Source: Arthrobacter sp. efr-133-R2A-120 (GTDB taxonomy: Bacteria; Actinomycetota; Actinomycetes; Actinomycetales; Micrococcaceae). From it: 64,000 nt of DNA. The notes beneath the pieces were generated by a model that saw only the letters and a program-made list of their open reading frames with translations, ran no database searches and was not told where the DNA came from. Shown here one piece after another: positions 1 through 64,000 of the stretch (its first letter is position 1; each line of letters starts with the position of its first letter). Position numbers and translations under genes: made by a program. Location of the stretch: NCBI RefSeq assembly GCF_030209835.1, contig NZ_JARVRF010000005.1, positions 60,277 through 124,276 of the forward strand, in the 5' to 3' direction.

Positions 1-1777
1 CATTGTTGCTATGGATCTCCAGGATCTTGAAGCCGTGCCGGACCTTGCCTTCCACGAGGAGTTCCTGCTCGAAATCGGAGCTGTCATCCACGATGATCTC
101 GATGAAGATCGCGTCGCTGTCCACCGGCAAGTGGTTGGCTTGCTGGGCATGCTGCAGTTTCAACTGGTACCGGTCGGCGCTCAGTCGCTTCGGCTCGTGC
201 GCGATGATCCGGATGGGGCCTTCCTCGTTGGAGGCCGTGAATTCAAGCGCCTTCTGGTCCATCTTGATGTGCGTAGCCCGCAATTCGAAGGACCGGCGTA
301 CCCGCGACGCGAAGCTCACCAGGACAATGCCGAGGATGAACAGGGCCGCGATCCTGATGCCGTCCGGGCGTTCCACCACATTGGCCACCGTGGTGTAGGC
401 GAAGACGACCGCCACCGCACCGAAAGCGAGGGTCTTGCCCCTCTGTTTCTTCCGGCGTGCGGACAGGGTGACTGCGATCGACGCCGAGGTCATGAGGACC
501 AGGACCCCGGTGGCGTAGGCGCCGCCTTGGGCTTCCACGTTTGCCTCGAAGACCAACGTGATGATGAAGCCGACGGCGGTGAAGACCAGGACCAGGGGGC
601 GGACGGCTTTGGTCCACGCCGGGGCCATGCCGAAGCGAGGCAAATAGCGCGGCACGAGGTTCAGCAAGCCGGCCATGGCGGAGGCGCCGGCAAACCAGAG
701 GATGGCGATGGTGCTGATGTCATAGACCGTGCCGAAGCCGTCGCCCAGGAACTGGTGCGCAAGGAATGCGAGGGCTCGACCGTCTGCTTTCCCTCCCGGC
801 TGGAATTCAGCGGCCGGAATCAGGAACGTCGTGATGAAGCTCGAGGCCACCAGGAAGGCACTCATGATGAGGGCCGCCGTCGTAAGCAGTTTGTGGGTGC
901 CACGGATGCGGCCCACGGGATTTTCCTCGGTGTCGCTGGGGCTGCCCTTGATCTGGGGCATGACCGCGACGCCGGTCTCGAATCCTGAGAGGCCCAGGGC
1001 AAGTTTCGGGAAGACCAGGAGCGCGATGCCCACCATAACCAAGGGGTTGCCGTGCTGCTGGTTCAGTGCTGCCCACCAATCGGTCACCACATGTGCCTCG
1101 GTCACCACGTGCGCCAAACCGACCGCGACGACGGCGGCGTTCAGCACCAGATAGACGCCCACCAGCACGACGGCGACGTTGATGGCCTCCTTGAATCCCC
1201 TGAGGAACACCACGCCAAGGCCGGCGATGAGCGCCAGGGTGATGGTGATTTCCTGGCCGTGGAGCCATTCCGGGGCAAAGGGGTTTTCGATGGCGTGGGC
1301 GCTCGCGTCCGCGGCGGAGAGGGTCATGGTGATCATGAAGTCCGTGGCGGCGAATCCCAGCAAGGCGAGCACGAAGAGTTTGCCGCCCCAACGGGGGAGG
1401 AGCCGCTCGAGCATCGCGATGGAGCCTTCGCCGCGGGCGCTTTCGGAAGCCACCCGGCGGTAGACCGGCAGGGCGCCGAGCAAGGTGACGGCGACCAGGA
1501 CGATCGTGGCCAACGGCGAGACGATGCCGGCCGCAAGCGCCGCAATGGCGGGCTGGTAGCCGAGGGTAGAGAAGTAGTCGACGCCGGTGAGGCACATGAC
1601 CTTCCACCAGGACTGGGGAGTGTGGCCCTCGTCCGGTTTGCCGTGTGGACCCTGGCGCTTTCCCGAGGTCTCAGGCATTCCGTCGAGCAGCCATCGCTTG
1701 AATTGCCCCTGTTTGATGTCGCCCGCGGGCTTGCGCCGGTCAGAGGGTTCGGCCGGCGGCCTGGTCAGCGTTGTCAC
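1..1777 (-). CDS. APC-superfamily permease, 3' end cut by window edge
   Basis: Reading the minus strand from a GTG at 1777 gives an open frame to the window edge (592 codons, C-terminus missing). An AAAGGA ribosome site lies just upstream (GAAAGGACCAC-GTG). After a basic N-terminus of about 65 residues the protein has [12 protein letters not shown] and repeated hydrophobic segments (about 12), then from roughly residue 485 a soluble tail. This is the layout of large actinobacterial APC-family amino-acid or cation permeases with a cytosolic C-terminal domain. The substrate cannot be read from the sequence. The gene is divergent from the sialidase gene and shares a roughly 210-base intergenic region with it. 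The family call is firm and the start is well supported. The missing part would be a further stretch of the soluble tail. Confidence 0.8.
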
Positions 1778-1938
1778 GTGGTCCTTTCGCGCAGCCTGGA
1801 AACTGCTCCAGATGGAGCGTACGGGCGGGTCGGGCAGGGGATGCCTGTCTTTATGGAATCTTTACGCCCCCTGTGAGCGGGGTCACGTCCCGGTGGGACA
1901 CATTCACATCATTTGGCATGTGAGCGGCATCACGTAGC

Positions 1939-1956
1939 ATATAGAACGTCCTATGT
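1939..1956. promoter_or_regulatory. candidate operator upstream of sialidase
   Basis: ATATAGAACGTCCTATGT is an 18-base inverted repeat (seven of nine arm positions pair) centred 40 bases before the sialidase start. Its form resembles operators of GntR/FCD regulators. No regulator gene is adjacent, so which protein binds is unknown. This is inference from symmetry only. Confidence 0.35.
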
Positions 1957-1987
1957 TGGATGTGACCAAACTACGAAAGGGCTACGC

Positions 1988-4720
1988 ATGAATAACCCGC
2001 TACTCAGTGACAGGGTCAGGAGGCGGCCGGGATGGAGTCAGGGCAGACTTGCCGTCTCCTTGGCAGCCGCCGCAGTCCTCGTGACGTCAACCGTTGTGCC
2101 CGCCTACGCCGCGTTGGATCCATTCCCGAGTCCCAACGTTCCCTCCAACCCTCCGGGAAACAACGCCGAGCAGGTCCTCGCTTCCAACGGCGACAACGCC
2201 ATCGACCCCGTGCTCGGCAAGTACTACCGGATCGTCGCGCTAGCGGACTTGGGCGACGGAGTCCTCCTGGCCTCCTACGACGGTCGTCCCGATGGGGGCG
2301 ATTCACCCTCTGCCAACTCCATCGTCCAACGGCGCAGCACCGACGGCGGAAAGACGTGGGGCAGTCCCACGTTCATCGCGCGGGGACAGATGGGCTCGAC
2401 GGGCGTACAGAAATACGGGTTCAGCGACCCCAGCTACGTCGTGGACAAGGTCAATGGGACGGTGTTCAACTTCCACGTCTACTCGAAGAACCAGGGATTT
2501 GCGGGCAGCGTGCTCGGCAATGACGATACCGACGCCAACGTGATCAGCTCGCAAGTGTCCGTCTCCACCGACCGCGGACTCACCTGGTCCACGGATCCGG
2601 CCAATCAGCCCACACTGCCTGTGCCGTCCGGCTACCCGGCGGGTTCGGCCTACGCCGGGTTCGCGGGTCCGCTGGTCACCAGTACCGTCAAGCCAAACGG
2701 CAGCACTGTCAACGGCGTCCCCAACGTCGGCGGCGTGGCCAGCATGTTCGCTTCGTCCGGCGAGGGCATTCAGCTCAAGTACGGGGCTCATGCGGGCAGG
2801 CTCATCCAGCAGTTTGCCGGAACCATTGTCCAGTCCGATGGGAGCCGCCAGATCCAGGCGTATAGCGTCTACTCCGATGACCACGGCAAGACGTGGAACA
2901 TGGGTAAGCCCACTGGAACAGGCATGGATGAGAACAAGACGGTGGAACTCTCCGACGGCCGCGTCATGTTGAACTCGCGGGACAGTACCGGCGCCAATCC
3001 GCACTTCCGCAAGGTGGCGTATTCCTCCGACGGCGGTGTCACGTACAGCACGCCGGTTGCCGAGGCCCAGCTCCCGGATCCGCGAAACAACGGCTCCATC
3101 ACGAGGATGCACCCGGACGCGGCTGCAGGGTCGGCGGACGCCAAAAAGCTGCTGTTCTCCAACTCGCCGACTCCCACCGCCGGCGGCGCACGCGTGGACG
3201 GCACTGTCCGCTACTCTGCCGACGACGGCAAGACGTGGGGCTCCTCGCGCGTTTTCAAGCCGGGAAGCATGTCTTACTCCACCCTGAGCGCCCTTTCGGA
3301 CGGTACTTTCGGCGTCCTGTACGAAGGTGACAACAACACCATCACCTTCGGGAAATTCGACAAGGCCTGGCTGAGCCCGGTTGCCGCCGTCGTTGTCCCT
3401 GGCGCGGCCACCGTCACGAACGGCGGCAGTGCTCAGCTCGGCGTGACCGTCACCAACAACGACAGCTCGCCGCTTCCTGCGTCGACCGTCAGCCTCGATG
3501 CCTTGCAGGATTGGACGTCGACGACGGCGCAGCTCGCCGCCCTCGATCCGGGCGCCTCGGCGACTGTCGAGCTGACTGTCGCGGCGCCGTCGTACGCCAA
3601 AGCAGGTGCGGTCCCCTTGACCGCCAGGTTGAACGTCGGCGGGTCATCGATAACCGCACCCGTATCTGTGACTGTTGCGGGTGGTTCCGCCAGCAACGTG
3701 GTGGGCGCCTACATTTTCGGCGCCCGCAATGACGCCGGAAGGGACCTGGCAACCCATCCGTATGCTGTGGGCAGTGCCGTGCCCTACAAGTTCCGGGTGT
3801 ACAGCGCGGGCAACATTACGGAATCCGTTGTCCCGCAGTCCGGCAACTTCCAGCCGTTCCTGCCGCCAGGCTCGGGCAACTGCCGGTTCAGCGCCCTTGG
3901 TGTGTGGGGCAACTACCTCTGCGGCACGCCGCAGCACATCGTGACGGCGGACGAAGTGGCTCAGGGATTCTTCGTTCCCAGCACCGTCTGGCAGGTAACG
4001 GGCAGTGGGGCTGCTACCCAGAACTACGCCGTTACGGGTGACGAGGTGGACCTGCTGGTCCGCAATCCCCAAGTGAACGGATCGGTGGTGCCCGCCTTCA
4101 ACGATGTAGACGGGGACGGGTTTGCCGGTGCGGGCGATACGGTGACCTTCGCCTACACATTGACCAACAGCGGCAATGTGGCGCTGACGGATCTTTCGGC
4201 TGCGGCCATCGGATTGTCCAAGCCCACCCTGGCCGTGGGTGAGTCGGTCAATCTCACATCCACCTATACGCTGACAGACGCCGATATTGCTGCCAAGCAA
4301 CTCCCGGCGACGACCATCCCGGTCAGCGCGAACAATGGCGCCAAGGTCGCGTCCCTTCAGTTGGCCAGGGAAGCGGTCGCGCTGAAGGTCAAGCCTGCAA
4401 AGCCAAGCAGGGAGCCCGCCCTGGCTTCCCAGGAGTTGATCGGCACGAATCCGCCGCTGGACTTGGGGCTCGGAACGGATAAATACCGCAGCGGACAGGC
4501 TGTGACTGTCCACAACGTGGAGTATGGCCAGTGGTACTACGTCTATGTGAACAAGCGGAGCTACCGTCTGGGCTGGTTTTTCCCGACGCAGCAAAACACC
4601 CTTTCCTTCGTGCTGCCCGACGACGTGAAAACCGGAATGGACAGCCTCGTTGTGCTGGATACCGAAGGCCGTCAAGTGTCATTCGGAGACTTCCAAGTGA
4701 CGCCCTTCGGGAGCAAGTAG
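1988..4720 (+). CDS. secreted exo-alpha-sialidase (GH33) with NEW3 and C-terminal modules
   Basis: This is a 910-residue extracellular sialidase that should release terminal sialic acids from glycans. The ATG at 1988 is chosen because GAAAGGG precedes it and because it opens a classical signal peptide (RRRPGWSQGR, a hydrophobic core, then cleavage after VPAYA near residue 42). Five Asp-boxes (for example STDGGKTW, STDRGLTW, SADDGKTW) lie at about residues 116, 193, 295, 346 and 408. SYDGRPDGGD (about 95-104) carries the acid/base Asp, and VLYEGDNN (about 443) the nucleophile Tyr/Glu pair. The first Arg of the triad sits in YYRIV rather than the usual FRIP. Residues about 465-560 look like an alpha-galactosidase NEW3 beta domain. 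A DUF11-like repeat (about 690-800) and a short C-terminal beta module follow. No LPXTG anchor is present, so the protein is probably released. No nan catabolic genes are nearby. Confidence 0.9.
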   Translation: MNNPLLSDRVRRRPGWSQGRLAVSLAAAAVLVTSTVVPAYAALDPFPSPNVPSNPPGNNAEQVLASNGDNAIDPVLGKYYRIVALADLGDGVLLASYDGRPDGGDSPSANSIVQRRSTDGGKTWGSPTFIARGQMGSTGVQKYGFSDPSYVVDKVNGTVFNFHVYSKNQGFAGSVLGNDDTDANVISSQVSVSTDRGLTWSTDPANQPTLPVPSGYPAGSAYAGFAGPLVTSTVKPNGSTVNGVPNVGGVASMFASSGEGIQLKYGAHAGRLIQQFAGTIVQSDGSRQIQAYSVYSDDHGKTWNMGKPTGTGMDENKTVELSDGRVMLNSRDSTGANPHFRKVAYSSDGGVTYSTPVAEAQLPDPRNNGSITRMHPDAAAGSADAKKLLFSNSPTPTAGGARVDGTVRYSADDGKTWGSSRVFKPGSMSYSTLSALSDGTFGVLYEGDNNTITFGKFDKAWLSPVAAVVVPGAATVTNGGSAQLGVTVTNNDSSPLPASTVSLDALQDWTSTTAQLAALDPGASATVELTVAAPSYAKAGAVPLTARLNVGGSSITAPVSVTVAGGSASNVVGAYIFGARNDAGRDLATHPYAVGSAVPYKFRVYSAGNITESVVPQSGNFQPFLPPGSGNCRFSALGVWGNYLCGTPQHIVTADEVAQGFFVPSTVWQVTGSGAATQNYAVTGDEVDLLVRNPQVNGSVVPAFNDVDGDGFAGAGDTVTFAYTLTNSGNVALTDLSAAAIGLSKPTLAVGESVNLTSTYTLTDADIAAKQLPATTIPVSANNGAKVASLQLAREAVALKVKPAKPSREPALASQELIGTNPPLDLGLGTDKYRSGQAVTVHNVEYGQWYYVYVNKRSYRLGWFFPTQQNTLSFVLPDDVKTGMDSLVVLDTEGRQVSFGDFQVTPFGSK

Positions 4721-4749
4721 CCCGCGAGGGGACATGAGGTGACGAGCTG

Positions 4750-4773
4750 GGCCGGGCGCGGGGGCGCCCGGCC
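4750..4773 (+). terminator. hairpin terminator after sialidase
   Basis: GGCCGGGCGC and GCGCCCGGCC form a perfect ten-pair stem around a GGGG loop, about 30 bases after the sialidase stop, followed by a T-rich stretch (TGGTCTTGTTG). Confidence 0.7.
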
Positions 4774-4903
4774 TGGTCTTGTTGTGGGGGAGTTGCGGGT
4801 CTTTTGCCGGCGTAAACAAGTGATGCATATAAGACAACTTTGAGTGTATGATTGGTGTCACAGTCATACCCCATCCCGCCTATTCACAAAGGAGTGGCGC
4901 ATT

Positions 4904-5968
4904 TTGGAAGAGCTTCGTATTGAGGCCAACGGCAACCTTGGTCCCATTGATTCGGCCCGAATCCCGCGCTATGCCGGTGCCGCCACCTATGCCCGCTTGC
5001 CCCGCTTGGACCAGGTTTCCAAGGCCGATGTCACGGTAGTCGGCGTCCCCTTCGACTCCGGTGTTTCCTACCGCCCCGGCGCCCGCTTCGGCGCCAACCA
5101 TGTGCGTGAAGCCAGCCGTTTGCTGCGCCCGTACAACCCGGCCTGGGACGTCAGCCCCTTTGAGAACATCCAGGTTGCCGATGCCGGCGACATGGCCGTG
5201 AACCCGTTTAACATCAACGAGGCCATCGAGACCATCCAGCAGAACGCGCTGGATCTGACGGCCAACGGAAGCAAGCTCGTCACGCTCGGCGGCGACCACA
5301 CCATCGCCCTGCCGCTGCTCCGCGCCGCCGCCGAACGCGCCGGCGAACCCGTTGCCATGCTGCACTTCGACGCCCACCTCGACACCTGGGACACCTACTT
5401 CGGCGCCGAGTACACCCACGGCACCCCGTTCCGCCGCGCGGTCGAAGAAGGCATCCTGGACACCGAGGCCATCAGCCACGTCGGTACCCGCGGCCCGCTC
5501 TACGGCAAGAAGGACCTCGACGACGACCACCGCTTCGGCTTCGGCATCGTCACCTCGGCGGACGTCTACTACCAGGGCGTCCTGGAAACCGTGGCCAAGA
5601 TCCGGGACCGCATCGGCAACCGTCCCCTGTACATCTCCGTGGACATCGACGTCCTGGATCCGGCCCACGCTCCGGGTACCGGCACGCCTGAAGCCGGTGG
5701 CATCACCAGCCGCGAGCTCCTCGAAATCATCCGCGGTTTCCGCGGCATGAACCTCGTGGGCGCAGACATCGTGGAGGTCGCCCCGGCCTATGACCACGCC
5801 GAGATCACGGGCGTCGCCGCCAGCCACGTTGCCTACGAGCTCGTCACCCTCCTGGCCGACAACGCCGTCGAAGGCAATCGCCATGGCACCCCGAACGGCT
5901 ATGCCGCACAGGCCCTTGGCCAGGAATCCCGGCGCCCGGCCGGTTTCGCCGCGGCGGTCACGAAGTGA
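4904..5968 (+). CDS. ureohydrolase, agmatinase/guanidinobutyrase family
   Basis: A 354-residue Mn-dependent ureohydrolase that removes urea from a guanidino compound. The start is TTG 4904: AAAGGAG ends nine bases before it, whereas the upstream in-frame ATG at 4844 has no such site. Metal-binding motifs are intact: [16 protein letters not shown] and [16 protein letters not shown], followed by GADIVEVAP. It is the usual family length. The next gene overlaps by four bases (GTGA) and encodes a TPP-dependent decarboxylase. In Pseudomonas, AruI (2-ketoarginine decarboxylase) and GbuA (guanidinobutyrase) act in one arginine transaminase route, so 4-guanidinobutyrate is as likely a substrate as agmatine. 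Family certain, substrate open. Confidence 0.9.
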
Positions 5969-7629
5969 CGGACCAGCGCAACGGCGGGGACCTCGTCGTC
6001 GAGACCCTTGAGGCGCTCGGTGCGAAGACGGTCTTCGGCATCCCGGGCCAGCACGCCCTGGGCCTGTTCGACGCGATGGGCCGCGGCAAGCTGCATTTCG
6101 TGTCCTCCCGCGTGGAGAACAACTCGGCTTTCGCCGCGGACGGGTATTCCCGTGCAACCGGTGAGGTCGGGGTGCTGTTCCTGTCCACCGGTCCGGGCGC
6201 ATTGACGTCCCTCGCCGGATTGCAGGAAGCGTACGCGAGCGGCGTGCCGATGGTGGTCGTGGCGAGCCAGATCCCCTTGGAGGGCCTGGGGGCGCGCCGG
6301 AAGGGCATGCTTCACCAGCTTGATGACCAGAAGGCCTCGGCCGCGAACGTCACCAAGAGCCAGCGCCTCATCCAGCACGCGTCCGGGATTCCCTCGGCCA
6401 TCCAGGATGCCTGGACCGAGGCCATTTCCTCCCCTCAGGGCCCGGTGTGGATCGAGATTCCGCAGAACGTGCTCTTGGACCCCATCATGGTCCCGCCGGT
6501 GGAGGACGCCCTCGCCGAAGCGGCCGACAACCCGCCGCGCGTGGAGCTGATCCGCGAGGCCGTCAAATGGCTGTCGACGGCGGAGCGTCCGGCGATCATC
6601 GCCGGAGGAGGCACGCGCCGTGGCCGGGCCGAAAAGTCGCTCTTGTCGATCGCCGAGAAACTCCGCGCCCCGGTGATCTGCACTCCCGGTGGCAACGGAG
6701 CGTTCCCGTGGACCCACGAGCTCTCCCTGCAGTCCTGGATCGAAGACCGCCACATGACCGATGTCCTCGAGGATGCCGACGTGCTGATCGTCGTCGGTTC
6801 CTCCCTGGGCGAGGTCACCTCCAACTACTTCACCTTTGAGCCGCGCGGTCGCATCATCCAGATCGACGCCGAACCCCGGGTCCTGGAGTCCAACCGGCCC
6901 GGCCTGGGCATCCGCGCCGACGCCGGCCAGGCCCTTGCCGCCCTCGATTCTGCCTTGGACGATGCGCTTGCTGCGACGGCGGCCGCGCCGGACTGGCACG
7001 GCACCACGCCCGAAGACCTCGTCAAGGAGTCCCTGGCCAAGGTCAAGGCACGGCTTGAAGAGCAGGACCTCGGCAAGGAACTGAAGTTCATGGCCGACAT
7101 CCGCGAAGCCGTTCCGGCGGACATGCAGACCTTCTGGGACATGACGATCTCCGCGTACTGGGGTTGGAGCTGCTGGGATTCCCGCGAGGGCCAGTTCCAC
7201 TCGGCCCAGGGCGCCGGCGGTCTCGGCTACGGCTTCCCGGCGGCCATCGGCGGTGCCGTGGGACTGGAAACCGTGGGCAAACCCAGCCGCGTGCTGGCCG
7301 TCTCCGGCGACGGATCCTCGATGTACTCGATCTCCGAGCTGGCCACCGCCAGGCAGCACAACATCCCCGTCACGTGGCTCATCGTGGACGACGGCGGCTA
7401 CGGCATCCTGCGAGAGTACATGGTAGGAGCCTTCGGCAAGGCCACGGCCACCGAGCTCGCCCGCCCGGACTTCGTCAAGCTCGCCGAGGCCTTCGGCGTC
7501 CCGGCCCGCCGTGTGGCCCCGGGCGACGTGGGGGACGCGCTCCGGGAAGGCTTCGCCGCGGACGGCCCCAATGTCGTCGTGGTTGAAACCCTCCTCAAGA
7601 TGTTCGGCCCCACCCACTTGGGCGACTGA
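5965..7629 (+). CDS. thiamine-pyrophosphate-dependent enzyme (AruI/acetolactate-synthase-like)
   Basis: A 554-residue TPP enzyme. It starts at GTG 5965, which overlaps the stop of the ureohydrolase gene, so translation is probably coupled. The N-terminal PYR domain has TVFGIPGQH and the catalytic-Glu segment [15 protein letters not shown]. The middle Rossmann domain spans about 190-330. The C-terminal PP domain carries the TPP motif [16 protein letters not shown] with the later Asp-Gly-Gly segment (VDDGGYG). Members of this family decarboxylate or ligate 2-oxo acids (acetolactate synthase, benzoylformate decarboxylase, 5-guanidino-2-oxopentanoate decarboxylase AruI). Pairing with a ureohydrolase favours the AruI-type role, but that is inference. 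No small regulatory ALS subunit is nearby, which argues against branched-chain amino-acid synthesis. Confidence 0.85.
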
Positions 7630-7652
7630 CACCCAAGACGCTTCCCACCCCG

Positions 7653-7715
7653 GCGCGAGCTGGCAGATAATGACCCTTTTGTCGAAAGATAAGGGCATTA
7701 CCTGCCAGCTCGCGC
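7653..7715. terminator. long imperfect palindrome after TPP-enzyme gene
   Basis: GCGCGAGCTGGCAG at 7653 pairs with CTGCCAGCTCGCGC ending at 7715. The stem continues inward through ATAATGACCCTT / AAGGGCATTAC with two mismatches. It lies 23 bases after the stop of the TPP-enzyme gene and before the MarR promoter, so it should act as a strong terminator. The arm AGCTGGCAGATAATG resembles the arm ACTGGCAGTTAATG of the palindrome near 15.7 kb. Confidence 0.7.
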
Positions 7716-7775
7716 TTGGTGTTTAACGCACATCACGCATCATTAGTTTCCCAAAGCAATCATTTAGGCGTATAG

Positions 7776-7788
7776 TTGCTTTAGGCAA
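7776..7788. promoter_or_regulatory. candidate MarR operator
   Basis: TTGCTTTAGGCAA (arms TTGC/GCAA around TTTAG) lies 20 bases before the marR-type start, within TATAGTTGCTTTAGGCAAACA. It has the size and symmetry of MarR-family sites and is well placed for autoregulation of the regulator-transporter pair. Confidence 0.5.
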
Positions 7789-7808
7789 ACAAAAGTGAGG
7801 TGTCTTCC

Positions 7809-8291
7809 ATGGCTGTAGCATCCAGCACAGCAACCGAACTCGTCCATCAGATTTTCGATCTCCAGCGGGTGCTGCGTTGCATCGTCACCGCGAACATCGC
7901 GAAGGATGCCGACGTCGGGTTCGCTTTGCAGGGCGTTATGCGCTTCATCGGCGAGGGGGAGTCCCGGGCCACGAAGCTTGCATCCCGGCTCGGCGTCAGT
8001 CCACCGGTCCTCAGTAGGCACATCGCCGAACTGGAGGAACTCGGTTTGGTGGTCCGGCGACCCGATCCTGCCGACGGCCGGGCACAATTGGTGGCCCTCT
8101 CCGAAGCCGGCATCGAAAAGGTCCGGAACTTCGAAGAACGGCGCAGCCTCAATTTGCGGGCCTACCTCGCGGAATGGAGCGAGGAAGATGCCCTGGAGGC
8201 AGGGCAGGTCCTGGAGAAATTGACCACATCACTCAACCACTCAGTCCGGGCAACGGCGGCCGGCTCCCACCACTTGAACCACACAGCTTAG
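7809..8291 (+). CDS. MarR-family transcriptional regulator
   Basis: A 160-residue winged-helix repressor. ATG 7809 is preferred over GTG 7800 because GTGAGG sits eight bases upstream. The recognition region ATKLASRLGVSPPVLSRHIAEL and the wing VVRRPDPADGRAQLVAL are clear, with dimerisation helices on both sides. The efflux gene begins 11 bases after its stop, so this is very probably the local ligand-responsive repressor of that pump, binding the palindrome just upstream. The inducer cannot be told from sequence. Confidence 0.88.
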   Translation: MAVASSTATELVHQIFDLQRVLRCIVTANIAKDADVGFALQGVMRFIGEGESRATKLASRLGVSPPVLSRHIAELEELGLVVRRPDPADGRAQLVALSEAGIEKVRNFEERRSLNLRAYLAEWSEEDALEAGQVLEKLTTSLNHSVRATAAGSHHLNHTA

Positions 8292-8302
8292 GAGCAGCAG
8301 CA

Positions 8303-10342
8303 ATGGCAACCCGAATACAAGAACGTTCGACGGCGGTGCCCGCGGCATCCGCGCCGATGACGCACCGCCAGATCATGGAAGCCCTGACGGGCCTCCTCGC
8401 GGCATTCTTCACCGCTATCCTGAGCAGCACCATCGTGGCCAACGCCCTGCCGACCATCATGTCCGACCTGCACGGCACGCAAACGGACTTCGCGTGGGTC
8501 ATCACGGCCGCGCTTCTGGCCAACGCCGCCACCACGCCCATCTGGGGCAAGCTTGCCGACCTCTTCGACAAGAAGCTCCTGGTCCAGCTGAGCATCGTGG
8601 TCTTCGTGGCCGGCTCGGTCATGGCCGGCTTCTCCCAGAGCATTCCCTTCCTGCTGACCGCCCGCGTCATCCAGGGCATCGCGATGGGCGGACTCACCGC
8701 CTTGGCCCAGGCCATCATCGGCACCATGATTCCGCCGCGGGACCGTGGCAAGTACTCGGGCTACATGGGCGCCGTCATGGCGGTCGGTACCGCGGGTGGC
8801 CCGCTGCTCGGCGGCTTCATCGTTGACAGCCCGCTCGGCTGGCGCTGGACGTTCTTCGTCTGCGTGCCGCTCGCCGTCGTCGCGCTCATCCTGCTCCAAG
8901 TGACCCTCAAGATCCAGCACATCAAGCGCCCGGCCAAGATCGACTGGTTCGGCTCCATCCTGCTGACCTCGGGCGTGAGCCTGCTCCTGATCTGGGTTTC
9001 CTTCGCCGGCAACCCGGACTACTACGACTGGATCTCCTGGCAGTCCGCCCTCATGGTAGGCGGCGGCGTGCTTCTCCTGGCCCTGCTGGTAGTGGTCGAA
9101 TCCAAGGTGGCCCAGCCCATCATCCCGCTGAAAATCATCTCCCAGCGCACCACCGCTTTGGCGATCCTGGCCTCCGTGGCCGTCGGTATCGCGATGTTCA
9201 GCTCCTCCACGTTCCTGGGCCAGTACTTCCAGGTAGCCCGCGGCGCGACGCCCACCGAGGCAGGCCTCCTGACGCTGCCCATGATTGCCGGAAACCTCTT
9301 GGGCTCCGTGGCATCTGGCCAGCTGATCAGCCGATTCGGCAAATGGAAGCGATACCTGTTGGCGGGTACCGTGTTCCTTGCCGGCGGCCTTGCCTTCACC
9401 GGCACCATCGACCACACCACTGAACTGTGGATCACGTGCTGCTACACCGCCATCTTCGGCCTGGGCCTTGGCTTGCTGATGCAGAACCTGGTCCTTGCTG
9501 TGCAGAACACCGTCCGCGCCCAGGACATCGGCACGGCCAGCGCCTCCGTGGCGTTCTTCCGCTCCGTCGGCGGCGCGATCGGGGTTTCCGTGCTCGGTGC
9601 CATCATGGCCACGCACGTCAAGGACCTTGCCACCCAAGGCCTCGCCGCGGCACACATTCCGGTGAGCGGTGGCTCAAGCAATGCGAGCATGGACCTGACG
9701 GACTTGCCCGCCCCGATCCGCGACATCATGCGTGCCGCCTACGGCGATGCGACCGCCCAGATCTTCATGATCTCCGCTGTCATTGCCCTGGTCGCGTTCA
9801 TCGCCGTGCTCTTCATCAAGGAGGTTCCGCTGCGGAAGACCGTCGACGCAACGCCTGCGAAGGAGCTGCTGGCAAACGCTTCCGGCGAGGCAAGCATGAC
9901 ACTGGACACCTCCACTCTGCCGGTTATCGAATCCGCTGAGTTTGCCCTGGCAGCCGACGACGGCGGCACCCCCTTGGGTGCCACCCGCGCCCGTGCGGCA
10001 GCCGAGAAAGAGCACGATGAGCTGGACCTTGAGTTCGCCCGCATCTTGACGCAGGAACGGCCGGACCCGGCCGCGGGCCTGCGCGAAGTCCAGGACCAGC
10101 TGGCCCGCACCCAACGGTTGCTGGCCGAGCAACAGCTTCAGCTGAGCCAAGCACAACGCGAGCTCCAGGCGCGCGTGCACGAACAGCAAGCCACCGCCGT
10201 CGAGCAGTCGAAGATCGCCGAGGAATTGGCCGCGTTGCGCAAGGAACTCAAGCGGGAACGCCGCCGCCAGGAAAGGGCTGCCTTGCTACTCCTTGCCGGT
10301 GATGCGTCCAGGGCAGGGGAAACCGGGCGGCACGCGGGCTAG
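8303..10342 (+). CDS. MFS efflux transporter (DHA2, EmrB/QacA type) with coiled-coil tail
   Basis: A 679-residue proton-coupled drug/H+ antiporter of the 14-TM DHA2 type. The ATG at 8303 follows TAGGAG with the right spacing. Motif A (WGKLADLFDKKLL) and the motif C region (GTAGGPLLGGFIVD) are present. The membrane part ends near residue 515 (IALVAFIAVLFIKEVPLRK). Unusually, about 160 further residues follow. The last 90 or so (from LDLEFARILTQERP) are rich in Gln, Glu, Arg and Ala and form a long predicted coiled coil ending in a basic cluster (LKRERRRQER). Normal family members stop near 500 residues. The gene is in an operon with the MarR gene. The substrate is unknown. The tail may mediate oligomerisation or contact with a cytosolic partner, which is inference. 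Confidence 0.87.
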   Translation: MATRIQERSTAVPAASAPMTHRQIMEALTGLLAAFFTAILSSTIVANALPTIMSDLHGTQTDFAWVITAALLANAATTPIWGKLADLFDKKLLVQLSIVVFVAGSVMAGFSQSIPFLLTARVIQGIAMGGLTALAQAIIGTMIPPRDRGKYSGYMGAVMAVGTAGGPLLGGFIVDSPLGWRWTFFVCVPLAVVALILLQVTLKIQHIKRPAKIDWFGSILLTSGVSLLLIWVSFAGNPDYYDWISWQSALMVGGGVLLLALLVVVESKVAQPIIPLKIISQRTTALAILASVAVGIAMFSSSTFLGQYFQVARGATPTEAGLLTLPMIAGNLLGSVASGQLISRFGKWKRYLLAGTVFLAGGLAFTGTIDHTTELWITCCYTAIFGLGLGLLMQNLVLAVQNTVRAQDIGTASASVAFFRSVGGAIGVSVLGAIMATHVKDLATQGLAAAHIPVSGGSSNASMDLTDLPAPIRDIMRAAYGDATAQIFMISAVIALVAFIAVLFIKEVPLRKTVDATPAKELLANASGEASMTLDTSTLPVIESAEFALAADDGGTPLGATRARAAAEKEHDELDLEFARILTQERPDPAAGLREVQDQLARTQRLLAEQQLQLSQAQRELQARVHEQQATAVEQSKIAEELAALRKELKRERRRQERAALLLLAGDASRAGETGRHAG

Positions 10343-10402
10343 GGGGAGTCGCCTCCGCCGCCTGCGGGAGGCGGGCCGGGAGCCTGCGGGACGCGGGCGG
10401 GG

Positions 10403-10438
10403 AGCCGCTGCAGCGAGTTTGGAAGCGCTGCAGCGGCT
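10403..10438 (+). terminator. hairpin after MFS gene
   Basis: AGCCGCTGCAGCG (10403) pairs perfectly with CGCTGCAGCGGCT (ending 10438) around a ten-base loop, in an otherwise gene-free stretch from 10343 to 10595. There is no T-run, so it may be an attenuator or a weak terminator. The rest of the gap is AT-richer (10450-10580) and should hold the promoter of the ABC exporter operon. I cannot pick convincing -35/-10 boxes. Confidence 0.5.
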
Positions 10439-10595
10439 CAGCTACGCCGCAAGGATGATATTTAGCTATCGATATTTCGCTGAGGCAACGGATTTCGTAG
10501 AGTTGAGGGATTAATACTGTCAGCGCCTGCTGCTACCTATGTATTAAGTCATTCGCACTAATTCATTCGCGCACTCTCATTAAGGATCCGTGGGC

Positions 10596-12329
10596 ATGCT
10601 TGTCACCCTGATACGGCGCTACTCCAAGCCGTATTTGCCGCAGATACTGGCCGTCATCATCTTCCAGTTGGCCTCTACCATTGCCACCCTTTACCTTCCA
10701 AGCCTCAACGCAAAAATCATCGATGAAGGGGTATCCCGGGGGGATACCAACTACATCTGGCAAACCGGCGCGCTGATGCTCGCGGTCGCGCTCGGCCAGG
10801 TCGTCGCGGCCATCGCTGGGGTCTATTTCGGATCGCGCGTGGCCATGGCCATGGGTCGCGACTTGCGCAGGGATGTCTTCCGCAAGGTCAGCAGCTTCTC
10901 GGCCAAGGACGTCAACAGCTTCGGCGCACCCACGTTGATCACCCGTGGCACCAACGACGTCCAGCAAGTCCAGATGCTCATGCTCATGGGCCTGAACTTC
11001 ATGGTTTCCACGCCCATCATGTGTGTCGGCGGCATCATCATGGCCTTGCGCGAGGACCTCAGCCTCTCGTGGCTTGTCTGGGTCTCGGTGCCCGTCCTCG
11101 TGGCCGTGGTTGGTTACCTCGTGGTCCGGCTCATGCCGCTCTTCCGTTCCATGCAGAAGAAGATCGACGCCATCAATGGTGTCCTGCGCGAGCAGATCAT
11201 CGGCATCCGCGTGGTCCGGGCCTTCGTCCGTGAACCCTACGAGGCCAAGCGCTTCGGTGACGCCAACAAGGACCTCACCCTGGTTTCGGTCAAGATCGGC
11301 AACCTGTTTGTCTTGATGTTCCCGGCCATCGGAATGATCCTGCACCTTTCCACGGCGGCAGTGCTGTGGTTCGGCGGCCAAAGGGTGGACGCGGGAAACA
11401 TGCAGGTGGGTTCCTTGACCGCCTTCCTGCAGTATCTCCTGCAGATCCTCATGGCCGTCATGATGGGTACCTTCATGGCCATGATGATCCCGCGCGCGTC
11501 CGTGTGTGCGGACCGCATCGGTGAGGTCCTCGACGTCGAACCCTCCATCCACGATCCGAAGGCGCCCGTAGCGCCCGCGGAAAAGAAGGGGCGCGTCGAA
11601 TTCCGCGATGTCACCTTCAAATACCCCGGCGCCGAAGCTCCCGTGTTGAGCAACATTTCCTTCACCGCGGAGCCGGGCCAAACGCTCGCCATCATCGGGT
11701 CCACCGGCGCAGGCAAGACCACCTTGGTGTCCTTGCTGCCGCGCCTGTACGACGTCGCGTCCGGCGATGTGTTGCTCGACGGCGTTCCGGTCACTAGCCT
11801 GGACCGCGACGAGATCACCAGCCGAGTGGCCACCGTTCCGCAGAAGCCGTACTTGTTCTCCGGAACCATCGAACACAACCTGCGCTTCGGCAAGACCGAC
11901 GCCACGGACCAGGAACTCTGGGATGCGCTGGAAACCGCGCAGGCCAAAGACTTTGTCATGGAAAAGTCCTCCGGCCTCAACCGTCGGGTGGCCCAGGGCG
12001 GAACCAACGTCTCCGGTGGCCAGAGGCAGCGTCTCTGCATCGCCAGGGCCTTGGTGACACAGCCCAAGGTCTACCTCTTTGACGACTCCTTCTCGGCCTT
12101 GGATGTGGCCACGGACGCCCGCCTTCGCAGGGCGCTGAAGGAAAAGACGCAGGATGCCACGGTCATCATCGTGGCTCAGCGCGTCTCGACCATTGCGGAC
12201 GCGGACCAGATCCTGGTCCTGGACAACGGCAGAATCGTTGACCGCGGCACCCATGAAGAACTCCTGGAAACGTCACCCACGTACCAGGAAATCGTCGAAT
12301 CCCAGCTGAGCGCGGAGGAAGTGGCATGA
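10596..12329 (+). CDS. ABC exporter half-transporter, degenerate-site subunit
   Basis: A 577-residue fusion of six TM helices (about 1-310) with an ATPase domain. ATG 10596 gives good spacing from AAGGA; GTG 10590 is the alternative. Walker A is GSTGAGKTT, the signature NVSGGQRQR and the switch His is replaced by Gln (VAQRVST). Walker B reads YLFDDSFSALD, with Asp where the catalytic Glu should be. That is the pattern of the degenerate-site subunit in heterodimeric exporters such as TM287/288, TmrAB or BmrCD. The stop overlaps the start of its partner (ATGA). Likely role: export of drugs, lipids or peptides; substrate unknown. Confidence 0.9.
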   Translation: MLVTLIRRYSKPYLPQILAVIIFQLASTIATLYLPSLNAKIIDEGVSRGDTNYIWQTGALMLAVALGQVVAAIAGVYFGSRVAMAMGRDLRRDVFRKVSSFSAKDVNSFGAPTLITRGTNDVQQVQMLMLMGLNFMVSTPIMCVGGIIMALREDLSLSWLVWVSVPVLVAVVGYLVVRLMPLFRSMQKKIDAINGVLREQIIGIRVVRAFVREPYEAKRFGDANKDLTLVSVKIGNLFVLMFPAIGMILHLSTAAVLWFGGQRVDAGNMQVGSLTAFLQYLLQILMAVMMGTFMAMMIPRASVCADRIGEVLDVEPSIHDPKAPVAPAEKKGRVEFRDVTFKYPGAEAPVLSNISFTAEPGQTLAIIGSTGAGKTTLVSLLPRLYDVASGDVLLDGVPVTSLDRDEITSRVATVPQKPYLFSGTIEHNLRFGKTDATDQELWDALETAQAKDFVMEKSSGLNRRVAQGGTNVSGGQRQRLCIARALVTQPKVYLFDDSFSALDVATDARLRRALKEKTQDATVIIVAQRVSTIADADQILVLDNGRIVDRGTHEELLETSPTYQEIVESQLSAEEVA

Positions 12330-14422
12330 GCGAACAGAATCAGCAAAAGCGCGGCTGGGCCGCGAAAGCCGAAGCAGCGAAGGCTGCGCGCGACGCTGCG
12401 GAAACGAAGGATGCCGACGCAGCCGGTGCCGTTACAGCGGTGGACGAGGACGATATCGAGGAAACCGAATACACCCCGGGCGAAGCCGACGGCGGCATGT
12501 TCGGCAACCTGCCGGCCAAGAAGGCCAAGGCGTTCGGACCGTCGGCCAAGCGGCTCCTCGGGCTGCTCAAGCCGGAGGCTGCCGGAGTCGTCTTCGTCAT
12601 CGGCCTCGTGGTGGTCTCGGTCGTTCTGAACGTCATCGCCCCGAAGATCCTCGGCAGCGCCATGGACGTCATCTTCGGCGGCGTCATGGGCAAGCAATTG
12701 CCTCCCGGCGTGAGCCAGGCCGCCTTCGCCGAAGGACTCCGCCAAGCCGGCCAGAACAACTTCGCGGACATGGTCTCCAAGATGGAGCTCACCAACGGGA
12801 TCAACTTCTCCAAGCTCACGTTCCTGATCTCGATCGTGCTCTTGATGTACTTCGTGGCCAACATCTTCCTTTGGGCCCAGGGCTACATCCTGAACAAGAT
12901 CGTCATGAAAGTCATCAACCGGCTCCGCAACGACGTCCAGGCCAAGCTCAACCGCTTGCCCCTGAACTACTTCGACACCCGCCAGCGCGGAGACATCCTC
13001 TCCCGCGTGACCAACGACGTCGACAACGTCCAGCAAGGGCTGCAGCAGGCGTTCGCCCAGCTGGTCAGCTCGGTGCTGACGGTTTTCGGCATCACCATCA
13101 TGATGTTCATCGTGTCCTGGCAGCTCGCACTCATCGCGCTGGTTGCCTTGCCGCTCTCCGGCGTCCTTGCCGGCGTAATTGGATCGCGCAGCCAGAAACT
13201 CTTCGCCGCCCAATGGAAGAACACAGGCTCTCTCAACGGCCAGATCGAGGAATCGTTCTCCGGCCACGAGCTCGTCAAGGTCTTCGGGCGCGACGCGGAC
13301 ATGCTGGAGCGCTTCGACGAACGCAACGAAGCCCTGTACAAGGCCTCGTTCGGGGCACAGTTTGTCTCCGGCATCATCTTCCCGGCCATGAACTTCGTCT
13401 CCTACCTCAGCTACGTGGGCATCGCCGTCGTCGGTGGTTTGCGTGTGGCCTCCGGGTCCATGAGCCTTGGCGACGCCACGGCGTTCATCCAGTACTCGCG
13501 TGAATTCACCCAGCCGCTCGGCCAGATCGCCGGCATGGCCAACATGCTCCAGTCCGGCGTGGCTTCTGCTGAGCGCGTTTTCGAGTTCTTGGATGCAGAC
13601 GAGGAAATGCCGGAGAACGCGGCCCGTCACCTGCCCCCGCGCACGGACGGCCACGTCGAGTTCGAGAATGTGTCCTTCAGCTACGTCGCAGACAAGCCGC
13701 TCATCGAGAACCTTTCCCTCAGTGCGGAGCCCGGACACACCGTTGCAATTGTTGGACCCACAGGTGCGGGCAAGACCACCTTGGTCAACCTCGTCATGCG
13801 GTTCTACGAGCTCAACTCGGGCCGTATCACCCTGGACGGGGTGGACATCAAGGAGCTGAGCCGTTCCGAGCTTCGCTCCAAGGTGGGAATGGTGCTCCAG
13901 GACGCTTGGCTTTTCGGCGGTACCATCTACGACAACATCAAGTACGGCAACCTCGACGCCACCGAGGAGCAGATCATGGAGGCGGCCAAGGCAACCTACG
14001 TGGATCGTTTCGTACGCGCCTTGCCGGATGGGTACCAGACCATCATCGACGAGGAAGGCAACAACGTCAGCGCGGGGGAGAAACAGCTCATCACCATCGC
14101 GCGCGCCTTCGTTTCCGATCCCTCGCTGTTGATCCTGGACGAGGCCACGAGCTCCGTTGACACCCGTACCGAGCTGTTGTTGCAGAAGGCCATGGCTGCC
14201 CTCCGCACGGATCGCACGAGCTTTGTCATCGCCCACCGTTTGTCCACCATCCGCGACGCCGACACCATCCTTGTGATGGAAAACGGCAGCATCGTGGAGC
14301 AGGGCAGCCACAACCAACTGCTCGCATTGCAGGGTGCGTACTACCGCCTGTACATGTCGCAGTTTGCCGGTGAGGATGCCGAGGAAACCGTTGTGGATGA
14401 CTCGACGGCGGTGCACAGCTGA
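12326..14422 (+). CDS. ABC exporter half-transporter, catalytic-site subunit
   Basis: A 698-residue partner of the preceding gene, translationally coupled through ATGA at 12326. An acidic, Ala-rich N-terminal extension of about 70 residues precedes six TM helices. The NBD has Walker A GPTGAGKTT, a canonical Walker B (LLILDEATSSVD) and the switch His (AHRLST), but a non-standard signature (NVSAGEKQL instead of LSGGQ). Together the two proteins make one full and one degenerate ATP site, because the degenerate Walker B of the first subunit faces the altered signature of this one. A 62-residue insertion between TM1 and TM2 (around PPGVSQAAFAEGLRQ) is typical of this subunit type. Confidence 0.9.
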   Translation: MSEQNQQKRGWAAKAEAAKAARDAAETKDADAAGAVTAVDEDDIEETEYTPGEADGGMFGNLPAKKAKAFGPSAKRLLGLLKPEAAGVVFVIGLVVVSVVLNVIAPKILGSAMDVIFGGVMGKQLPPGVSQAAFAEGLRQAGQNNFADMVSKMELTNGINFSKLTFLISIVLLMYFVANIFLWAQGYILNKIVMKVINRLRNDVQAKLNRLPLNYFDTRQRGDILSRVTNDVDNVQQGLQQAFAQLVSSVLTVFGITIMMFIVSWQLALIALVALPLSGVLAGVIGSRSQKLFAAQWKNTGSLNGQIEESFSGHELVKVFGRDADMLERFDERNEALYKASFGAQFVSGIIFPAMNFVSYLSYVGIAVVGGLRVASGSMSLGDATAFIQYSREFTQPLGQIAGMANMLQSGVASAERVFEFLDADEEMPENAARHLPPRTDGHVEFENVSFSYVADKPLIENLSLSAEPGHTVAIVGPTGAGKTTLVNLVMRFYELNSGRITLDGVDIKELSRSELRSKVGMVLQDAWLFGGTIYDNIKYGNLDATEEQIMEAAKATYVDRFVRALPDGYQTIIDEEGNNVSAGEKQLITIARAFVSDPSLLILDEATSSVDTRTELLLQKAMAALRTDRTSFVIAHRLSTIRDADTILVMENGSIVEQGSHNQLLALQGAYYRLYMSQFAGEDAEETVVDDSTAVHS

Positions 14423-14442
14423 GCCGGCGAATTACGGTCCAC

Positions 14443-14865
14443 GTGCCGATGCGTTGGGGAGACATGGACGCGTACGGGCACATCAACAACGTCCAGATCG
14501 TGCGCATGCTCGAAGAGGCGCGTATCGCGGCCTTCGGTCCGCCCCGCGGTGCCGGACTCCCCGGAGTGGAACCACCGGTCTCCGTCTTCGACTCTGTTGA
14601 AGACGGGGTCATGACCCTTGTGGTGGAGCACAAGGTCCGATACGTCCGGACCTTGGAATACCGGAACATTCCAGCAGTCGTTGAGATCTGGGTCGGCGCC
14701 GTGAAGGGTGCAAGTTTTGACCTCCATTACGTCATCAAGGATCCCGTGACCGGCCAGGACTGCGTCAACGCGAGCACCCATCTGGCGTTCGTCGACGAGT
14801 CCACGGGCCGTGTCCGCAGGCTCACTCCCGAACAGAAGGAGCAGTTGGAGCCCTACCGGGCCTAG
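14443..14865 (+). CDS. acyl-CoA thioesterase (4HBT hot-dog fold)
   Basis: A single-domain hot-dog protein of about 140 residues. MRWGDMDAYGHINNVQ is the classic 4-hydroxybenzoyl-CoA thioesterase signature with its catalytic Asp. It should hydrolyse acyl-CoA thioesters in the cytosol. The start is uncertain. GTG 14443 gives a very short lead-in, but the frame stays open and homology-like sequence (RRITVHV) extends upstream to a CTG at 14419 that overlaps the ABC gene stop as CTGA. The true start may therefore be there, with coupled translation. Confidence 0.85.
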   Translation: MPMRWGDMDAYGHINNVQIVRMLEEARIAAFGPPRGAGLPGVEPPVSVFDSVEDGVMTLVVEHKVRYVRTLEYRNIPAVVEIWVGAVKGASFDLHYVIKDPVTGQDCVNASTHLAFVDESTGRVRRLTPEQKEQLEPYRA

Positions 14866-14916
14866 CGAAGCATGGCAGCACGCCCTGGGCATTGCCGGTG
14901 GACGTAGAGTTTCCCC

Positions 14917-15657
14917 ATGAAACTCGAGATCGTCGCCGTCGGTGCCCAGGGCGCTGCCGTTGCCGCCGAAGAAGGCGCGGACCGGATTGAACTTTGCAGC
15001 GCTTTGGAGCTCGGGGGACTGACCCCGAGCCAAGGCCTGATGGAAGCCGCGCAGGAAGCTGCCAACGGACGGCTGGAGATCCACCCGCTGATCCGCAGCC
15101 GGCCGGGAGACTTCCTGTACTCCGACGCCGATGTGGACACCATGGACCGCGAGATCCGGTTCCTGCTAACCCAAGGAGCCCAGGGCGTAGTGATCGGAGT
15201 CCTCACGGCAGACGGTGACATCGACATCCAAGCCACGCGAAGGCTCACCGACACAGCACTGGAGGCAAACCCCAACGCCCAACTGACCTTCCACCGGGCC
15301 ATCGACCAGACCCCGGACCCCGCGGTCGCCGTCGAGCAGCTCGTGGAGCTTGGATTCACCCGGGTGCTTAGCTCCGGCGGCGCCGCCACGGTGGGGGCCG
15401 GGATCGCGACCCTCGAGCGCATGGTCCAGCGGGCAGCGGGGCGGCTCGAGGTCATGGCAGGCGGCGGACTCGCCCTGGACGATATCCCGGCCCTGCACTC
15501 AGCGGGACTAAGCGCGGTCCACTTGTCAGCCAAGACCACGGTTTCCACGCGGAAGAACCGAGGTGACTCCTTCGGCACACCCGGCGATGCAGACCCGACG
15601 GCGTACATGGTCACCAACCGGGACCTGGTGAGGGCTGCCCGCGCTGCGTCCCGCTGA
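14917..15657 (+). CDS. cutC: copper homeostasis protein CutC
   Basis: A 246-residue TIM-barrel protein of the CutC family. It begins MKLEIVAVGAQGA and has ADRIELCSALELGGLTPS and IHPLIRSRPGDFLYS, followed by LTFHRAID and LSSGGAATV, all CutC hallmarks. The family was linked to copper tolerance in E. coli, but its biochemical activity is not settled. It lies 51 bases after the thioesterase gene, so co-transcription is possible. It is followed by a long palindrome that probably ends the unit. Confidence 0.88.
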   Translation: MKLEIVAVGAQGAAVAAEEGADRIELCSALELGGLTPSQGLMEAAQEAANGRLEIHPLIRSRPGDFLYSDADVDTMDREIRFLLTQGAQGVVIGVLTADGDIDIQATRRLTDTALEANPNAQLTFHRAIDQTPDPAVAVEQLVELGFTRVLSSGGAATVGAGIATLERMVQRAAGRLEVMAGGGLALDDIPALHSAGLSAVHLSAKTTVSTRKNRGDSFGTPGDADPTAYMVTNRDLVRAARAASR

Positions 15658-15723
15658 CCCAACTGACTAGCATTTGTTGTCGTTTTGGGCGCTGTAAACG
15701 ACATTAACTGCCAGTTACTTGGG
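15658..15723. repeat. dispersed palindromic repeat / terminator, copy A
   Basis: A long imperfect inverted repeat starts right after the cutC stop: CCCAACTGACTAGCATTTG then TTGTCGTTTT, a short loop, then AAACGACATTAACTG and CCAGTTACTTGGG. Its left arm is nearly identical to the left arm of the hairpin at 47303-47370. It should fold in RNA and act as a terminator. The remaining bases to 15804 carry the promoter region of the next gene. Confidence 0.7.
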
Positions 15724-15804
15724 TGGGTCCCTTTACACGGCGGCGACTTGGGTCAAAGATGGGTGAAGTCTTACGATCGAAAATAGCCTCCGGGAGTCAC
15801 AAAG

Positions 15805-17736
15805 ATGCAAAACCTGAGCTTCTCCACCGTCACCTTGAACATGGCGGAATTGGGTCCCAATAGCCCGCAGCCGGTGGTCATGGCAGAGCTGGACCAGCCG
15901 TACAGAATCGGCGACGGCGTCCCGGAGGAACTACAGGCCGCGGCCCGCTACGGCCAGGTGCCGAACATGTTCCCGTACTTGATGCAGGACGGCTACTCCC
16001 GCGAGCGGACCGCCCACGACGTGCCCGCCGTCGTGCTGGAGAACAGCAAACTGCGTGCAGTTGTCCTCCCCACCTTGGGCGGCCGGCTCTGGGAGCTCTT
16101 CGACAAGGCCTCGGGAAAGCAGCTCCTTCACACCCATGAAACCCTGCAGTTCGCCAACATCGCACTGCGCAAGGCCTGGTTCGCCGGCGGGCTCGAATGG
16201 AACATCGGCACCCGCGGGCACTCGCCCACCACGTGCGATCCTCTGCACGCTGCCATCGTCAAGACTCCCGAAGGCCACGATGTGTTGCGCATGTGGGAGT
16301 TCGAACGCCTCCGCGAGGTGGTCTTCCAAGTGGACATGTGGCTTCCTGAGGACTCGGACGTCCTCCTCACGGCGGTCCGGATCCGGAACCCGCATGACCA
16401 CGAGGTCCCCATGTACTGGTGGAGCAATGCCGCTGTTCCCGAGACGGCGGAAACGCGCGTGATCGCGCCCGCCACGGAGGCTTTCGGGAGCGATTACACC
16501 ACCGATATCGCCCGGGTCCGGCCCACGGAACACCAGGGCATGGACGCTACCTGGCTGGTCAATAGCGCGCACGCCGCGGACTTCTTCTTCGACATCCAGC
16601 CCGGGCACCGGCATTGGATCGCCGCAGTAGACCACGACGGCGACGGCCTGGCCATGCTGTCCACCAGCCTCCTGCGCGGGAAGAAGCTGTTCGTGTGGGG
16701 CCAGGGCGACGGCGGGAAACGCTGGCAGGAATGGCTCAGTCCCGGAGCCGGCCCCTACGCCGAGATCCAGGCGGGATTGGCGCAAACCCAGTTCGAGCAT
16801 CTGGCCATGCCTGCTGGCGCCGAGTGGAGTTGGGTGGAGGCCTACGGGAACGCCAAGCTGGATCCCGCAACCTCCCACGGCCAGGATTGGGATGCCGCCG
16901 TGACCCACGCCAGCACCCGGCTCGAGGACCTCGTCCCGGACGCCGAGCTCGAGGTCGCCCTCGCCGAAGCCGCGCGGAACTATGCCCTGCCCCCGGACGA
17001 GATGCTGGTGCGCGGCAGCGCCTGGGGTGCTTTGGAGAGTGCCCGACGACGACACTCAGGCCGCGCGTGGCTGGACGAAATCGGGACTCCCTTCACGGAT
17101 GATGCAACCCCTGAAGCGATCGAGGAAACAGGCCCGTGGCACAGCCTGCTGGACGGGGCGAGTTTCCTAGGCGCCGGGAGTTTCGTGGCTGGAGCCGATT
17201 GGGAAGAACTGTTGGCAAAGGATGGCGGAGCGGAAGCGCAGTTCCACCTGGCCACGATGAAGCACGCCCGCCAGGACCTCGCCGGTGCGATCGCCGGGTA
17301 TGGCGCAGCCCTGATTGCCGACGCACTCTCACCACGTTCCAGGGTCCTCGCCCTCCGTGGCCGGGCCCTTGCGCTGCTTGCCACCAACAAGACCGACGAA
17401 GGCTTGGCTGAACTTGCCGCAGCGAGCCGGCTGGAACCGTCCAACCTCCCCTTGCTGAGCGAAGCCATGACCCTCAGCATCCGGCACGGAGACCCCGCCC
17501 AAGCACTCGCCCTGGCGAACGAGGCACCTGCCGGAATGTCCGACGTCGGACGCGTCCGCTTCCTGACGGCGCTCGCCCTCGCGGGCGTCGGCAGGGGCCC
17601 GGAGGCGGCAGCGATGCTGCGGGACGGCGTCGAAATACCGGACATCCGGGAGGGTGAGGACGGGATCGCAGCCTTGTGGCAGGAAGTGTGCCCCGGGGAG
17701 CCGGTGCCTGCCAGCTACCGCTTTGGGATGCACTGA
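15805..17736 (+). CDS. DUF5107 protein with C-terminal TPR-like repeats
   Basis: A 643-residue protein. Residues about 40-350 match the DUF5107 beta-rich domain, a galactose-mutarotase/glycosidase-like fold. Markers are VVLPTLGGRLWELFDKASGKQLL, GGLEWNIGTRGHSP and KKLFVWGQGDGGKRWQEW. From about 460 the sequence becomes helical with repeated Ala/Leu patterns (LAGAIAGYGAAL, RALALLATNKTDEGLAELAAAS) typical of TPR repeats. DUF5107 proteins occur with plant-polysaccharide or sugar-acid genes and are thought to be carbohydrate-related. No signal peptide is visible, so it is probably cytosolic. It stands alone between a palindrome and a tandem repeat. Confidence 0.75.
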   Translation: MQNLSFSTVTLNMAELGPNSPQPVVMAELDQPYRIGDGVPEELQAAARYGQVPNMFPYLMQDGYSRERTAHDVPAVVLENSKLRAVVLPTLGGRLWELFDKASGKQLLHTHETLQFANIALRKAWFAGGLEWNIGTRGHSPTTCDPLHAAIVKTPEGHDVLRMWEFERLREVVFQVDMWLPEDSDVLLTAVRIRNPHDHEVPMYWWSNAAVPETAETRVIAPATEAFGSDYTTDIARVRPTEHQGMDATWLVNSAHAADFFFDIQPGHRHWIAAVDHDGDGLAMLSTSLLRGKKLFVWGQGDGGKRWQEWLSPGAGPYAEIQAGLAQTQFEHLAMPAGAEWSWVEAYGNAKLDPATSHGQDWDAAVTHASTRLEDLVPDAELEVALAEAARNYALPPDEMLVRGSAWGALESARRRHSGRAWLDEIGTPFTDDATPEAIEETGPWHSLLDGASFLGAGSFVAGADWEELLAKDGGAEAQFHLATMKHARQDLAGAIAGYGAALIADALSPRSRVLALRGRALALLATNKTDEGLAELAAASRLEPSNLPLLSEAMTLSIRHGDPAQALALANEAPAGMSDVGRVRFLTALALAGVGRGPEAAAMLRDGVEIPDIREGEDGIAALWQEVCPGEPVPASYRFGMH

Positions 17737-17754
17737 CTTCCGGGGTACACCGGT

Positions 17755-17838
17755 GCGGGGCGCATGCGGCAGGAGGAAAGATGTGGGACGCATGTGGCAG
17801 AACGTGTGAGGCGGGACGCATGTGGCGGGGGTGCCGAC
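17755..17838. repeat. three 28-base tandem units before mcrB
   Basis: The core GYGGGRCGCATGYGGC occurs at 17755, 17783 and 17811, exactly 28 bases apart, each followed by a diverged 12-base filler. The array lies between the DUF5107 gene and mcrB, so it could influence mcrB expression. It is too short and lacks spacer structure for a CRISPR. Confidence 0.65.
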
Positions 17839-17877
17839 TTTGCTTGGCCAGCATCAAGACAAACCATGTAAGTTGGC

Positions 17878-20112
17878 ATGGTGACTCCCTCCACCAAAAC
17901 CCCGCTGACCCGTGCCCCCGGTATCTCCAAAGAGATCGAAGATGCGGCGTGGTTCGTGCTGGCCCCGGGGCTGCAAGGCAAGGCCTCGGCGCTCGACGGC
18001 AGCACCCGCACTTGGACGGTGGACGCAGCCGGCGAGCTCTTGGAGCGCTTGGAACGCGGCGTCGGAGACTCCAAAGCGCCTATGATGACCAACCTGCGCC
18101 AAAACCTGGAAGGGGCCTCGCGCGAGGCCAAGTTGCTCGCCGTCGAACTCCTCTTCCTGCAGTCCCTGCCGCTTGCACACGAGGTCAAGTCGCTCAAGGT
18201 CAAGCGCGCCCGCGTTGCCGAAGCCGCCTCCTGGCTCGATCCCGAACTCGAGCTACCCAAGGAGCTATACCAAGGGATGACCGATCACGGCGTCATCCGT
18301 GACAGGACCGCGGAGTTCAACTGGACCATCTGGGACCACCTGACCTGGCTGTGCCGATTCGTGGCGCACGTGGATGGCCAATCCAACGCGAGCATCAACA
18401 AAGCCCTCAAGGACCCGCTGAAATTCCATGAACTCGCGGCGGCAACCCCTGGGGACCAGCCGGCCATCCGGCGCAGCATCGAATACTTGGCGTGGCCGAG
18501 CTACTTCGAGCCCGTGGTCGCCGACGTCGAGCGGCGCGAAATCAGGGACGCCTTCGCCTCGCTCGTTGGCGGTGCCCACGGCGAAACGGAAGCCGACATC
18601 ACCGCGGATGTCCACCGCATCCGGCTTCACCTGGACGAACAGGCGGGCCAGCGCATCGATTGGTACGATCGCCAGCTCGTCAGCCAGTGGCGCAAAGTGG
18701 GAGATCCCGGCCGCCGTGCCTGGCTGCTGCGCACGCACCAGGACTCCGCCGAGCTCCTCGCCGCTTGGCGGGAAGAGGAAAAGGCGACGCTCGACGTCGA
18801 ACACCTCCGCGAACTCACCGCCGGGGTGACAGCTGGAGTGGTCCAGCATGCCGTGGACGAGGACTACAAGCACCTCGGCTACGTGGAGCGGGAGGACACC
18901 AAGACCGCCGTTTTCGCGTTCCTGACCGTGATGAAGCCCGGGGACCTCGCCCTGTTCCAGAACTCCGGAGCCGTCAGGATCGGCGTGGTCCTGGGCGAGC
19001 CGGAACACAACGAGGACAACCGCCGGCTCCGCCGCAAGGTGCGTTGGTTCGATGAGACCCACCCGATTGCCGAGGCTCCGCGGCACGTCCAGCGCCAGCT
19101 CTCCACGTCGGGGATCGTCGTGGACGTTACCAGGGTCATCCAGTCGCTGCAGTCCCTCCTGCCCGCCGAAGCCGAATCCGACGGCGAGGAAACCGCCGCC
19201 CCGGACACCGTCGTCGAACCTGTGATTGAAGGGTTCCGCCCCCTCACGGAAGAGTTCGCGGCGTCCCTCCACATGGAGCTCGAGCCGCTCAAGGAGATTG
19301 CCGAACTCCTCGAGGAGAACCGCCAATTGGTGCTCTACGGCCCTCCGGGAACCGGAAAGACCTACCTCGCCAAGCACTTGGCTGCAGAGCTCGCGGGAGA
19401 CAGCACCGATGAGCGCGTCAAGCTGGTGCAGTTCCACCCGTCCTACGCGTACGAGGACTTCTTCGAGGGGTACCGGCCGGACAAGACCGACGACGGCCAG
19501 GTGTCGTTCAAGCTCGTGGCCGGACCGCTGCGTCGGCTCGCGGAAGAAGCCGCGAAACCCGGGAACTCCAACAAGCCGTACTTCCTCATCATCGACGAGA
19601 TGAACCGGGCAAACCTGGCAAAGGTTTTCGGTGAGTTGTACTTCCTGCTGGAATACCGCGACGACCGCATCTACCTCCAGTACAGCCCCAACGAACCGTT
19701 CAGCCTGCCGGACAACCTTTACATCATCGGCACCATGAACACGGCGGACCGCTCTATCGCCATGATGGATGCGGCCATCCGCCGTCGCTTCGCATTCGTG
19801 GAGTTGCATCCGAAGGTGGAACCGATCCGCGGTTCGCTCCGGCGGTTCCTCTCGGCCCGCGGCCTGGACACCCTCAACGCGGACCTTCTTGACGCCCTGA
19901 ACGACTCCATCGACGATTGGGACCGGGACCTGATGATCGGTCCCTCCTACTTCATGAAGAACGCGGCCCAGAACCCCGCCGGGCTGCGCCGGATCTGGAA
20001 GTACGAACTCATGCCACTCCTGGAGGAGCACTACCACGGTCAGTTGAACCGGGCCCAGCTGGAGGAGCGCTTCGGTCTGGACCAGTTGTTGGGTCGACTT
20101 GCGGTCCGCTAA
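17878..20112 (+). CDS. mcrB: McrB-type AAA+ restriction NTPase
   Basis: A 744-residue motor subunit of a modification-dependent (type IV) restriction enzyme. The C-terminal AAA+ domain has Walker A YGPPGTGKTYLAKHLA (about 486), the McrB segment VQFHPSYAYEDFFEGYRP, Walker B LIIDEMNRANLAKVFGELYFLLE split over about 569-590, and GTMNTADRSIAMMD (about 619), whose MNTADRS motif is specific to McrB proteins. The N-terminus is not the E. coli type. About 330 mostly helical residues are followed at about 350-417 by a small beta domain (MKPGDLALFQNSGAVRIGVV, then RRKVRWFDE, ending GIVVDVT) that looks EVE/SH3-like and could read a modified base. mcrC overlaps its 3' end. Function by family, target base unknown. 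Confidence 0.88.
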   Translation: MVTPSTKTPLTRAPGISKEIEDAAWFVLAPGLQGKASALDGSTRTWTVDAAGELLERLERGVGDSKAPMMTNLRQNLEGASREAKLLAVELLFLQSLPLAHEVKSLKVKRARVAEAASWLDPELELPKELYQGMTDHGVIRDRTAEFNWTIWDHLTWLCRFVAHVDGQSNASINKALKDPLKFHELAAATPGDQPAIRRSIEYLAWPSYFEPVVADVERREIRDAFASLVGGAHGETEADITADVHRIRLHLDEQAGQRIDWYDRQLVSQWRKVGDPGRRAWLLRTHQDSAELLAAWREEEKATLDVEHLRELTAGVTAGVVQHAVDEDYKHLGYVEREDTKTAVFAFLTVMKPGDLALFQNSGAVRIGVVLGEPEHNEDNRRLRRKVRWFDETHPIAEAPRHVQRQLSTSGIVVDVTRVIQSLQSLLPAEAESDGEETAAPDTVVEPVIEGFRPLTEEFAASLHMELEPLKEIAELLEENRQLVLYGPPGTGKTYLAKHLAAELAGDSTDERVKLVQFHPSYAYEDFFEGYRPDKTDDGQVSFKLVAGPLRRLAEEAAKPGNSNKPYFLIIDEMNRANLAKVFGELYFLLEYRDDRIYLQYSPNEPFSLPDNLYIIGTMNTADRSIAMMDAAIRRRFAFVELHPKVEPIRGSLRRFLSARGLDTLNADLLDALNDSIDDWDRDLMIGPSYFMKNAAQNPAGLRRIWKYELMPLLEEHYHGQLNRAQLEERFGLDQLLGRLAVR

Positions 20113-21394
20113 GACCGCGCCACCGCGGCCAGCCCGCGCCCCGGGCATCGGAAAGCCTGCGGTCCGCGCTTCCACGAAGGCTCCGGCTGTGCGGCACATC
20201 GTCATGGACGAGCTCTCCGGTGGCATCGTGGACAAGCTTGATCCGGACACCGCCGCCCTCCTCAATTCGAGCGGGCTCGCGAAGGCCTCGCCCATGGGGA
20301 TGGGCCTCTACCGCATCGAGCCGGTGGGCAAGGTCGGGTCCGTGCGGACGCCGACGGTCCAGTTCGAGGTACGGCCCAAGGACCGCCTTGGCTTGAACCG
20401 GCTCCTCTTCCTCCTCAGCTACGCCGGGGACCAGGGATTCCGCGAGGATTCCGTGGCCGCCGTCGAGCACAAGGACCTGTGGAGCGCCCTCGCCGAGTCC
20501 CTCGCCCAGTTGGCGGAGCGGGCACTCAGCCGCGGCCCGCTGCAGGGTTATCTCACCGTGGACGAGTCCCTCCGGACGGTCAAGGGGCGCATCCGCATCT
20601 CGGACCAGATTTCGCGCCGCCCCGGGATGCTGGTTCCGCTGGAAGTCTCCTACGACGAATTCACCGAGGACATCGCCGAGAACCGCATTCTGCGTGCCGC
20701 CCTTGAGCGGATGGGCAAGGTTCCCGGCGTGCGGCAAAACGTCCTGAGCCGCTTGCGGCAGCTCAAGGGAAAGCTCGACGCCGTCACGCGGCTGCAGTCC
20801 GGGGCGCCCCTTCCGCAGTGGCAAGCAAACCGGATGAACCTCCGCTACCATCCTGTCCTCCGCTTGGCCGAGCTCATCCTGCGGAATGCCTCTGCGGAAG
20901 CGGGCGAGGGGAAGCAGCAGACCGCCTCGTTTGTCGTGGACATGTCCACTGTGTTTGAGGAATTCGTGGGTGTGGCTTTGCGGGCGGCCATGCGGGCACA
21001 TCCGGGTGAAATGCGGCTTCAATACGGCGCCACCCTCAACGAAGCTGTGCGGGATTCGGACCGGCTCACCGTGCGCCCCGACGCCGTGCATTTCCTGGGT
21101 GGCCGGCCCGTAGTGGTGTACGACTCCAAATACGCGTCGGCCACGGATTCCGGGGCCTCGCTGAACGCGGACCACTATCAACTCCTGGCCTACTGCACCG
21201 CGCTGCAAGTTCCCACGGCATGGTTGGTCTACGCAGGCAAGGGCGAGATGAAGCTGCGACGGATCCTCAACACGGATATCGACATTGTGGAGTACCCGCT
21301 GGACTTGTCGCGGCCACCGGCGGAGATCCTTGCCGCCGTCACGGACCTGGCCCAGCAGTCCTGGGGAGAAGTGGTGCGCCAGGCCCGACTGTGA
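20099..21394 (+). CDS. mcrC: McrC-family nuclease subunit
   Basis: The nuclease partner of McrB, 431 residues from TTG 20099, which overlaps mcrB by 14 bases. GTG 20189 is an alternative start: it has GAAGG at good spacing and begins right at the first conserved strand (RHIVMDELSGG), but the upstream 30 codons look coding by third-position GC. The McrC core includes FEVRPKDRLGLNRLLFLLSYAG and GRIRISDQISRRPG, then NRILRAALERM. The PD-(D/E)xK-like site is RPDAVHFL...VVVYDSKYA (Asp plus Asp-Ser-Lys). With McrB it should cut DNA carrying foreign modification. No methyltransferase is nearby, as expected for type IV. Confidence 0.87.
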   Translation: MRSAKTAPPRPARAPGIGKPAVRASTKAPAVRHIVMDELSGGIVDKLDPDTAALLNSSGLAKASPMGMGLYRIEPVGKVGSVRTPTVQFEVRPKDRLGLNRLLFLLSYAGDQGFREDSVAAVEHKDLWSALAESLAQLAERALSRGPLQGYLTVDESLRTVKGRIRISDQISRRPGMLVPLEVSYDEFTEDIAENRILRAALERMGKVPGVRQNVLSRLRQLKGKLDAVTRLQSGAPLPQWQANRMNLRYHPVLRLAELILRNASAEAGEGKQQTASFVVDMSTVFEEFVGVALRAAMRAHPGEMRLQYGATLNEAVRDSDRLTVRPDAVHFLGGRPVVVYDSKYASATDSGASLNADHYQLLAYCTALQVPTAWLVYAGKGEMKLRRILNTDIDIVEYPLDLSRPPAEILAAVTDLAQQSWGEVVRQARL

Positions 21395-21468
21395 GGTGCT
21401 GGTTCTAGTTCCGTCCGGGCGGCAGGCGGACTAGCCTGAGAGAGCAAGTCACTGCAGATGGAGGCATC

Positions 21469-21705
21469 ATGCACGGCAAGAAAAAGAAAAAGTCCTGGAA
21501 GGACATGACCCCTGGGCAACGGGTAGGCGTGCTTGTGGTGGGTGCGGGACAGATGGCGTTGCTCATCGCGGCACAACGCAGCATTTCCAAGACACCTGCG
21601 GCCCAAATCAGGGGAAACAAAGCTGTATGGCGGGCCGCGAGCTTCATCAATTTCTTCGGGCCGCTGAGCTACTTCCTGTTCGGCCGCCGTCGAGGAACTG
21701 CGTAA
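21469..21705 (+). CDS. small basic membrane protein (PLDc_N-like)
   Basis: A 78-residue protein: a lysine cluster (KKKKKSWKDM), a hydrophobic helix (VGVLVVGAGQMALLIAA), a polar middle, then a second hydrophobic stretch (FINFFGPLSYFLFGRRR). The second part matches the short PLDc_N family of two-helix membrane proteins. The ATG follows GATGGAGG at good spacing. Its last 59 bases overlap the 3' end of the convergent vsr gene. Function unknown. Confidence 0.7.
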   Translation: MHGKKKKKSWKDMTPGQRVGVLVVGAGQMALLIAAQRSISKTPAAQIRGNKAVWRAASFINFFGPLSYFLFGRRRGTA

Positions 21706-22114
21706 GCTGATTCTCCAAAGCCGAACGGTCCCGCAGTTCGCATTCCCACACGGTGAGAACCTCCCATCCTGAGGCTCTCAGCAGTTCGCGCTGTCCGGCG
21801 TCGCGCTCCCGGGTGCGGTTGCGCTTGGCTGCCCAGAAATCTGCGTTGCCCGTCGGCGCGTGCTGACCTGCCTTGCAGTCGTGGAAGTGCCAGAAGCATC
21901 CGTTCACGAAAATCACCTTGCGACGGCCGGCAAACACGAGATCCGGGCTGCCGGGCAACTTCCCGCCCGAGGCCCGGCCATGGAGCCGGTACCGGTAACC
22001 CTTGGCATGCAGGAGCCGACGGACCAAGAGCTCGGGCTTGGTGTTCTTGCCCCGGATCTTGGACATGTTCAGGCTGCGTTGCTCAGGCGTCAGCAGGTCG
22101 CGGCTCTCGCCCAT
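21647..22114 (-). CDS. vsr: very short patch repair-type endonuclease (Vsr)
   Basis: A 155-residue Vsr-family endonuclease. Diagnostic features are MSKIRGKNTKPELLVRRLLH, the catalytic Asp in LPGSPDLVFAGRRKVIFVNG and GCFWHFHDC, the zinc/histidine segment. In E. coli, Vsr nicks next to T:G mismatches made by deamination at Dcm sites. Here no cytosine methyltransferase is present in the window and the gene lies next to mcrBC on the opposite strand, so it may serve in defence or with a distant methylase. The C-terminus overlaps the small membrane protein gene. The family call is very secure. Confidence 0.9.
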   Translation of the reverse strand: MGESRDLLTPEQRSLNMSKIRGKNTKPELLVRRLLHAKGYRYRLHGRASGGKLPGSPDLVFAGRRKVIFVNGCFWHFHDCKAGQHAPTGNADFWAAKRNRTRERDAGQRELLRASGWEVLTVWECELRDRSALENQLTQFLDGGRTGSSSAARRN

Positions 22115-22142
22115 ATCCTCAGTCTACGCAGCGCACCCTGCA

Positions 22143-22332
22143 ACGCTCGCTCAGGTATGTGGGCACTTCCTCGGACGCTCGCTCACGTATGGTGCCCAAA
22201 ACCAAAACGCTCGCTCACATGTCGGAACGTTTGGCGTGACGCTCGCTCACATGATGTGAGCGAGGGTTGGCCTGGGGGCGGCTTGTTTGTGAGCGAGCGT
22301 TGGGTGGAAATGGCCCATAGATGAGCGAGGGT
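22143..22332. repeat. cluster of CGCTCGCTCA repeats, left of the two-component genes
   Basis: ACGCTCGCTCA occurs at 22143, 22175, 22207 and 22239 (32-base period). Its inverse TGAGCGAGSGT follows at 22257, 22290 and 22322 (32-33-base period). The centre ACATGATGTGAGCGAG forms a palindrome at about 22240-22266. The array fills the gap between vsr and the histidine kinase gene. A sister array lies at 24924-25011. No coding potential is evident. Confidence 0.85.
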
Positions 22333-22341
22333 CGGTGGGGG

Positions 22342-24009
22342 TCAGGCCGGGACACGGAACGTGAAGGTTGTTCCTTCGCCGGGGACACTCTCAAGGCCAA
22401 TGGTCCCGCCGTGGGCGTCGACGATTGCCTTGCAGATGGAAAGTCCCAAGCCGACGCCGTGAATGGCCGTATTGCGCACGTTTCCGGCCCTGAAATACCG
22501 GGTGAAGGCATCGGCTTGGTCCTGCTTGTCTATTCCCATGCCGGTGTCTTTGACCTGGCACACCAGCGCGTTTTCCTCCTGCCGCAGCATGACGCGCACG
22601 TCGCCGCCGTCGGGGGAGTATTTGATGGCGTTGGAGATGAGGTTGTCCAGCACCTGGGAGATCCGGTTGGCATCCACGTGCGCCTCCAGGCGTTCCGGGG
22701 CGTCAACCTGAAGCCGCACCCCGCCGTCGTTCGCTTTCGGCCCGGCCGACGCAACGCTTGACTTGACCAGTTCGGATACGTCCACCGCGTGTGGCTGGAC
22801 GATCATGCGGCCGGAACGGACCGCCAACAAGTCGGAGACGAGGGAGAGGAGCCGGTCAGCGTTTCGTTGCACAATCTGAAGCTGCTCCACCACCCAGCCC
22901 GGGAGGTTTTCGGCCTCCTCCAGCACAAGGTCCACGTACCCTGTGATGGACGTCAGCGGGGTACGGAACTCATGGGAAACGTTCGAGACGAAGTCGTCCT
23001 TCGCGGCAAGCGCGTCCACCAGCGCCGTGACGTCGCCGAAAACGACCACTGAACCTAGGTAGTTGCCGTCGCAGTCCTTCATGGACCGCGCGCTGGTGGT
23101 GAAGGCACGCTGCTCCCTGCCCGTCCCAACCCAGACGAGGTAGTCCGTGAACTCCTGCCTCAACGCTGCACGACGCATCGGCCGGCGATCCGCGTCCGTC
23201 GGGGTCACACGGTCGGCGTCGAAAACCAAGACATCTGGCTCGCCGTGGCGATCGGTGTCCCCGGAATCCTCGAGCACCTGGTTCTCCCGCTGCTTGCGGT
23301 TCGCCATCATTTCGCGGCCATCGGCGTCAATGGCGACGACGCCAAGGTGGACGGTTTCAAGAACTGTGTTGAGCAATCGTTCCTTCTCCCGGCTGTCCGC
23401 CAAGGCGCGGAGCAGTGCGGCGTCCCTTTCCTCAAGGCGCTTCTGCTGGGCGACCATGCTCTGGGTCATCACGCCGATGGAAACGCCGATGCCGAGCATC
23501 ATGATGGGCAGCAGCAATCCCCGCAGCAGATCCTGCGGCGTGTGCGTTCCATGGATGAATTGCGGCGTCCAAATCATGGCGAGTGGCCCCAGGAACGAGA
23601 CAACCAGGGCCGAGCGTAGATACAACCCCGAGGCGCAGAGCCAGATGACGGGAAAGACAGTCAGGAGGCTGATTCCGATGGGGCTGTCTTGTCCCCCCTC
23701 ACGCCCTAGCCCGATGGACACCATGTCAAGGAGCGGGACGGTCAGGAATGTTGGAAAGGGGAGTCTGTCCCACGGGACTACCTGGCAGAGGACCCACGCT
23801 GCAGCTTGGGTAGCCAGGAAGATGACGAAAAGCGGATTGCCGAGGGTTGCGGGGAAGTAGAGGCCAACCAAGACCGCAGTAAGGCACACCGTCACGGTCA
23901 GCGGCAATTGGCTGAGTGCAACGCGATCCTTGAGTGAGTACTCATGGAAGGCGTGCTGAAAAAACATCACCCGGCCGCTTTGGGCGTCCCATTCAAACGG
24001 ACGTTTCAT
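22342..24009 (-). CDS. membrane sensor histidine kinase with PAS domain
   Basis: A 555-residue sensor kinase. Six hydrophobic segments fill residues about 33-190 without a large extracytoplasmic loop, suggesting sensing within the membrane. A short coiled linker (QQKRLEERDAALLRALADS) leads to a PAS domain (about 215-330). HisKA has the phospho-acceptor His in FVSNVSHEFRTPLTS. The ATPase has the N box DNLISNAIKYS, the G1 box VKDTGMGI and GVGLGLSICKAIV. It starts 99 bases from the divergently transcribed response regulator gene, its likely partner. The stimulus cannot be inferred. Confidence 0.88.
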   Translation of the reverse strand: MKRPFEWDAQSGRVMFFQHAFHEYSLKDRVALSQLPLTVTVCLTAVLVGLYFPATLGNPLFVIFLATQAAAWVLCQVVPWDRLPFPTFLTVPLLDMVSIGLGREGGQDSPIGISLLTVFPVIWLCASGLYLRSALVVSFLGPLAMIWTPQFIHGTHTPQDLLRGLLLPIMMLGIGVSIGVMTQSMVAQQKRLEERDAALLRALADSREKERLLNTVLETVHLGVVAIDADGREMMANRKQRENQVLEDSGDTDRHGEPDVLVFDADRVTPTDADRRPMRRAALRQEFTDYLVWVGTGREQRAFTTSARSMKDCDGNYLGSVVVFGDVTALVDALAAKDDFVSNVSHEFRTPLTSITGYVDLVLEEAENLPGWVVEQLQIVQRNADRLLSLVSDLLAVRSGRMIVQPHAVDVSELVKSSVASAGPKANDGGVRLQVDAPERLEAHVDANRISQVLDNLISNAIKYSPDGGDVRVMLRQEENALVCQVKDTGMGIDKQDQADAFTRYFRAGNVRNTAIHGVGLGLSICKAIVDAHGGTIGLESVPGEGTTFTFRVPA

Positions 24010-24108
24010 CAGGCCAAAATTCGCATTTGTTCAAGGTCGCGTCGCATGCCAGAAAGGATACCGGCAGCCCGATATACTTCCATTCGTAGCGGGCTGGGAG
24101 GGCTGCAA

Positions 24109-24846
24109 ATGACTGAATTACGGGTTGGGCTCGTCATAGAAGACGATCACGACATCCGGGAATTGGTCCGCGTTGTCCTCAGCCAGGCCGGCTTCGAGGT
24201 TCATATGGCGACTAGCGGGGCGGCCGGCATCCGGGCAGCTCGTGATCTAAACCCACATGTCATCACCTTGGACTTGGGCTTGCCGGATATTGATGGCTTC
24301 GAGGTGGCACGCCAGGTCCGGAACTTTTCCGATGCATATATCGTCATGTTGACGGCCAAGGCCGACGAGCTGGATACCCTCCTCGGCTTGGAATCCGGCG
24401 CCGATGACTATTTGACCAAGCCGTTCCGGCCCCGCGAGCTTCGCGCCAGGGTGGCCGCCATGATGCGTCGCCCGCGCTCAAGGCCAGCGACAGGGTATGT
24501 GGCTTCGTCTTCCCAACGGACCTTCCGGCACAACGGGCTGGTATTCAGTTACGCGACGCGGACCGTTTCCATCGACGGCCAGGACGTACGGCTGACCCCC
24601 ACGGAGTTCGATCTGCTGCACTGTTTGCTTGAGGCCGGCCGCACCGTCTTGAGCAAAGCGGACCTTGTGCGCCGCCTCCGGAACGAACCCTACGACGTCG
24701 GGACCTACACGAGCGACGCCGACGAACGGTCCGTCGAGGTCCACATCGGCAATCTTCGCCGCAAGCTCGGCGACGACGCGCAGAACCCGCGCTGGCTGCA
24801 AACAGTGCGCGGCGTCGGCTATCGGCTGGCCCCGGCAAAAACATGA
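24109..24846 (+). CDS. OmpR/PhoB-family response regulator
   Basis: A 245-residue regulator. ATG 24109 is chosen because GGGAGGG precedes it and because the receiver fold begins immediately (ELRVGLVIEDDHDI, the acidic pocket). The phospho-acceptor Asp lies in ITLDLGLPDIDGF, with the Thr and Lys of the switch in VMLTAKADE and DYLTKPFRPRELRARV. The C-terminal winged helix is of the OmpR type (VRLTPTEFDLLHCLLE, then VHIGNLRRKLGDD and RGVGYRLAP). It is divergent from the histidine kinase gene and probably phosphorylated by it. Targets unknown. Confidence 0.9.
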   Translation: MTELRVGLVIEDDHDIRELVRVVLSQAGFEVHMATSGAAGIRAARDLNPHVITLDLGLPDIDGFEVARQVRNFSDAYIVMLTAKADELDTLLGLESGADDYLTKPFRPRELRARVAAMMRRPRSRPATGYVASSSQRTFRHNGLVFSYATRTVSIDGQDVRLTPTEFDLLHCLLEAGRTVLSKADLVRRLRNEPYDVGTYTSDADERSVEVHIGNLRRKLGDDAQNPRWLQTVRGVGYRLAPAKT

Positions 24847-24923
24847 ATTTCTCGCGTGGCGGGCCTGGGTCACGGTCTCCGGGTCACGCCCCAAAGTACG
24901 GACTGAGGTCTGTGGCGGACATT

Positions 24924-25011
24924 TGCTCACATGATGTGAGCGAGCGTCCGGCCAAAAGTCGCTTTATGTGAGCGAGCGTCCGGCCAAAAGTCGCTTTATG
25001 TGAGCGAGCGT
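24924..25011. repeat. 32-base tandem repeat, right of the two-component genes
   Basis: TGAGCGAGCGT recurs at 24937, 24969 and 25001, a period of exactly 32 bases. The intervening CCGGCCAAAAGTCGCTTTATG is the same in both full units. At the left end GCTCACATGATGTGAGC is a perfect palindrome (24925-24941). The motif is the same as in the 22143-22332 cluster, so the two-component pair is bracketed by one repeat family. The identical filler rules out CRISPR spacers. Confidence 0.85.
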
Positions 25012-25023
25012 CTGGGGTTTGGG

Positions 25024-26127
25024 TCAGCGGCCGACCACCACCGTCCGCGGCGCTTGGAAGGACAGCAGGCGGAGCCACTCGGGGTTCGGCTCTGCCAAAC
25101 GGATGCCTTGCAGCGCTGCCGCAGTTTCCTGCACGACGACGGCGGCCTCCAGCTCCGCGAGCTTCGCACCAAGGCAACGATGAATCCCTGAGCCGAACGC
25201 CAGCCCGTAGGCCGTAGGACCCTGCCCGGATGACTCGTGGTTGCCCGTGAGTTCTAAGAGGATTTCGGCGCCCGCCGGGATGCGCTCGCCGTCGAGCACG
25301 GTGTCCTGGGCGGCAATGCGGCGCCAGGTGGGGACCGAAGACTCAGTCGCGAGGACGTGCCGGATGAGATCCCGGGCCGTGGTGCCGGAGGCAGCGTCCT
25401 TCCAGGCAAAGCCTACTGATCCCTCGGCGAGCCGGAAGAACGCCGTGCTGATGAGCTGGGTGGTGGTTTCCTGCCCCGCGATGAGCAGGAAGTAGCCGAG
25501 GGAACAGATCTCGGGAGTGCTGAGACCGTGTTCCGCCAAGGACCTGAAGAGATTCCGCCCGGGCGAGGCCACGGCTTCGAGGACGAGTTCCCGCAGCCAG
25601 CCGTAGAACTCGGCCGCGCTGTGGGCTAGTTCCAATTGCCGCTCGGGATCCGGCCAGCCCCAGAAGAGCTCGAGGGAGTCCAGGCTCCAGGCTTTGAGCT
25701 CCGGAAGGTCGCGCACCGGAAGCCCCAGAAGCTCCAACATCACGACCGCCGGCGGGTAAGCGGCGACGGCCTGCACGAGGTCCACCTGCCCGACTGTTTC
25801 CAGCAGCCCAACAGCAGCGGCAGCAGCATCCCGTGCGATCCCGCGGATCCGCGGCTCAAAGGCCCCTACCGTGGCAGGCGTGAAGTACCCGGCCACCACC
25901 TTCCGGATGCCCGCATGGGAAGCCGTATCGTTGCTGGCCAGCACCGGCGGCAGCGCGAAGCGCGCCCGCTGCAGCACGCGCAAGGACTGTCCGGACAACG
26001 GCGTCACGGCGATCAGCGCATTCGCCGGACTGAAGTTCTCCGGCCGGTGCAGCACCTCCCGCACAGCCGCAGGCTCCCGCAGCACAATATATGGGCACGT
26101 CTGGGCGCTGGCAAAAGCCGCGTTCAT
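25024..26127 (-). CDS. cytochrome P450, last gene of biotin operon, ExxR missing
   Basis: A 367-residue P450, about 30 shorter than usual soluble bacterial P450s. The heme loop is intact (FGSGIHRCLGAKLAELE, with the Cys ligand), and the I helix reads LLIAGQETTTQL with the acid-Thr pair. However, where the K-helix ExxR motif should be, the sequence reads RDLIRHVLATESSVP, so both Glu and Arg are replaced. The meander between NHE and YGLAFGSG is also shortened. The ATG overlaps the bioD stop (ATGA), so the gene is translated with the biotin operon. In Bacillus, P450 BioI makes pimeloyl-ACP for biotin synthesis. A similar role is possible here but is inference, and decay of the enzyme is the alternative. 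Confidence 0.82.
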   Translation of the reverse strand: MNAAFASAQTCPYIVLREPAAVREVLHRPENFSPANALIAVTPLSGQSLRVLQRARFALPPVLASNDTASHAGIRKVVAGYFTPATVGAFEPRIRGIARDAAAAAVGLLETVGQVDLVQAVAAYPPAVVMLELLGLPVRDLPELKAWSLDSLELFWGWPDPERQLELAHSAAEFYGWLRELVLEAVASPGRNLFRSLAEHGLSTPEICSLGYFLLIAGQETTTQLISTAFFRLAEGSVGFAWKDAASGTTARDLIRHVLATESSVPTWRRIAAQDTVLDGERIPAGAEILLELTGNHESSGQGPTAYGLAFGSGIHRCLGAKLAELEAAVVVQETAAALQGIRLAEPNPEWLRLLSFQAPRTVVVGR

Positions 26128-26840
26128 GACCAGGCCCCGTCCAAGCAGTCCAAGCCGTCCAAGCAGTCCAGACCGCTCAACCAGTGCACACTCGCCGCCC
26201 TGAACATCACCGGTGGGAGATCCGCGGCGCGCTCAGGCAACACCCCAAGGAGCGGCCGCAATGCACCGAGGGTCGCCCGATTGCCGTGTTCCAGTACGCC
26301 CGGGTTGTCCGGCCAGGTTCCCAGGACCACGCCATGGATGGCCAGGTCCCGGCGTTCCAAGGCCTCGAGCGTCAGCGCCGTGTGGTTCAGGGTTCCCAAC
26401 GCGGGGCGGGCAACCACTACAAAACTCGCGTCGTTCCCAAGGTGACTGCCCAGATCTGCCAGCGTTCCGCCGTCGGGGGCCAACTCCACGAGGAGGCCGC
26501 CGGAACCCTCCACAAGGACATGGTCATGCGTGCTGGCCAGTTCGCGGACGCGCGCTGCATGCGCCGACAGCGGCGGCAACGTGACTCCGTCCAGCGCCGC
26601 TGCGGGCACAGGGGCGAGGGGTTCTCGGAGCACGACGCCGGCCTCGGACGTGAGCGGTCCGGCCAAGCGCGTGATTTCGGCACAGTCGGAGTCGCCCGCC
26701 CCGGCGCCGCTCTGGCACGGTTTGTACACGGCCACCGAGCGGCCGTCCGCTTGCAGTGCGGACGCAAGCGCCGCCGTCGTGACGGTCTTGCCGACGCTGG
26801 TGTCCGTTCCGGTGACCAGCACGATGTGTGGCAGTTTCAT
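26124..26840 (-). CDS. bioD: dethiobiotin synthetase
   Basis: ATP-dependent ring closure of 7,8-diaminopelargonate to dethiobiotin. The protein is 238 residues from ATG 26840, which has GGAGGTAA upstream and overlaps the bioF stop. The P-loop is VTGTDTSVGKTVTTAAL, the substrate segment YKPCQSGAG, and the VEGSGGLLVEL motif is in place. The extreme C-terminus, GLDCLDGLDCLDG, comes from a small tandem DNA repeat (CAGTCCAAG/CCGTCCAAG units, 26142-26172) and is probably not functional. The 3' end overlaps the P450 start. Confidence 0.92.
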   Translation of the reverse strand: MKLPHIVLVTGTDTSVGKTVTTAALASALQADGRSVAVYKPCQSGAGAGDSDCAEITRLAGPLTSEAGVVLREPLAPVPAAALDGVTLPPLSAHAARVRELASTHDHVLVEGSGGLLVELAPDGGTLADLGSHLGNDASFVVVARPALGTLNHTALTLEALERRDLAIHGVVLGTWPDNPGVLEHGNRATLGALRPLLGVLPERAADLPPVMFRAASVHWLSGLDCLDGLDCLDGAWS

Positions 26841-28039
26841 GGCGTTACCTCCAGGATGCGTCGCAACGTTGCGCACGCGTAGTCGATGTCATCGGGCGTG
26901 AGGGTGGCGCGGGCCGTCAGCCGGAGGCGCGAGACGCCGTCGGGAACCGATGGCGGCCGGAAGCAGCCGACGCGGACACCCGCCACATATGCCGCCTGGC
27001 TCGCCGCAAGCGCGGCAGCGGCAGAAGGCATGGGAACGGACTGCACGGCACCGGCTGTTTGAAACGGCGCGCCAACGGCCCCGACGGCGGCGCCCCGCCG
27101 CTGTAGTGTTGGCGCGGGTAGCGCAGGCGCCAGTCCCGCCGTGAGGCAGGCAGCGTTCCGATGGATAGCCGCGACGCGCCACGGTTCCGTCCGGATGATC
27201 CCGACGGCGGCCAGCGCGGCAGCAGCCGACGACGGCGCGAGCCCGGTGTCGAAGATGAAGCTGCGGGCCCGGTTGACGAGGTGTTCGCGGAGCAGGGCAC
27301 TGCCAAGGACGGCACCGCCTTGGCTCCCGAGCGACTTGGAAAGCGTCACGGTCAACACCACGTTGGGGTGGCCCGAGAGCTCCGTTCCAGCCACCGCGCC
27401 GTGTCCCTCGAACGCACCCTGGCCTGCCACGCCGAGGCTGTGGGCTTCGTCCACGAGGAGCATCGCGTCGTGCTCTTCGGCCAGTGCCAGCAGCCGGGGG
27501 AGCGGGGCGGCGTCGCCGAAGACGCTGTAGATGGACTCCACCGCGATCAGGGCCCGAGGTTCCGTGCGCCTGCGCAAGTGGTGCTCGGTTGCGCCGAGAT
27601 CGTTGTGCGGGACCGTTTCCACCCTCGAACGGCTCAAGCGGAAACCGTCAATCAATGAGGCGTGGCAATGTTCGTCGGCCACAATGAGTGTTCCGGGGCC
27701 GCCGAGCGCGGTGGTGACGCCCAGATTCGCCAAGTACCCGGAGGAGAAGACCAGCGCCGATTCCATGCCTGTGAGGCTCGCGAGCTCGGACTCGAGCTCC
27801 AGGTGGAGCGCCGTGGTACCGGCAACCAGCCGCGAGGACGTGGCACCGGTTCCCCAACGGCCGATCGCCTCCCGGGCAGCCTCTGCCAGCCTCGGGTCCG
27901 TCGCGAGGCCAAGATAGTCGTTGCTCGCCAGATCCACCCCGGAGTCCCCGCCGAGGCGCGTCATGGGCGTGCGGACGAGGCCCCGGCGCTCGCGGACCTC
28001 GGCTTGCTGTTCCAACCACGCGGTCATGGACCTGCTCAT
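26837..28039 (-). CDS. bioF: 8-amino-7-oxononanoate synthase
   Basis: A PLP enzyme joining pimeloyl thioester and L-alanine in biotin synthesis, 400 residues. ATG 28039 has GAGGT upstream and overlaps the bioA stop. Recognisable are SNDYLGLATDPR, the substrate loop GTGATSSRLVAG, the PLP aspartate in MLLVDEAHSLGVAG and the Schiff-base lysine in LTVTLSKSLGSQGG. Codon use matches its neighbours. The central operon position and overlaps on both sides imply coupled expression with bioA and bioD. Confidence 0.92.
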   Translation of the reverse strand: MSRSMTAWLEQQAEVRERRGLVRTPMTRLGGDSGVDLASNDYLGLATDPRLAEAAREAIGRWGTGATSSRLVAGTTALHLELESELASLTGMESALVFSSGYLANLGVTTALGGPGTLIVADEHCHASLIDGFRLSRSRVETVPHNDLGATEHHLRRRTEPRALIAVESIYSVFGDAAPLPRLLALAEEHDAMLLVDEAHSLGVAGQGAFEGHGAVAGTELSGHPNVVLTVTLSKSLGSQGGAVLGSALLREHLVNRARSFIFDTGLAPSSAAAALAAVGIIRTEPWRVAAIHRNAACLTAGLAPALPAPTLQRRGAAVGAVGAPFQTAGAVQSVPMPSAAAALAASQAAYVAGVRVGCFRPPSVPDGVSRLRLTARATLTPDDIDYACATLRRILEVTP

Positions 28040-29361
28040 GGGCCGTGCACCTCGGCCACGGCCGCCACCATGCCTTCGGCCATCCGCCGGACCGCCTCGG
28101 CGGTACTGATGTATGGCGGCATCGCGTAAACAAGGTTCCGGAACGGCCGTAGCCAGACTCCGTGCCCGACGGCGGCACTCGTCACTGCGGCGACGTCGAC
28201 TTCCGTGTTCAACTCGATGACGCCGACGGCGGCGATCGTGCGGACCTCCTTGACGGCGTCGAGCGCGCTGGCGGCACCGAGGCCGGCCGCCAGGCCCGAG
28301 CCGATCCGGGCCACATCGCGGCGCCAGGTGCCGTCGTCGAGGATTCCCAGGCTCGCGTTGGCCACTGAACACGCGAGCGGATTGCCCATGAACGTCGGGC
28401 CGTGCAGTAAGGCACCCGCAGCGCCGCTCGAGACCCGGGCCGCCACCTCGCCCGTGCAGAGCATCGCGGCGAGCGTGAGGTAACCGCCCGTGAGGGCTTT
28501 GCCGACGCACATGATGTCCGGAACCACCCCGGCATGCCCCGCGGCGAACAGCTCGCCCGTGCGGCCGAAACCAGTGGCGATCTCGTCGAGGATCAGGAGG
28601 ATCCCGTGCCGATCGGCGATGTCGCGGAGGATGCGCAGGCATTCGGCGGCGTAGACGAACATGCCGCCGGCGCCTTGAAGCACGGGTTCCACGATGATCG
28701 CGGCCAATTCGTTGGCGTGCTCTTGGGCGAGAGCTTCGGCTTGCGCCTGCCATTCCGCGATTTCCTCGGGTGGCGCGCCCGCGGCGGGCGGCCGCTGGGC
28801 GAACACATTGGCGGCGAGCAACCCGGGGAACGCCGAATGCATGCCGTCCACGGGGTCGCAGACTCCCATCGCCGCGAAGGTGTCGCCGTGGTAACCGCCG
28901 CGGATGCTGAGGAAGCGTTGCCTCTTGGGGAATCCCGAAGCGGTCTGGAACTGCACCGCGAGCTTGAGCGCCACCTCAACGGACACCGATCCCGAATCTG
29001 CCAGGAAAACCCGCTCCAACCGCGGCCGATCAGTCGCGGAAGGCGCCATGGCAACCAGCCGTTCGGCCAGTTCCACGGCAGGTTCATGGGTGAGGCCGCC
29101 GAACATCACATGGCTGAATGTGTCTAGTTGGCGCTTCGCCGCGGCATCCAGGACGGGATTCCGGTACCCGTGGATGACCGACCACCAGGAGGACATGGCA
29201 TCGAGCACCTCATGCTGACCGCCGGTTTCGTCGCGGAGCCGCAGCGTCACGCCGTCGGCGTCTTCGACTTCCCACAATGGCAGCGTCCCCGACGCCGGAG
29301 CATACGGATGCCAGAGGCTCGCCCTATCTCGCTGGATGACGTCTCGCTGGATGACGCTCAT
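28036..29361 (-). CDS. bioA: adenosylmethionine-8-amino-7-oxononanoate aminotransferase
   Basis: A class III PLP transaminase making 7,8-diaminopelargonate with S-adenosylmethionine as amino donor. It has 441 residues from ATG 29361 (MSVIQRDV). Features: [23 protein letters not shown] with the bioA-type WWS, the PLP segment [14 protein letters not shown], and the lysine in [28 protein letters not shown] also matches the family. Its start overlaps the bsaP stop (ATGA) and its stop overlaps the bioF start. Confidence 0.92.
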
Positions 29362-29603
29362 GGCGTGACCCGGCCGTGGCGCGAGCATTCAGCGGTCCAA
29401 CCGAGCGGCGTGACCTGGACTTTCATGCGGCGCCGGCATTGGGCGCAATAGCGGGGAGGCTCCATCGCGAGGCGCTGCTGGCACCCCAGGTGAGCGTCCG
29501 ACGTCGGGCGCTCGCCTTGCGCTACAGGGGCGCCTTGCGCGGCGGGACCGCCGCAGTGCCCGCAGAAGCTCGGTGTGTCGGTGTTTGGAACAGTGGCGTT
29601 CAC
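29358..29603 (-). CDS. bsaP: biotin synthase auxiliary protein BsaP
   Basis: An 81-residue cysteine-rich protein lying between bioB and bioA. It starts at GTG 29603, which overlaps the bioB stop (GTGA), and ends overlapping the bioA start. It contains FCGHCGG, a single Cys in [29 protein letters not shown] and CSRHG, so two CxxC pairs and further cysteines. This is the pattern of the actinobacterial BsaP family, which supports biotin synthase in mycobacteria and corynebacteria, probably through iron-sulfur chemistry. Its place directly behind bioB fits that role. Confidence 0.88.
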
Positions 29604-30628
29604 AGCGACTTCTGGAGTTCCTTGATGGGCATGTTCAGCTCGACGAGGAGGTTGAGGTCGGCGTCGGCGGGTCGGCCGAGTGTGGTGAGGTAGTTGCCGA
29701 CGATCACGGCGTTGATGCCGCCCATGAGGCCTTCGCGCGTGCCGAGGTCGCCCAAGGTCAGTTCCCGTCCGCCGGCGTAACGAAGGACGGTCCTCGGCAT
29801 GGCGAGGCGGAACGCCGCGATCGCGCGGAGGGCGTCTTTGCCGTCCATGATTCCCTGGTTTTCGAGGGGCGTCCCGGGGCGCGGATTGAGGAAGTTCAGT
29901 GGGACTTCGTGGGGTTCGAGGGCTGCGAGCTGGCTCGCGAGTTCGGCGCGCTGGGCGTTGGTCTCGCCCATGCCGATCAGGGCTCCGCAGCAAAGTTCCA
30001 TGCCGGCTGCCTTGACCATGTTGCAGGTCTCGAGGCGTTCCTCGTAGGTGTGGGTGGTGACCACTTCGGGGAAATAGCTGCGCGCGGTTTCGAGGTTGTG
30101 GTTGTAGCGGTGGACGCCCCATTCGGCGAGCTGGTCCACTTGGCGCTGGGTGAGCATGCCCAGTGAACAGGCGATGTTGATGTCCACTTCCGCGTTGATC
30201 CGGTCGATCGCGAACTTGATCTGGTTCATGAGCTTGATATCCGGGCCTCGGACGGCTGCGACGATGCAGAACTCCGTGGCCCCGGTGGCAGCGGTTTCCT
30301 TGGCGGCCTTCACGAGCTCGGGGATGTCGAGCCAGACGCCGCGGACCGGACTGTCAAACAGGCCCGATTGGCTGCAGAAGTGGCAGTCTTCCGGACATCC
30401 TCCGGTCTTGATCGAGATGATTCCCTCAACTTCCACGTCCTCGCCGCAATGCTCCAAGCGGACTTCGTGGGCTAGCTGAAGGGCTTCGGGAATGGCCTCG
30501 TCCGGGAGCTCCAGGATCTCGAGCAGTTGGGATTCGCTGAGGCCTTCGCCTTTCGCGAGGACTTGCTCGCGGGCTGTTTCCAGAATCGGAAACGCGGATG
30601 TACGCCTTGGGTTTGGCTGGGTGGTCAT
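29600..30628 (-). CDS. bioB: biotin synthase (radical SAM)
   Basis: It inserts sulfur into dethiobiotin, the last step of biotin synthesis. The protein is 342 residues, starting at ATG 30628 after GAGGAG. The radical-SAM cluster is [14 protein letters not shown] (CxxxCxxC). The ligands of the sacrificial second cluster are visible: Cys in [11 protein letters not shown], Cys in [10 protein letters not shown], and Arg in the C-terminal part. [20 protein letters not shown] sequence ([16 protein letters not shown]) is typical. It is the first gene of the operon, so a regulator acting on its promoter would control all six genes. Confidence 0.93.
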
Positions 30629-30701
30629 GATGCTCCTCGGCCGTTACTTGCGGGGGATGGTGCGTTCCTTCATGACGGTAGTGGGACTGTGGGGCGGCGA
30701 T

Positions 30702-30720
30702 TTTGTTGGACGTCCACAAA
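30702..30720. promoter_or_regulatory. candidate operator of biotin operon
   Basis: TTTGTTGGACGTCCACAAA, a near-perfect inverted repeat (arms TTTGT(T)GGAC / GTCCACAAA), lies 74-92 bases upstream of bioB in the 234-base gap between the divergent bioB and NCS1 transporter genes. It does not match the E. coli BirA site. It could bind a local biotin repressor and might affect both directions. Inference from symmetry and place. Confidence 0.4.
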
Positions 30721-30836
30721 CCCGGGGCTGCAATCTTGGCGGCCGACTCGCTGGATAAGTTACAGCGCGGAAACATCGTGGTGACTCCGTGGTTCCATCC
30801 CGTCGATAGCGTCAAGGCCATGTTCAGAGGGGAAAC

Positions 30837-30866
30837 ATGTCCAGACGAAGAAAGTTGCGGGGATGA
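30837..30866 (+). other. possible leader peptide before NCS1 gene
   Basis: ATG TCC AGA CGA AGA AAG TTG CGG GGA TGA encodes MSRRRKLRG. It has the strong site AGAGGGGAAAC just before its ATG, while the transporter ATG at 30863 has little of its own. The stop overlaps that ATG (ATGA), so ribosomes finishing the leader could restart on the transporter gene. Four of nine residues are Arg. Whether it is translated is unproven. Confidence 0.35.
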
Positions 30867-32614
30867 CTGACGATTCGAAGACAACGCAAGTGCTTGAACC
30901 CCCGATGGCGGGTGGCTCCCCGGTGGGGGTCGCCGTCGTCGAACCTTCCGAGGCGCTAGGCTCGGGGAGCCGCGCGGCGGGCAATACCGATGCGATGAGC
31001 GCGGCGAAGGAGAGCCTGGAGGACTACACCCTCAGGTTCGCGCCACGGTCCTACCGGAAGTGGGGTGCGGGCGTCGTGGCGACGAGTGCGCTCGGTGGGA
31101 TCGCCTATTTGGCTGATTTCTCGATCGGCGCGAACATCGGTATTTCGTACGGCACCGTGAACGCTATTTTGGGAATTGTGGTGGCGGCGGTGGTTATTTT
31201 CGCCACGGGATTTCCCTTGGCCTACTACGCCGCCCGGTACAACATTGACCTCGACCTCATCACGAGGGGCTCCGGATTCGGCTATTACGGCTCGGTGGTC
31301 ACCAACGTTATTTTCGCGACGTTCACGTTCATCTTCTTCGCGCTCGAGGGTTCCATCATGGCGCAAGGCCTGGAACTTGGCTTGGGCATCCCGCAATGGC
31401 TCGGTTACGCGGCGTCCACGCTTATTGTCATTCCCTTGGTGATTTACGGGATGAAAGCCTTGTCCAAATTGCAGGTGTGGACCACTCCGTTGTGGCTGCT
31501 GCTCATGGTGGTCCCGGTGGGGTATTTGGTGATTTCGCACCCGGAGAGCATCGGGGACTTCTTCGCGTATACCGGCAAATCCGGCGCTGAAGGCACCAGC
31601 CTGGCCTCCGTGATGCTGGCCGCGGGTGTTTGCCTGTCACTCATGGCACAGATCGCGGAACAGATTGATTACCTGCGCTTCATGCCACCCAAGACCGCCG
31701 AAAACCGCGGTGCCTGGTGGCGTGCCGTGATCCTGGCCGGTCCGGGCTGGGTGATCTTCGGCGCGATCAAGCAGATCGTGGGCATGTTCATTGCCATCTA
31801 CCTGATTGCGACCCTGGATCCAGCCGAGTCCGTCCACGCAAACGAGCCCGTGCACCAATTCCTTGGCGTGTACCAGGAAATGATGCCGGCCTGGCTGGCG
31901 ATGACCTTGGCCGTGGTTCTCGTGGTCATTTCCCAGATCAAGATCAACGTGACCAACGCCTACTCGGGCTCGCTCGCGTGGACCAACAGCTTCACGCGTA
32001 TCACCAAGAGCTACCCGGGCCGGATGGTGTTTGTGGTGGTCAACCTGGTGATTGCGCTGGTGCTGATGGAAGCCAACATGTTCGAATTCCTGAACACCAT
32101 TCTTGGTTTCTACGCGAATTGCGCCATGGCATGGGTTGTCACCGTCGCGTCCGATATCGCCATCAACAAATACTTGCTCAAGATTTCGCCCAAGGTTCCC
32201 GAGTTCCGCCGCGGCATGCTTTACGCCGTCAACCCGGTGGGCTTTATCTCGATGCTGGTTTCGGCCGTCGTCTCGATCGCCGTGTTCTTCGGCGCTTTCG
32301 GCTCCGCTGTCCAGCCATACTCGCCGATCTTCGCTGTTGGGCTGGCGCTTGTGCTGACGCCCGCTCTGGCCGTGTTGACCCGCGGGAAGTACTACCTGCG
32401 CCGCTCCGACGACGGAATCGATCTACCGATGTTCGACGCCGACGGCAACCCGAGCGACGCCAAGCTTTTGTGCCACGTGACGGGCCTGGAGTTCGAGCGT
32501 CCGGACATGGTCCGCTCGGCCCAGGACGGGCCCGACGGCGAGCCGCAGTTCATCTCGTCGCTCGCTTTGTCGACGGATAAGTCGGGGGAGTTGGTCCTGC
32601 CGGCTCAAAATTAG
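30863..32614 (+). CDS. NCS1-family purine-cytosine permease-like transporter
   Basis: A 583-residue membrane protein of the nucleobase:cation symporter-1 family with about 12 TM segments between residues 60 and 520. Hydrophilic ends flank these: a 60-residue N-terminal tail and a C-terminal part with DDGIDLPMFDADGNP. Family signs include YLADFSIGANIGISYG and NIDLDLITRGSGFGYYGS in the first third, and NVTNAYSGSLAWTNSFTRI in TM8. The substrate may be a nucleobase, hydantoin or vitamin precursor. Divergence from the biotin operon raises but does not show a link. The start overlaps a small leader ORF. Confidence 0.82.
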   Translation: MTDDSKTTQVLEPPMAGGSPVGVAVVEPSEALGSGSRAAGNTDAMSAAKESLEDYTLRFAPRSYRKWGAGVVATSALGGIAYLADFSIGANIGISYGTVNAILGIVVAAVVIFATGFPLAYYAARYNIDLDLITRGSGFGYYGSVVTNVIFATFTFIFFALEGSIMAQGLELGLGIPQWLGYAASTLIVIPLVIYGMKALSKLQVWTTPLWLLLMVVPVGYLVISHPESIGDFFAYTGKSGAEGTSLASVMLAAGVCLSLMAQIAEQIDYLRFMPPKTAENRGAWWRAVILAGPGWVIFGAIKQIVGMFIAIYLIATLDPAESVHANEPVHQFLGVYQEMMPAWLAMTLAVVLVVISQIKINVTNAYSGSLAWTNSFTRITKSYPGRMVFVVVNLVIALVLMEANMFEFLNTILGFYANCAMAWVVTVASDIAINKYLLKISPKVPEFRRGMLYAVNPVGFISMLVSAVVSIAVFFGAFGSAVQPYSPIFAVGLALVLTPALAVLTRGKYYLRRSDDGIDLPMFDADGNPSDAKLLCHVTGLEFERPDMVRSAQDGPDGEPQFISSLALSTDKSGELVLPAQN

Positions 32615-32637
32615 GCGGGAGTTCGACAGGTTCCATA

Positions 32638-32686
32638 GGCCTCGACGACGGATGGGCGGCCTGGCCGCGGTCCCGTCGTCGGGGCC
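32638..32686 (+). terminator. terminator after NCS1 gene
   Basis: GGCCTCGACGACGG (32638) pairs with CCGTCGTCGGGGCC (ending 32686) with one mismatch, followed by TTTGGCTTGTCTTT. It lies 24 bases after the stop. The following 150 bases, AT-richer toward 32780-32840, should hold the promoter of the lipoprotein gene. Confidence 0.6.
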
Positions 32687-32840
32687 TTTGGCTTGTCTTT
32701 GTTGTGTCTGTTGCGCCGCGCTGTGAAGCGATGTCGTGTAACGAGCCGGAGCCTGTGGATAACTTTCCCGACACGATGGGCAATTAAGCTACCCTTTTTG
32801 GAAACGTTTAGTCTTGAAAACTATTTGGGGATAGCAAACC

Positions 32841-33473
32841 ATGACTCCACGCACCTCGATTTCCGCTCGCTCTTTCATCATTGGCAGCCTCGCAACGGCG
32901 TTGACGCTGACCGCTTGCGGGAACAACACCCAGCCGCAGTCTGCGTCACCTACGGTTTCCGCTTCAGCTAGTGCCACGGCTACGCCCACGCCCACCCCGA
33001 CGGCTGCCTACAAACCCGCGGATGCCAAGGGGAAAGCGGAGAACGTGCCCATTCCGGTGCTGCCGGAGGCCGCGAAGGCGAACAGCAAGGAAGGCGTAGA
33101 GGCGTTTGCAAGGTACTGGTTCCAAGCGCTTTCATACGCTTATGAGACTGGGGACGTCAGGGTTCTCAAACAGACCACCGGTCCCAACTGCGTTCTTTGC
33201 ACCGCCTTGCAGGAAGCCATAACCGTTGCTTGGACAGACGGTAAGTGGATCGTCGGCGGCCGCATTGAGACGCCCGTGGTGGTCGGAAAATACCGCGATG
33301 GAGGAGGGTCTCCCCAAACGACCGTCCAGGCAATTCAGCAGCTAATCGAGATTCGCAGAGCAGATGGAACCCTTTACCAAGACCCCACCAAAGCTTCCAA
33401 TAGAGGAATGCAACTTGTGGCCACGTTCAGTGCGAATGGCTGGACAGTGATTGACCTCGGATTGATTTACTAG
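32841..33473 (+). CDS. DUF6318 lipoprotein
   Basis: A 210-residue secreted lipoprotein. The signal peptide ends in the lipobox LTLTACG (Cys near 27), so it should be anchored to the outer face of the cytoplasmic membrane. A Ser/Ala/Thr/Pro-rich spacer (about 30-60) precedes a globular domain with EAFARYWFQALSYAYETGDV and TGPNCVLCTAL, matching DUF6318 (NTF2-like size). Function unknown. The next gene begins three bases later and encodes another exported protein, so they form an operon. Confidence 0.8.
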   Translation: MTPRTSISARSFIIGSLATALTLTACGNNTQPQSASPTVSASASATATPTPTPTAAYKPADAKGKAENVPIPVLPEAAKANSKEGVEAFARYWFQALSYAYETGDVRVLKQTTGPNCVLCTALQEAITVAWTDGKWIVGGRIETPVVVGKYRDGGGSPQTTVQAIQQLIEIRRADGTLYQDPTKASNRGMQLVATFSANGWTVIDLGLIY

Positions 33474-33475
33474 CG

Positions 33476-34416
33476 ATGCGACCGGTCAGGTCCCTGTCGG
33501 CTGGATCTCTGGTTCTCTCGTTCTTGGTTGCGATCCCCGGTACGGCGGACGCGAAAGGCACAGAGTCACCAGTCATCATTGGCTTGGAGGAAAACGGTGT
33601 AAACGTTGGATCCTCGAAATGGATCCGTGACCCTCAATCGGGCGAATTTGTCCCCGCCCCACCAAACTTCGTCAGCGACGACCCCAACCAATACAAGGCA
33701 GACCTCCAATGCCAGGTTGATCAGGATTCGCTGGCGAAGAAGTGCCTACCTGGTCAGTTGCAATGTCCGCCTCGTGAGGCTGGCGGAAAACCAGGCACGG
33801 CGGTCATTTGGAAAGTCGCTCCGAAGTCGGTTTCGAACCCGGTGTGGACTGACTGGACTCCCAACGGAAGTGGCCCGTCGTGCCTCTACGACGAAAAGCC
33901 AGAGGATCTCTTGCCGAAAATTGCTGCAAGGATTGAGAGCGACTTCCGCAACCTTCCGATCAAACCGGCGGAGCTGAGGGCCCAGCCAAGCCCGCACACG
34001 CTCAAGGGCGCTGAAACAAACATCTTCGCGGACGCCGTTGAGCAGCAATTCGATGTGACGATCCTTGGCCAGCGAGTCCACATAGTCGCAACTCCAGTCG
34101 AGTACACCTATGCGTATGGGGACGGCAACAGTCTCGGGCCAACCCCCTTTGCTGGCGGGCCGATCCCAGAGGAACAATGGGCCAAAAGACGAGAACGAGC
34201 CATGTGTATCAACAGACCGGTGACTTTCAGTTGTCCGTGACCACCACCTTCCGCGGCACTTACTCCGTGAACGGTGGTCCGAACATGCCGATTCCCGGCA
34301 CGGGACAGTTTGCGTCGCCGTCACAGAAGGTGAGCGTGTGGAGGTCGATCACGCGCAACTACGCCGACAACTGCATCGTGAATCCGCGGGGCGAGGGCTG
34401 CCCGGGCCTCCCCTAA
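33476..34416 (+). pseudogene. exported protein of unknown function, frameshifted at 34184
   Basis: The gene starts at ATG 33476 with a signal peptide (SLVLSFLVAIPGTADA) and runs in one frame to a stop at 34240. The conserved-looking C-terminal part, however, continues in another frame from about 34177 (HVYQQTGDFQLSVTTTFRG ... RGEGCPGLP) to 34416. A run of four A at 34184-34187 lies at the junction. A fifth A would join the frames as EEQWAKKTRTSHVYQQ. The intact protein would have about 313 residues with paired cysteines. It is either a recent frameshift or a sequencing slip. No heptameric slippery site fits. The family is unknown; such genes travel with DUF6318 lipoproteins. Confidence 0.7.
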
Positions 34417-34426
34417 AATGAAGCGC

Positions 34427-35743
34427 CTACGTCCGAAGTTCCCTGTCGATCCTGTCCATTCGTGCCCGCACCAGCTGGAACCGTGAATCGTCGGGAGCCA
34501 TGAGACTCGCCAAGGTCATCGCGGCTTTGGAATCGTCCGAGCCCATGTCCGTGGAACACCAACGGCTGATCAGTTCCGGATCACCGCTTGCCCGAACCGA
34601 CGCGGCGACAGCCTGGTCCAGCTCGTCGCGCATCAGCTCTATGGCCAGGGTTACCGAACGGTTCAGGATGCGCCCTGAATACGCGGCCACGGCATCGTGC
34701 ACCCGTCCGGCCCGCAAATGCTCGGCGACTAGTCCGGCGTCGGTCACTACTGTCACGCCCGGAGCAAAACGGTACGGATTCGCCTCCACCACATTTCCGA
34801 GCAACGCACGGATCCGGTGCATCTCCGTCCGGATGGCCGTGGCGGCACCATCTTCGCCATGCAGTTGATACGCGAGCTCATCGGCGCTCCACCCCTGTGT
34901 CCTGGAGGCAAGCAACGCGAGGATCTCCGCCCGGCGCAGCGTCACTGGAAGCGGGCCGCCGCCGTCGAGCTCTGCCGTCGGCTTGTCGCCGAGCAGTCCC
35001 AAAAATAGCGTCGAAACTATGCCGGGACGAAAGTGCCCGACGGCGGCGCGCAGACTCGGGTCCGCCGTCGCGCCTTCCGACCGTAGGAGTTCCTCCGCGA
35101 GCCGGACGCCGCAACGCACCATCCGCAGGCTATCCGGCGTCACCGAATCGATGGGACCCGACACATCCAGGATCCCGACAATGTCCCCGGTGAAGGGGTC
35201 GCGGATGGGCGCTGCGGTGCATGCCCAATCGTGGTGGGTCCGGACGAGGTGCTCGGCGGAGAAGAGCTGGGCGGCGTTCCCCGAGATGAGGGCCTCGCTG
35301 ATGGCGTTGGTGCCGACTCCAGCCTCGGACCAATCGGCACCCTCCACGAATTCGAGGGAGTCGGCCTGCCGCAGCGCGGAACCGCTGCCGATTCTCCAGA
35401 GCACCTCGCCATAGTGGTCGGTGACGATCAGCAGGTGGCGGCCCGCGGCGGACTCATCGGCAAGCAACTGCGAGAGCGCCGGAACCACGCTGGCCAGGCG
35501 GTGTCCTTTCCCGAGGGAACGGGCTTCGGCGACTTCATGACGGTGGGCCGGGCTGTGCCGATCGGGGTTGATGCCAAGCGCGATGGACCGCTGCCAGGAC
35601 TCCACGAGGGACGTTGGCAATAACGGATGAGGGGCGCCGGACAAGGCAGCCTCGTGGGCGATGCGGAGCGTCTTGGCGTATTCCAACGGCGAAGAGAAGC
35701 GCAGTCCCGGATCCGGGATCAGCGCGCTCGGGCCGTGACGCAT
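34427..35743 (-). CDS. GAF-domain transcriptional regulator (AcoR-like, no sigma-54 domain)
   Basis: A 438-residue regulator from ATG 35743 (GGGAG six bases upstream). A longer version from 35824 lacks a ribosome site. The N-terminal part (HPLLPTSLVESWQRSIALGINPD) and the GAF domain (HLLIVTDHYGEVLWRIGS, then GVGTNAISEAL and HHDWACTAAPIRDPFTGDIVG) match AcoR-type activators. Instead of a sigma-54 AAA+ module, the C-terminus holds a winged-helix-like segment (RRAEILALLASRTQGWSADE). That is the form seen in actinobacteria, which lack sigma-54. It is divergent from the monooxygenase gene and probably controls it. The effector is unknown, perhaps a small carbonyl or aromatic compound. Confidence 0.82.
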   Translation of the reverse strand: MRHGPSALIPDPGLRFSSPLEYAKTLRIAHEAALSGAPHPLLPTSLVESWQRSIALGINPDRHSPAHRHEVAEARSLGKGHRLASVVPALSQLLADESAAGRHLLIVTDHYGEVLWRIGSGSALRQADSLEFVEGADWSEAGVGTNAISEALISGNAAQLFSAEHLVRTHHDWACTAAPIRDPFTGDIVGILDVSGPIDSVTPDSLRMVRCGVRLAEELLRSEGATADPSLRAAVGHFRPGIVSTLFLGLLGDKPTAELDGGGPLPVTLRRAEILALLASRTQGWSADELAYQLHGEDGAATAIRTEMHRIRALLGNVVEANPYRFAPGVTVVTDAGLVAEHLRAGRVHDAVAAYSGRILNRSVTLAIELMRDELDQAVAASVRASGDPELISRWCSTDMGSDDSKAAMTLASLMAPDDSRFQLVRARMDRIDRELRT

Positions 35744-35928
35744 GCGCAAACTCCCAACTCGCCATTGAATCGCTGGATCGACGGCCCAAACCCGCGTGGG
35801 AACAAGGAGAGGAGCCCGTGTCACCCGATTGTAACCCCCTGCGGCATCTACTTGTGATGCGAGTCACTCACCGGACAGTTGCCACGGAACCGGGAATTGG
35901 CTCATCGTCAGCGATGGAAAGAGGAGAA

Positions 35929-37719
35929 ATGCCTGAGACCGCAAACGGCATAGCCGAGGCTTGGCTGGCGCAGTTCGATGAGGCGCTGCGCAGCAACAAC
36001 ACCGAGGCTGCACTGGAACTGTTCGAAGACGAATCGTATTGGCGCGACTTCGTTTCCTTCACATGGAACTTGAAGACCCTCGAGGGCAAGTCCGAGATCA
36101 AGCGGATGCTGGACGCCACGCTCCCGAACGTGCAGCCAAGCAACTGGAAACTCGCCGAAGATGCTACGGGCGATGCGGCGAACACCGAGGCCTGGCTCGA
36201 CTTTGAAACTGCGCAGGCTCGTGGCCACGCACACCTTCGGCTGCGCAACGGCAAGTGCTGGACCCTGCTCACCACGATGCAGGAACTCAAGGGTTTCGAG
36301 GAAAAGAAGGGCCCTAACCGGGAGCAAGGAGTGGCCCACCACATCAGCAAGGGCCGCAAATCCTGGCTCGAACTCAAGGAAGAGCAAGAAGCCAAGCTGG
36401 GCTACGAGGAGCAGCCCAACACTGTCATCATTGGCGGCGGCCAGGGCGGGATCGGCCTCGGAGCGCGGTTGCGCAGGCTCGGCGTCTCCACCATCGTCGT
36501 CGAGAAGAACGAGCGCCCGGGCGACTCCTGGCGCAACCGCTACAAGTCGCTGCACCTGCACGACCCCGTCTGGTACGACCACTTGCCCTACATGAAGTTC
36601 CCGGACGACTGGCCCGTCTTCGCAGCCAAGGACAAGATCGGCGATTGGCTGGAGCACTACACCCGGATCATGGAACTGAACTACTGGTCCAAGACCGAGT
36701 GCACCAACGCCCGGTGGGACGAGGACCGCGGCGAGTGGGAAGTCAGCCTCATGCGCGACGGCGAACCGGTCACCTTGCGTCCGAAGCAGCTGGTGTTCGC
36801 CTTGGGCGTCTCCGGGTACCCGAACGTCCCCGTGTTCGACGGCGCCGAGAGCTTCCTGGGGCAGCAGTACCATTCCTCCAAGCACCCAGGCGGCGGTGAC
36901 TGGACCGGCAAAAAGGCCGTGGTGATCGGCTCGAACAACTCGGCTCACGATATCTGCGCAGACCTGTGGGAACACGGCGCCGAGGTCACCATGGTCCAGC
37001 GCTCGTCCACGCACATCGCCCGGAGTGAGTCCCTGATGGACCTGGCGCTCGGCGATCTCTACTCGGAAAAGGCGTTAGCCAACGGAGTCACCACCGAGAA
37101 AGCCGACCTTCTCTTCGCTTCCTTGCCGTACCGGATCCTGCCAGAGGCCCAGACTCCTGTCTACAGGCAGATGGCGGAGCGCGACGCCGAGTTCTACTCC
37201 CGGCTTGAGGCGGCCGGTTTCGATCTCGACTTTGGAGTGGACGGCTCGGGCCTCTTCCTGAAGTACTTGCGACGAGGCTCCGGCTACTACATCGACGTCG
37301 GTGCATCCCAGCTGATCATCGACGGACGCGTGAAACTCGCGAACGGCCAGGTCAGCAAGATCACCGGGAACGCCGTGGTGATGGACAACGGCACTGAGCT
37401 CGAAGCCGACGTCATCATCTACGCCACCGGCTACGGCTCCATGAATGGCTGGCTCGCCGACCTCGTCTCGCCCGAGGTGGCTGACGCCGTCGGGAAATGC
37501 TGGGGATACGGTTCCGACACACCCAAGGACCCCGGCCCCTGGGAAGGAGAACTGCGCAACATGTGGAAGCCCACCAACGTGCAGAACCTCTGGATCCACG
37601 GCGGAAACCTGCACCAAAGCCGGCACTACTCCAACTACCTGGCCCTGCAGCTCAAGGCCAGGGCGGAAGGCCTGCCGACCCCGGTGTACGAGCTCCAGCC
37701 ATCGCACCACACGCGCTGA
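35929..37719 (+). CDS. flavin-containing monooxygenase with N-terminal NTF2-like domain
   Basis: A 596-residue fusion. ATG 35929 follows GAGGAG. Residues about 1-125 (EAWLAQFDEALRSNNTEAAL, then WRDFVSFTWNLKTLEGKSEI) form an NTF2/SnoaL-like domain. Residues about 160-596 are a class B flavin monooxygenase with the FAD Rossmann motif VIIGGGQGGIGLGARLRRLG, the Arg/Trp segment RPGDSWRNRYKSLHLHDP, the NADPH motif VIGSNNSAHDICADLWEHGA and ATGYGSM near the C-terminus. The fingerprint FLGQQYHSSKH is close to FxGxxxH. The enzyme should hydroxylate or Baeyer-Villiger-oxidise a small substrate with NADPH and O2. The divergent GAF regulator suggests induction by that substrate. Confidence 0.88.
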   Translation: MPETANGIAEAWLAQFDEALRSNNTEAALELFEDESYWRDFVSFTWNLKTLEGKSEIKRMLDATLPNVQPSNWKLAEDATGDAANTEAWLDFETAQARGHAHLRLRNGKCWTLLTTMQELKGFEEKKGPNREQGVAHHISKGRKSWLELKEEQEAKLGYEEQPNTVIIGGGQGGIGLGARLRRLGVSTIVVEKNERPGDSWRNRYKSLHLHDPVWYDHLPYMKFPDDWPVFAAKDKIGDWLEHYTRIMELNYWSKTECTNARWDEDRGEWEVSLMRDGEPVTLRPKQLVFALGVSGYPNVPVFDGAESFLGQQYHSSKHPGGGDWTGKKAVVIGSNNSAHDICADLWEHGAEVTMVQRSSTHIARSESLMDLALGDLYSEKALANGVTTEKADLLFASLPYRILPEAQTPVYRQMAERDAEFYSRLEAAGFDLDFGVDGSGLFLKYLRRGSGYYIDVGASQLIIDGRVKLANGQVSKITGNAVVMDNGTELEADVIIYATGYGSMNGWLADLVSPEVADAVGKCWGYGSDTPKDPGPWEGELRNMWKPTNVQNLWIHGGNLHQSRHYSNYLALQLKARAEGLPTPVYELQPSHHTR

Positions 37720-37738
37720 AGCGGTAAACACGCACGTT

Positions 37739-37784
37739 CGACGGCGGCACCCAGCCTTTCCGCGGAAGGCGGGGGCCGCCGTCG
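37739..37784 (+). terminator. terminator after monooxygenase gene
   Basis: CGACGGCGGC (37739) pairs with GCCGCCGTCG (ending 37784). A second small stem, GCCTTTCCGCGGAAGGC, sits inside the loop. Confidence 0.6.
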
Positions 37785-37871
37785 TCGTGTGATCCGCGTC
37801 TCAGCAGGAATAGTTGCAGGCGCGCGGCAGTTGCCCCCAGTGGACCCGTTCCCGCTTGAAAGGCACTGCCC

Positions 37872-38942
37872 ATGTTGTTTTCTCCTTTGACTCTTGGCGA
37901 GATTGAACTTTCCAACCGCTTGGTCATGGCGCCCCTGACCCGTGTCCGATCGGGCGCCGAAGGCATTCCCGGCCCGTTGGTTGTGGAACACTACCGGCAG
38001 CGTGCCTCCCTCGGGCTGATCGTCAGCGAGGGCACCTACCCGACGCCGGCAGGCAAGTCCTACCCGGGCCAGCCCGGCCTCGTCACGGAGGAACAGGTCG
38101 CGGGCTGGAAGAAGGTGACAGACGCCGTCCATGCTGAAGGCGGCCGGATGTTCGCCCAGGTCATGCACGGTGGGCGCGTCTCCCACGCGGACATTACTGG
38201 CGGGCATGAGATCGTGGCACCCAGTGCCGTGGCCATCGACGGCGAAGTCCGCACGCAGAATGGCAAGAAGCCGTACCCGGTGCCCCGCGAACTGAGCACT
38301 GATGAACTTCCCGCAGTGATCCAGGAAATCGTCACGGCATCCAGGAACGCCATCGAGGCAGGATTCGACGGCGTCGAACTGCACTCTGCCAACGGTTACC
38401 TGCTGCACGAATTCCTTGCCCCCAACACCAACGTCCGAACTGACAGCTACGGTGGCTCCCCGGAAAACCGGGCCCGCTTCGTGATCGAGACGGTCAACGC
38501 GGTGGTTGAAGCCTTGGGCGCCAACCGGGTGGGCATCCGGATTTCCCCGGAGCACTCGGTCCAAGGAATCGCCGAGACCGACCCCGCCGATGTCCGCGCC
38601 ACCTATGAAGTCCTGGTGGACACCATTGCGTCGCTCAACCTCGCCTACCTCAGCATCCTCCACCATGATCCCAAGGGTGAACTCGTGCAGGACCTGCGCG
38701 AGCGTTTCAACGGCACGTTCCTGGTGAACACCGGCTTCGGTGTAGTGACCACTCGGGATGAAGCCCTGGCACTCGTGGCCGACGGTCACGCCGATGCCGT
38801 GGTGGTTGGCCGGCCGGCCATTGCCAACCCGGACCTTGCGCGCAGGTGGCGTGAAGGCCTCCCGCTCAACGAACCGGACCCGTCCACGTTCTATGGCGAA
38901 GGCGCCAAGGGGTACACCGACTACCCGTTCTACGCCAACTAG
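37872..38942 (+). CDS. Old Yellow Enzyme-family alkene reductase (NADH:flavin oxidoreductase)
   Basis: A 356-residue FMN TIM-barrel of the OYE family that reduces activated C=C bonds (enals, enones, nitro compounds). It has NRLVMAPLTRVRSG at the FMN end, the substrate-binding HxxN pair in VELHSANGYLLHEFLAP, and NVRTDSYGGSPENRARF. The phosphate-binding end is VVVGRPAIANPDL. GAAAGG precedes the ATG. It is a single gene between two hairpins, so it is probably its own transcription unit. Physiological substrate unknown. Confidence 0.9.
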   Translation: MLFSPLTLGEIELSNRLVMAPLTRVRSGAEGIPGPLVVEHYRQRASLGLIVSEGTYPTPAGKSYPGQPGLVTEEQVAGWKKVTDAVHAEGGRMFAQVMHGGRVSHADITGGHEIVAPSAVAIDGEVRTQNGKKPYPVPRELSTDELPAVIQEIVTASRNAIEAGFDGVELHSANGYLLHEFLAPNTNVRTDSYGGSPENRARFVIETVNAVVEALGANRVGIRISPEHSVQGIAETDPADVRATYEVLVDTIASLNLAYLSILHHDPKGELVQDLRERFNGTFLVNTGFGVVTTRDEALALVADGHADAVVVGRPAIANPDLARRWREGLPLNEPDPSTFYGEGAKGYTDYPFYAN

Positions 38943-38955
38943 AACACCCGAACCC

Positions 38956-38988
38956 CGACGGCGGCACCTGCGAAAGGTGCCGCCGTCG
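38956..38988 (+). terminator. terminator after OYE gene
   Basis: CGACGGCGGCACCT (38956-38969) and AGGTGCCGCCGTCG (38975-38988) form a perfect 14-pair stem with a five-base loop, 14 bases after the stop. The same GACGGCGGC word builds the hairpin at 37.7 kb. Confidence 0.8.
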
Positions 38989-39056
38989 CGGTTTAACCGA
39001 GCGGGAGAGGCTTCAGAGTCTGTCCCGGGCGTCCGAGGCCGCTACAAAGGGACCAT

Positions 39057-39066
39057 TCCTATAGGA
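39057..39066. promoter_or_regulatory. putative GntR operator (autoregulatory)
   Basis: TCCTATAGGA, a perfect ten-base palindrome, ends eight bases before the gntR start. The same word recurs at 40014-40023 in front of the catabolic operon. A related ATATAGGAT lies at about 39916. The repeat before both units points to binding by the GntR protein encoded between them. Confidence 0.6.
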
Positions 39067-39073
39067 TTTGTCT

Positions 39074-39772
39074 ATGAAACTCGCTTCCTCACGGGACCGC
39101 GCCCCTGGCCGACCCGTCAGCCGCCAGGTTCTCGCCGACCACGTCTACGAGGAACTTCTCGCGTGGCTCATGGACGGCCGGCTCGAACCAGGAGCCGCGG
39201 TCAGCATCGACGGGACGGCGCGGGAATTGGACGTTTCGCCGACACCCGTGCGAGAGGCACTGGCGCGGCTGGAGCACACAGGCATGGTCCGCCGGGTCGC
39301 CCTCAAGGGTTACAGGGTGGCCCCGGTGTTCACGCGCGAGGATTTTGCCGAACTCATGGAGGCCAGGCTCGCGATTGAGCCCGTGAATGCGCGCTTGGCG
39401 TGCAGCCGGATCACGCCGGAGGATTTGGCGGCTTTACGAGAGGCTGTGAAGGACCTGGAGACTGCTCCTCGAGGCCCGTCTTTCGTGGAATTCCGGGACT
39501 ATCTAGAGGCCGATGAGCGCTTCCATAAGCTGATCGCCGAGCAGTCCGGCAATCAATTCATGCTTGCCGCCTACTCCGCGCTGGGCGGCCAGGTCCAGCG
39601 GTTCCGGCTGTTCGGGGGAGTGGGCATCACCGACGCGGACCAAGCCATCGCGGAACACCAAGCGGTGCTCGACGCGCTGGCGAGCGGTGACCCGGAACAG
39701 GCCGCAGCCGCCATGGCCGACCACGTGCACAAGGTCCGGGCCCGGGCCATCGCCGACGCTCCCGCTGACTGA
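39074..39772 (+). CDS. GntR-family regulator, FCD subfamily
   Basis: A 232-residue regulator. ATG 39074 follows AGGAT; TTG 39068 is less likely. The N-terminal winged helix reads VYEELLAWLMDGRLEPGAAV then ELDVSPTPVREALARLEHTGMV. The FCD effector domain has an acidic helix (FAELMEARLAIEPVNARLA) and metal-binding positions in DERFHKLIAEQSGN and AEHQAVLDAL, with the later histidine in MADHVHKVRA. FCD regulators answer to sugar acids or related metabolites. It precedes the tetrulose-type operon and shares an operator-like word with it, so it probably represses that operon. Confidence 0.88.
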   Translation: MKLASSRDRAPGRPVSRQVLADHVYEELLAWLMDGRLEPGAAVSIDGTARELDVSPTPVREALARLEHTGMVRRVALKGYRVAPVFTREDFAELMEARLAIEPVNARLACSRITPEDLAALREAVKDLETAPRGPSFVEFRDYLEADERFHKLIAEQSGNQFMLAAYSALGGQVQRFRLFGGVGITDADQAIAEHQAVLDALASGDPEQAAAAMADHVHKVRARAIADAPAD

Positions 39773-39835
39773 ACCGTCGCCTACAGGCCGAGTCCGACGG
39801 CGATCAAGACGGCGACCCGACGCCGCCAGACCCTC

Positions 39836-39859
39836 AAGGCCCGTCTAACGGCGGGCCTT
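39836..39859 (+). terminator. terminator of gntR
   Basis: AAGGCCCG (39836) pairs with CGGGCCTT (ending 39859) around eight bases and is followed by TTGTGTG. It separates gntR from the operon that starts at 40052. Confidence 0.65.
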
Positions 39860-39988
39860 TTGTGTGCATGGCGAAGGCGATATCTCGTGACCCTCTTCAC
39901 AAACATATGTAAGACATATAGGATCTTTGATGACGCCAGGCGGGGTGCGAAAAGGCGGGGCCGGCCTGCGGAAATCCAAATAAACATG

Positions 39989-40023
39989 TTGACAGCCTCG
40001 TCCAGATAGTAAATCCTATAGGA
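39989..40023 (+). promoter_or_regulatory. promoter and operator of the tetrulose-type operon
   Basis: TTGACA at 39989-39994 is a consensus -35 box. The -10 region expected 17-19 bases on (40012-40019) is overlapped by the palindrome TCCTATAGGA (40014-40023), so a bound repressor would block RNA polymerase. The first gene starts at 40052 after GAAGGAG. Confidence 0.6.
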
Positions 40024-40051
40024 AACAGGATTCCACGAAGGAGTGAAAACT

Positions 40052-41089
40052 ATGGCTTACACCGCCGAAACCTGGCCCATCACCGCGGCCCTGCTCCAGT
40101 TCCCCGGCACTGACACAACCGGACAGCACATCAACGACGCCGATGCTTCCGCTTGGGCCGAGGTCCTGCAGGAAGTCAAGGACGCAGGATTTGCCAACGC
40201 AGACCTCACGGACAGCTGGGTCCGCCCCGGCGACCTCAGCAAAGAACGCCTCGCCGAGTTCAAACAGACCGCAGAACACGTTGGCATTGGCATCCCCGTC
40301 ATCTCGGCCATCCGCCGCAGCGTCATTCACACCCGCGACTGGGCAGAGAACCTGGCGTACAGCCACCGCACTATCGAGGCCGCGGCCGAATTGGGCTGCG
40401 AGGTTGTCTCCTTCGGACTCCACCAGGCCATCACCGCCGAGCAGCAAAAGCAGCTGTGGTTCTGGACGGTGGAAGGATACAAGGACCCGGTGGGGGACAA
40501 GGAAACCTGGGGCAACGCCGTCGCCCGCTTGCGGGAACTCGGTGAGCACGCCGCGGAAGTCGGCATTCTGCTGTCCCTCGAAATGTACGAGGACACCTAC
40601 CTCGGCACCGCCGACTCCTCGGTCCAGCTGGTGCAGGACATAGGGCTGGACAACGTTGGCCTCAACCCGGACCTTGGCAACCTCATCCGACTCCACCGTC
40701 CCATCGAGGACTGGCGCGAGATGGTAGCCAAGACCCTGCCGTACTCCAACTACTGGCACATGAAGAACTACATCCGCGACGAAGACGTGGCCCGCGACAG
40801 CTACATCACCATGCCCGCGCCGATGGAGAGCGGCCTCATCAACTATCGCGAGGCCTTCAAGCTCGCGCTGTCGGTAGGCTTCCAAGGCATCCTGTGCACC
40901 GAGCACTACGGCGGCGACGGGCTCAGCGTGACGGCGAGCAACCAGGAATACCTCCGGCGGCAGGTCCTTCCGAAGACAGAGAACTACGTCCTTGGCCAGA
41001 GCCAGGTTGCCCAGGGCCGGCAGCAGCCTTCCGGCCGGACCGCCCCCGCGACACCCCCGTCCGCATCCTCCGAACTGGCTGGAGTGTAG
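40052..41089 (+). CDS. TIM-barrel sugar isomerase/epimerase-like enzyme (AP-endonuclease-2 fold)
   Basis: A 345-residue protein of the xylose-isomerase-like superfamily. ATG 40052 is preferred to GTG 40043 because GAAGGAG precedes it. Likely metal ligands are visible: Glu in LLSLEMYEDTY, Asp in VGLNPDLGNL, His in NYWHMKNYI and Glu in GILCTEHYGGDG. Members isomerise, epimerise, dehydrate or decarboxylate sugars and sugar acids. The last 35 residues are low in structure (Pro/Ala/Ser-rich). It is first in an operon with a dihydroxyacetone-type kinase and pentose-isomerase-like proteins. It may form the ketose that the kinase phosphorylates. The reaction itself is inference. Confidence 0.8.
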   Translation: MAYTAETWPITAALLQFPGTDTTGQHINDADASAWAEVLQEVKDAGFANADLTDSWVRPGDLSKERLAEFKQTAEHVGIGIPVISAIRRSVIHTRDWAENLAYSHRTIEAAAELGCEVVSFGLHQAITAEQQKQLWFWTVEGYKDPVGDKETWGNAVARLRELGEHAAEVGILLSLEMYEDTYLGTADSSVQLVQDIGLDNVGLNPDLGNLIRLHRPIEDWREMVAKTLPYSNYWHMKNYIRDEDVARDSYITMPAPMESGLINYREAFKLALSVGFQGILCTEHYGGDGLSVTASNQEYLRRQVLPKTENYVLGQSQVAQGRQQPSGRTAPATPPSASSELAGV

Positions 41090-41091
41090 CC

Positions 41092-42846
41092 ATGACAAGG
41101 ATTTTCGACAACCCCGCAGACTTCGCGGACGATGCTTTGGACGGATTCGTCGCCGCCAACCGCGGCTATGTTGCCCGCGTGGACGGCGGAGTGGTCCGTT
41201 CCACCGAAGTCCCCTCCGGACAGGTCGCCCTCGTGGTGGGCGGCGGCTCGGGACACTACCCTGCGTTCGCCGGACTGGTCGGGCCGGGCCTGGCAACCGC
41301 CTCGGCGTGCGGCAACATGTTCGCCTCCCCGGCGGCGGGCCAGGTCTACCGCGTAGCCAAAGCAGCCAACGCCGGAGGCGGCGTCCTGCTCAGCTACGGC
41401 AACTACGCGGGCGACGTTTTGCACTTCGGCCAGGCTCAGTTGCGCCTCAACGCGGAAGGCATCGAGACCCGCACCGTGACCGTTACCGACGACATCGCCA
41501 GCGCTCCGTTGGACCAGATCGAAAAACGGCGGGGAATCGCGGGCGATCTCACGGTCTTCAAGATCGCTGGCGCCGCGGCCGAAGCGGGACTGGACCTCGA
41601 CGCCGTCGAGCGCTTGGCGATCAAGACGAACTACCGCACACGCTCGCTGGGTGTGGCGTTCGACGGGTGCACCCTTCCGGGTGCCTCGGATCCACTGTTC
41701 CACGTTCCGGCCGGTCAGATGTCCCTCGGCCTCGGCATCCACGGTGAGCCAGGCATCTCCGAGCACAAAATGCCCACCGCTTCAGAGCTCGCCGAACTGC
41801 TCGTCTCGAGGCTCCTCAATGACAAACCGGACGACGCCGGAAACCGCGTGGTGGCGATCGTCAACGGCCTCGGCACCGTCAAGTATGACGAACTCTTCCT
41901 GCTCTTCGGCAAGATCGAAAAGCTCCTCAGCAAAGCGGGCCTCACCGTGGTGGAGCCCGAGTGCGGCGAGCTCGTGACAAGCCTGGACATGTCCGGTCTT
42001 TCGCTCACGCTGCTTTGGCTGGACGAGGAGCTCGAGCAATATTGGGCAGCACCCGCCGACACCCCGGCATTCCGCAAGGGTAACCTCGCGCCCCGCCGGC
42101 CCCGCAAGCAAGGGAGCGTCACCGCCGTGGACGCGTCCGACGTCGAGCAGCCCACCGCGGCCGCTGCCGGACTCGGGCGGCAGGCCGTGGCCGTGCTCGC
42201 CCAGATGCGGGACGTCGTCGTCGAGCATGAAGAAGAACTCGGCAAGCTGGACGCGATTGCCGGCGACGGCGACCACGGCATCGGCATGCGACGCGGCGTC
42301 GACGCGGCCTTCGCCGCCGCCGAGACGGCAAGCGGAGCCTCGGTGGGGCGGATCCTGACGGCGGCGGGTGAGGCCTGGAGCGAACGCGCCGGCGGAACCT
42401 CGGGCGCGCTGTGGGGCTCGGCGATCATCGCGGCAGGACAGGCGCTCGGCAACAAAGCGGGCTACTCCGGCGAGGATGCCGCGGCTGCCGTCACCGGCTT
42501 TGTGGACGCGATCACCGAGCTTGGCAAGGCCGAACCTGGCGATAAGACCATGGTGGACGCGCTGCTGCCGTTCCGGGATGCATTCCTGACAGAGTTCGAC
42601 GCCGGAGCCCCGGTTGACCGGGCCCTCGCGGCTGCTGCTGCGGCAGCCGAGGCCGCGGCAGCTGAGACAGCCGGCTTGCGTCCGCTCAAGGGCCGGGCCC
42701 GTCCGCTCGCTGAGAAGAGCCTGGGCCACCCTGATCCTGGCGCGGTGTCCTTCGGGCTGATCACGGCGAGGATCTCACAACATATCGATTCACAGCTGGG
42801 CGGTTCACTGCTAGCGCCCCCAGCAGGAAACGGAGTTAAAGCATGA
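41092..42846 (+). CDS. fused ATP-dependent dihydroxyacetone/erythrulose kinase (DhaK-DhaL)
   Basis: A 584-residue two-domain kinase. The N-terminal DhaK domain (about 1-335) has [12 protein letters not shown], with the histidine that binds the keto substrate covalently in [12 protein letters not shown]. The C-terminal DhaL ATP domain (about 365-575) has [16 protein letters not shown], then [12 protein letters not shown] and [12 protein letters not shown], providing the Mg and ATP sites. The single-chain layout means ATP, not PTS phosphate, is the donor. In tetritol pathways of mycobacteria, such kinases (LerK, DerK) act on erythruloses. The operon partners fit that use better than glycerol breakdown. 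It overlaps the next gene by ATGA. Confidence 0.9.
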
Positions 42847-43325
42847 CCACATCAGCAGGCTGGCGGATCATCGTCGGCAACGACGAAGCCGGCGTCGAAT
42901 ACAAGCAGGCACTCATGGCACTGCTTGAAGCCGATCCCCGGGTGGCGTCCGTAAGCGACGTGGGGGTCGGGGCCAACGACTCCACCGCCTACCCGCACGT
43001 TGCCGTGGAGGCGGCACGCAAAGTAGCCGCGGGCGAAGCGGACCGTGCCCTGTTGATCTGCGGCACGGGCTTGGGCGTGGCCATCGCGGCCAACAAAGTC
43101 CCCGGAATCCGTGCCGTCACCGCGCACGACAGCTACTCCGTGGAGCGTTCGGTCCTGAGCAACAACGCCCAGGTCCTGACCATGGGACAGCGGGTGATTG
43201 GCTTGGAACTGGCCAAGAAACTCGTGGGCGAATGGCTGGGCTACCACTTCGACGAGACATCATCTTCCGCCGCCAAGGTGGACGCCATTTGCTCCTACGA
43301 GCCCGATTACACAAAGGCAGTGTGA
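42843..43325 (+). CDS. RpiB-family isomerase (tetrulose-phosphate isomerase EryI/DerI-like)
   Basis: A 160-residue LacA/RpiB-family sugar-phosphate isomerase. The N-terminal motif is [10 protein letters not shown], where ordinary RpiB has GSDHAGFx[21 protein letters not shown], with the catalytic Cys, and [14 protein letters not shown] are conserved. YPHVA replaces the usual YPD. In Brucella (EryI) and mycobacteria (DerI), paralogues of this kind convert D-erythrulose 4-phosphate to D-erythrose 4-phosphate. The presence of a kinase and a TPI paralogue in the same operon supports that role. ATGA overlap with the kinase gene. Confidence 0.85.
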
Positions 43326-43326
43326 C

Positions 43327-44316
43327 ATGACTGAATCAACAAGCAGCGCCGCAGGCGACGGAAGCGCGGCCCGGAAGATCGCCGTCGTCGGCTCCGGTTA
43401 CATGGGCGGCGGGATCGCGCAGGTGCTGGCCCTCGGCGGGGCACGCGTGGCGTTGGCGGATGTGTCCGCGGAAATCGCGCAGAAGAACTACGACCGCCTG
43501 CTGGTGGAGTCGGACGAATTCGTGGCCGCGGGCCTCTTTCCTGAAGGTTCCACGGCAATCCTGAAAGCCAATCTGTGGGCCGCGAAGGACATCGAAGAGG
43601 CCGTGGTGGACGCCGACTTCATCGAAGAAGCCGTTCCAGAGGTCCTCGACATCAAGCACCAGACCCTCGCCCGGATCAGCGCGGCCGCCCGTCCTGACGC
43701 CCTGATCGGGTCCAACACCTCCACCATTTCCATCGCCGATCTCGCCGAGGCCGTCGTCGGTCCGGAGCGATTCCTGGGCGTGCACTTCTCCAACCCGTCG
43801 CCGTTCATTCCCGGCGTCGAGATCATTCCTCACGCCGGCACCACACCCGAGACCGTGGCCGCGTCCCGCGAACTGGTCCACGCGGCCGGCAAGCAAACCG
43901 CCGTCGTCAAGGACGTCACTGGTTTCGTGCTTAATCGGCTGCAATACGCGCTTTTCCACGAGGCCGCGCAGCTGGTGGAGCAAGGGATCGCAACAGCGGA
44001 CGACGTCGACACCCTCGTCCGTACGACGTTCGGCTTCCGCTTGCCGTTCTTTGGTCCATTCGCGATCGCGGATATGGCCGGACTGGACGTCTACAACTTC
44101 TGCTACAAATCCCTGCAGACCGGATTCCCGGAACGCTTCGCCACCCCGAAGATCCTGAGCGACCTCGTCGAGGCGGGAAAGCTCGGGACCAAGACCGGCG
44201 CAGGATTCCTCAACGTCCCGGCGGAACGCACGCCCGAACTCATCGCCTACCGGAACAAGGCCTACGTGGCCATGCAGAAGCTCATTGATGAGCTCGGCCC
44301 GGCACCCATCAACTAG
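43327..44316 (+). CDS. 3-hydroxyacyl-CoA dehydrogenase-family oxidoreductase
   Basis: A 329-residue NAD-dependent dehydrogenase. ATG 43327 lies two bases after the rpiB-like stop. The Rossmann motif is VVGSGYMGGGIAQVLALGG, the catalytic His lies in GVHFSNPSPFIPG, and the C-terminal helical domain begins TGFVLNRLQYALFHEA. There is no crotonase domain or acyl-CoA operon, so fatty-acid oxidation is unlikely. Relatives such as L-gulonate 3-dehydrogenase oxidise a hydroxyl of sugar acids. In this operon it probably oxidises a sugar acid or polyol before the kinase step. Substrate is inference. Confidence 0.83.
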   Translation: MTESTSSAAGDGSAARKIAVVGSGYMGGGIAQVLALGGARVALADVSAEIAQKNYDRLLVESDEFVAAGLFPEGSTAILKANLWAAKDIEEAVVDADFIEEAVPEVLDIKHQTLARISAAARPDALIGSNTSTISIADLAEAVVGPERFLGVHFSNPSPFIPGVEIIPHAGTTPETVAASRELVHAAGKQTAVVKDVTGFVLNRLQYALFHEAAQLVEQGIATADDVDTLVRTTFGFRLPFFGPFAIADMAGLDVYNFCYKSLQTGFPERFATPKILSDLVEAGKLGTKTGAGFLNVPAERTPELIAYRNKAYVAMQKLIDELGPAPIN

Positions 44317-44341
44317 CCCCACCATTCACAGGAGAATACCC

Positions 44342-45109
44342 ATGAGCACTTTCCCCGCAGAACGCACCGCGATCGTCACCGGCGCCGTTTCCGAGCGCGG
44401 CATCGGCCGGGCCACCGTCAACTACTTGGCCGCACAAGGCTGGAACATCGGCATCATCGATTTGGACGACGCCCTGTGCAAGAGCACCGCGAAGGAAATC
44501 GCCGCCGAATATGGCGTCCAGGCCTATGGCGTGGGCGCCAACGTGGCCGATGAAGCATCCGTGCGCTCGGCGATCGACACGCTCGAGGCCGAGCTGCCGC
44601 AGATCGTCGCCCTGGCCAACGTTGCCGGCGTCAGCTCGCCCATCGGATACCTCGAACTCGAGCCCGCAGAGTGGAACCGCGTCCTGAACATCAACCTCAA
44701 CGGCGTCCACTATGCCACCCGCCGTGTGGCCGAATCCATGGTCAAGAACCGGATCGGACGCATCGTGAACATCTCCTCCGTTTCCGCACAGCGCGGCGGC
44801 GGGACGTTCTCCAAGACCCCGTACTCGGTGGCAAAGGCCGGAGTCATCGGCCTGACCCGCGCAACCGCCCGCGAACTGGGTGAGTACGACATCACCGTCA
44901 ACGCCATCTCTCCCGGCCCGATCGACACCGACATCATGGGCGGCACCCTCAGCCAGGAACGCAAGGACGAACTCACCAAGGACCTCGTGGTGAACCGCGT
45001 TGGCTCCACCCGGGACATCGCCGCCGCCATCGCCTTCCTCATCAGCGAGGACTCCGGTTACATCTCGGGCCAGACGCTGAATGTCGACGGCGGCTTGTAC
45101 ATGCACTAA
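44342..45109 (+). CDS. short-chain dehydrogenase/reductase
   Basis: A 255-residue classical SDR from ATG 44342 (AGGAGAA upstream). The cofactor motif is TGAVSERGIGRATV. An acidic end of strand 2 (IGIIDLDD) implies NAD(H) preference. LANVAGVSSP and the catalytic Ser-Tyr-Lys set in VNISSVSAQ and PYSVAKAG are intact. SPGPIDTDI and SGQTLNVDGGL follow. It is the second dehydrogenase of the operon and could oxidise a tetritol or hydroxy acid to the keto form. Substrate unknown. Confidence 0.88.
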   Translation: MSTFPAERTAIVTGAVSERGIGRATVNYLAAQGWNIGIIDLDDALCKSTAKEIAAEYGVQAYGVGANVADEASVRSAIDTLEAELPQIVALANVAGVSSPIGYLELEPAEWNRVLNINLNGVHYATRRVAESMVKNRIGRIVNISSVSAQRGGGTFSKTPYSVAKAGVIGLTRATARELGEYDITVNAISPGPIDTDIMGGTLSQERKDELTKDLVVNRVGSTRDIAAAIAFLISEDSGYISGQTLNVDGGLYMH

Positions 45110-45196
45110 TTCCGGACCGCACCACCCTTTGACATGCCCCAACCCTGACTACTCAGCTCTGATTACTCAACAGTCATTACTCAAAGAGGAGTTTCG

Positions 45197-46546
45197 ATGT
45201 CCCTTGCCAGTTTATCCACGAAGGAGATGCTGGATTCGCCGGTCCTAAGATCGGCGATCCGCAAGGCTGCCACCCGGCTCATGCCGATGCTGGTCATCCT
45301 CTATGTGGTCTCCTTCCTCGACCGCACCAACGTTGGTTTCGCTGAAGCCGCCCTCGGCGCGGACAGAGGCGTCTCGGCCGGAGCGTTCGCGCTCGGGGCC
45401 GGCATCTTCTTCATCGGTTACGCAATCTTTGAAATCCCCAGCAACCTGCTGCTCAAAAGGGTCGGCGCCAAGATCTGGCTCGCCCGCATCGCGATCACGT
45501 GGGGCCTCGTTTCGGCCTGCTTTGCTTTCGTACAGGGCGAGACATCCTTCGTGATTCTGCGGTTCCTGCTCGGCGTGACCGAGGCGGGACTGTTCCCGGG
45601 CGTCATCATGTACCTGGCAGAGTGGTTCCCGAACAAGGTACGCGTGCAGATGTTCGCGATCTTCTACCTCGCCCAGCCGTTCTCCCAGATGATCGGCAAC
45701 CCACTCTCCGGCTGGCTCATCAACATCGGCGACCAGATTCCGGGCGTCCGTGGTTGGCAGGTCATGTTCTTCACCGAGGGCATCCTGGCCGTGCTCGCTG
45801 GCGTTGCGGCGTTCTTCTTCCTGATCAACGGGCCGGAGAAGGCCAAGTTCCTCAACGTCGACGAGAAGTTCGCGCTCAAGGAGATCATGGCGCAGGAAGA
45901 CACGGTCAAGGATGAAACGGGGCCGCGAGGCGTGTTCGCAGCGATGCGCAACGGCCGCGTTTGGTACTTCACGATCATCTACTTCTGCCTGCAGATCGCC
46001 GTCTACGGGGTCACCTTCTTCTTGCCGCAGCAGGTTTCCTCGCTGACCGGCCAGAAGGTGGGCCTCGCCGTCGGCCTGCTGATCGCGGTTCCGTGGTTCT
46101 TCGGCATCTTCTCCTGCTACCTGATCGGCCGTGCGGCGAACACCGTTGCCAAGCGCCGCATGTTCGGCACCGTGCTGTTCCTGTCCACGGGTGTCTGCAT
46201 CCTCGGTTCGGCGTGGGCCGGGACCAACCACCAGCCGGTGCTCGGGCTGATCTTCATCACGCTCGCGGTGTGCAGCTTCCTGGCAGTCGGTCCGGTGGTT
46301 TGGGCCTACCCGACGGCGTTCCTCGCCGGCTCCGCGGCCGCCGCCGGTATTGGCCTGATCAACTCGCTGGGTAACCTGGGCGGTTTCGTGGCCCCGATCC
46401 TGCGGACCGCGGTCAACAGCGCCACCGCCGACCCCACGGGATCGGCTGGCGTCTACGCACTGGGAATCCTTCCGTTCCTGGCGGCCGCCATGATGCTCGG
46501 CACCCGGGCGTTCAAGAACAAGGCCGACGATCTCCTGGGCAAGTAG
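45197..46546 (+). CDS. MFS transporter, anion:cation symporter (ACS) family
   Basis: A 449-residue, 12-TM major facilitator. The ACS hallmarks are VVSFLDRTNVGFAEAAL after TM1 and IFEIPSNLLLKRVGAKIW, then GVTEAGLFPGVIMYLAEWFP. ACS members carry organic anions (tartrate, hexuronates, phthalate, phosphorylated sugars), which hints that the pathway substrate is a sugar acid rather than a neutral polyol. It starts 87 bases after the SDR gene with GAGGAG ahead of the ATG. It is presumably the uptake protein of the operon. Confidence 0.88.
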   Translation: MSLASLSTKEMLDSPVLRSAIRKAATRLMPMLVILYVVSFLDRTNVGFAEAALGADRGVSAGAFALGAGIFFIGYAIFEIPSNLLLKRVGAKIWLARIAITWGLVSACFAFVQGETSFVILRFLLGVTEAGLFPGVIMYLAEWFPNKVRVQMFAIFYLAQPFSQMIGNPLSGWLINIGDQIPGVRGWQVMFFTEGILAVLAGVAAFFFLINGPEKAKFLNVDEKFALKEIMAQEDTVKDETGPRGVFAAMRNGRVWYFTIIYFCLQIAVYGVTFFLPQQVSSLTGQKVGLAVGLLIAVPWFFGIFSCYLIGRAANTVAKRRMFGTVLFLSTGVCILGSAWAGTNHQPVLGLIFITLAVCSFLAVGPVVWAYPTAFLAGSAAAAGIGLINSLGNLGGFVAPILRTAVNSATADPTGSAGVYALGILPFLAAAMMLGTRAFKNKADDLLGK

Positions 46547-46550
46547 TCCC

Positions 46551-47312
46551 TTGTACATCGGTGTCAGCACCAAGATGTACATGGGCTACCGGCACAGCAT
46601 GTCTTGGCTGGAGCAACTCCGAAATGAAGTGGACGCCCGTCCGGCCCTGGTGGCCGGGCGGGTGGTCCCGTTTGTGATCCCGTCGTTCCCCATGCTGCCC
46701 GACGCGGCCCGGATACTGGAAGGCTCTCCGCTGCGCCTGGGCGCGCAAAACTGCGGCTGGGCTGAGGGTCCGTGGACGGGTGAAGTGTCACCGTCATTGC
46801 TGGCGGAGCTGGGTGTGCGGCTCGTGGAGATCGGACACGCGGAACGGAGGCGGCACTTCGCCGAAGACGACGCCGTGGTCGCATTGAAGGTCCGGGCCGC
46901 GGTGGACGCCGGGCTGACCCCGCTGTTGTGCGTCGGCGAGGAGGCTGTCGCCGATCCGGCAGTGTCGGCGTCGTTCGTGTTCCGGCAGATCTCCGCCGCC
47001 GTCCGGGACGACTGGGCGACGGCGGCCCGCCTGGTTATCGCGTACGAACCGGTGTGGGCCATCGGCGCGGCCGAGCCGGCCCGCGCAGCTTACGTGTCCG
47101 ACGTCGTCGCTCACCTCCGGGGCTTGCTCGCCGAACATGGCCTCGCCGAGCTGCCGATCATTTACGGCGGCTCGGCCAAACCGGGGCTCCTGCCCGAACT
47201 GCAGGGCGTGTCCGGACTCTTCCTAGGCCGCTTCGCGCACGACCCCGCGAACTTCGGGGCTGTACTCGACGAAGCGCTGGGCTTGCCCAAAGCCCTGAGC
47301 TTGCCCAACTGA
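46551..47312 (+). CDS. triose-phosphate-isomerase paralogue (tetrulose-phosphate EryH/LerI-like)
   Basis: A 253-residue TIM barrel starting at TTG 46551, four bases after the transporter stop. It differs from housekeeping TPI. The N-terminal NWKMN becomes STKMYMGY, keeping the Lys. The catalytic His stays in EIGHAERR (Ala for Ser) and the catalytic Glu in IAYEPVWAIGAAEPA, but loop 6 is altered (AAEPA for TGKTA). IYGGSAKPGLL retains the phosphate site. These changes are typical of EryH/LerI, which interconvert L- and D-erythrulose phosphates. With the kinase and RpiB-like protein this would complete the route to D-erythrose 4-phosphate. The coding end lies inside the hairpin at 47303-47370. 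Confidence 0.85.
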   Translation: MYIGVSTKMYMGYRHSMSWLEQLRNEVDARPALVAGRVVPFVIPSFPMLPDAARILEGSPLRLGAQNCGWAEGPWTGEVSPSLLAELGVRLVEIGHAERRRHFAEDDAVVALKVRAAVDAGLTPLLCVGEEAVADPAVSASFVFRQISAAVRDDWATAARLVIAYEPVWAIGAAEPARAAYVSDVVAHLRGLLAEHGLAELPIIYGGSAKPGLLPELQGVSGLFLGRFAHDPANFGAVLDEALGLPKALSLPN

Positions 47313-47370
47313 GTCGCATTTGTTGTCGTTTTCAGGCCTCAAAACGACAACTAATGCGAGCCAGTTGGGC
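47303..47370. terminator. bidirectional hairpin, dispersed repeat copy B
   Basis: Two 30-base arms (47303-47332 and 47341-47370) pair with three mismatches around an eight-base loop. The left arm runs GCCCAACTGAGTCGCATTTG then TTGTCGTTTT. The T-runs on both strands suit termination in both directions. The hairpin contains the stop codons of both convergent genes: the TPI paralogue ends in it and the nuclease ends SPTGSH in it. It shares most of its arm with the palindrome at 15658-15723. Confidence 0.85.
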
Positions 47371-50300
47371 TGGACCGCTGGCATAGTCCGACAAAACCGC
47401 CCAACTGTTCCAGCCCTTCCGGCCGGGTGGGCAGGTAGTTTGTCAGCTCCGGTGAGCGTACGACGACGGCGCGCCACTGACCGCGCGACACCGCCACATT
47501 GATCCGGTTGCGTGAGAGCAGGAACTCCATGCCGCGCGGTACCTCGGCCGCAGCGGACGCAGCCATGGACACGATCACCACGGGAGCTTCCTGGCCTTGG
47601 AACTTGTCGACGGTCCCGACCCGCACACCGCGAAGTCCGGCCGCCCTCAGTTCGTGTTGGATGAGCTGGACCTGGGCGTTATAGGCCGCCACTACGAGGA
47701 TGTCCTTTTCAAGCAGAGGCCGTTCCTCGGCCGATTCCCGGGAGTCCAGCCACCCCAAGCCAAGGTGTTCCTTGACTTGGCGGACCACCTCCGCGGCTTC
47801 TTCGGGCGACTGGGTGGAGTTGCCGCTGTGCGGGACGTAGACGCACTCGACGCCGGACCGAACTCCGGACAAACGCCGCCCGGAAGCGGCCGGTGCTGAA
47901 TGCAGCCGGCCATCGTAGGACAGCTCCGACACGGCACCACACAAATCCGGGTGCATTCGCCACGACGTCGCGAGGAAGTAGCCGAGATCCGCGGGCAGCG
48001 TGTGCATGCCGTGGGCCAGCCAGCCGAGAGCAGACTCGTCGACCGGTTCGGGGTGCTTGCCCTGCGTGACTTGGGGCAATTGCTGTGGGTCGCCGAGGAG
48101 CAGCAGCCTCTTGGTTGCCCGGCTCACGGCGAGGGTATTGGCGAGCGAGAACTGACCGGCTTCGTCGATCACCAGCAAGTCCAGGGACTGCGCCGAGACG
48201 GTCCGGCCCGTCATGGTCCATGCCGTGCCGCCGATCAAGCAGCCTCCCGGCGATTCAAGCAGTCGTTCAATGTCGTCCTTGGTCTGCTGGTCCCAGGGAA
48301 CGGGGTCGTCATGCTTCACTTCCTTGGCGATGAGCGCAGGATGCACCCCCGCCCGCACTGCGGCGTGGAGCATGTTCTCGACGACGGCGTGGGACTGTGC
48401 AACAACCCCTACCTTCCAGCCAGCACGCACCAGCCGCGCGACAACGTGCGAGCCAACGTAGGTCTTGCCCGTTCCCGGCGGCCCTTGGACGGCAAGGTAT
48501 GACCGGTCCAGATCCGACACGGCAGCGGTGATGGCGTCCACATAAGCATCGTCGCCGGACCCGACGGCGGGCAGTTCCGCAAGCGTAACCAGCCGAGGCG
48601 GGATCCGGCGCAAGAGGTCCAAGGCCGGATCCTTTGGCCACGACGGCAGGCTGGAACGCACCTTGATGGCCAGTTCGCTCAAGGCCTTCCGCTGCCCGTC
48701 CGTGTTGACTGGAGCATCGGGCGTCAATGCCATGGGAAGCTGCGAGTATTCCTCGGCACCTTTGGGCAGTCGCTCTGAAATGGTCACAACGTCCGAGACG
48801 CCATCGTCAGGCTCCGAAACCGTGCTGCCGTCATAGGGGTCGTCGGGATCGCGGACCTCGATCACCTCTGTGCCGGACATTCCCGATCTGCCGAGGGCGC
48901 TTTCGTTCTTGCCAAGGAAGGCATCGGGGAGTGGAGGCCCGTACATCCGGAAGAACTTCTTACCGGGCGCGAAACCGGAGCCGTCGGCGGCGTGGCCGAT
49001 CAGCCGTACCTTCCGGGCCGGGTTGCTGCGCGGAGTCGGCTTGGCCCAGTCCGCCAGCACTTCGCCGCCTTCCACGATGAAGCAGTCCCTGGTGTCCTCC
49101 CACTCTGAGACGGGCCGGTCCAAGCGGTCGAAGTGTCCCCACCAGAATTGCTTATCTTCCCGGCGGTGAAATCCAACCGCGGCCGCAACCAGCGACACCG
49201 CTCGGTTGTCGTCGGATCGGAGCGCTTCGTCCGGCAATTCCGCAAGGTAGTCGAGGAGGGCTGTTTCCTCGGGTGCGGCCTCGTACTTGTCCGGCTCGGT
49301 CTCCGCGGGTAGCCCGGGTCCCGAAGCAGCCGGAAGACCGGGTTCAATAGAGCGCTCCGCTGCCAGGCCCAGCAGCCAATTCCGCAGTTCCAGGGTGGAG
49401 AGGCAGTCGTATTCGTTGTAGTCGGAGATGCCCGCCAGGATTGTTGCCGCTTCATCTTCGCGGTTCGCGTCCCGGGCCGTGCAGTAGTTGGCGTAGGCAA
49501 CCACGGAGGCTCCGGCGTCGGTCACGTCACCCGAACGCAAATGCTTGCCCATGTACAGGGGTTCGAGTTTCTTGATGCTGTAGGAGTCTTCAGAGATGCG
49601 GATGCTGTGCCGGACGGTGTCGTAGAGGTCCACCAGCACGCCTTCGCGCAGGAGGTTGTCCACGGCGGCTTCGCCTACGGTGTGGATGACCGACAGGTTC
49701 CGCAGCGCGGTTTTCTCATAGGCAGCGTAGTGGTAGATCCGCATATCCGGATACTTCATGCGGCGTTCTTCCACGTAGTCGAGGAAATCGATGAACGCCT
49801 GCCGTTCCTCAGCCCGGGAATGTGCCCAGAACGGCTTGAACACCGGAACTTCGCCCGGCTCCGTCGGATTTTCGATCACCCCGAACAAGTACTCCAGTCC
49901 CCAGCGGCCGGTTACCGGGTCTTGCCACAGTGGGTCTCCCTCGAAGTCGAAGAAGATGTCTCCTGCGTCGGGCCGGGGGAGCCGGGCCAAGGAGTTGGAC
50001 TCCAGGACGGAATAGCTGATGCTCTTCGCCGTGCCGGTCTTATCGGTGTAATTGACGGTGCCATCGGGTGTGGCTGTCCCGGTTTGCAGTCGGGCTTGTT
50101 CCTGTAGGCGCCGGGTGGCGGAATCGGCGGCGTCGGGCATCCCAGCAAGGGCGTCGATGTTAAAGATCCCTGCTTCCATGAGCTTCTTGCGCCGGGTGAT
50201 CCTCATTCCCGCCACCATCAGCAGGTCCCTGTGGAGGCGCACTTGTTCCTTGCAGTAGTCGCAGCGACCGCAAGCGGTGATTCCCGGCGCGCCCCATTGG

Positions 50301-51031
50301 ATAGGCTCCAGTCGCGATCGGTGCGAGTCCGTCAAGGCGAGGAAGCGGTCCCGGCGTTCACGGAAGACCGGCAGCACATCGGCGAGCCGGTGGTTGCTGT
50401 GCACATAGTCGAAGCCGCCACGGCCGTCCGATTCAGCAGCGTCCCGACCGGCAGCGTCCCGCTGAATGGTGGCACCTAGGACAAGGGTCAGGTCCGGGGC
50501 CGGAGTAATTCCGGCCTTGAGTAGCTGCTCGCCGTAGGCCGCTAGTTGCAGCAGCGCGGTGACCTTGGCGTGGCGGGCGAGCTTGGTGTCGTACACCGCG
50601 TAGCTGCCGTCCGGCTGCTTGACGAGGAAATCGGACCGTCCGTGAAACTGACCGTCGAAGAACGCGGCCTGGAAGACCACATCCGCGCCGGATCGCAACG
50701 CCTCGATGGATTCCGCGTGCTTGGCTTGCAGGGTGGCGCGGTCCATCGCTTCGGCGGGAACGACGTCGAACACGCCCTTGCGCGCCAGCGGATCCCAAGC
50801 GCCGAACTCGGCCACGAAACGGTCCAGCACCCTGTGCTCGTGAATGTCGCCCAGCGCGGCGGTCCGTTCCAGCATTTCATCGACGTCGAAAGCGGGCTTC
50901 TCCGAACGGCCCAGCTTCTCATCCAACTTGCGCAGCAACTGGTACTCGCAGGTGGAGGCCGTCACGAGGTCGCTGGCGGAAAACACCAAATCCTGCGCTT
51001 GCCCTGTATCTACCGAATCGAGAAAAAACAC
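47351..51031 (-). CDS. TM0106-family RecB-like nuclease fused to SF1 helicase
   Basis: A 1226-residue multidomain nucleic-acid enzyme. GTG 51031 is preferred (VFFLDS start, G-rich site) to an upstream TTG without one. Domain 1: a RecB-type PD-(D/E)xK fold with GRSDFLVKQPDG and YAVYDTKLA (about 147), plus an early Cys (STCEYQ) and ACGRCDYCKEQ (about 257), suggesting a Cas4/AdnB-like iron-sulfur staple. Domain 2: a DEDD exonuclease-like fold starting DIFFDFEGDPLW (about 360) and ending YNEYDCLSTLELRNWL. Domain 3: SF1 helicase with GPPGTGKTYVG (about 850), LLVIDEAGQFS, LLLLGDPQQLPQ, SWRMHPDL and VDKFQGQEAPVV, then NRINVAVSRGQ. Likely DNA repair or processing. No operon partner. Confidence 0.87.
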   Translation of the reverse strand: MFFLDSVDTGQAQDLVFSASDLVTASTCEYQLLRKLDEKLGRSEKPAFDVDEMLERTAALGDIHEHRVLDRFVAEFGAWDPLARKGVFDVVPAEAMDRATLQAKHAESIEALRSGADVVFQAAFFDGQFHGRSDFLVKQPDGSYAVYDTKLARHAKVTALLQLAAYGEQLLKAGITPAPDLTLVLGATIQRDAAGRDAAESDGRGGFDYVHSNHRLADVLPVFRERRDRFLALTDSHRSRLEPIQWGAPGITACGRCDYCKEQVRLHRDLLMVAGMRITRRKKLMEAGIFNIDALAGMPDAADSATRRLQEQARLQTGTATPDGTVNYTDKTGTAKSISYSVLESNSLARLPRPDAGDIFFDFEGDPLWQDPVTGRWGLEYLFGVIENPTEPGEVPVFKPFWAHSRAEERQAFIDFLDYVEERRMKYPDMRIYHYAAYEKTALRNLSVIHTVGEAAVDNLLREGVLVDLYDTVRHSIRISEDSYSIKKLEPLYMGKHLRSGDVTDAGASVVAYANYCTARDANREDEAATILAGISDYNEYDCLSTLELRNWLLGLAAERSIEPGLPAASGPGLPAETEPDKYEAAPEETALLDYLAELPDEALRSDDNRAVSLVAAAVGFHRREDKQFWWGHFDRLDRPVSEWEDTRDCFIVEGGEVLADWAKPTPRSNPARKVRLIGHAADGSGFAPGKKFFRMYGPPLPDAFLGKNESALGRSGMSGTEVIEVRDPDDPYDGSTVSEPDDGVSDVVTISERLPKGAEEYSQLPMALTPDAPVNTDGQRKALSELAIKVRSSLPSWPKDPALDLLRRIPPRLVTLAELPAVGSGDDAYVDAITAAVSDLDRSYLAVQGPPGTGKTYVGSHVVARLVRAGWKVGVVAQSHAVVENMLHAAVRAGVHPALIAKEVKHDDPVPWDQQTKDDIERLLESPGGCLIGGTAWTMTGRTVSAQSLDLLVIDEAGQFSLANTLAVSRATKRLLLLGDPQQLPQVTQGKHPEPVDESALGWLAHGMHTLPADLGYFLATSWRMHPDLCGAVSELSYDGRLHSAPAASGRRLSGVRSGVECVYVPHSGNSTQSPEEAAEVVRQVKEHLGLGWLDSRESAEERPLLEKDILVVAAYNAQVQLIQHELRAAGLRGVRVGTVDKFQGQEAPVVIVSMAASAAAEVPRGMEFLLSRNRINVAVSRGQWRAVVVRSPELTNYLPTRPEGLEQLGGFVGLCQRSSPTGSH

Positions 51032-51140
51032 CGTGCCCCCAGACCATTGAGCTGATGAAGCCAAGCTATCAGTGCGGTCCGACAGTAAGGCAGCTTTGGC
51101 GGTGGGGGCCAGTTCAGGTGCGGGTCAGCGGTGGCGGGGG

Positions 51141-52226
51141 TCAGCCGCCGAAACGGAGGGTGATCACCAGGCCGGCCAGCGCGACCACGCCGGCCAGGAG
51201 CATGGCTGCCATCGGATTACCGAAGTTGAGGGTCCATCCCAGGCCAAAGCGACGCGGAACCATCAGCGCCTGGTCTTCGCGGTTGATGTAGATCAAACCA
51301 CCCCGCCAGAATTTGTCGTCCTCCCGGTGGGTCAGGCCCGTGTCCGCCTCGCCCTCGTCCCGCTCACGGTTGTTCCTGGCCAAAACGACGACGGCGACGG
51401 CGACGGCTGCCAGGATCGGGAGCACCACTACCATCGGCGCCCACGGCGTGACGGTTCCCGTCCACATCAGCAGCGAGGATCCCAGCATCGCCAGATCGAT
51501 CATCGCGAGCAATCCGAGGAGCGCCTTGGCGCCCAAAAGCATGTACCGGCGGTGCCAGCGGGCGGAGCCTACCGGGTGCCCCGGGTCGATGTCGTGCCGG
51601 CTGCGGAAGAAGATCGCCGCCGCGATACCCACGAGCAGGGCGGTCACGCCGATCTGCACGAATACCAGTGAAAAGGCGGTGCCGATCGATTTGGCGGCCA
51701 GGCGGTTGGGCATGCCTTTCGCACCGTAATGCACCGCGAGCACCTCGGGCATGGACGGGTAGCTGATGACGCCGATCACCACCGTGGCGACAATGACGAT
51801 CAACGCCGGCGCCAGCCAGAGCCAGGGAAAGCGCGGTGGATCGGTCCGCAGCTCGGTATCCACCGCGATGACTTGGTGGACTCCCTTGTACCAGCCCCCG
51901 GCTGCCTTGGCGGTCCGGATCTCGTGGTTGGCCAAGAAGAAGCATCCGTACCAGGCGCCGACCAGCACCACCACGGCCAGCGGCAAGAGCAACGTTTCCC
52001 CGGTCACGCCGTACATGGCACTACCGACCACTGCGGCGATGATCCCGCTGAGGAGAACGCGCCAGCGGTAGATGCGGGTCTGCCTGACGACGGCCGGATC
52101 CTCGGCACGCTCGGCCGGTACCCGAACCCCGAAAGGCACGGTGGGGCTGTTGATCGAGGGCAGCACCAATGCGATGGCGAGCAGTAGTGCTGACAACGCG
52201 GAGCTCACGACGATGGCAACGATCAT
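51141..52226 (-). CDS. DUF1648/DUF5808-type integral membrane protein
   Basis: A 361-residue membrane protein with about 8-9 hydrophobic segments. ATG 52226 overlaps the stop of the upstream regulator gene (ATGA). PSMPEVLAVHYGAKGMPNR, in the middle, is the DUF1648 signature. The C-terminal DDKFWRGGLIYINREDQALMV matches the DUF5808 motif that ends many such proteins. Related proteins sit with GntR/YtrA regulators in Gram-positives and include the sporulation-toxin immunity protein SdpI family. A role in envelope stress or immunity is possible but not shown. Confidence 0.78.
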   Translation of the reverse strand: MIVAIVVSSALSALLLAIALVLPSINSPTVPFGVRVPAERAEDPAVVRQTRIYRWRVLLSGIIAAVVGSAMYGVTGETLLLPLAVVVLVGAWYGCFFLANHEIRTAKAAGGWYKGVHQVIAVDTELRTDPPRFPWLWLAPALIVIVATVVIGVISYPSMPEVLAVHYGAKGMPNRLAAKSIGTAFSLVFVQIGVTALLVGIAAAIFFRSRHDIDPGHPVGSARWHRRYMLLGAKALLGLLAMIDLAMLGSSLLMWTGTVTPWAPMVVVLPILAAVAVAVVVLARNNRERDEGEADTGLTHREDDKFWRGGLIYINREDQALMVPRRFGLGWTLNFGNPMAAMLLAGVVALAGLVITLRFGG

Positions 52227-52615
52227 GGCATGTCCTCTGGCTGCGTGGTTCCAAATGAATCGAGTATCGACCGGCAGGACTTGAGAACTTCGTCGGCCGG
52301 CAATCCCCTGGCGACGGCTTCGGCCAGTAGGGTCCGTGCCCTCGCAGTCCACTCCGCGCCGAACGGCGGGTCCGCGACCGTGGGGGTCACCACCGCGCCG
52401 GTCTTTCGGTTGAGCTGGATCAGGCCTTGCTGGCGCAATAGGTCATAGGCTTTGTTCACGGTGTGGAAATTGATCCCGAAGTCCGCGGCGAGGGTCCTGG
52501 TGGCCGGCAACGAGCTGCCCTCGGCCAGCACGCCGTCGGCGATCGCCTCCACGATCTGGTCCCGAAGCTGCTGGTAGATCGGCACGTCGCTGGCCAGGTC
52601 TACGTTGAGGATCAT
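52223..52615 (-). CDS. GntR-family regulator, YtrA type
   Basis: A 130-residue short GntR protein. ATG 52615 follows a strong GGAGGTGG site. DVPIYQQLRDQIVEAIADGVL, the recognition part ATRTLAADFGINFHTVNKAYDLL and the wing LIQLNRKTGAVVTP are clear. Only a short helical tail follows, as in YtrA-type regulators that control adjacent membrane-protein or ABC genes. It is co-transcribed and translationally coupled with the DUF1648 membrane protein and probably represses its own operon. It is divergent from the cytosine deaminase gene, so it may affect both. Confidence 0.87.
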   Translation of the reverse strand: MILNVDLASDVPIYQQLRDQIVEAIADGVLAEGSSLPATRTLAADFGINFHTVNKAYDLLRQQGLIQLNRKTGAVVTPTVADPPFGAEWTARARTLLAEAVARGLPADEVLKSCRSILDSFGTTQPEDMP

Positions 52616-52630
52616 CTCTTCCACCTCCGT

Positions 52631-52656
52631 CTTTATTATATAAGTTATAGAACAAG
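52631..52656. promoter_or_regulatory. AT-rich divergent promoter/operator between YtrA-type gene and deaminase
   Basis: CTTTATTATATAAGTTATAGAACAAG is the only AT-rich block in the area. It contains the palindrome GTTATAGAAC-like half sites (GTTCTATAAC on the minus strand) and TTATATAA. It lies 16-41 bases before the regulator start and about 40-65 before the deaminase start, so it should hold promoter elements for one or both. Exact boxes are not assigned. Confidence 0.4.
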
Positions 52657-52694
52657 TAGCGGAAGATTCCCACCTCCCGGAAAGCAGGCTTCGA

Positions 52695-53153
52695 ATGACC
52701 CAGTCTGACGCCCAAACCGCCCAAGATCCCGCCTTCGAAGCCGCGTACCAGGCAGCCCGGAAGAGCCTTGGCGAAGGGGGCATTCCCATTGGCGCAGCGC
52801 TCGCCCGCGGCGGGGTGGTGATCGCGAGCGGACACAACGAACGTGTCCAAAACGGCGATCCGATTGCGCACGGGGAAATGTCGGCCCTTCGCGCAGCCGG
52901 CCGGCAGAAGAGCTACCGGGACACCACGCTCTATACGACCCTCGCGCCGTGTGCCATGTGCACGGGCACCATCATCCAGTTCAAAATCCCGCGCGTGGTG
53001 GTGGGGGAAGCCCGCACGTTCGGCGGCGAATTCGAGCTCCTGCGATCCCGGGGCGTGGAGGTGGTGGTCCTCGATGACCAACGATGCGTGGACATGATGC
53101 GCAGGTTCCAGGAAGAGAATCCGGAACTGTGGGCCGAGGACATCGCCGAGTAA
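52695..53153 (+). CDS. cytosine deaminase of the yeast FCY1 type
   Basis: A 152-residue zinc deaminase of the CDA fold. Zinc ligands and the catalytic Glu are in IAHGEMSAL and TLAPCAMCTG. The protein resembles yeast FCY1 along its length: EGGIPIGAALA, GHNERVQNGD, YRDTTLYTTLAPC, IPRVVVGEARTF, GVEVVVLDDQRC, and the end ELWAEDIAE (yeast has a nearly identical WFEDIGE ending). It should convert cytosine to uracil for salvage. Most bacteria use the unrelated CodA. It is divergent from the GntR/YtrA gene with an AT-rich spacer. tRNA adenosine deaminase is unlikely because its anticodon-binding features are absent. Confidence 0.85.
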   Translation: MTQSDAQTAQDPAFEAAYQAARKSLGEGGIPIGAALARGGVVIASGHNERVQNGDPIAHGEMSALRAAGRQKSYRDTTLYTTLAPCAMCTGTIIQFKIPRVVVGEARTFGGEFELLRSRGVEVVVLDDQRCVDMMRRFQEENPELWAEDIAE

Positions 53154-53291
53154 TCCCGCGGGAGCAATGAGTAATCCGGGAAGCAACGAGCAAACAGCAT
53201 CTGGCCACAGCCAAACCCCAAGCGTAGGCTGACAGCATCGGCGTCGGTGCCGGGGGGTCCGCGTCGATACCCAATCGATCAAGGAGGACTC

Positions 53292-53729
53292 ATGAGTGTT
53301 GTGCGCGAATTCATGACCACCAATGCCCAGTGCGTCAAGGAAGACCAGTCGCTGCGTGACGCGGCTGTCCTGATGCGCGATCTGGACGTCGGTTCCCTGC
53401 CAATCTGCGGCAACGATGGAAAACTCAAAGGATTCATCACTGACCGCGACATTGTGCTCAGGTGCGTTGCTGAGGGATTGGATGCTGACCGGCTGACCGC
53501 GGCAGATCTCGCCCAGGGCACGCCAATCTGGATCGATGCCGACGCCAGCATCGACGCAGCTATCGACCTGATGGAAAAGCACCAGGTCCGGCGCCTTCCG
53601 GTCATCACCGACCACAAGTTGGTAGGCATCATCAGCCAGGGCGACATCGCCCGGAACTACACCGAGGAACGCGTAGGCGAATTGGTGGAGCACATCTCCG
53701 CCAAGACTCCCATGGCGCAACTGGGCTAA
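53292..53729 (+). CDS. CBS-domain protein
   Basis: A 145-residue protein made of two CBS motifs (about 5-60 and 72-125). Markers are VREFMTTNAQCVKEDQSL, LPICGNDGKLKGFITDRDI, RRLPVITDHKLVGIISQGDIA. Stand-alone pairs of CBS motifs bind adenosyl ligands (AMP, ATP, SAM) and act as energy or redox sensors in actinobacteria, often induced by stress or hypoxia. GGAGG precedes the ATG. It is a single gene closed by a strong terminator. Confidence 0.9.
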   Translation: MSVVREFMTTNAQCVKEDQSLRDAAVLMRDLDVGSLPICGNDGKLKGFITDRDIVLRCVAEGLDADRLTAADLAQGTPIWIDADASIDAAIDLMEKHQVRRLPVITDHKLVGIISQGDIARNYTEERVGELVEHISAKTPMAQLG

Positions 53730-53749
53730 CCGCAACTTTCGCACCCATC

Positions 53750-53779
53750 AAGCGTCACGGCCCCCGGGCCGTGGCGCTT
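53750..53779 (+). terminator. terminator after CBS gene
   Basis: AAGCGTCACGGCCC (53750-53763) pairs with GGGCCGTGGCGCTT (53766-53779) with one G-T type mismatch around a two-base loop. It lies between the convergent CBS gene and the small hypothetical gene, so it may work in both directions. Confidence 0.75.
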
Positions 53780-53805
53780 CCGCGTGGATCAAGAAGTGCC
53801 GGAAG

Positions 53806-54102
53806 CTAGAGGAACGCTTCCCGCCCGGTGCCTTCCCGCATCACCAGTTCCCCGTCCTCGATGGACACCAGCAGGCTCTTCGCTTTTCCATGGAGCTTCT
53901 TGCTGGCGCTTAACTGACGGCTGGTGACCTCGACGCCCACCGTGGATCCCTTCGCCGGCAGCTCCACGGAAATCTCTGCCGCCATTCCCAGCATCTCCCG
54001 GGTAGATACGTCGCGCTCGTGGTGGGCCTCTTTGTGGTTGACGGTGACTTCTACGTCATCGGAGTCAAAGCCGTCCTGCAGGATGATGAGCAGTTCTTGC
54101 AT
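53806..54102 (-). CDS. hypothetical protein
   Basis: A 98-residue soluble protein with no signal peptide or membrane segment: MQELLIILQDGFDSDDVEV at the start, an His/Glu-rich middle (NHKEAHHERDVSTRE) and a basic C-terminal third (SRQLSASKKLHGKAKSLLVS). The ATG follows GAAGAGG. I do not recognise the family. It is divergent from tex and convergent with the CBS gene. Confidence 0.6.
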   Translation of the reverse strand: MQELLIILQDGFDSDDVEVTVNHKEAHHERDVSTREMLGMAAEISVELPAKGSTVGVEVTSRQLSASKKLHGKAKSLLVSIEDGELVMREGTGREAFL

Positions 54103-54197
54103 GATGCGCCTCTTCCTTGAGTAGCATTCCTGACCGGATCAACGGCGGCTCTTTCCACTACAGCACTCCGCGCCGTCTTTAGGTAGGGCAAAATGTC

Positions 54198-56618
54198 ATG
54201 GTGACCCATCTTCCACAGCCCCAGTCAGCACAGCACCAGTCAGCAGACGCCGCCATCCACGCCCTGATCGCCGAAGAGCTCGGTGTAAAGGCCTGGCAGG
54301 TCAAGGCCGCGGTTGAATTGCTCGACGCCGGATCCACCGTCCCGTTCATCGCCAGATACCGCAAGGAAGTCACCGGGACGCTCGATGACACCCAGTTGCG
54401 CGAGCTTGAGGAACGGCTTCGGTACCTGCGGGACCTCGAGGACCGCCGTCGAACGGTGCTTGAGGCGATTGCCGCGCAAGGCAAGCTGACCCCGGAACTG
54501 GAGGCCGCCGTCGTCGGCGCTGATACCAAGTCCCGGCTCGAAGATATCTATCTGCCCTTCAAATCCAAGCGCCGCACCAAAGCGCAGATCGCCCGCGAGG
54601 CCGGCCTCGAGCCGCTCGCGGATGCGCTTCTCGCGAACCCGCAGCTTGAACCTGAGCGCGAGGCCGCCAAGTACCTCAACGCTGAGCACTCCATTGACGA
54701 TGCCTCCGCGGCCCTCGCCGGCGCCCGCTCGATCCTCGTGGAGCGGGTCTCCCAGGACCCCGATCTCGCCGAGGATTTGCGAGAGCGGTTGTGGACCCAG
54801 GGATGGATGGTTTCGCGCGTGAAGAAGGGCCAGGAAGCCGAGGGGCAGAAGTTCAAGGACTACTTCGAGTTCTCCCAAGTGCCTTCCGGCATGCCCGGCC
54901 ACCGCGTTCTCGCGCTCTTGCGTGGCGAGAACGACGGCGTCCTTGAGCTTGACCTCGCCGAGGCAGAACCAGCCGACGACGACGCCCTGGCCGCCGCCCG
55001 CGGCCGCTACGAGAACGCTGTGGCCAAGTGCCTCGGGGTCGCCGAGCGCGGCCGGCCCGCCGATTCCTGGCTAGTCCAGACGGCACAGATCGCCTGGCGC
55101 TCGCGCATCCTGGACCGCCTGAGCAACGATCTGCGGGGCCGCATGTTCGCGCAGGCCGAGGACGAAGCCGTGCGCGTCTTCGCTGCCAACCTCCGCGATG
55201 TGCTCCTCGCGGCTCCGGCCGGCAACCGCGCCACACTGGGCCTGGACCCGGGACTGCGGACGGGCGTGAAAGTGGCGGTCGTCGATGGCACCGGAAAAGT
55301 CGTAGCCACGGATACCGTCTATCCGCACGCTCCGGCAAAGAAGTGGGACGAGGCTTTGGTGACGCTGGAGCGCTTGGCGCGGCAGCACGGCGTCGAGCTC
55401 GTCGCGATCGGCAACGGCACGGCGTCGCGCGAAACGGACAAACTCGCGGTGCAGCTCATCAAGTCGCTGGCAGCATCCGGCGGTCCCACGTTGCAGAAAC
55501 TCGTGGTGTCCGAGGCCGGTGCCTCCGTGTACTCGGCGTCCGCGCTCGCGGCCGCTGAACTGCCGGGCATGGACGTTTCCTTGCGCGGAGCCGTTTCGAT
55601 CGCCCGGCGTCTGCAGGATCCGCTGGCCGAATTGGTGAAGATCGAACCGAAGTCGATCGGCGTGGGGCAGTACCAGCACGACGTCACGGCGGCGAAGCTG
55701 GACCGTTCCCTGGACGCCGTCGTCGAGGACTGCGTGAATGCGGTGGGCGTGGACGTCAACACGGCGTCGCCCGCGCTCCTGGCGCGGGTGGCCGGCGTCG
55801 GGCCGCTCCTGAGCGAGAACATTGTGGCGTACCGCAACGAAAACGGACCGTTCGCCAAGCGTGCCGACCTCAAGAAGGTGCCGCGGCTGGGTGCAAAGGC
55901 GTTTGAACAGTGCGCGGGCTTCCTGCGGATCACCGGGGGAGCGGAACCGCTCGACGCGTCCAGCGTCCACCCGGAAGCCTATCCGGTGGCGAGGAAGATC
56001 GTGGCTGCTGCGCACGGAGCTCCCGTGTCTTCACTGGACCCGCAGGCATTCGTGGACGGGACGTTCGGGCTGCCCACCGTGCGGGACATCATGTCCGAGC
56101 TCGAAAAGCCGGGCCGTGACCCCCGTCCGGCATTCGCCGCGGTGACGTTCTCCGAAGGCATCGAGAAGATTTCGGACCTCAAGCCTGGCATGATCCTGGA
56201 AGGCACCGTCACCAATGTGGCGGCGTTCGGGGCCTTCGTGGATGTCGGAGTGCACCAGGACGGCCTGGTCCACGTCTCCGCGCTAGCCAACAAGTTCGTG
56301 TCCGATCCCCGCGAAATCGTGAAATCCGGACAAGTGGTGCGCGTGAAGGTCCTGGAAGCGGATCCGGAGCGGAAGCGGATTTCGCTCACCCTTAGGCTCG
56401 ACGACGAACCCGGCACCCCGGGCGGATCCGGTTCGCGGGGCGGCGGGCGTGACCGCGGCCCGCGCGGTGGTGAGCGCGGTAGTGAGCGCAGTGGCGGCGA
56501 GCGCGGTGAGCGGCGCCCGGCGCCGCAGGCTGGACAGGGCGGTCGCAAGGCGGCTCCAGCGAAGCCGGTCAACACGGCAATGGCGGAAGCGCTGCGCCGG
56601 GCCGGGCTGGGGAAGTAG
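54198..56618 (+). CDS. tex: Tex-family RNA-binding transcription accessory protein
   Basis: An 806-residue Tex protein. The helical N-terminal part has STVPFIARYRKEVTGTLDD and LEDIYLPFKSKRRTKAQIA. The YqgF/RNase-H-like domain reads ATLGLDPGLRTGVKVAVVD with IGNGTASRETD. Helix-hairpin-helix motifs follow (VDVNTASPALLARVAGVG, RADLKKVPRLGAKAFEQCAGF). The S1 RNA-binding domain is GMILEGTVTNVAAFGAFVDVG. The Gly/Arg-rich tail (RGGGRDRGPRGGERGSER) is longer than in E. coli and may aid RNA binding. AGGTAGGG precedes the ATG. Widely conserved; a role in transcription and stress/virulence gene expression is known in other bacteria. Confidence 0.93.
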   Translation: MVTHLPQPQSAQHQSADAAIHALIAEELGVKAWQVKAAVELLDAGSTVPFIARYRKEVTGTLDDTQLRELEERLRYLRDLEDRRRTVLEAIAAQGKLTPELEAAVVGADTKSRLEDIYLPFKSKRRTKAQIAREAGLEPLADALLANPQLEPEREAAKYLNAEHSIDDASAALAGARSILVERVSQDPDLAEDLRERLWTQGWMVSRVKKGQEAEGQKFKDYFEFSQVPSGMPGHRVLALLRGENDGVLELDLAEAEPADDDALAAARGRYENAVAKCLGVAERGRPADSWLVQTAQIAWRSRILDRLSNDLRGRMFAQAEDEAVRVFAANLRDVLLAAPAGNRATLGLDPGLRTGVKVAVVDGTGKVVATDTVYPHAPAKKWDEALVTLERLARQHGVELVAIGNGTASRETDKLAVQLIKSLAASGGPTLQKLVVSEAGASVYSASALAAAELPGMDVSLRGAVSIARRLQDPLAELVKIEPKSIGVGQYQHDVTAAKLDRSLDAVVEDCVNAVGVDVNTASPALLARVAGVGPLLSENIVAYRNENGPFAKRADLKKVPRLGAKAFEQCAGFLRITGGAEPLDASSVHPEAYPVARKIVAAAHGAPVSSLDPQAFVDGTFGLPTVRDIMSELEKPGRDPRPAFAAVTFSEGIEKISDLKPGMILEGTVTNVAAFGAFVDVGVHQDGLVHVSALANKFVSDPREIVKSGQVVRVKVLEADPERKRISLTLRLDDEPGTPGGSGSRGGGRDRGPRGGERGSERSGGERGERRPAPQAGQGGRKAAPAKPVNTAMAEALRRAGLGK

Positions 56619-56730
56619 CCGCGGCCCCCGTCCTCCACGGTGATTTCGAAGCAATGCTGCCGATTCCCGAAGCATGAGTGGCATCATGTAGAAGGTCAGA
56701 AGCTTGCGCCAGGGGGAGGCCGTGTTTCGA

Positions 56731-58113
56731 ATGAGCAAGCGGAGGGAACGCTCTCAGACGTCCATGCCCCGATGGTGGCTGCTTGTCATCATCGTCTTGG
56801 AGGCCGCTGTTGCCTTGACGGCTGGCCTTCCCTTGATGCTGGGCGAAGAACCCTGGGACGACCTCGGTTGGCCCGTCTGGATTCCTGATGTCATTGCGTT
56901 GCTCGTGGTTCCCGTCGTGGTTTTCGCGTCGTTTTCTTTGGTGCGGCAGCAGTTCCGGGAGCGCGCTGAAGCGTCCCGGACCACCCGCCTGATGGATACG
57001 GTGCTGACCACAAGCAGGGAGTGGTTGTGGGCCATAGGACCCGACGGGCGCTTCACCTTCTCGAGCCCGGCGGGAGCGGAGTTGACCGGGTACGAGCCTG
57101 CCGAAATACTGGGCAGGCATTTCAGCCTGATCATTGATCCCGACGAGCTAGCGGACGCCCTGCAAGCCCTGGCTTCCACCCAAGACACTGCCGCCGGCTG
57201 GTCAGGACTCCGCGCCGTGTGCCGCCACAAGAACGGCAGCAGGGTCCTGGTCGAGGTGTCCGGAAGGTCACTTCTGGACGCCGCGGGCCGGCCTGCTGGC
57301 TTCGAAGGAACGAGCAGGGCCCTTGATCCCGGGACAGCGAACACGCTCGCTGCCGGAGAGATCAGAAGCCGGATCGAGGCGACGCTCGCCGGGCGTTCCT
57401 TGATGACGGCGTTCCAACCCATCCGCTCCCTGGAATCAGACTCGATCACTGGAGCCGAAGCCTTGACTCGGTTCCCGGGATCTCCGAGCATTTCCCCCGA
57501 GGTGATGTTCGCCGAGGCTACCGCCGTCGGACTGGATGTTGAGCTTGAGATTCTTGCCCTCGAGACCGCACTCGCGGCTGCGAAGGGGCTGCCACTCGCG
57601 CTGTCGGTTTCTGTGAATCTCTCACCACGGGCATGCCTTGACGCGAGACTCTCCGATATTCTCGCGGACTCCGGAATATCGACTGGCCGGATCGTGCTCG
57701 AGGTGACGGAACGCCACCACGTTGTTGACTATGGCCCTCTCGCGGCGGCGCTTGCACCTTTGCGAAGCCGTGGATTGAGGATCGCCGTTGATGACGCAGG
57801 TGCTGGCTTTGCGTCCATGCGCCACGTCCTGCTCCTCAAGCCCGATGTGATCAAGCTGGACAGGGAGATCATCGCCGGCATCGACACGGACCCGGGCCAG
57901 CGGGCCTTGGGGGCGGCCATGGTCGGCTTCGCGAAGGAAATCGGCGCAACCCTGGTCGCCGAAGGGATCGAAACCGAAGCCGAGTTAACCGCAGTAGTCG
58001 AGCTCGGCATGACGGCCGGGCAGGGCTACCTTCTCGGGCGGCCCTCCGTGCGGCCGGAGGACTGGGCACACTGGGGTGGGGCGTTCCAGCGCCGGGCATT
58101 GGGAAGTGGATAA
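56731..58113 (+). CDS. membrane PAS-EAL cyclic-di-GMP phosphodiesterase
   Basis: A 460-residue protein from ATG 56731 (AGGGGGAGG upstream; GTG 56722 is too close to the site). Two TM helices (WWLLVIIVLEAAVALTAGL and IALLVVPVVVFASFSLV) are joined by a short loop. A PAS domain follows (about 85-195, TTSREWLWAIGPDGRFTF, TGYEPAEILG). The EAL domain (about 210-450) keeps its catalytic signature: ITGAEALTRF, SVNLSPRA, ILEVTE-like VLEVTERH, IAVDDAGAGFASM and LVAEGIETEAE with QGYLLGRP. It probably hydrolyses c-di-GMP under PAS control. There is no GGDEF domain. Confidence 0.88.
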   Translation: MSKRRERSQTSMPRWWLLVIIVLEAAVALTAGLPLMLGEEPWDDLGWPVWIPDVIALLVVPVVVFASFSLVRQQFRERAEASRTTRLMDTVLTTSREWLWAIGPDGRFTFSSPAGAELTGYEPAEILGRHFSLIIDPDELADALQALASTQDTAAGWSGLRAVCRHKNGSRVLVEVSGRSLLDAAGRPAGFEGTSRALDPGTANTLAAGEIRSRIEATLAGRSLMTAFQPIRSLESDSITGAEALTRFPGSPSISPEVMFAEATAVGLDVELEILALETALAAAKGLPLALSVSVNLSPRACLDARLSDILADSGISTGRIVLEVTERHHVVDYGPLAAALAPLRSRGLRIAVDDAGAGFASMRHVLLLKPDVIKLDREIIAGIDTDPGQRALGAAMVGFAKEIGATLVAEGIETEAELTAVVELGMTAGQGYLLGRPSVRPEDWAHWGGAFQRRALGSG

Positions 58114-58114
58114 G

Positions 58115-58288
58115 GTGAAAACCACGCCTTGGTCGGCCATTATCGCGACCCAGTTGGTTGCAGCGCTTGGGCCGCTGGCGTTGCTCGTTCGATTCGACGC
58201 CCGCTGGTATGACTACATTTGGGTTGTCGCCTTGGTGGCCTACGAGATCTTGGTTATGCGGGCGCTCGTCCGTGGGCAGAGCAAGTAG
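58115..58288 (+). CDS. small two-helix membrane protein
   Basis: A 57-residue protein from GTG 58115, one base after the EAL gene stop, so co-translated with it. Two hydrophobic segments, AIIATQLVAALGPLALLV and YIWVVALVAYEILVM, flank a charged turn (RFDARWYD). The end is basic (RALVRGQSK). The reading frame and codon use look real; function unknown. It may be an accessory of the phosphodiesterase. Confidence 0.5.
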   Translation: MKTTPWSAIIATQLVAALGPLALLVRFDARWYDYIWVVALVAYEILVMRALVRGQSK

Positions 58289-58306
58289 CCGCAACGACTT
58301 AAACGA

Positions 58307-58350
58307 GGGCGGCGCCCTGGTTCCTTTCCTCAGGAACTGGAGCGCCGCCG
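58307..58350. terminator. terminator between EAL unit and MSMEG_6728 gene
   Basis: GGGCGGCGCCCTGGTTCCT pairs with AGGAACTGGAGCGCCGCC with small bulges around TTCCTC. It separates two convergent genes and could stop transcription both ways. Confidence 0.6.
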
Positions 58351-58372
58351 TCGTTCGCGTCTAGCCGAGCCG

Positions 58373-59278
58373 CTACGGTGCCGGGATCGGGAAGAATGCC
58401 CGCGGATCCTGCAACAAGGCCGGGTAGTCGAAGTCCGTGCGGTCGATGATCTTGGTTACCTCGAAGTTGCGGCCGAAGCGGCCGTCTTCGAGGGTGATCG
58501 GCCGTCCGTGGATCTTGCCCAAGGCAAACTTGGCGCCACCCTCGATAGGGACGAGGACAGGCGTGTTGCCGGGGAGCGTCCGGAAGGCCTCGTCCTGGCG
58601 CTGGCGGTTGCGTGTGGGCTTCTTCACCAGTTGCTTCGGGGCCTTGCGGGCGGTCTTGCCCGGGCGGCGGGACGTTTCCGAAGCGTAGACGAACTGGTAG
58701 CCGTCGCCGTCGCTGTTGGCCGCCTTGGCCTTGCCTGCTGCCGGCATCCCCACCTTGTCGATCTTTTCGGGTTCAACATCGCCCACCGGGGCGCGAAGAA
58801 CCCAGATGAAGTCGTCATAGGGGTCTTCGGGGATGAACTCGTGCCGAGGCTCGGGCCAAAGGTACTCAAGGTCCTTCGGGGTGTCCGGGAAGAGCTCGGC
58901 GTAGAAGCGGGGCTCCTTCTGGAGCAGCTTGGAGCGGTGGCTCAGGTGGAAATCGGCGTCGCCCAGCCAAGGCGGCATCGGAATCTTGGAGGCATAGTCC
59001 GGGTGGGCTGCCTGGGGTGCGAACTCGGTGATGCTGGTGCGGGTGTTGTCCGGATTGCCCCGGGCGACCCATTCGTCCACCATGGCCAGGCCGTAAAGAG
59101 TGAGCGCGGGGACGTAGCCCATCCACATGCGGATAGCCGGGTGGGACGGCCGGCCGAACTCAGGGATCACCAGTGCGCGAAGGATCTGCAGTGCTTCGAC
59201 ACGCTGCTTGCCAAGCCTTGCGGTGTCCAAGACGGCAGCACTTTGCTTGAAATCGGGGAACGGGAGGAAGGTCTGCAT
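58373..59278 (-). CDS. MSMEG_6728-family protein, function unknown
   Basis: A 301-residue cytosolic protein. The N-terminal half (MQTFLPFPDFKQSAAVLDT, LGKQRVEALQILRAL, HPAIRMWMGYVPALTLYG) defines the actinobacterial MSMEG_6728 family. WLGDADFHLSHRSKLLQKEP has a His-rich, nuclease-like look, and some annotations relate the family to pyrimidine-dimer glycosylases, which I cannot confirm here. A basic linker (RRPGKTARKAPKQLVKKPTRN) leads to a small C-terminal domain. Single gene, convergent with the EAL unit. Confidence 0.78.
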   Translation of the reverse strand: MQTFLPFPDFKQSAAVLDTARLGKQRVEALQILRALVIPEFGRPSHPAIRMWMGYVPALTLYGLAMVDEWVARGNPDNTRTSITEFAPQAAHPDYASKIPMPPWLGDADFHLSHRSKLLQKEPRFYAELFPDTPKDLEYLWPEPRHEFIPEDPYDDFIWVLRAPVGDVEPEKIDKVGMPAAGKAKAANSDGDGYQFVYASETSRRPGKTARKAPKQLVKKPTRNRQRQDEAFRTLPGNTPVLVPIEGGAKFALGKIHGRPITLEDGRFGRNFEVTKIIDRTDFDYPALLQDPRAFFPIPAP

Positions 59279-59388
59279 CCTTTCAGTTTGGGGGCCGGAC
59301 GGCGTAGATCCAAGTTGACGCGGTGTGGCCTTCCCCTCGCTCGTGTTGTCGGGGCCCTTTGATCGACGTTGGCAGGGCTACTTGTCCC

Positions 59389-59544
59389 ATGGAAGCCCCC
59401 TCGGAAACCTATGCCGGGAACTGGCCAGCGCGTGCGGTTCTGGGGACAGTCGACCGCGCCCGGAACGCGGTCATGGCCCGCCGCTGGCAGCGCCATCCGG
59501 TATTCGGGTCCCTCTTGCGCAGAATCAACCGCTTTCTGCCCTGA
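59389..59544 (+). CDS. possible small protein
   Basis: An ATG-initiated 51-codon frame in the 325-base gap between the MSMEG_6728 gene and the deaminase gene. It reads MEAPSETYAGNWPARAVLG... and ends RRWQRHPVFGSLLRRINRFLP, with an amphipathic basic C-terminus. No convincing ribosome site (GGCAGGG is 17 bases away). It may be chance, but nothing else explains the gap apart from the deaminase promoter. Confidence 0.3.
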   Translation: MEAPSETYAGNWPARAVLGTVDRARNAVMARRWQRHPVFGSLLRRINRFLP

Positions 59545-59603
59545 ACCCGCTTTGGCTGGGCGTTCAGATGGGGCGCGTTGAGTATTCGTCCTACTCTTGT
59601 CGG

Positions 59604-60629
59604 GTGGAAACTTTTGGCGAATCGACGACGACGGCGGCACCTCCAGTTGCCGAACTGCACCTACACATCGAGGGGACGCTTCAGCCCGAGCTGATTTTCG
59701 CGCTCGCGGAACGGAACGGGATTGAGCTTCCGTACGCGGATCTGGACGAGTTGCGTGCATGGTACGAGTTCACGGATCTGCAGTCGTTCCTGGATCTGTA
59801 CTACGCCAACATGGCCGTGTTGCGCACCGAGCAGGATTTTGCGGACATGACCAGGGCTTATTTGGCGCGCGCGGCGGCCGGTGGCGTGCGGCACGTCGAG
59901 GTCATGATGGACCCGCAGGCGCACATCTCGCGTGGGGTGGCCCTGGAAACGTGCGTCAACGGTGTGGCGTCCGCACTCGCGACGTCGGTGGAGGAGTTCG
60001 GCGTCTCGACGCTCCTGATTGCCGCGTTCCTGAGGGACATGTCCGAGGAATCTGCGCTGGAGGTTTTGGATCAGCTTCTGGCCATGGGGGCGCCGATCGC
60101 CGGCATTGGCCTGGATTCGGCCGAGGTGGGCAATCCGCCGTCGAAGTTCGAACGACTGTACCGCCGCGCGGCCGAGGCCGGACTGCGGCGGATTGCGCAC
60201 GCAGGCGAGGAAGGCCCTGCTTCCTATGTGTACGAGGCGCTCGATCTGCTTGGCGTCGAGAGGATCGATCACGGCATCCGCTGCATGGAAGATCCGGCCC
60301 TGGTGGAGCGGTTGGTGGCCGAGCAGGTTCCGCTGACAGTGTGCCCCCTGTCCAACGTCCGGCTGCGCGCGGTGGATACCCTGGCCGATCACCCTTTGCC
60401 TGCAATGCTGGCAGCCGGGCTGAACGTCAGCGTGAATTCTGACGATCCCGCGTACTTTGGCGGCTACGTGGACGACAACTTCGCGCAACTTGTAGCTGTG
60501 CACGGGTTGTCTGTTGGGGACCGGGCGCGCCTAGCCGCGAACTCGGTGCGGGCCTCGTTCGCGGACGAGGCCCGGAAGGCTGAACTGTTGGCCGAGGTTT
60601 CGGAGTGGGAAAGGGCATCGGTCGGTTAG
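59604..60629 (+). CDS. adenine deaminase-like protein (adenosine/AMP deaminase superfamily)
   Basis: A 341-residue metal-dependent purine deaminase. GTG 59604 is chosen because the fold starts soon after (VAELHLHIEGTLQPELIF); an ATG at 59568 is the alternative. Metal and catalytic motifs: HLHIEG, GLDSAEVGNPP, IAHAGEEGPAS with the catalytic Glu segment, ERIDHGIRC, and VNSDDPAYFGGYVDDNF. The last motif (SDDPAYFGGY) is the form seen in Aah1-type adenine deaminases rather than the NTDDP of adenosine deaminases, so adenine to hypoxanthine is the more likely reaction. No purine operon is adjacent. Confidence 0.83.
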   Translation: METFGESTTTAAPPVAELHLHIEGTLQPELIFALAERNGIELPYADLDELRAWYEFTDLQSFLDLYYANMAVLRTEQDFADMTRAYLARAAAGGVRHVEVMMDPQAHISRGVALETCVNGVASALATSVEEFGVSTLLIAAFLRDMSEESALEVLDQLLAMGAPIAGIGLDSAEVGNPPSKFERLYRRAAEAGLRRIAHAGEEGPASYVYEALDLLGVERIDHGIRCMEDPALVERLVAEQVPLTVCPLSNVRLRAVDTLADHPLPAMLAAGLNVSVNSDDPAYFGGYVDDNFAQLVAVHGLSVGDRARLAANSVRASFADEARKAELLAEVSEWERASVG

Positions 60630-60675
60630 TCAGTCGCGGGCACGGCGTGGAAACGGGCGGCGGGAATCCCGGGTG

Positions 60676-61098
60676 TCATCTTGGTAGCACGGCGTCCGGA
60701 GGCTGTGGTGTGGTGATCGGGTCCGCGTGTCGATGCACGAGTGCCCAAGTGTCGCCTTCAGGGCGATAGATGCTCGTTACCCGCAGTTCAAAGGGCGATA
60801 TTTCAGATCCCCCTCCGACCTTGGCCTGCCAGTGTTCCAAGTCCAGAAAGCAAGCAAGACCGGAAGTGACGTGCTTTGTGAGCGTATCAACGGCGGTGAC
60901 GTGTCCATCTTCGAAGCGTGCTGCGGCTGAATCGAGGGCCACTGACACTTGATCCCAGCCAACTGCCGGAGGACCCCAAGGATTCGCAAGGGACACATCC
61001 TCGCTGTGGGAAAAAATGGCCTTGGCGGGTTCCGGATCGCCTTTGGCAAACTGATCTAGCGCTTGATGAAACTGGTCAATGACCTCGTCAAGCTGCAT
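60676..61098 (-). CDS. NTF2/SnoaL-like domain protein
   Basis: A 140-residue protein of the ketosteroid-isomerase-like fold. ATG 61098 has AAGGTGG seven bases upstream; GTG 61107 lacks spacing. FHQALDQFAKGDPEPAKAIF, VSLANPWGPPAVGWDQV and the C-terminal strands ending WALVHRHADPI are typical of the small stress-related NTF2 group. No catalytic assignment is possible. Convergent with the deaminase gene. Confidence 0.8.
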   Translation of the reverse strand: MQLDEVIDQFHQALDQFAKGDPEPAKAIFSHSEDVSLANPWGPPAVGWDQVSVALDSAAARFEDGHVTAVDTLTKHVTSGLACFLDLEHWQAKVGGGSEISPFELRVTSIYRPEGDTWALVHRHADPITTPQPPDAVLPR

Positions 61099-61107
61099 TT
61101 GTTCCAC

Positions 61108-61428
61108 CTTCTGACTGATTGGCGCATCTGGAGTAGTAGGCGAATCTTAGCGGCTCCGCGCCCGGCCGTCACCGGTCCCTGAATCTTCCCAACGGGCGGA
61201 GCTCCAGCCGCACTGTCATCAGCGGGCACGTCATAACCCAGGGTTCAAGGGGCTATCGAGGGTACCCCAACAGCTAGTTACTGACCGGTAGCCGAGACCC
61301 TTCCATCACTTGTGGTTGTTTGGGCGTAATAGTGGGTCACGACACACGGTGTTTACCAAGAACAGTCGCCAGAATTTACAGAACATTGGCAGACTGCTGA
61401 AGGAATGTTCGCCGTTGAAGGAGACCCA
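61108..61428. other. intergenic region, no gene seen
   Basis: No convincing coding frame. It is divergent between the NTF2-like gene (leftward) and the winged-helix/X25 gene (rightward) and should hold both promoters. The right half (61300-61400) is AT-richer. I could not assign boxes or operators. Confidence 0.6.
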
Positions 61429-62253
61429 TTGGCCAAGTCCACCGTCGAAAAAAGCAGTGTCCGTCTCAAGACCGTCCTAGACGTCTTGGCAGAGGGAACG
61501 TGGTCCGAGCAGTCGTTGAATGCCGGCGAGATCCTGGCTGAGGCGATTGTCCGCGTCCCGCTGGATCCACGCGAGAGCGAACTGCTCAGCGGAGGCATCC
61601 CGCGCGGCCACAAGAACCTGACGACGGAGACCGCGAAACTGGTCAAGGCCGGCTGGCTGGTCAAGGGCCGATCGGGCTGGACTATCACCGACGACGGCCT
61701 CCGTGCCACCGTCGCTTTCGCCAAGCCGGACGAGTTCGTCACCGCGCTGACTGAGGGCACGCCCGTCCCGGCAGACACTCCGCTTCCGACGGCCCCCGTC
61801 AAGAAGGCCGCGGCCAGGAAGCCCGCGGCCAAGAAGGCTCCCGCCGTGGAAAAGGCGCCTGTTGCCAAAGCTGCAGCAGCGAAGGCCCCGGCCGCCAAGG
61901 CAGCGCCTAAGAAAGCGGCCGCACCCAAAGCGACTGCCGCCGTCGAGAAGCTCGAGCAGCCGTCCGCCGTCGCGATCGCTGGTGACTTCAACACAATTCT
62001 CGGCGCGCCGGAGGACTGGGCTCCGCAGTACGACGAGGTGCAGATGAAGTTCAATTCCCGTCGCAAGGTGTGGACCCTTACCGCCACGTTGCCTGCAGGT
62101 TTCTACACGTACAAGATCGCGCTGAACCGCTCGTGGGACGAGAACTACGGCGCGTTCGGCGCCCGTGATGGTGCCAACCACGAGCTGAACCACGACGGCG
62201 GCAAGGTCACCTTCACGTACGACCACGCCACGCGGGACATCGTCACGGCTTAG
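61429..62253 (+). CDS. winged-helix protein with Lys/Ala-rich linker and X25 (CBM48-like) domain
   Basis: A 274-residue chimera. The start is TTG 61429 (MAKSTVEKSS) with GAAGGAG five bases before it; ATG 61405 has its site too close. Residues about 8-95 (VRLKTVLDVLAEGTWSEQSL, then KNLTTETAKLVKAGWLVKGR and WTITDDGLRATV) look like an Mrr-N-type winged helix that could bind DNA. Residues about 108-180 are a Lys/Ala/Pro-rich linker like histone-H1 tails. Residues about 180-270 (AIAGDFNTILGAPEDWAPQ, LPAGFYTYKIALNRSWDENYG) are a pullulanase X25/CBM48-type glycan-binding domain. No signal peptide. This mix suggests a cytosolic link between DNA or chromatin and glycogen. Function unknown. Confidence 0.8.
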   Translation: MAKSTVEKSSVRLKTVLDVLAEGTWSEQSLNAGEILAEAIVRVPLDPRESELLSGGIPRGHKNLTTETAKLVKAGWLVKGRSGWTITDDGLRATVAFAKPDEFVTALTEGTPVPADTPLPTAPVKKAAARKPAAKKAPAVEKAPVAKAAAAKAPAAKAAPKKAAAPKATAAVEKLEQPSAVAIAGDFNTILGAPEDWAPQYDEVQMKFNSRRKVWTLTATLPAGFYTYKIALNRSWDENYGAFGARDGANHELNHDGGKVTFTYDHATRDIVTA

Positions 62254-62257
62254 TTGT

Positions 62258-62310
62258 AACTCCCAAGTTTTCTCCAAGTCCAAATGTGGACTTGGAGAAA
62301 ACTTGGAGTT
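62258..62310. terminator. near-perfect 23-pair hairpin
   Basis: AACTCCCAAGTTTTCTCC then AAGTCC (62258-62281) pairs with GGACTTGGAGAAAACTTGGAGTT (split here as GGACTTGGAGAAAAC + TTGGAGTT, 62288-62310) with a single bulged base and a six-base loop. It starts four bases after the stop of the X25 gene. T-runs occur on both strands. Confidence 0.8.
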
Positions 62311-62352
62311 GCCCGACAAGGTTGCACCGGGAACAAAGCGCCCGGGTCCCGA

Positions 62353-62380
62353 GGTTAGGGTAGGTCAACAGGACCTAACC
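62353..62380. promoter_or_regulatory. inverted repeat before acetyltransferase gene
   Basis: GGTTAGG and CCTAACC, separated by 14 bases, frame a second pair TAGGTC / GACCTA. The element ends one base before the GAGGAG ribosome site (62381). It could be an operator or could sequester the ribosome site in mRNA. Inference from sequence only. Confidence 0.4.
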
Positions 62381-62392
62381 GAGGAGCTAGCG

Positions 62393-62746
62393 ATGACCGA
62401 TGCCACTTTCCGCCACAATGTTGACCGCGAGCGCTTTGAAGTGCTCGCCGATGGCGGCGTGATCGGTAAGGCCGCGTACAAATCGTACGACGACGGCGGG
62501 TCCCCGCAGCGGATCTTCTACCACACCGTGATCAACGAGGAGTTCGGCGGGCAAGGGCTGGCGGGCAGGCTCGCCGAAGTGGCCCTGAACGAGACCGTGA
62601 GTGAGGGACTCGGGATCGTGCCGGTGTGCCCCTTCATCAAGAAGTTCCTCACCAAGCACCCGGAATACGCGGCGAACGCGGCTGCCCCGACCCTGGCGCA
62701 CTTGGAGTACCTCAACGCTGCCCTCGTTCCGGCCGCCAGGGCCTAA
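62393..62746 (+). CDS. GNAT-like N-acetyltransferase (YjdJ type)
   Basis: A 117-residue small acetyltransferase of the short Gcn5-like group. VLADGGVIGKAAYKSYDDGG precedes FYHTVINEEFGGQGLAGRLAEVALN, whose GGQGLAGRL is the acetyl-CoA pyrophosphate loop. VPVCPFIKKFLTKHPEY is the usual C-terminal signature. ATG 62393 follows GAGGAG. The substrate (protein or small metabolite) is unknown. The upstream inverted repeat may regulate it. Confidence 0.87.
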   Translation: MTDATFRHNVDRERFEVLADGGVIGKAAYKSYDDGGSPQRIFYHTVINEEFGGQGLAGRLAEVALNETVSEGLGIVPVCPFIKKFLTKHPEYAANAAAPTLAHLEYLNAALVPAARA

Positions 62747-62774
62747 AAGCGGCGGGTCGCGCCGCCGTCGAGCC

Positions 62775-63530
62775 TCACGAATACATCAATGAACCGGGAG
62801 TCGTCAGGACTTCGCCGGTCTCCAGCCAGGTCTTGAGGCCGGAGAGGATCATCGGCCAACCGCCGTAGATCTGGTCGTTGCCGCCCTCGCGCAAGTCGCT
62901 GTGGGTGACGGTCAGATGGCAAGAGTCGCCGACGGGCTCGATTTCCCAGGTGACGCGTGATGTGCCCTCGGCTTTGACGTCCTCGCCCCAGAGAGCGCGC
63001 ATGGTCTGGACGAGCCGTCGCGGGGGATCGACCTCCACGTTTTCGCCTTCGCCGAGGACCATTCCGTTGGCCTTGGGATTGTGCATCTCGTAGTGCCCGC
63101 CCGGCGTCCAGTCGGCAGTGTGGGTGTTGCCGAACTGGTATTTGCTGCGGGTGTCGCTGTCCGTGATGGCATCCCAGAGCCGTTCCGGAGTGGTCTTGAT
63201 GTAGATTTCGAAGATCTTTTCCACGGGACTTTCCAATCTGGTTTTGAGGTCGCTCAACGCAGCGGCCCATGGTTCTGCATATTTGCTCACCCAGCGGTCG
63301 TGGACGAGCCTGATGGGTACCGGATTCAGGTAATGGAGCTTTTCGCGACCGCGACGGCGGGTCACAACCAGCCCGGCTTCCTCAAGGATCTTGAGGTGCT
63401 TCATGATCCCGAAACGGGTCATGTCGAACCGTGCTTCAAGCGCGCTGAGCGTCTGCCCGTCCTCGCGGAAGAGCTCGTCGAGCAGATCCCTGCGGGTGGG
63501 GTCGGAGAGTGCCTTGAAGACGGCGTCCAT
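62775..63530 (-). CDS. ArsR-family regulator fused to SRPBCC (AHSA1) domain
   Basis: A 251-residue fusion. Residues about 1-90 form an ArsR winged helix (MDAVFKALSDPTRRDLLDEL, then MTRFGIMKHLKILEEAGLVV). Residues about 105-240 are a START-like/AHSA1 domain (IFEIYIKTTPERLWDAITDS, then HYEMHNPKANGMVLGEG and WPMILSGLKTWLETGE) that binds a hydrophobic ligand. ATG 63530 is supported by promoter geometry: the -10 box ends six bases before it, which implies a leaderless mRNA; an in-frame ATG at 63551 would lie inside the promoter. Probably a ligand-responsive autoregulator. No obvious target other than itself. Confidence 0.86.
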   Translation of the reverse strand: MDAVFKALSDPTRRDLLDELFREDGQTLSALEARFDMTRFGIMKHLKILEEAGLVVTRRRGREKLHYLNPVPIRLVHDRWVSKYAEPWAAALSDLKTRLESPVEKIFEIYIKTTPERLWDAITDSDTRSKYQFGNTHTADWTPGGHYEMHNPKANGMVLGEGENVEVDPPRRLVQTMRALWGEDVKAEGTSRVTWEIEPVGDSCHLTVTHSDLREGGNDQIYGGWPMILSGLKTWLETGEVLTTPGSLMYS

Positions 63531-63536
63531 GCATTC

Positions 63537-63566
63537 AGAATAGGTGACCATTTGGTCACATGTCAA
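63537..63566 (-). promoter_or_regulatory. promoter with operator between -35 and -10, ArsR-SRPBCC gene
   Basis: On the minus strand TTGACA (63566-63561), an 18-base spacer and TATTCT (63542-63537) form a good promoter ending six bases before the ATG. The spacer holds GTGACCATTTGGTCAC (63544-63559), a palindrome with seven-base perfect arms. An ArsR dimer bound there would block the promoter, a classic autorepression layout. Confidence 0.65.
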
Positions 63567-63595
63567 CGGATTCGGGCGGTCTGGAATTGGGTGGT

Positions 63596-64000
63596 TTATG
63601 TCCGGGTGGGTCTGAAGTAGTGGTTGCGTCGGGGTGTTTGGCGGGGGTCGAGGTGGGGTGGTGGTTTGAACCATGCCGTGCCGGTTTCCATGGTGATGGT
63701 CCAGTGTTCTTTGTGGATGACGTGGTGGTGGTGGCTGCATAGCAGGGTGCCGTTGTCGGTGCTCGTGGTGCCGCCGTTGGACCAGTAGGTGATGTGGTGG
63801 GCTTCGCACCAGGGTGCGGGGATGGTGCAGTCGGGGAAGGTGCAGCCTTGGTCGCGGGCGATGATGGCTTTGCGGATGTGGGGCGGGAAGATCCTGGTGG
63901 TGCGGCCGATGTCCAGGACGCGGCTGTCGCTGCCGAGCAGGACGGGGATGATGTCCGCGTCGCAGGCGATCTTGCGGATGACCGAGGGGTGGATCGGGCC
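63596..64000 (-). CDS. DUF222 / HNH endonuclease, 5' part outside the window
   Basis: An open minus-strand frame runs from the window edge to a TAA at 63596 (134 residues of the C-terminus). It contains the HNH motif CTFPDCTIPAPWCEAHHI, then YWSNGGTTSTDNGTLLCSHHH with HHHHVIHKEHW, and ends RRNHYFRPTRT. This is the C-terminal nuclease half of the DUF222-HNH family (13E12-like), which is multicopy in actinobacteria. The upstream DUF222 part and start lie beyond position 64000. Function of the family is unsettled. Confidence 0.88.
   Translation of the reverse strand, partial: GPIHPSVIRKIACDADIIPVLLGSDSRVLDIGRTTRIFPPHIRKAIIARDQGCTFPDCTIPAPWCEAHHITYWSNGGTTSTDNGTLLCSHHHHVIHKEHWTITMETGTAWFKPPPHLDPRQTPRRNHYFRPTRT

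Follow-up and report, generated by a model that had tools for sequence, protein, structure and literature searches.

A candidate operon for the conversion of a five-carbon sugar acid via erythrulose to erythrose 4-phosphate in Arthrobacter sp. efr-133-R2A-120

Known routes for the breakdown of pentonic acids include dehydratase routes. In the L-gulonate route, a C6 acid is converted into a pentulose by L-gulonate 3-dehydrogenase and 3-oxogulonate decarboxylase. Two further systems come close to the locus described here. The first one is the D-apionate pathway, attributed to Carter et al. 2018, which reportedly proceeds via a 3-oxo-isoapionate decarboxylase and employs the enzymes ApnO, OiaC, LerK, LerI, and DerI. 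The second one comprises the tetritol/erythrulose operons (EryH/EryI and Ler/Der), which are said to go back to Huang 2015.

The window, a stretch of 64,000 nucleotides from the genome of Arthrobacter sp. efr-133-R2A-120, carries eight genes on the + strand between positions 39068 and 47312, which were identified from the list of open reading frames and by Pfam:

39068-39772, + strand: GntR/FCD regulator (GntR-FCD; Pfam GntR 50.1 bits, FCD 115.1 bits)
40052-41089, + strand: xylose-isomerase-like TIM barrel protein (TIMB; AP_endonuc_2 90.9 bits)
41092-42846, + strand: fused DhaK-DhaL kinase (DhaKL, DAK; Dak1 371.5 bits, Dak2 156.3 bits)
42843-43325, + strand: RpiB paralogue (LacAB_rpiB 155.3 bits)
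43327-44316, + strand: protein with 3-hydroxyacyl-CoA-dehydrogenase fold (HCDH; 3HCDH_N 164.5 bits, 3HCDH 85.2 bits)
44342-45109, + strand: SDR dehydrogenase (adh_short_C2 208.3 bits)
45197-46546, + strand: MFS transporter of the anion:cation symporter (ACS) type (MFS_1 150.8 bits)
46551-47312, + strand: TPI paralogue (TIM 177.5 bits)

The Pfam scores of all eight proteins exceed the curated cut-offs, and the starts at 40052, 41092, 43327, and 44342 were chosen within longer open reading frames. The regulator gene and TIMB are separated by 279 bases, and the subsequent gaps amount to 2 (TIMB to DAK), -4 (DAK to RpiB), 1 (RpiB to HCDH), 25 (HCDH to SDR), 87 (SDR to MFS), and 4 bases (MFS to TPI). 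Since the source genome contains four RpiB-family, three TPI-family, and eight Dak1 matches, the RpiB, TPI, and kinase of the operon are extra copies.

With the D-apionate pathway, as represented by Pantoea pPAT9B04 and by a cluster of the source genome (L126), the operon shares the combination of a dehydrogenase, a PF01261 TIM barrel, a DAK kinase, a TPI-like and an RpiB-like protein. It differs in that its dehydrogenase has a 3HCDH fold and is not a PGDH_C/KARI-like protein, BLASTP finds no useful similarity between its TIM barrel and the OiaC type, and it contains an SDR. A Pfam scan of ten genes (35914-47312) showed neither an ABC importer nor a Gfo/Idh or SMP-30 protein; no ABC domain was found, the importer being an MFS protein. 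The trio of kinase, RpiB-like and TPI-like enzymes is common to the tetritol/erythrulose operons, which combine it with alcohol dehydrogenases and an ABC importer, whereas the operon in the window has an acid-type importer, a beta-hydroxyacid-type dehydrogenase and a TIM barrel. A likely tetritol cluster on an Arthrobacter plasmid encodes two alcohol dehydrogenases, an ABC importer, DAK, RpiB, and TPI. The front end of dehydrogenase, TIM barrel and organic-acid-type transporter, which the first-pass annotation had regarded as new compared with tetritol operons, is indeed absent from the one tetritol-like cluster that was read. The L-gulonate route resembles the operon in that a 3HCDH-fold enzyme oxidizes an aldonate at C3 before decarboxylation to a ketose, but it leads from a C6 acid to a pentulose and its decarboxylase has another fold.

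The operon may be a catabolic unit leading from a C5 sugar acid via erythrulose to erythrose 4-phosphate, a reading to which we assign a probability of about 50%. The sequences show which genes and paralogue types are present, their order, their conservation and the swapping of partners between loci, whereas the substrate and every reaction are inferred, as follows. The MFS protein would take up a five-carbon sugar acid, the C3 hydroxyl of which would be oxidized by HCDH to give a 3-oxo acid, and oxidation of another stereoisomer by the SDR would probably yield the same product. TIMB would decarboxylate this compound to erythrulose, which would be phosphorylated at C1 by DhaKL. L-Erythrulose 1-phosphate would then be isomerized by the TPI-like enzyme to D-erythrulose 4-phosphate, and this in turn by the RpiB-like enzyme to D-erythrose 4-phosphate, which would enter the pentose phosphate pathway. 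The GntR protein would serve as regulatory switch.

The gene order was scored by tblastn in the best 80 of 546 TIMB relatives in genome contigs. The order TIMB-DAK-RpiB-HCDH-SDR-ACS-TPI on one strand was found in 65 of these 80 close relatives, a few of which (e.g., L061, L107, and L114) have one gene split into several tblastn pieces. The remaining 15 include two short contigs, L051 and L054, that end inside the kinase. The tightly spaced one-strand set of eight genes, already proposed at first pass, agrees with open reading frames, Pfam and this order, and it is a conserved unit, more than expected by chance. In 297 Micrococcales genomes, TIMB and HCDH occur together in 65, TIMB alone in 12, HCDH alone in three and neither in 217 (Fisher p 5e-49, uncorrected for kinship and with at most seven candidates scored per genome). 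Upstream of the operon, an FMO gene (35914-37719) and an OYE gene (37872-38942) were found, which many of the 80 close relatives also carry close to the operon. They had no match in ten distant loci (L026-L035) and were therefore set aside as operon members. No description of the gene set was found in the literature searched, most subscription papers lying outside this search.

The neighbourhood from -7 to +8 kb around TIMB was counted in 81 other loci. The count leaves out the window, five near-identical Micrococcaceae loci (L024, L025, L232-L234) and the plasmid loci L116, L117, and L134, and it includes self-matches of the IMDH query and of one each of the GntP, TctA, TctC, and ABC queries, which stem from counted loci. 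HCDH was found in 55, an NAD_binding_2 dehydrogenase in 14, a PdxA-family protein in nine and IMDH in one of the 81 loci (the self-match); 69 loci have one or more of the four, and 12 have none. The reaction common to these four families is the oxidation of a hydroxyl group beta to a carboxylate. An SDR match (31-69%) is present in 31/81 loci, a GntR match (26-62% identity) in 44/81, and an ACS, GntP or TctA importer in 29/81, with none of these three importers in 52. The GntR/FCD protein is likely the local switch of the operon. The dehydrogenase and importer types differ between loci, i.e., the partner genes of TIMB are exchanged; on Sinorhizobium and Pararhizobium plasmids, for example, the order is GntR-PdxA-TctC-TctB-TctA-TIMB-DAK. 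The full kinase-RpiB-TPI trio accompanies TIMB in 41 loci and none of the three in 21. The 25 loci that have no kinase belong to 24 genomes, all of which have a Dak1 match elsewhere (G059 only matches of 38-39%, G322 only fragments). The loci that lack all of these dehydrogenases, importers or trio enzymes weigh against the route proposed here.

The fused DhaKL is a predicted erythrulose kinase with a LerK-like role. It passes the models NF011049 (dihydroxyacetone kinase family; 761 bits, cut-off 492) and TIGR02365 (DhaL; 142.1 bits, cut-off 138.3), and these dihydroxyacetone-kinase names are a point against the route proposed here; the score with TIGR02361 (glycerone kinase) is 353.8 bits, below the cut-off of 574.95.

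The RpiB paralogue is predicted to be a DerI-like D-erythrulose 4-phosphate isomerase. With the DerI model NF051858 it scores 157.1 bits and misses the cut-off of 240, compared to 257.9 bits for the R. etli copy near oiaX and 68.9 bits for the housekeeping-type copy of the source genome. Furthermore, it passes the equivalog model TIGR02133 for ribose-5-phosphate isomerase (199.4 bits, cut-off 168.2), which together with the missed DerI cut-off also counts against the proposed route. TIGR02133 does not separate RpiB types, since cluster copies (C81 of the same genome 202.9, L132 204, L033 213.2) and the housekeeping type (203.1) score alike. In the RpiB tree, for which the program warned of long branches, a branch supported at 98/90 separates 24 cluster copies from the genome's own C18 RpiB and E. 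coli RpiB. As judged by sequence, the operon RpiB groups with the DerI-like cluster RpiBs, apart from housekeeping RpiB.

The TPI paralogue is a predicted L-erythrulose 1-phosphate isomerase of the LerI-like type. Its first solved relative is the putative TPI 3s6d (E 1.1e-39) and the second one is the L-erythrulose-1-phosphate isomerase 11ef (4.8e-38), and with the triose-phosphate isomerase models no cut-off was reached (201.7 of 293; 82.7 of 130.6). In a tree with E. coli TpiA on a long branch as sole outgroup, and with the genome's own housekeeping TPI left out, the operon copy falls into a set of nine rows with the C81, Pantoea and Arthrobacter plasmid copies (support 100/98), the R. etli copy lying outside. 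By sequence, it thus groups with the TPIs found in apionate-type and erythrulose-kinase-type clusters. The convergence on erythrulose phosphates suggested at first pass is supported by this grouping and by an RpiB nearer to the DerI model than the housekeeping-type copy.

For the front end, HCDH is predicted to oxidize the free sugar acid at C3. Its residues H153, N156, E165, and N203 are invariant across 11 family members, and it reached no cut-off among 20 NCBIfam families (best 216.6 of 500, FHMPC dehydrogenase). A role in CoA-dependent beta-oxidation was set aside, since none of these cut-offs was reached and the rest of beta-oxidation is absent among the ten scanned genes. The SDR, which reached no cut-off among the 25 of 224 NCBIfam families listed, probably provides the entry of a second stereoisomer. 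The MFS protein is likely a sugar-acid importer, its best NCBIfam match being the D-galactonate transporter TIGR00893 (269.8 bits, below the cut-off of 395).

TIMB is predicted to be a 3-oxo-acid decarboxylase yielding erythrulose, with an OiaC-like role. Its profile matches the OiaC-type family at 97.1% (score 81.6), a single OiaC-type sequence at 93.9% (56.7) and the 3-epimerase UlaE at 97.4% (84.3), so that sequence and fold fit a 3-oxo-acid decarboxylase and a 3-epimerase alike. The first of the structural neighbours listed is 5tnv, a xylose-isomerase-like TIM barrel of M. smegmatis with Mg, which is known as a solved structure only, with a title that names no function; no paper mentioning it was found in the literature searched. 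Most of the further neighbours listed are ketose 3-epimerases, and the scores with L-ribulose-5-phosphate 3-epimerase models are below cut-off (best 29.7 of 200). It is conceivable, if unlikely, that the same overall route is used with TIMB as a ketose 3-epimerase or keto-acid isomerase (e.g., a D-/L-erythrulose 3-epimerase), decarboxylation being due to the dehydrogenase partner or spontaneous. PdxA, IMDH, and 6PGDH-type dehydrogenases are able to decarboxylate unaided, which would leave TIMB another job and counts against its role as decarboxylase. However, an enzyme of the HCDH type depends on a separate decarboxylase, for which the operon has no other candidate gene, TIMB is kept at loci without a LerI-like enzyme, where D-erythrulose would need no epimerase, and the apionate-type cluster places a PF01261 protein beside the dehydrogenase.

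By BLASTP, TIMB matches two OiaC-type proteins with E values of 0.22 and 0.002, these two being 52% identical to each other; on this basis it is not their orthologue. The predicted structure of the OiaC-type protein of the source genome is weak (pLDDT 76.6). A second apionate pathway, with HCDH at the oxidoisomerase step of ApnO and TIMB at the step of OiaC, would explain the identical downstream trio and the motifs E-x-Y-E, H-x-K, and E-H-Y/W common to both alignments. It would also suit the loci L223, L226, L227, and L228, where one kinase-RpiB-TPI set is followed by ApnO-OiaC and then TIMB within 20 kb, as well as L220 and L224, where TIMB and OiaC-type genes lie within 20 kb. This pathway is nevertheless improbable, because an ApnO/OiaC-type cluster equipped with a kinase, an RpiB, and a TPI is already present at another place in the source genome. 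In addition, the ten scanned genes encode no PGDH_C protein, no ApnO or OiaC match was found in 33001-53000 at E 1e-12 (two ApnO-type queries among those used), and adjoining TIMB and OiaC modules argue for two substrates. The genomes of the four loci with one set (G419, G329, G458, and G393, respectively) have just two TPI-family matches each and therefore only one LerI-like copy. That TIMB lies next to an apionate-type front and uses the same tail there speaks for the route proposed here. For the kinase, which was not counted genome-wide in these genomes, sharing falls short of proof, and four genomes from that genus (G355, G491, G513, and G544) each contain two full-length kinases. A DUF1537 kinase was seen by Pfam in L223.

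In a C4 tetronate pathway, HCDH would form 3-oxotetronate, TIMB would decarboxylate or isomerize it, and DhaKL and TPI would handle dihydroxyacetone phosphate. The DhaKL and TPI families are named after C3 substrates, the kinase passes the models given above, and a 2-oxo-tetronate isomerase of the TIM-barrel type, YgbM, occurs in tetronate clusters. Such a pathway has a small probability: the TIMB profile matches YgbM at just 23.2% (score 32.0), and in the Pfam scan none of the ten genes showed a four-carbon acid sugar kinase domain (a DUF1537 query matched nowhere, missing even the kinase of L223, and is thus no evidence of absence). RpiB, which is near TIMB in 52/81 loci, would be left without a role, since CO2 loss from a C4 acid leaves a C3 ketone. 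A plain dihydroxyacetone operon was set aside, as the extra RpiB would be unexplained. Of the substrates named at first pass, neither the C4 acid nor the apionate-like compound could be upheld, and from the sequences a C5 sugar acid seems to fit better than both.

For the proposed route from a C5 sugar acid, the presence of a LerI-like enzyme favours a substrate of the L series (e.g., L-pentonate) in the source organism. In some relatives, pentose glycosidases near TIMB point to pentonic acids: a GH3 protein above the curated cut-off for beta-xylosidase/alpha-L-arabinosidase in L173 and L182 and an alpha-L-arabinofuranosidase in L182 and L028. A single TPI-family match, as expected where D-erythrulose is made, was found in 16 of 79 TIMB genomes, and four of the five GH3-linked loci lie in such genomes. 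A more far-reaching reading, somewhat less likely than not, is a further way of pentonic acid breakdown beside the dehydratase routes, in which C3 oxidation by one of at least four interchangeable dehydrogenase families would be followed by decarboxylation to D- or L-erythrulose by a 5tnv-type TIM barrel and conversion to erythrose 4-phosphate. The LerI-like isomerase would be kept with L-series acids and absent with D-series acids, e.g., xylonate, released with pentose glycosidases.

If the proposed route from a C5 sugar acid holds, erythrulose would reach central metabolism through a modified form of a plant-sugar pathway that is already known. A function would be assigned to a TIM-barrel family which has a solved structure (5tnv) and is present in 77 of the 297 Micrococcales genomes sampled and on rhizobial plasmids. 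Genomes with the LerI-like isomerase are predicted to use L-series acids and those without it D-series acids. Sugar acids would then be led to erythrose 4-phosphate by a modular pathway, with the first dehydrogenase and the importer swapped between loci.

The genome carrying the window (5.12 Mb, 81 contigs) contains a set of eight genes at 39068-47312, all encoded on the + strand:

Gene 1, + strand: GntR-FCD regulator
Gene 2, + strand: xylose-isomerase-like TIM barrel (TIMB)
Gene 3, + strand: fused DhaK-DhaL kinase (DAK)
Gene 4, + strand: RpiB-like protein
Gene 5, + strand: 3HCDH-fold dehydrogenase (HCDH)
Gene 6, + strand: SDR
Gene 7, + strand: MFS transporter of the anion:cation symporter type (ACS)
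Gene 8, + strand: TPI-like protein

The regulator gene is separated from TIMB by 279 bases, and the remaining spacings are, in order, 2, -4, 1, 25, 87, and 4 bases, which bears out the tightly spaced one-strand content described in the first-pass annotation. Upstream of the regulator, a flavin monooxygenase gene (35914-37719) and an old-yellow-enzyme gene (37872-38942) were found, which lie close to the operon in many near relatives and in none of ten distant loci.

A TIMB profile search of genome contigs yielded 546 relatives. Among the best 80 of these, the nearest kin belong to Arthrobacter and Paenarthrobacter, and 65 show the full order TIMB-DAK-RpiB-HCDH-SDR-ACS-TPI. The remaining 15 comprise two short contigs ending within the kinase gene (L051, L054), nine loci with TIMB-DAK-RpiB-HCDH but no matching SDR, ACS, and TPI (L096-L101, L103-L105), and four which deviate variously (L053, L063, L074, L091). 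The operon is thus a conserved unit. At E 1e-30, TIMB is present in 13 of the 296 class genomes and 77 of the 297 order genomes, own genome included.

In the nine shortened loci, all from Micrococcaceae, there are additional matches to a sugar-binding protein, a pair of Gfo/Idh dehydrogenases, ThuA, and a further TIM barrel (with Pfam for L099 only), as there are in L084, a full operon. A second TIMB operon occurs in two Micrococcaceae genomes (L062/L063 and L066/L074); in each pair one operon is complete, and the other has a diverged ACS, a diverged SDR, and nothing matching TPI. In Arthrobacter sp. Hiyo8 (L114), tblastn recovers several operon genes in multiple pieces, suggestive of frame shifts.

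TIMB and HCDH go together. The HCDH query at E 1e-70 matched 68 of the same 297 genomes of the order; 65 have both genes, 12 TIMB alone, 3 HCDH alone, and 217 neither (Fisher p 5e-49, kinship ignored, at most seven candidates scored per genome). Neighborhoods were mapped from -7 to +8 kb about TIMB in 81 loci, some truncated at contig ends; the window, five near-identical loci, and three plasmid loci were omitted. HCDH lies near TIMB in 55 of them (49-80% identity), DAK in 56, RpiB in 52, and TPI in 47; the whole DAK-RpiB-TPI trio is found in 41 and no member of it in 21.

Dehydrogenase and importer types replace one another from one TIMB locus to the next. Near TIMB, PdxA-family proteins occur in nine of the 81 loci, NAD_binding_2 dehydrogenases in 14, and an isocitrate/isopropylmalate-dehydrogenase relative in one, types which Pfam bore out in L134, L026, and L029. 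Sinorhizobium pSymB and a Pararhizobium plasmid carry GntR-PdxA-TctC-TctB-TctA-TIMB followed by DAK, and a Streptomyces plasmid carries TIMB-DAK-RpiB-GntP-NAD_binding_2-GntR. Importers are ACS (12/81), GntP (12/81), and TctA (8/81), with any of them in 29 loci; those of the other 52 may be beyond the reach of the queries used. The four dehydrogenase families oxidize a hydroxyl group beta to a carboxylate, and the three importer families carry organic acids and sugar acids. This suggests a sugar acid which would be imported and then oxidized at C3 by HCDH or an exchanged dehydrogenase. Decarboxylation by TIMB would give erythrulose, which the DAK-RpiB-TPI trio would turn into erythrose 4-phosphate, and we give this whole chain a probability of about one half. 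At least one of the four dehydrogenase types is present in 69 of the 81 loci; against the chain, 12 have none. Also against it stand 25 kinase-less loci in 24 genomes, although each genome has some Dak1 match (in G059 at 38-39% only, in G322 in fragments). A role of TIMB as epimerase instead of decarboxylase is a live alternative.

Among the downstream enzymes, DAK passes models named for dihydroxyacetone kinase, and erythrulose is its predicted substrate. The window RpiB, against the chain, misses the cut-off of 240 of the NCBI model for D-erythrulose 4-phosphate isomerase (DerI) with 157.1 bits (own C18 copy 68.9, R. etli copy 257.9), yet reaches that of the ribose-5-phosphate isomerase model TIGR02133 (199.4 vs 168.2). 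The latter does not decide the type, because other cluster RpiBs and the C18 copy pass it as well. In a tree, the window RpiB is placed among cluster copies, with long branches flagged by the program. The TPI-like protein meets none of the NCBIfam triose-phosphate isomerase cut-offs, and its second-best solved relative is 11ef, an L-erythrulose-1-phosphate isomerase (LerI). It retains the lysine, H-x-E-R-R, and E-P-V-W motifs, is unlike E. coli TpiA past YEPVWAIG, and clusters with the own C81, Pantoea, and Arthrobacter-plasmid copies. LerI-like TPIs form two types in the tree: the copies of the window, L030, L162, L167, and L172 share KMY / EPVWAIGA.EPA / YGGSAGPG-like motifs, and those of L033, L035, L200, and L228 share SWKMTK / EPIWAIGE.GR / YGGSV.

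The own genome contains a third DAK-RpiB set (L127, C10:25001-45000, within-locus 10124-13994) with an SDR 44% identical to that of the window and a further TIM barrel of family PF01261. TPI has no match there, and the genes downstream on the same strand resemble, by eye, an ABC importer. Two alike DAK copies at the ends of C8 and C51 (L128, L129) are accompanied by genes which, by eye, also resemble an ABC importer.

On R. etli p42f, an annotated oiaX is accompanied by genes for a PGDH_C protein, TPI, RpiB, and a four-carbon acid sugar kinase. Pantoea pPAT9B04 combines a PGDH_C protein and a TIM barrel of 270 aa with RpiB, MFS, DAK, and TPI. We take the PGDH_C protein to be the apionate oxidoisomerase ApnO and the 270-aa barrel the decarboxylase OiaC, enzymes reportedly described by Carter et al. 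2018. The own-genome PGDH_C protein also matches KARI_N, which would fit an oxidoisomerase. One paper lists apionate enzymes with EC numbers and describes another bacterium using D-apiose as sole carbon source (PMC11747546). A cluster of this kind is present in the own genome, on contig C81:

C81:138001-158000, within-locus 7810-14036 (L126), apionate-type cluster: ACS, DAK, RpiB, TPI, OiaC-type TIM barrel, ApnO-type PGDH_C protein

Identity to Pantoea is 52% for the OiaC-type and 62% for the ApnO-type protein. In four further loci (L223, L226, L227, L228), a stretch of at most 20 kb contains a single kinase-RpiB-TPI set, ApnO-OiaC, and TIMB. HCDH is present as well except in L226; the genomes of all four have just one TPI-family gene besides a single other copy. 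This sharing of the trio is the best single hint that the TIMB route also ends at erythrulose, with the limit for the kinase that four other genomes of the genus have two full-length kinases each.

The chemistry suggests which acid is used: a D-pentonate would give D-erythrulose and need no LerI, whereas an L-pentonate would give L-erythrulose and require it. Since the window operon contains a LerI-like TPI, our guess for its substrate is an L-series C5 acid. Of 79 TIMB genomes (five near-identical ones left out), 16 show a single TPI-family match and therefore no LerI, G317 and G455 among them being fragmented or incomplete. A GH3 gene lies near TIMB in five loci (L162, L164, L165, L173, L182), four of them in single-TPI genomes; of the three scanned, L173 and L182 score above the NCBI beta-xylosidase/alpha-L-arabinosidase cut-off and L162 below it (982 vs 1050). 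An alpha-L-arabinofuranosidase domain is also found in L182 and L028. In L031, TIMB-DAK-RpiB lies amid nucleoside catabolic genes (adenosine deaminase and nucleoside hydrolase domains) in a genome with one TPI-family match only (G235), possibly a ribose/ribonate version of the route.

No account of this gene set was found in a literature search mostly outside subscription papers. The erythrulose-phosphate trio is already known, and the front end is without a match to a known one; as the apionate-type cluster on C81 is separate, the window operon represents a second line in this organism.
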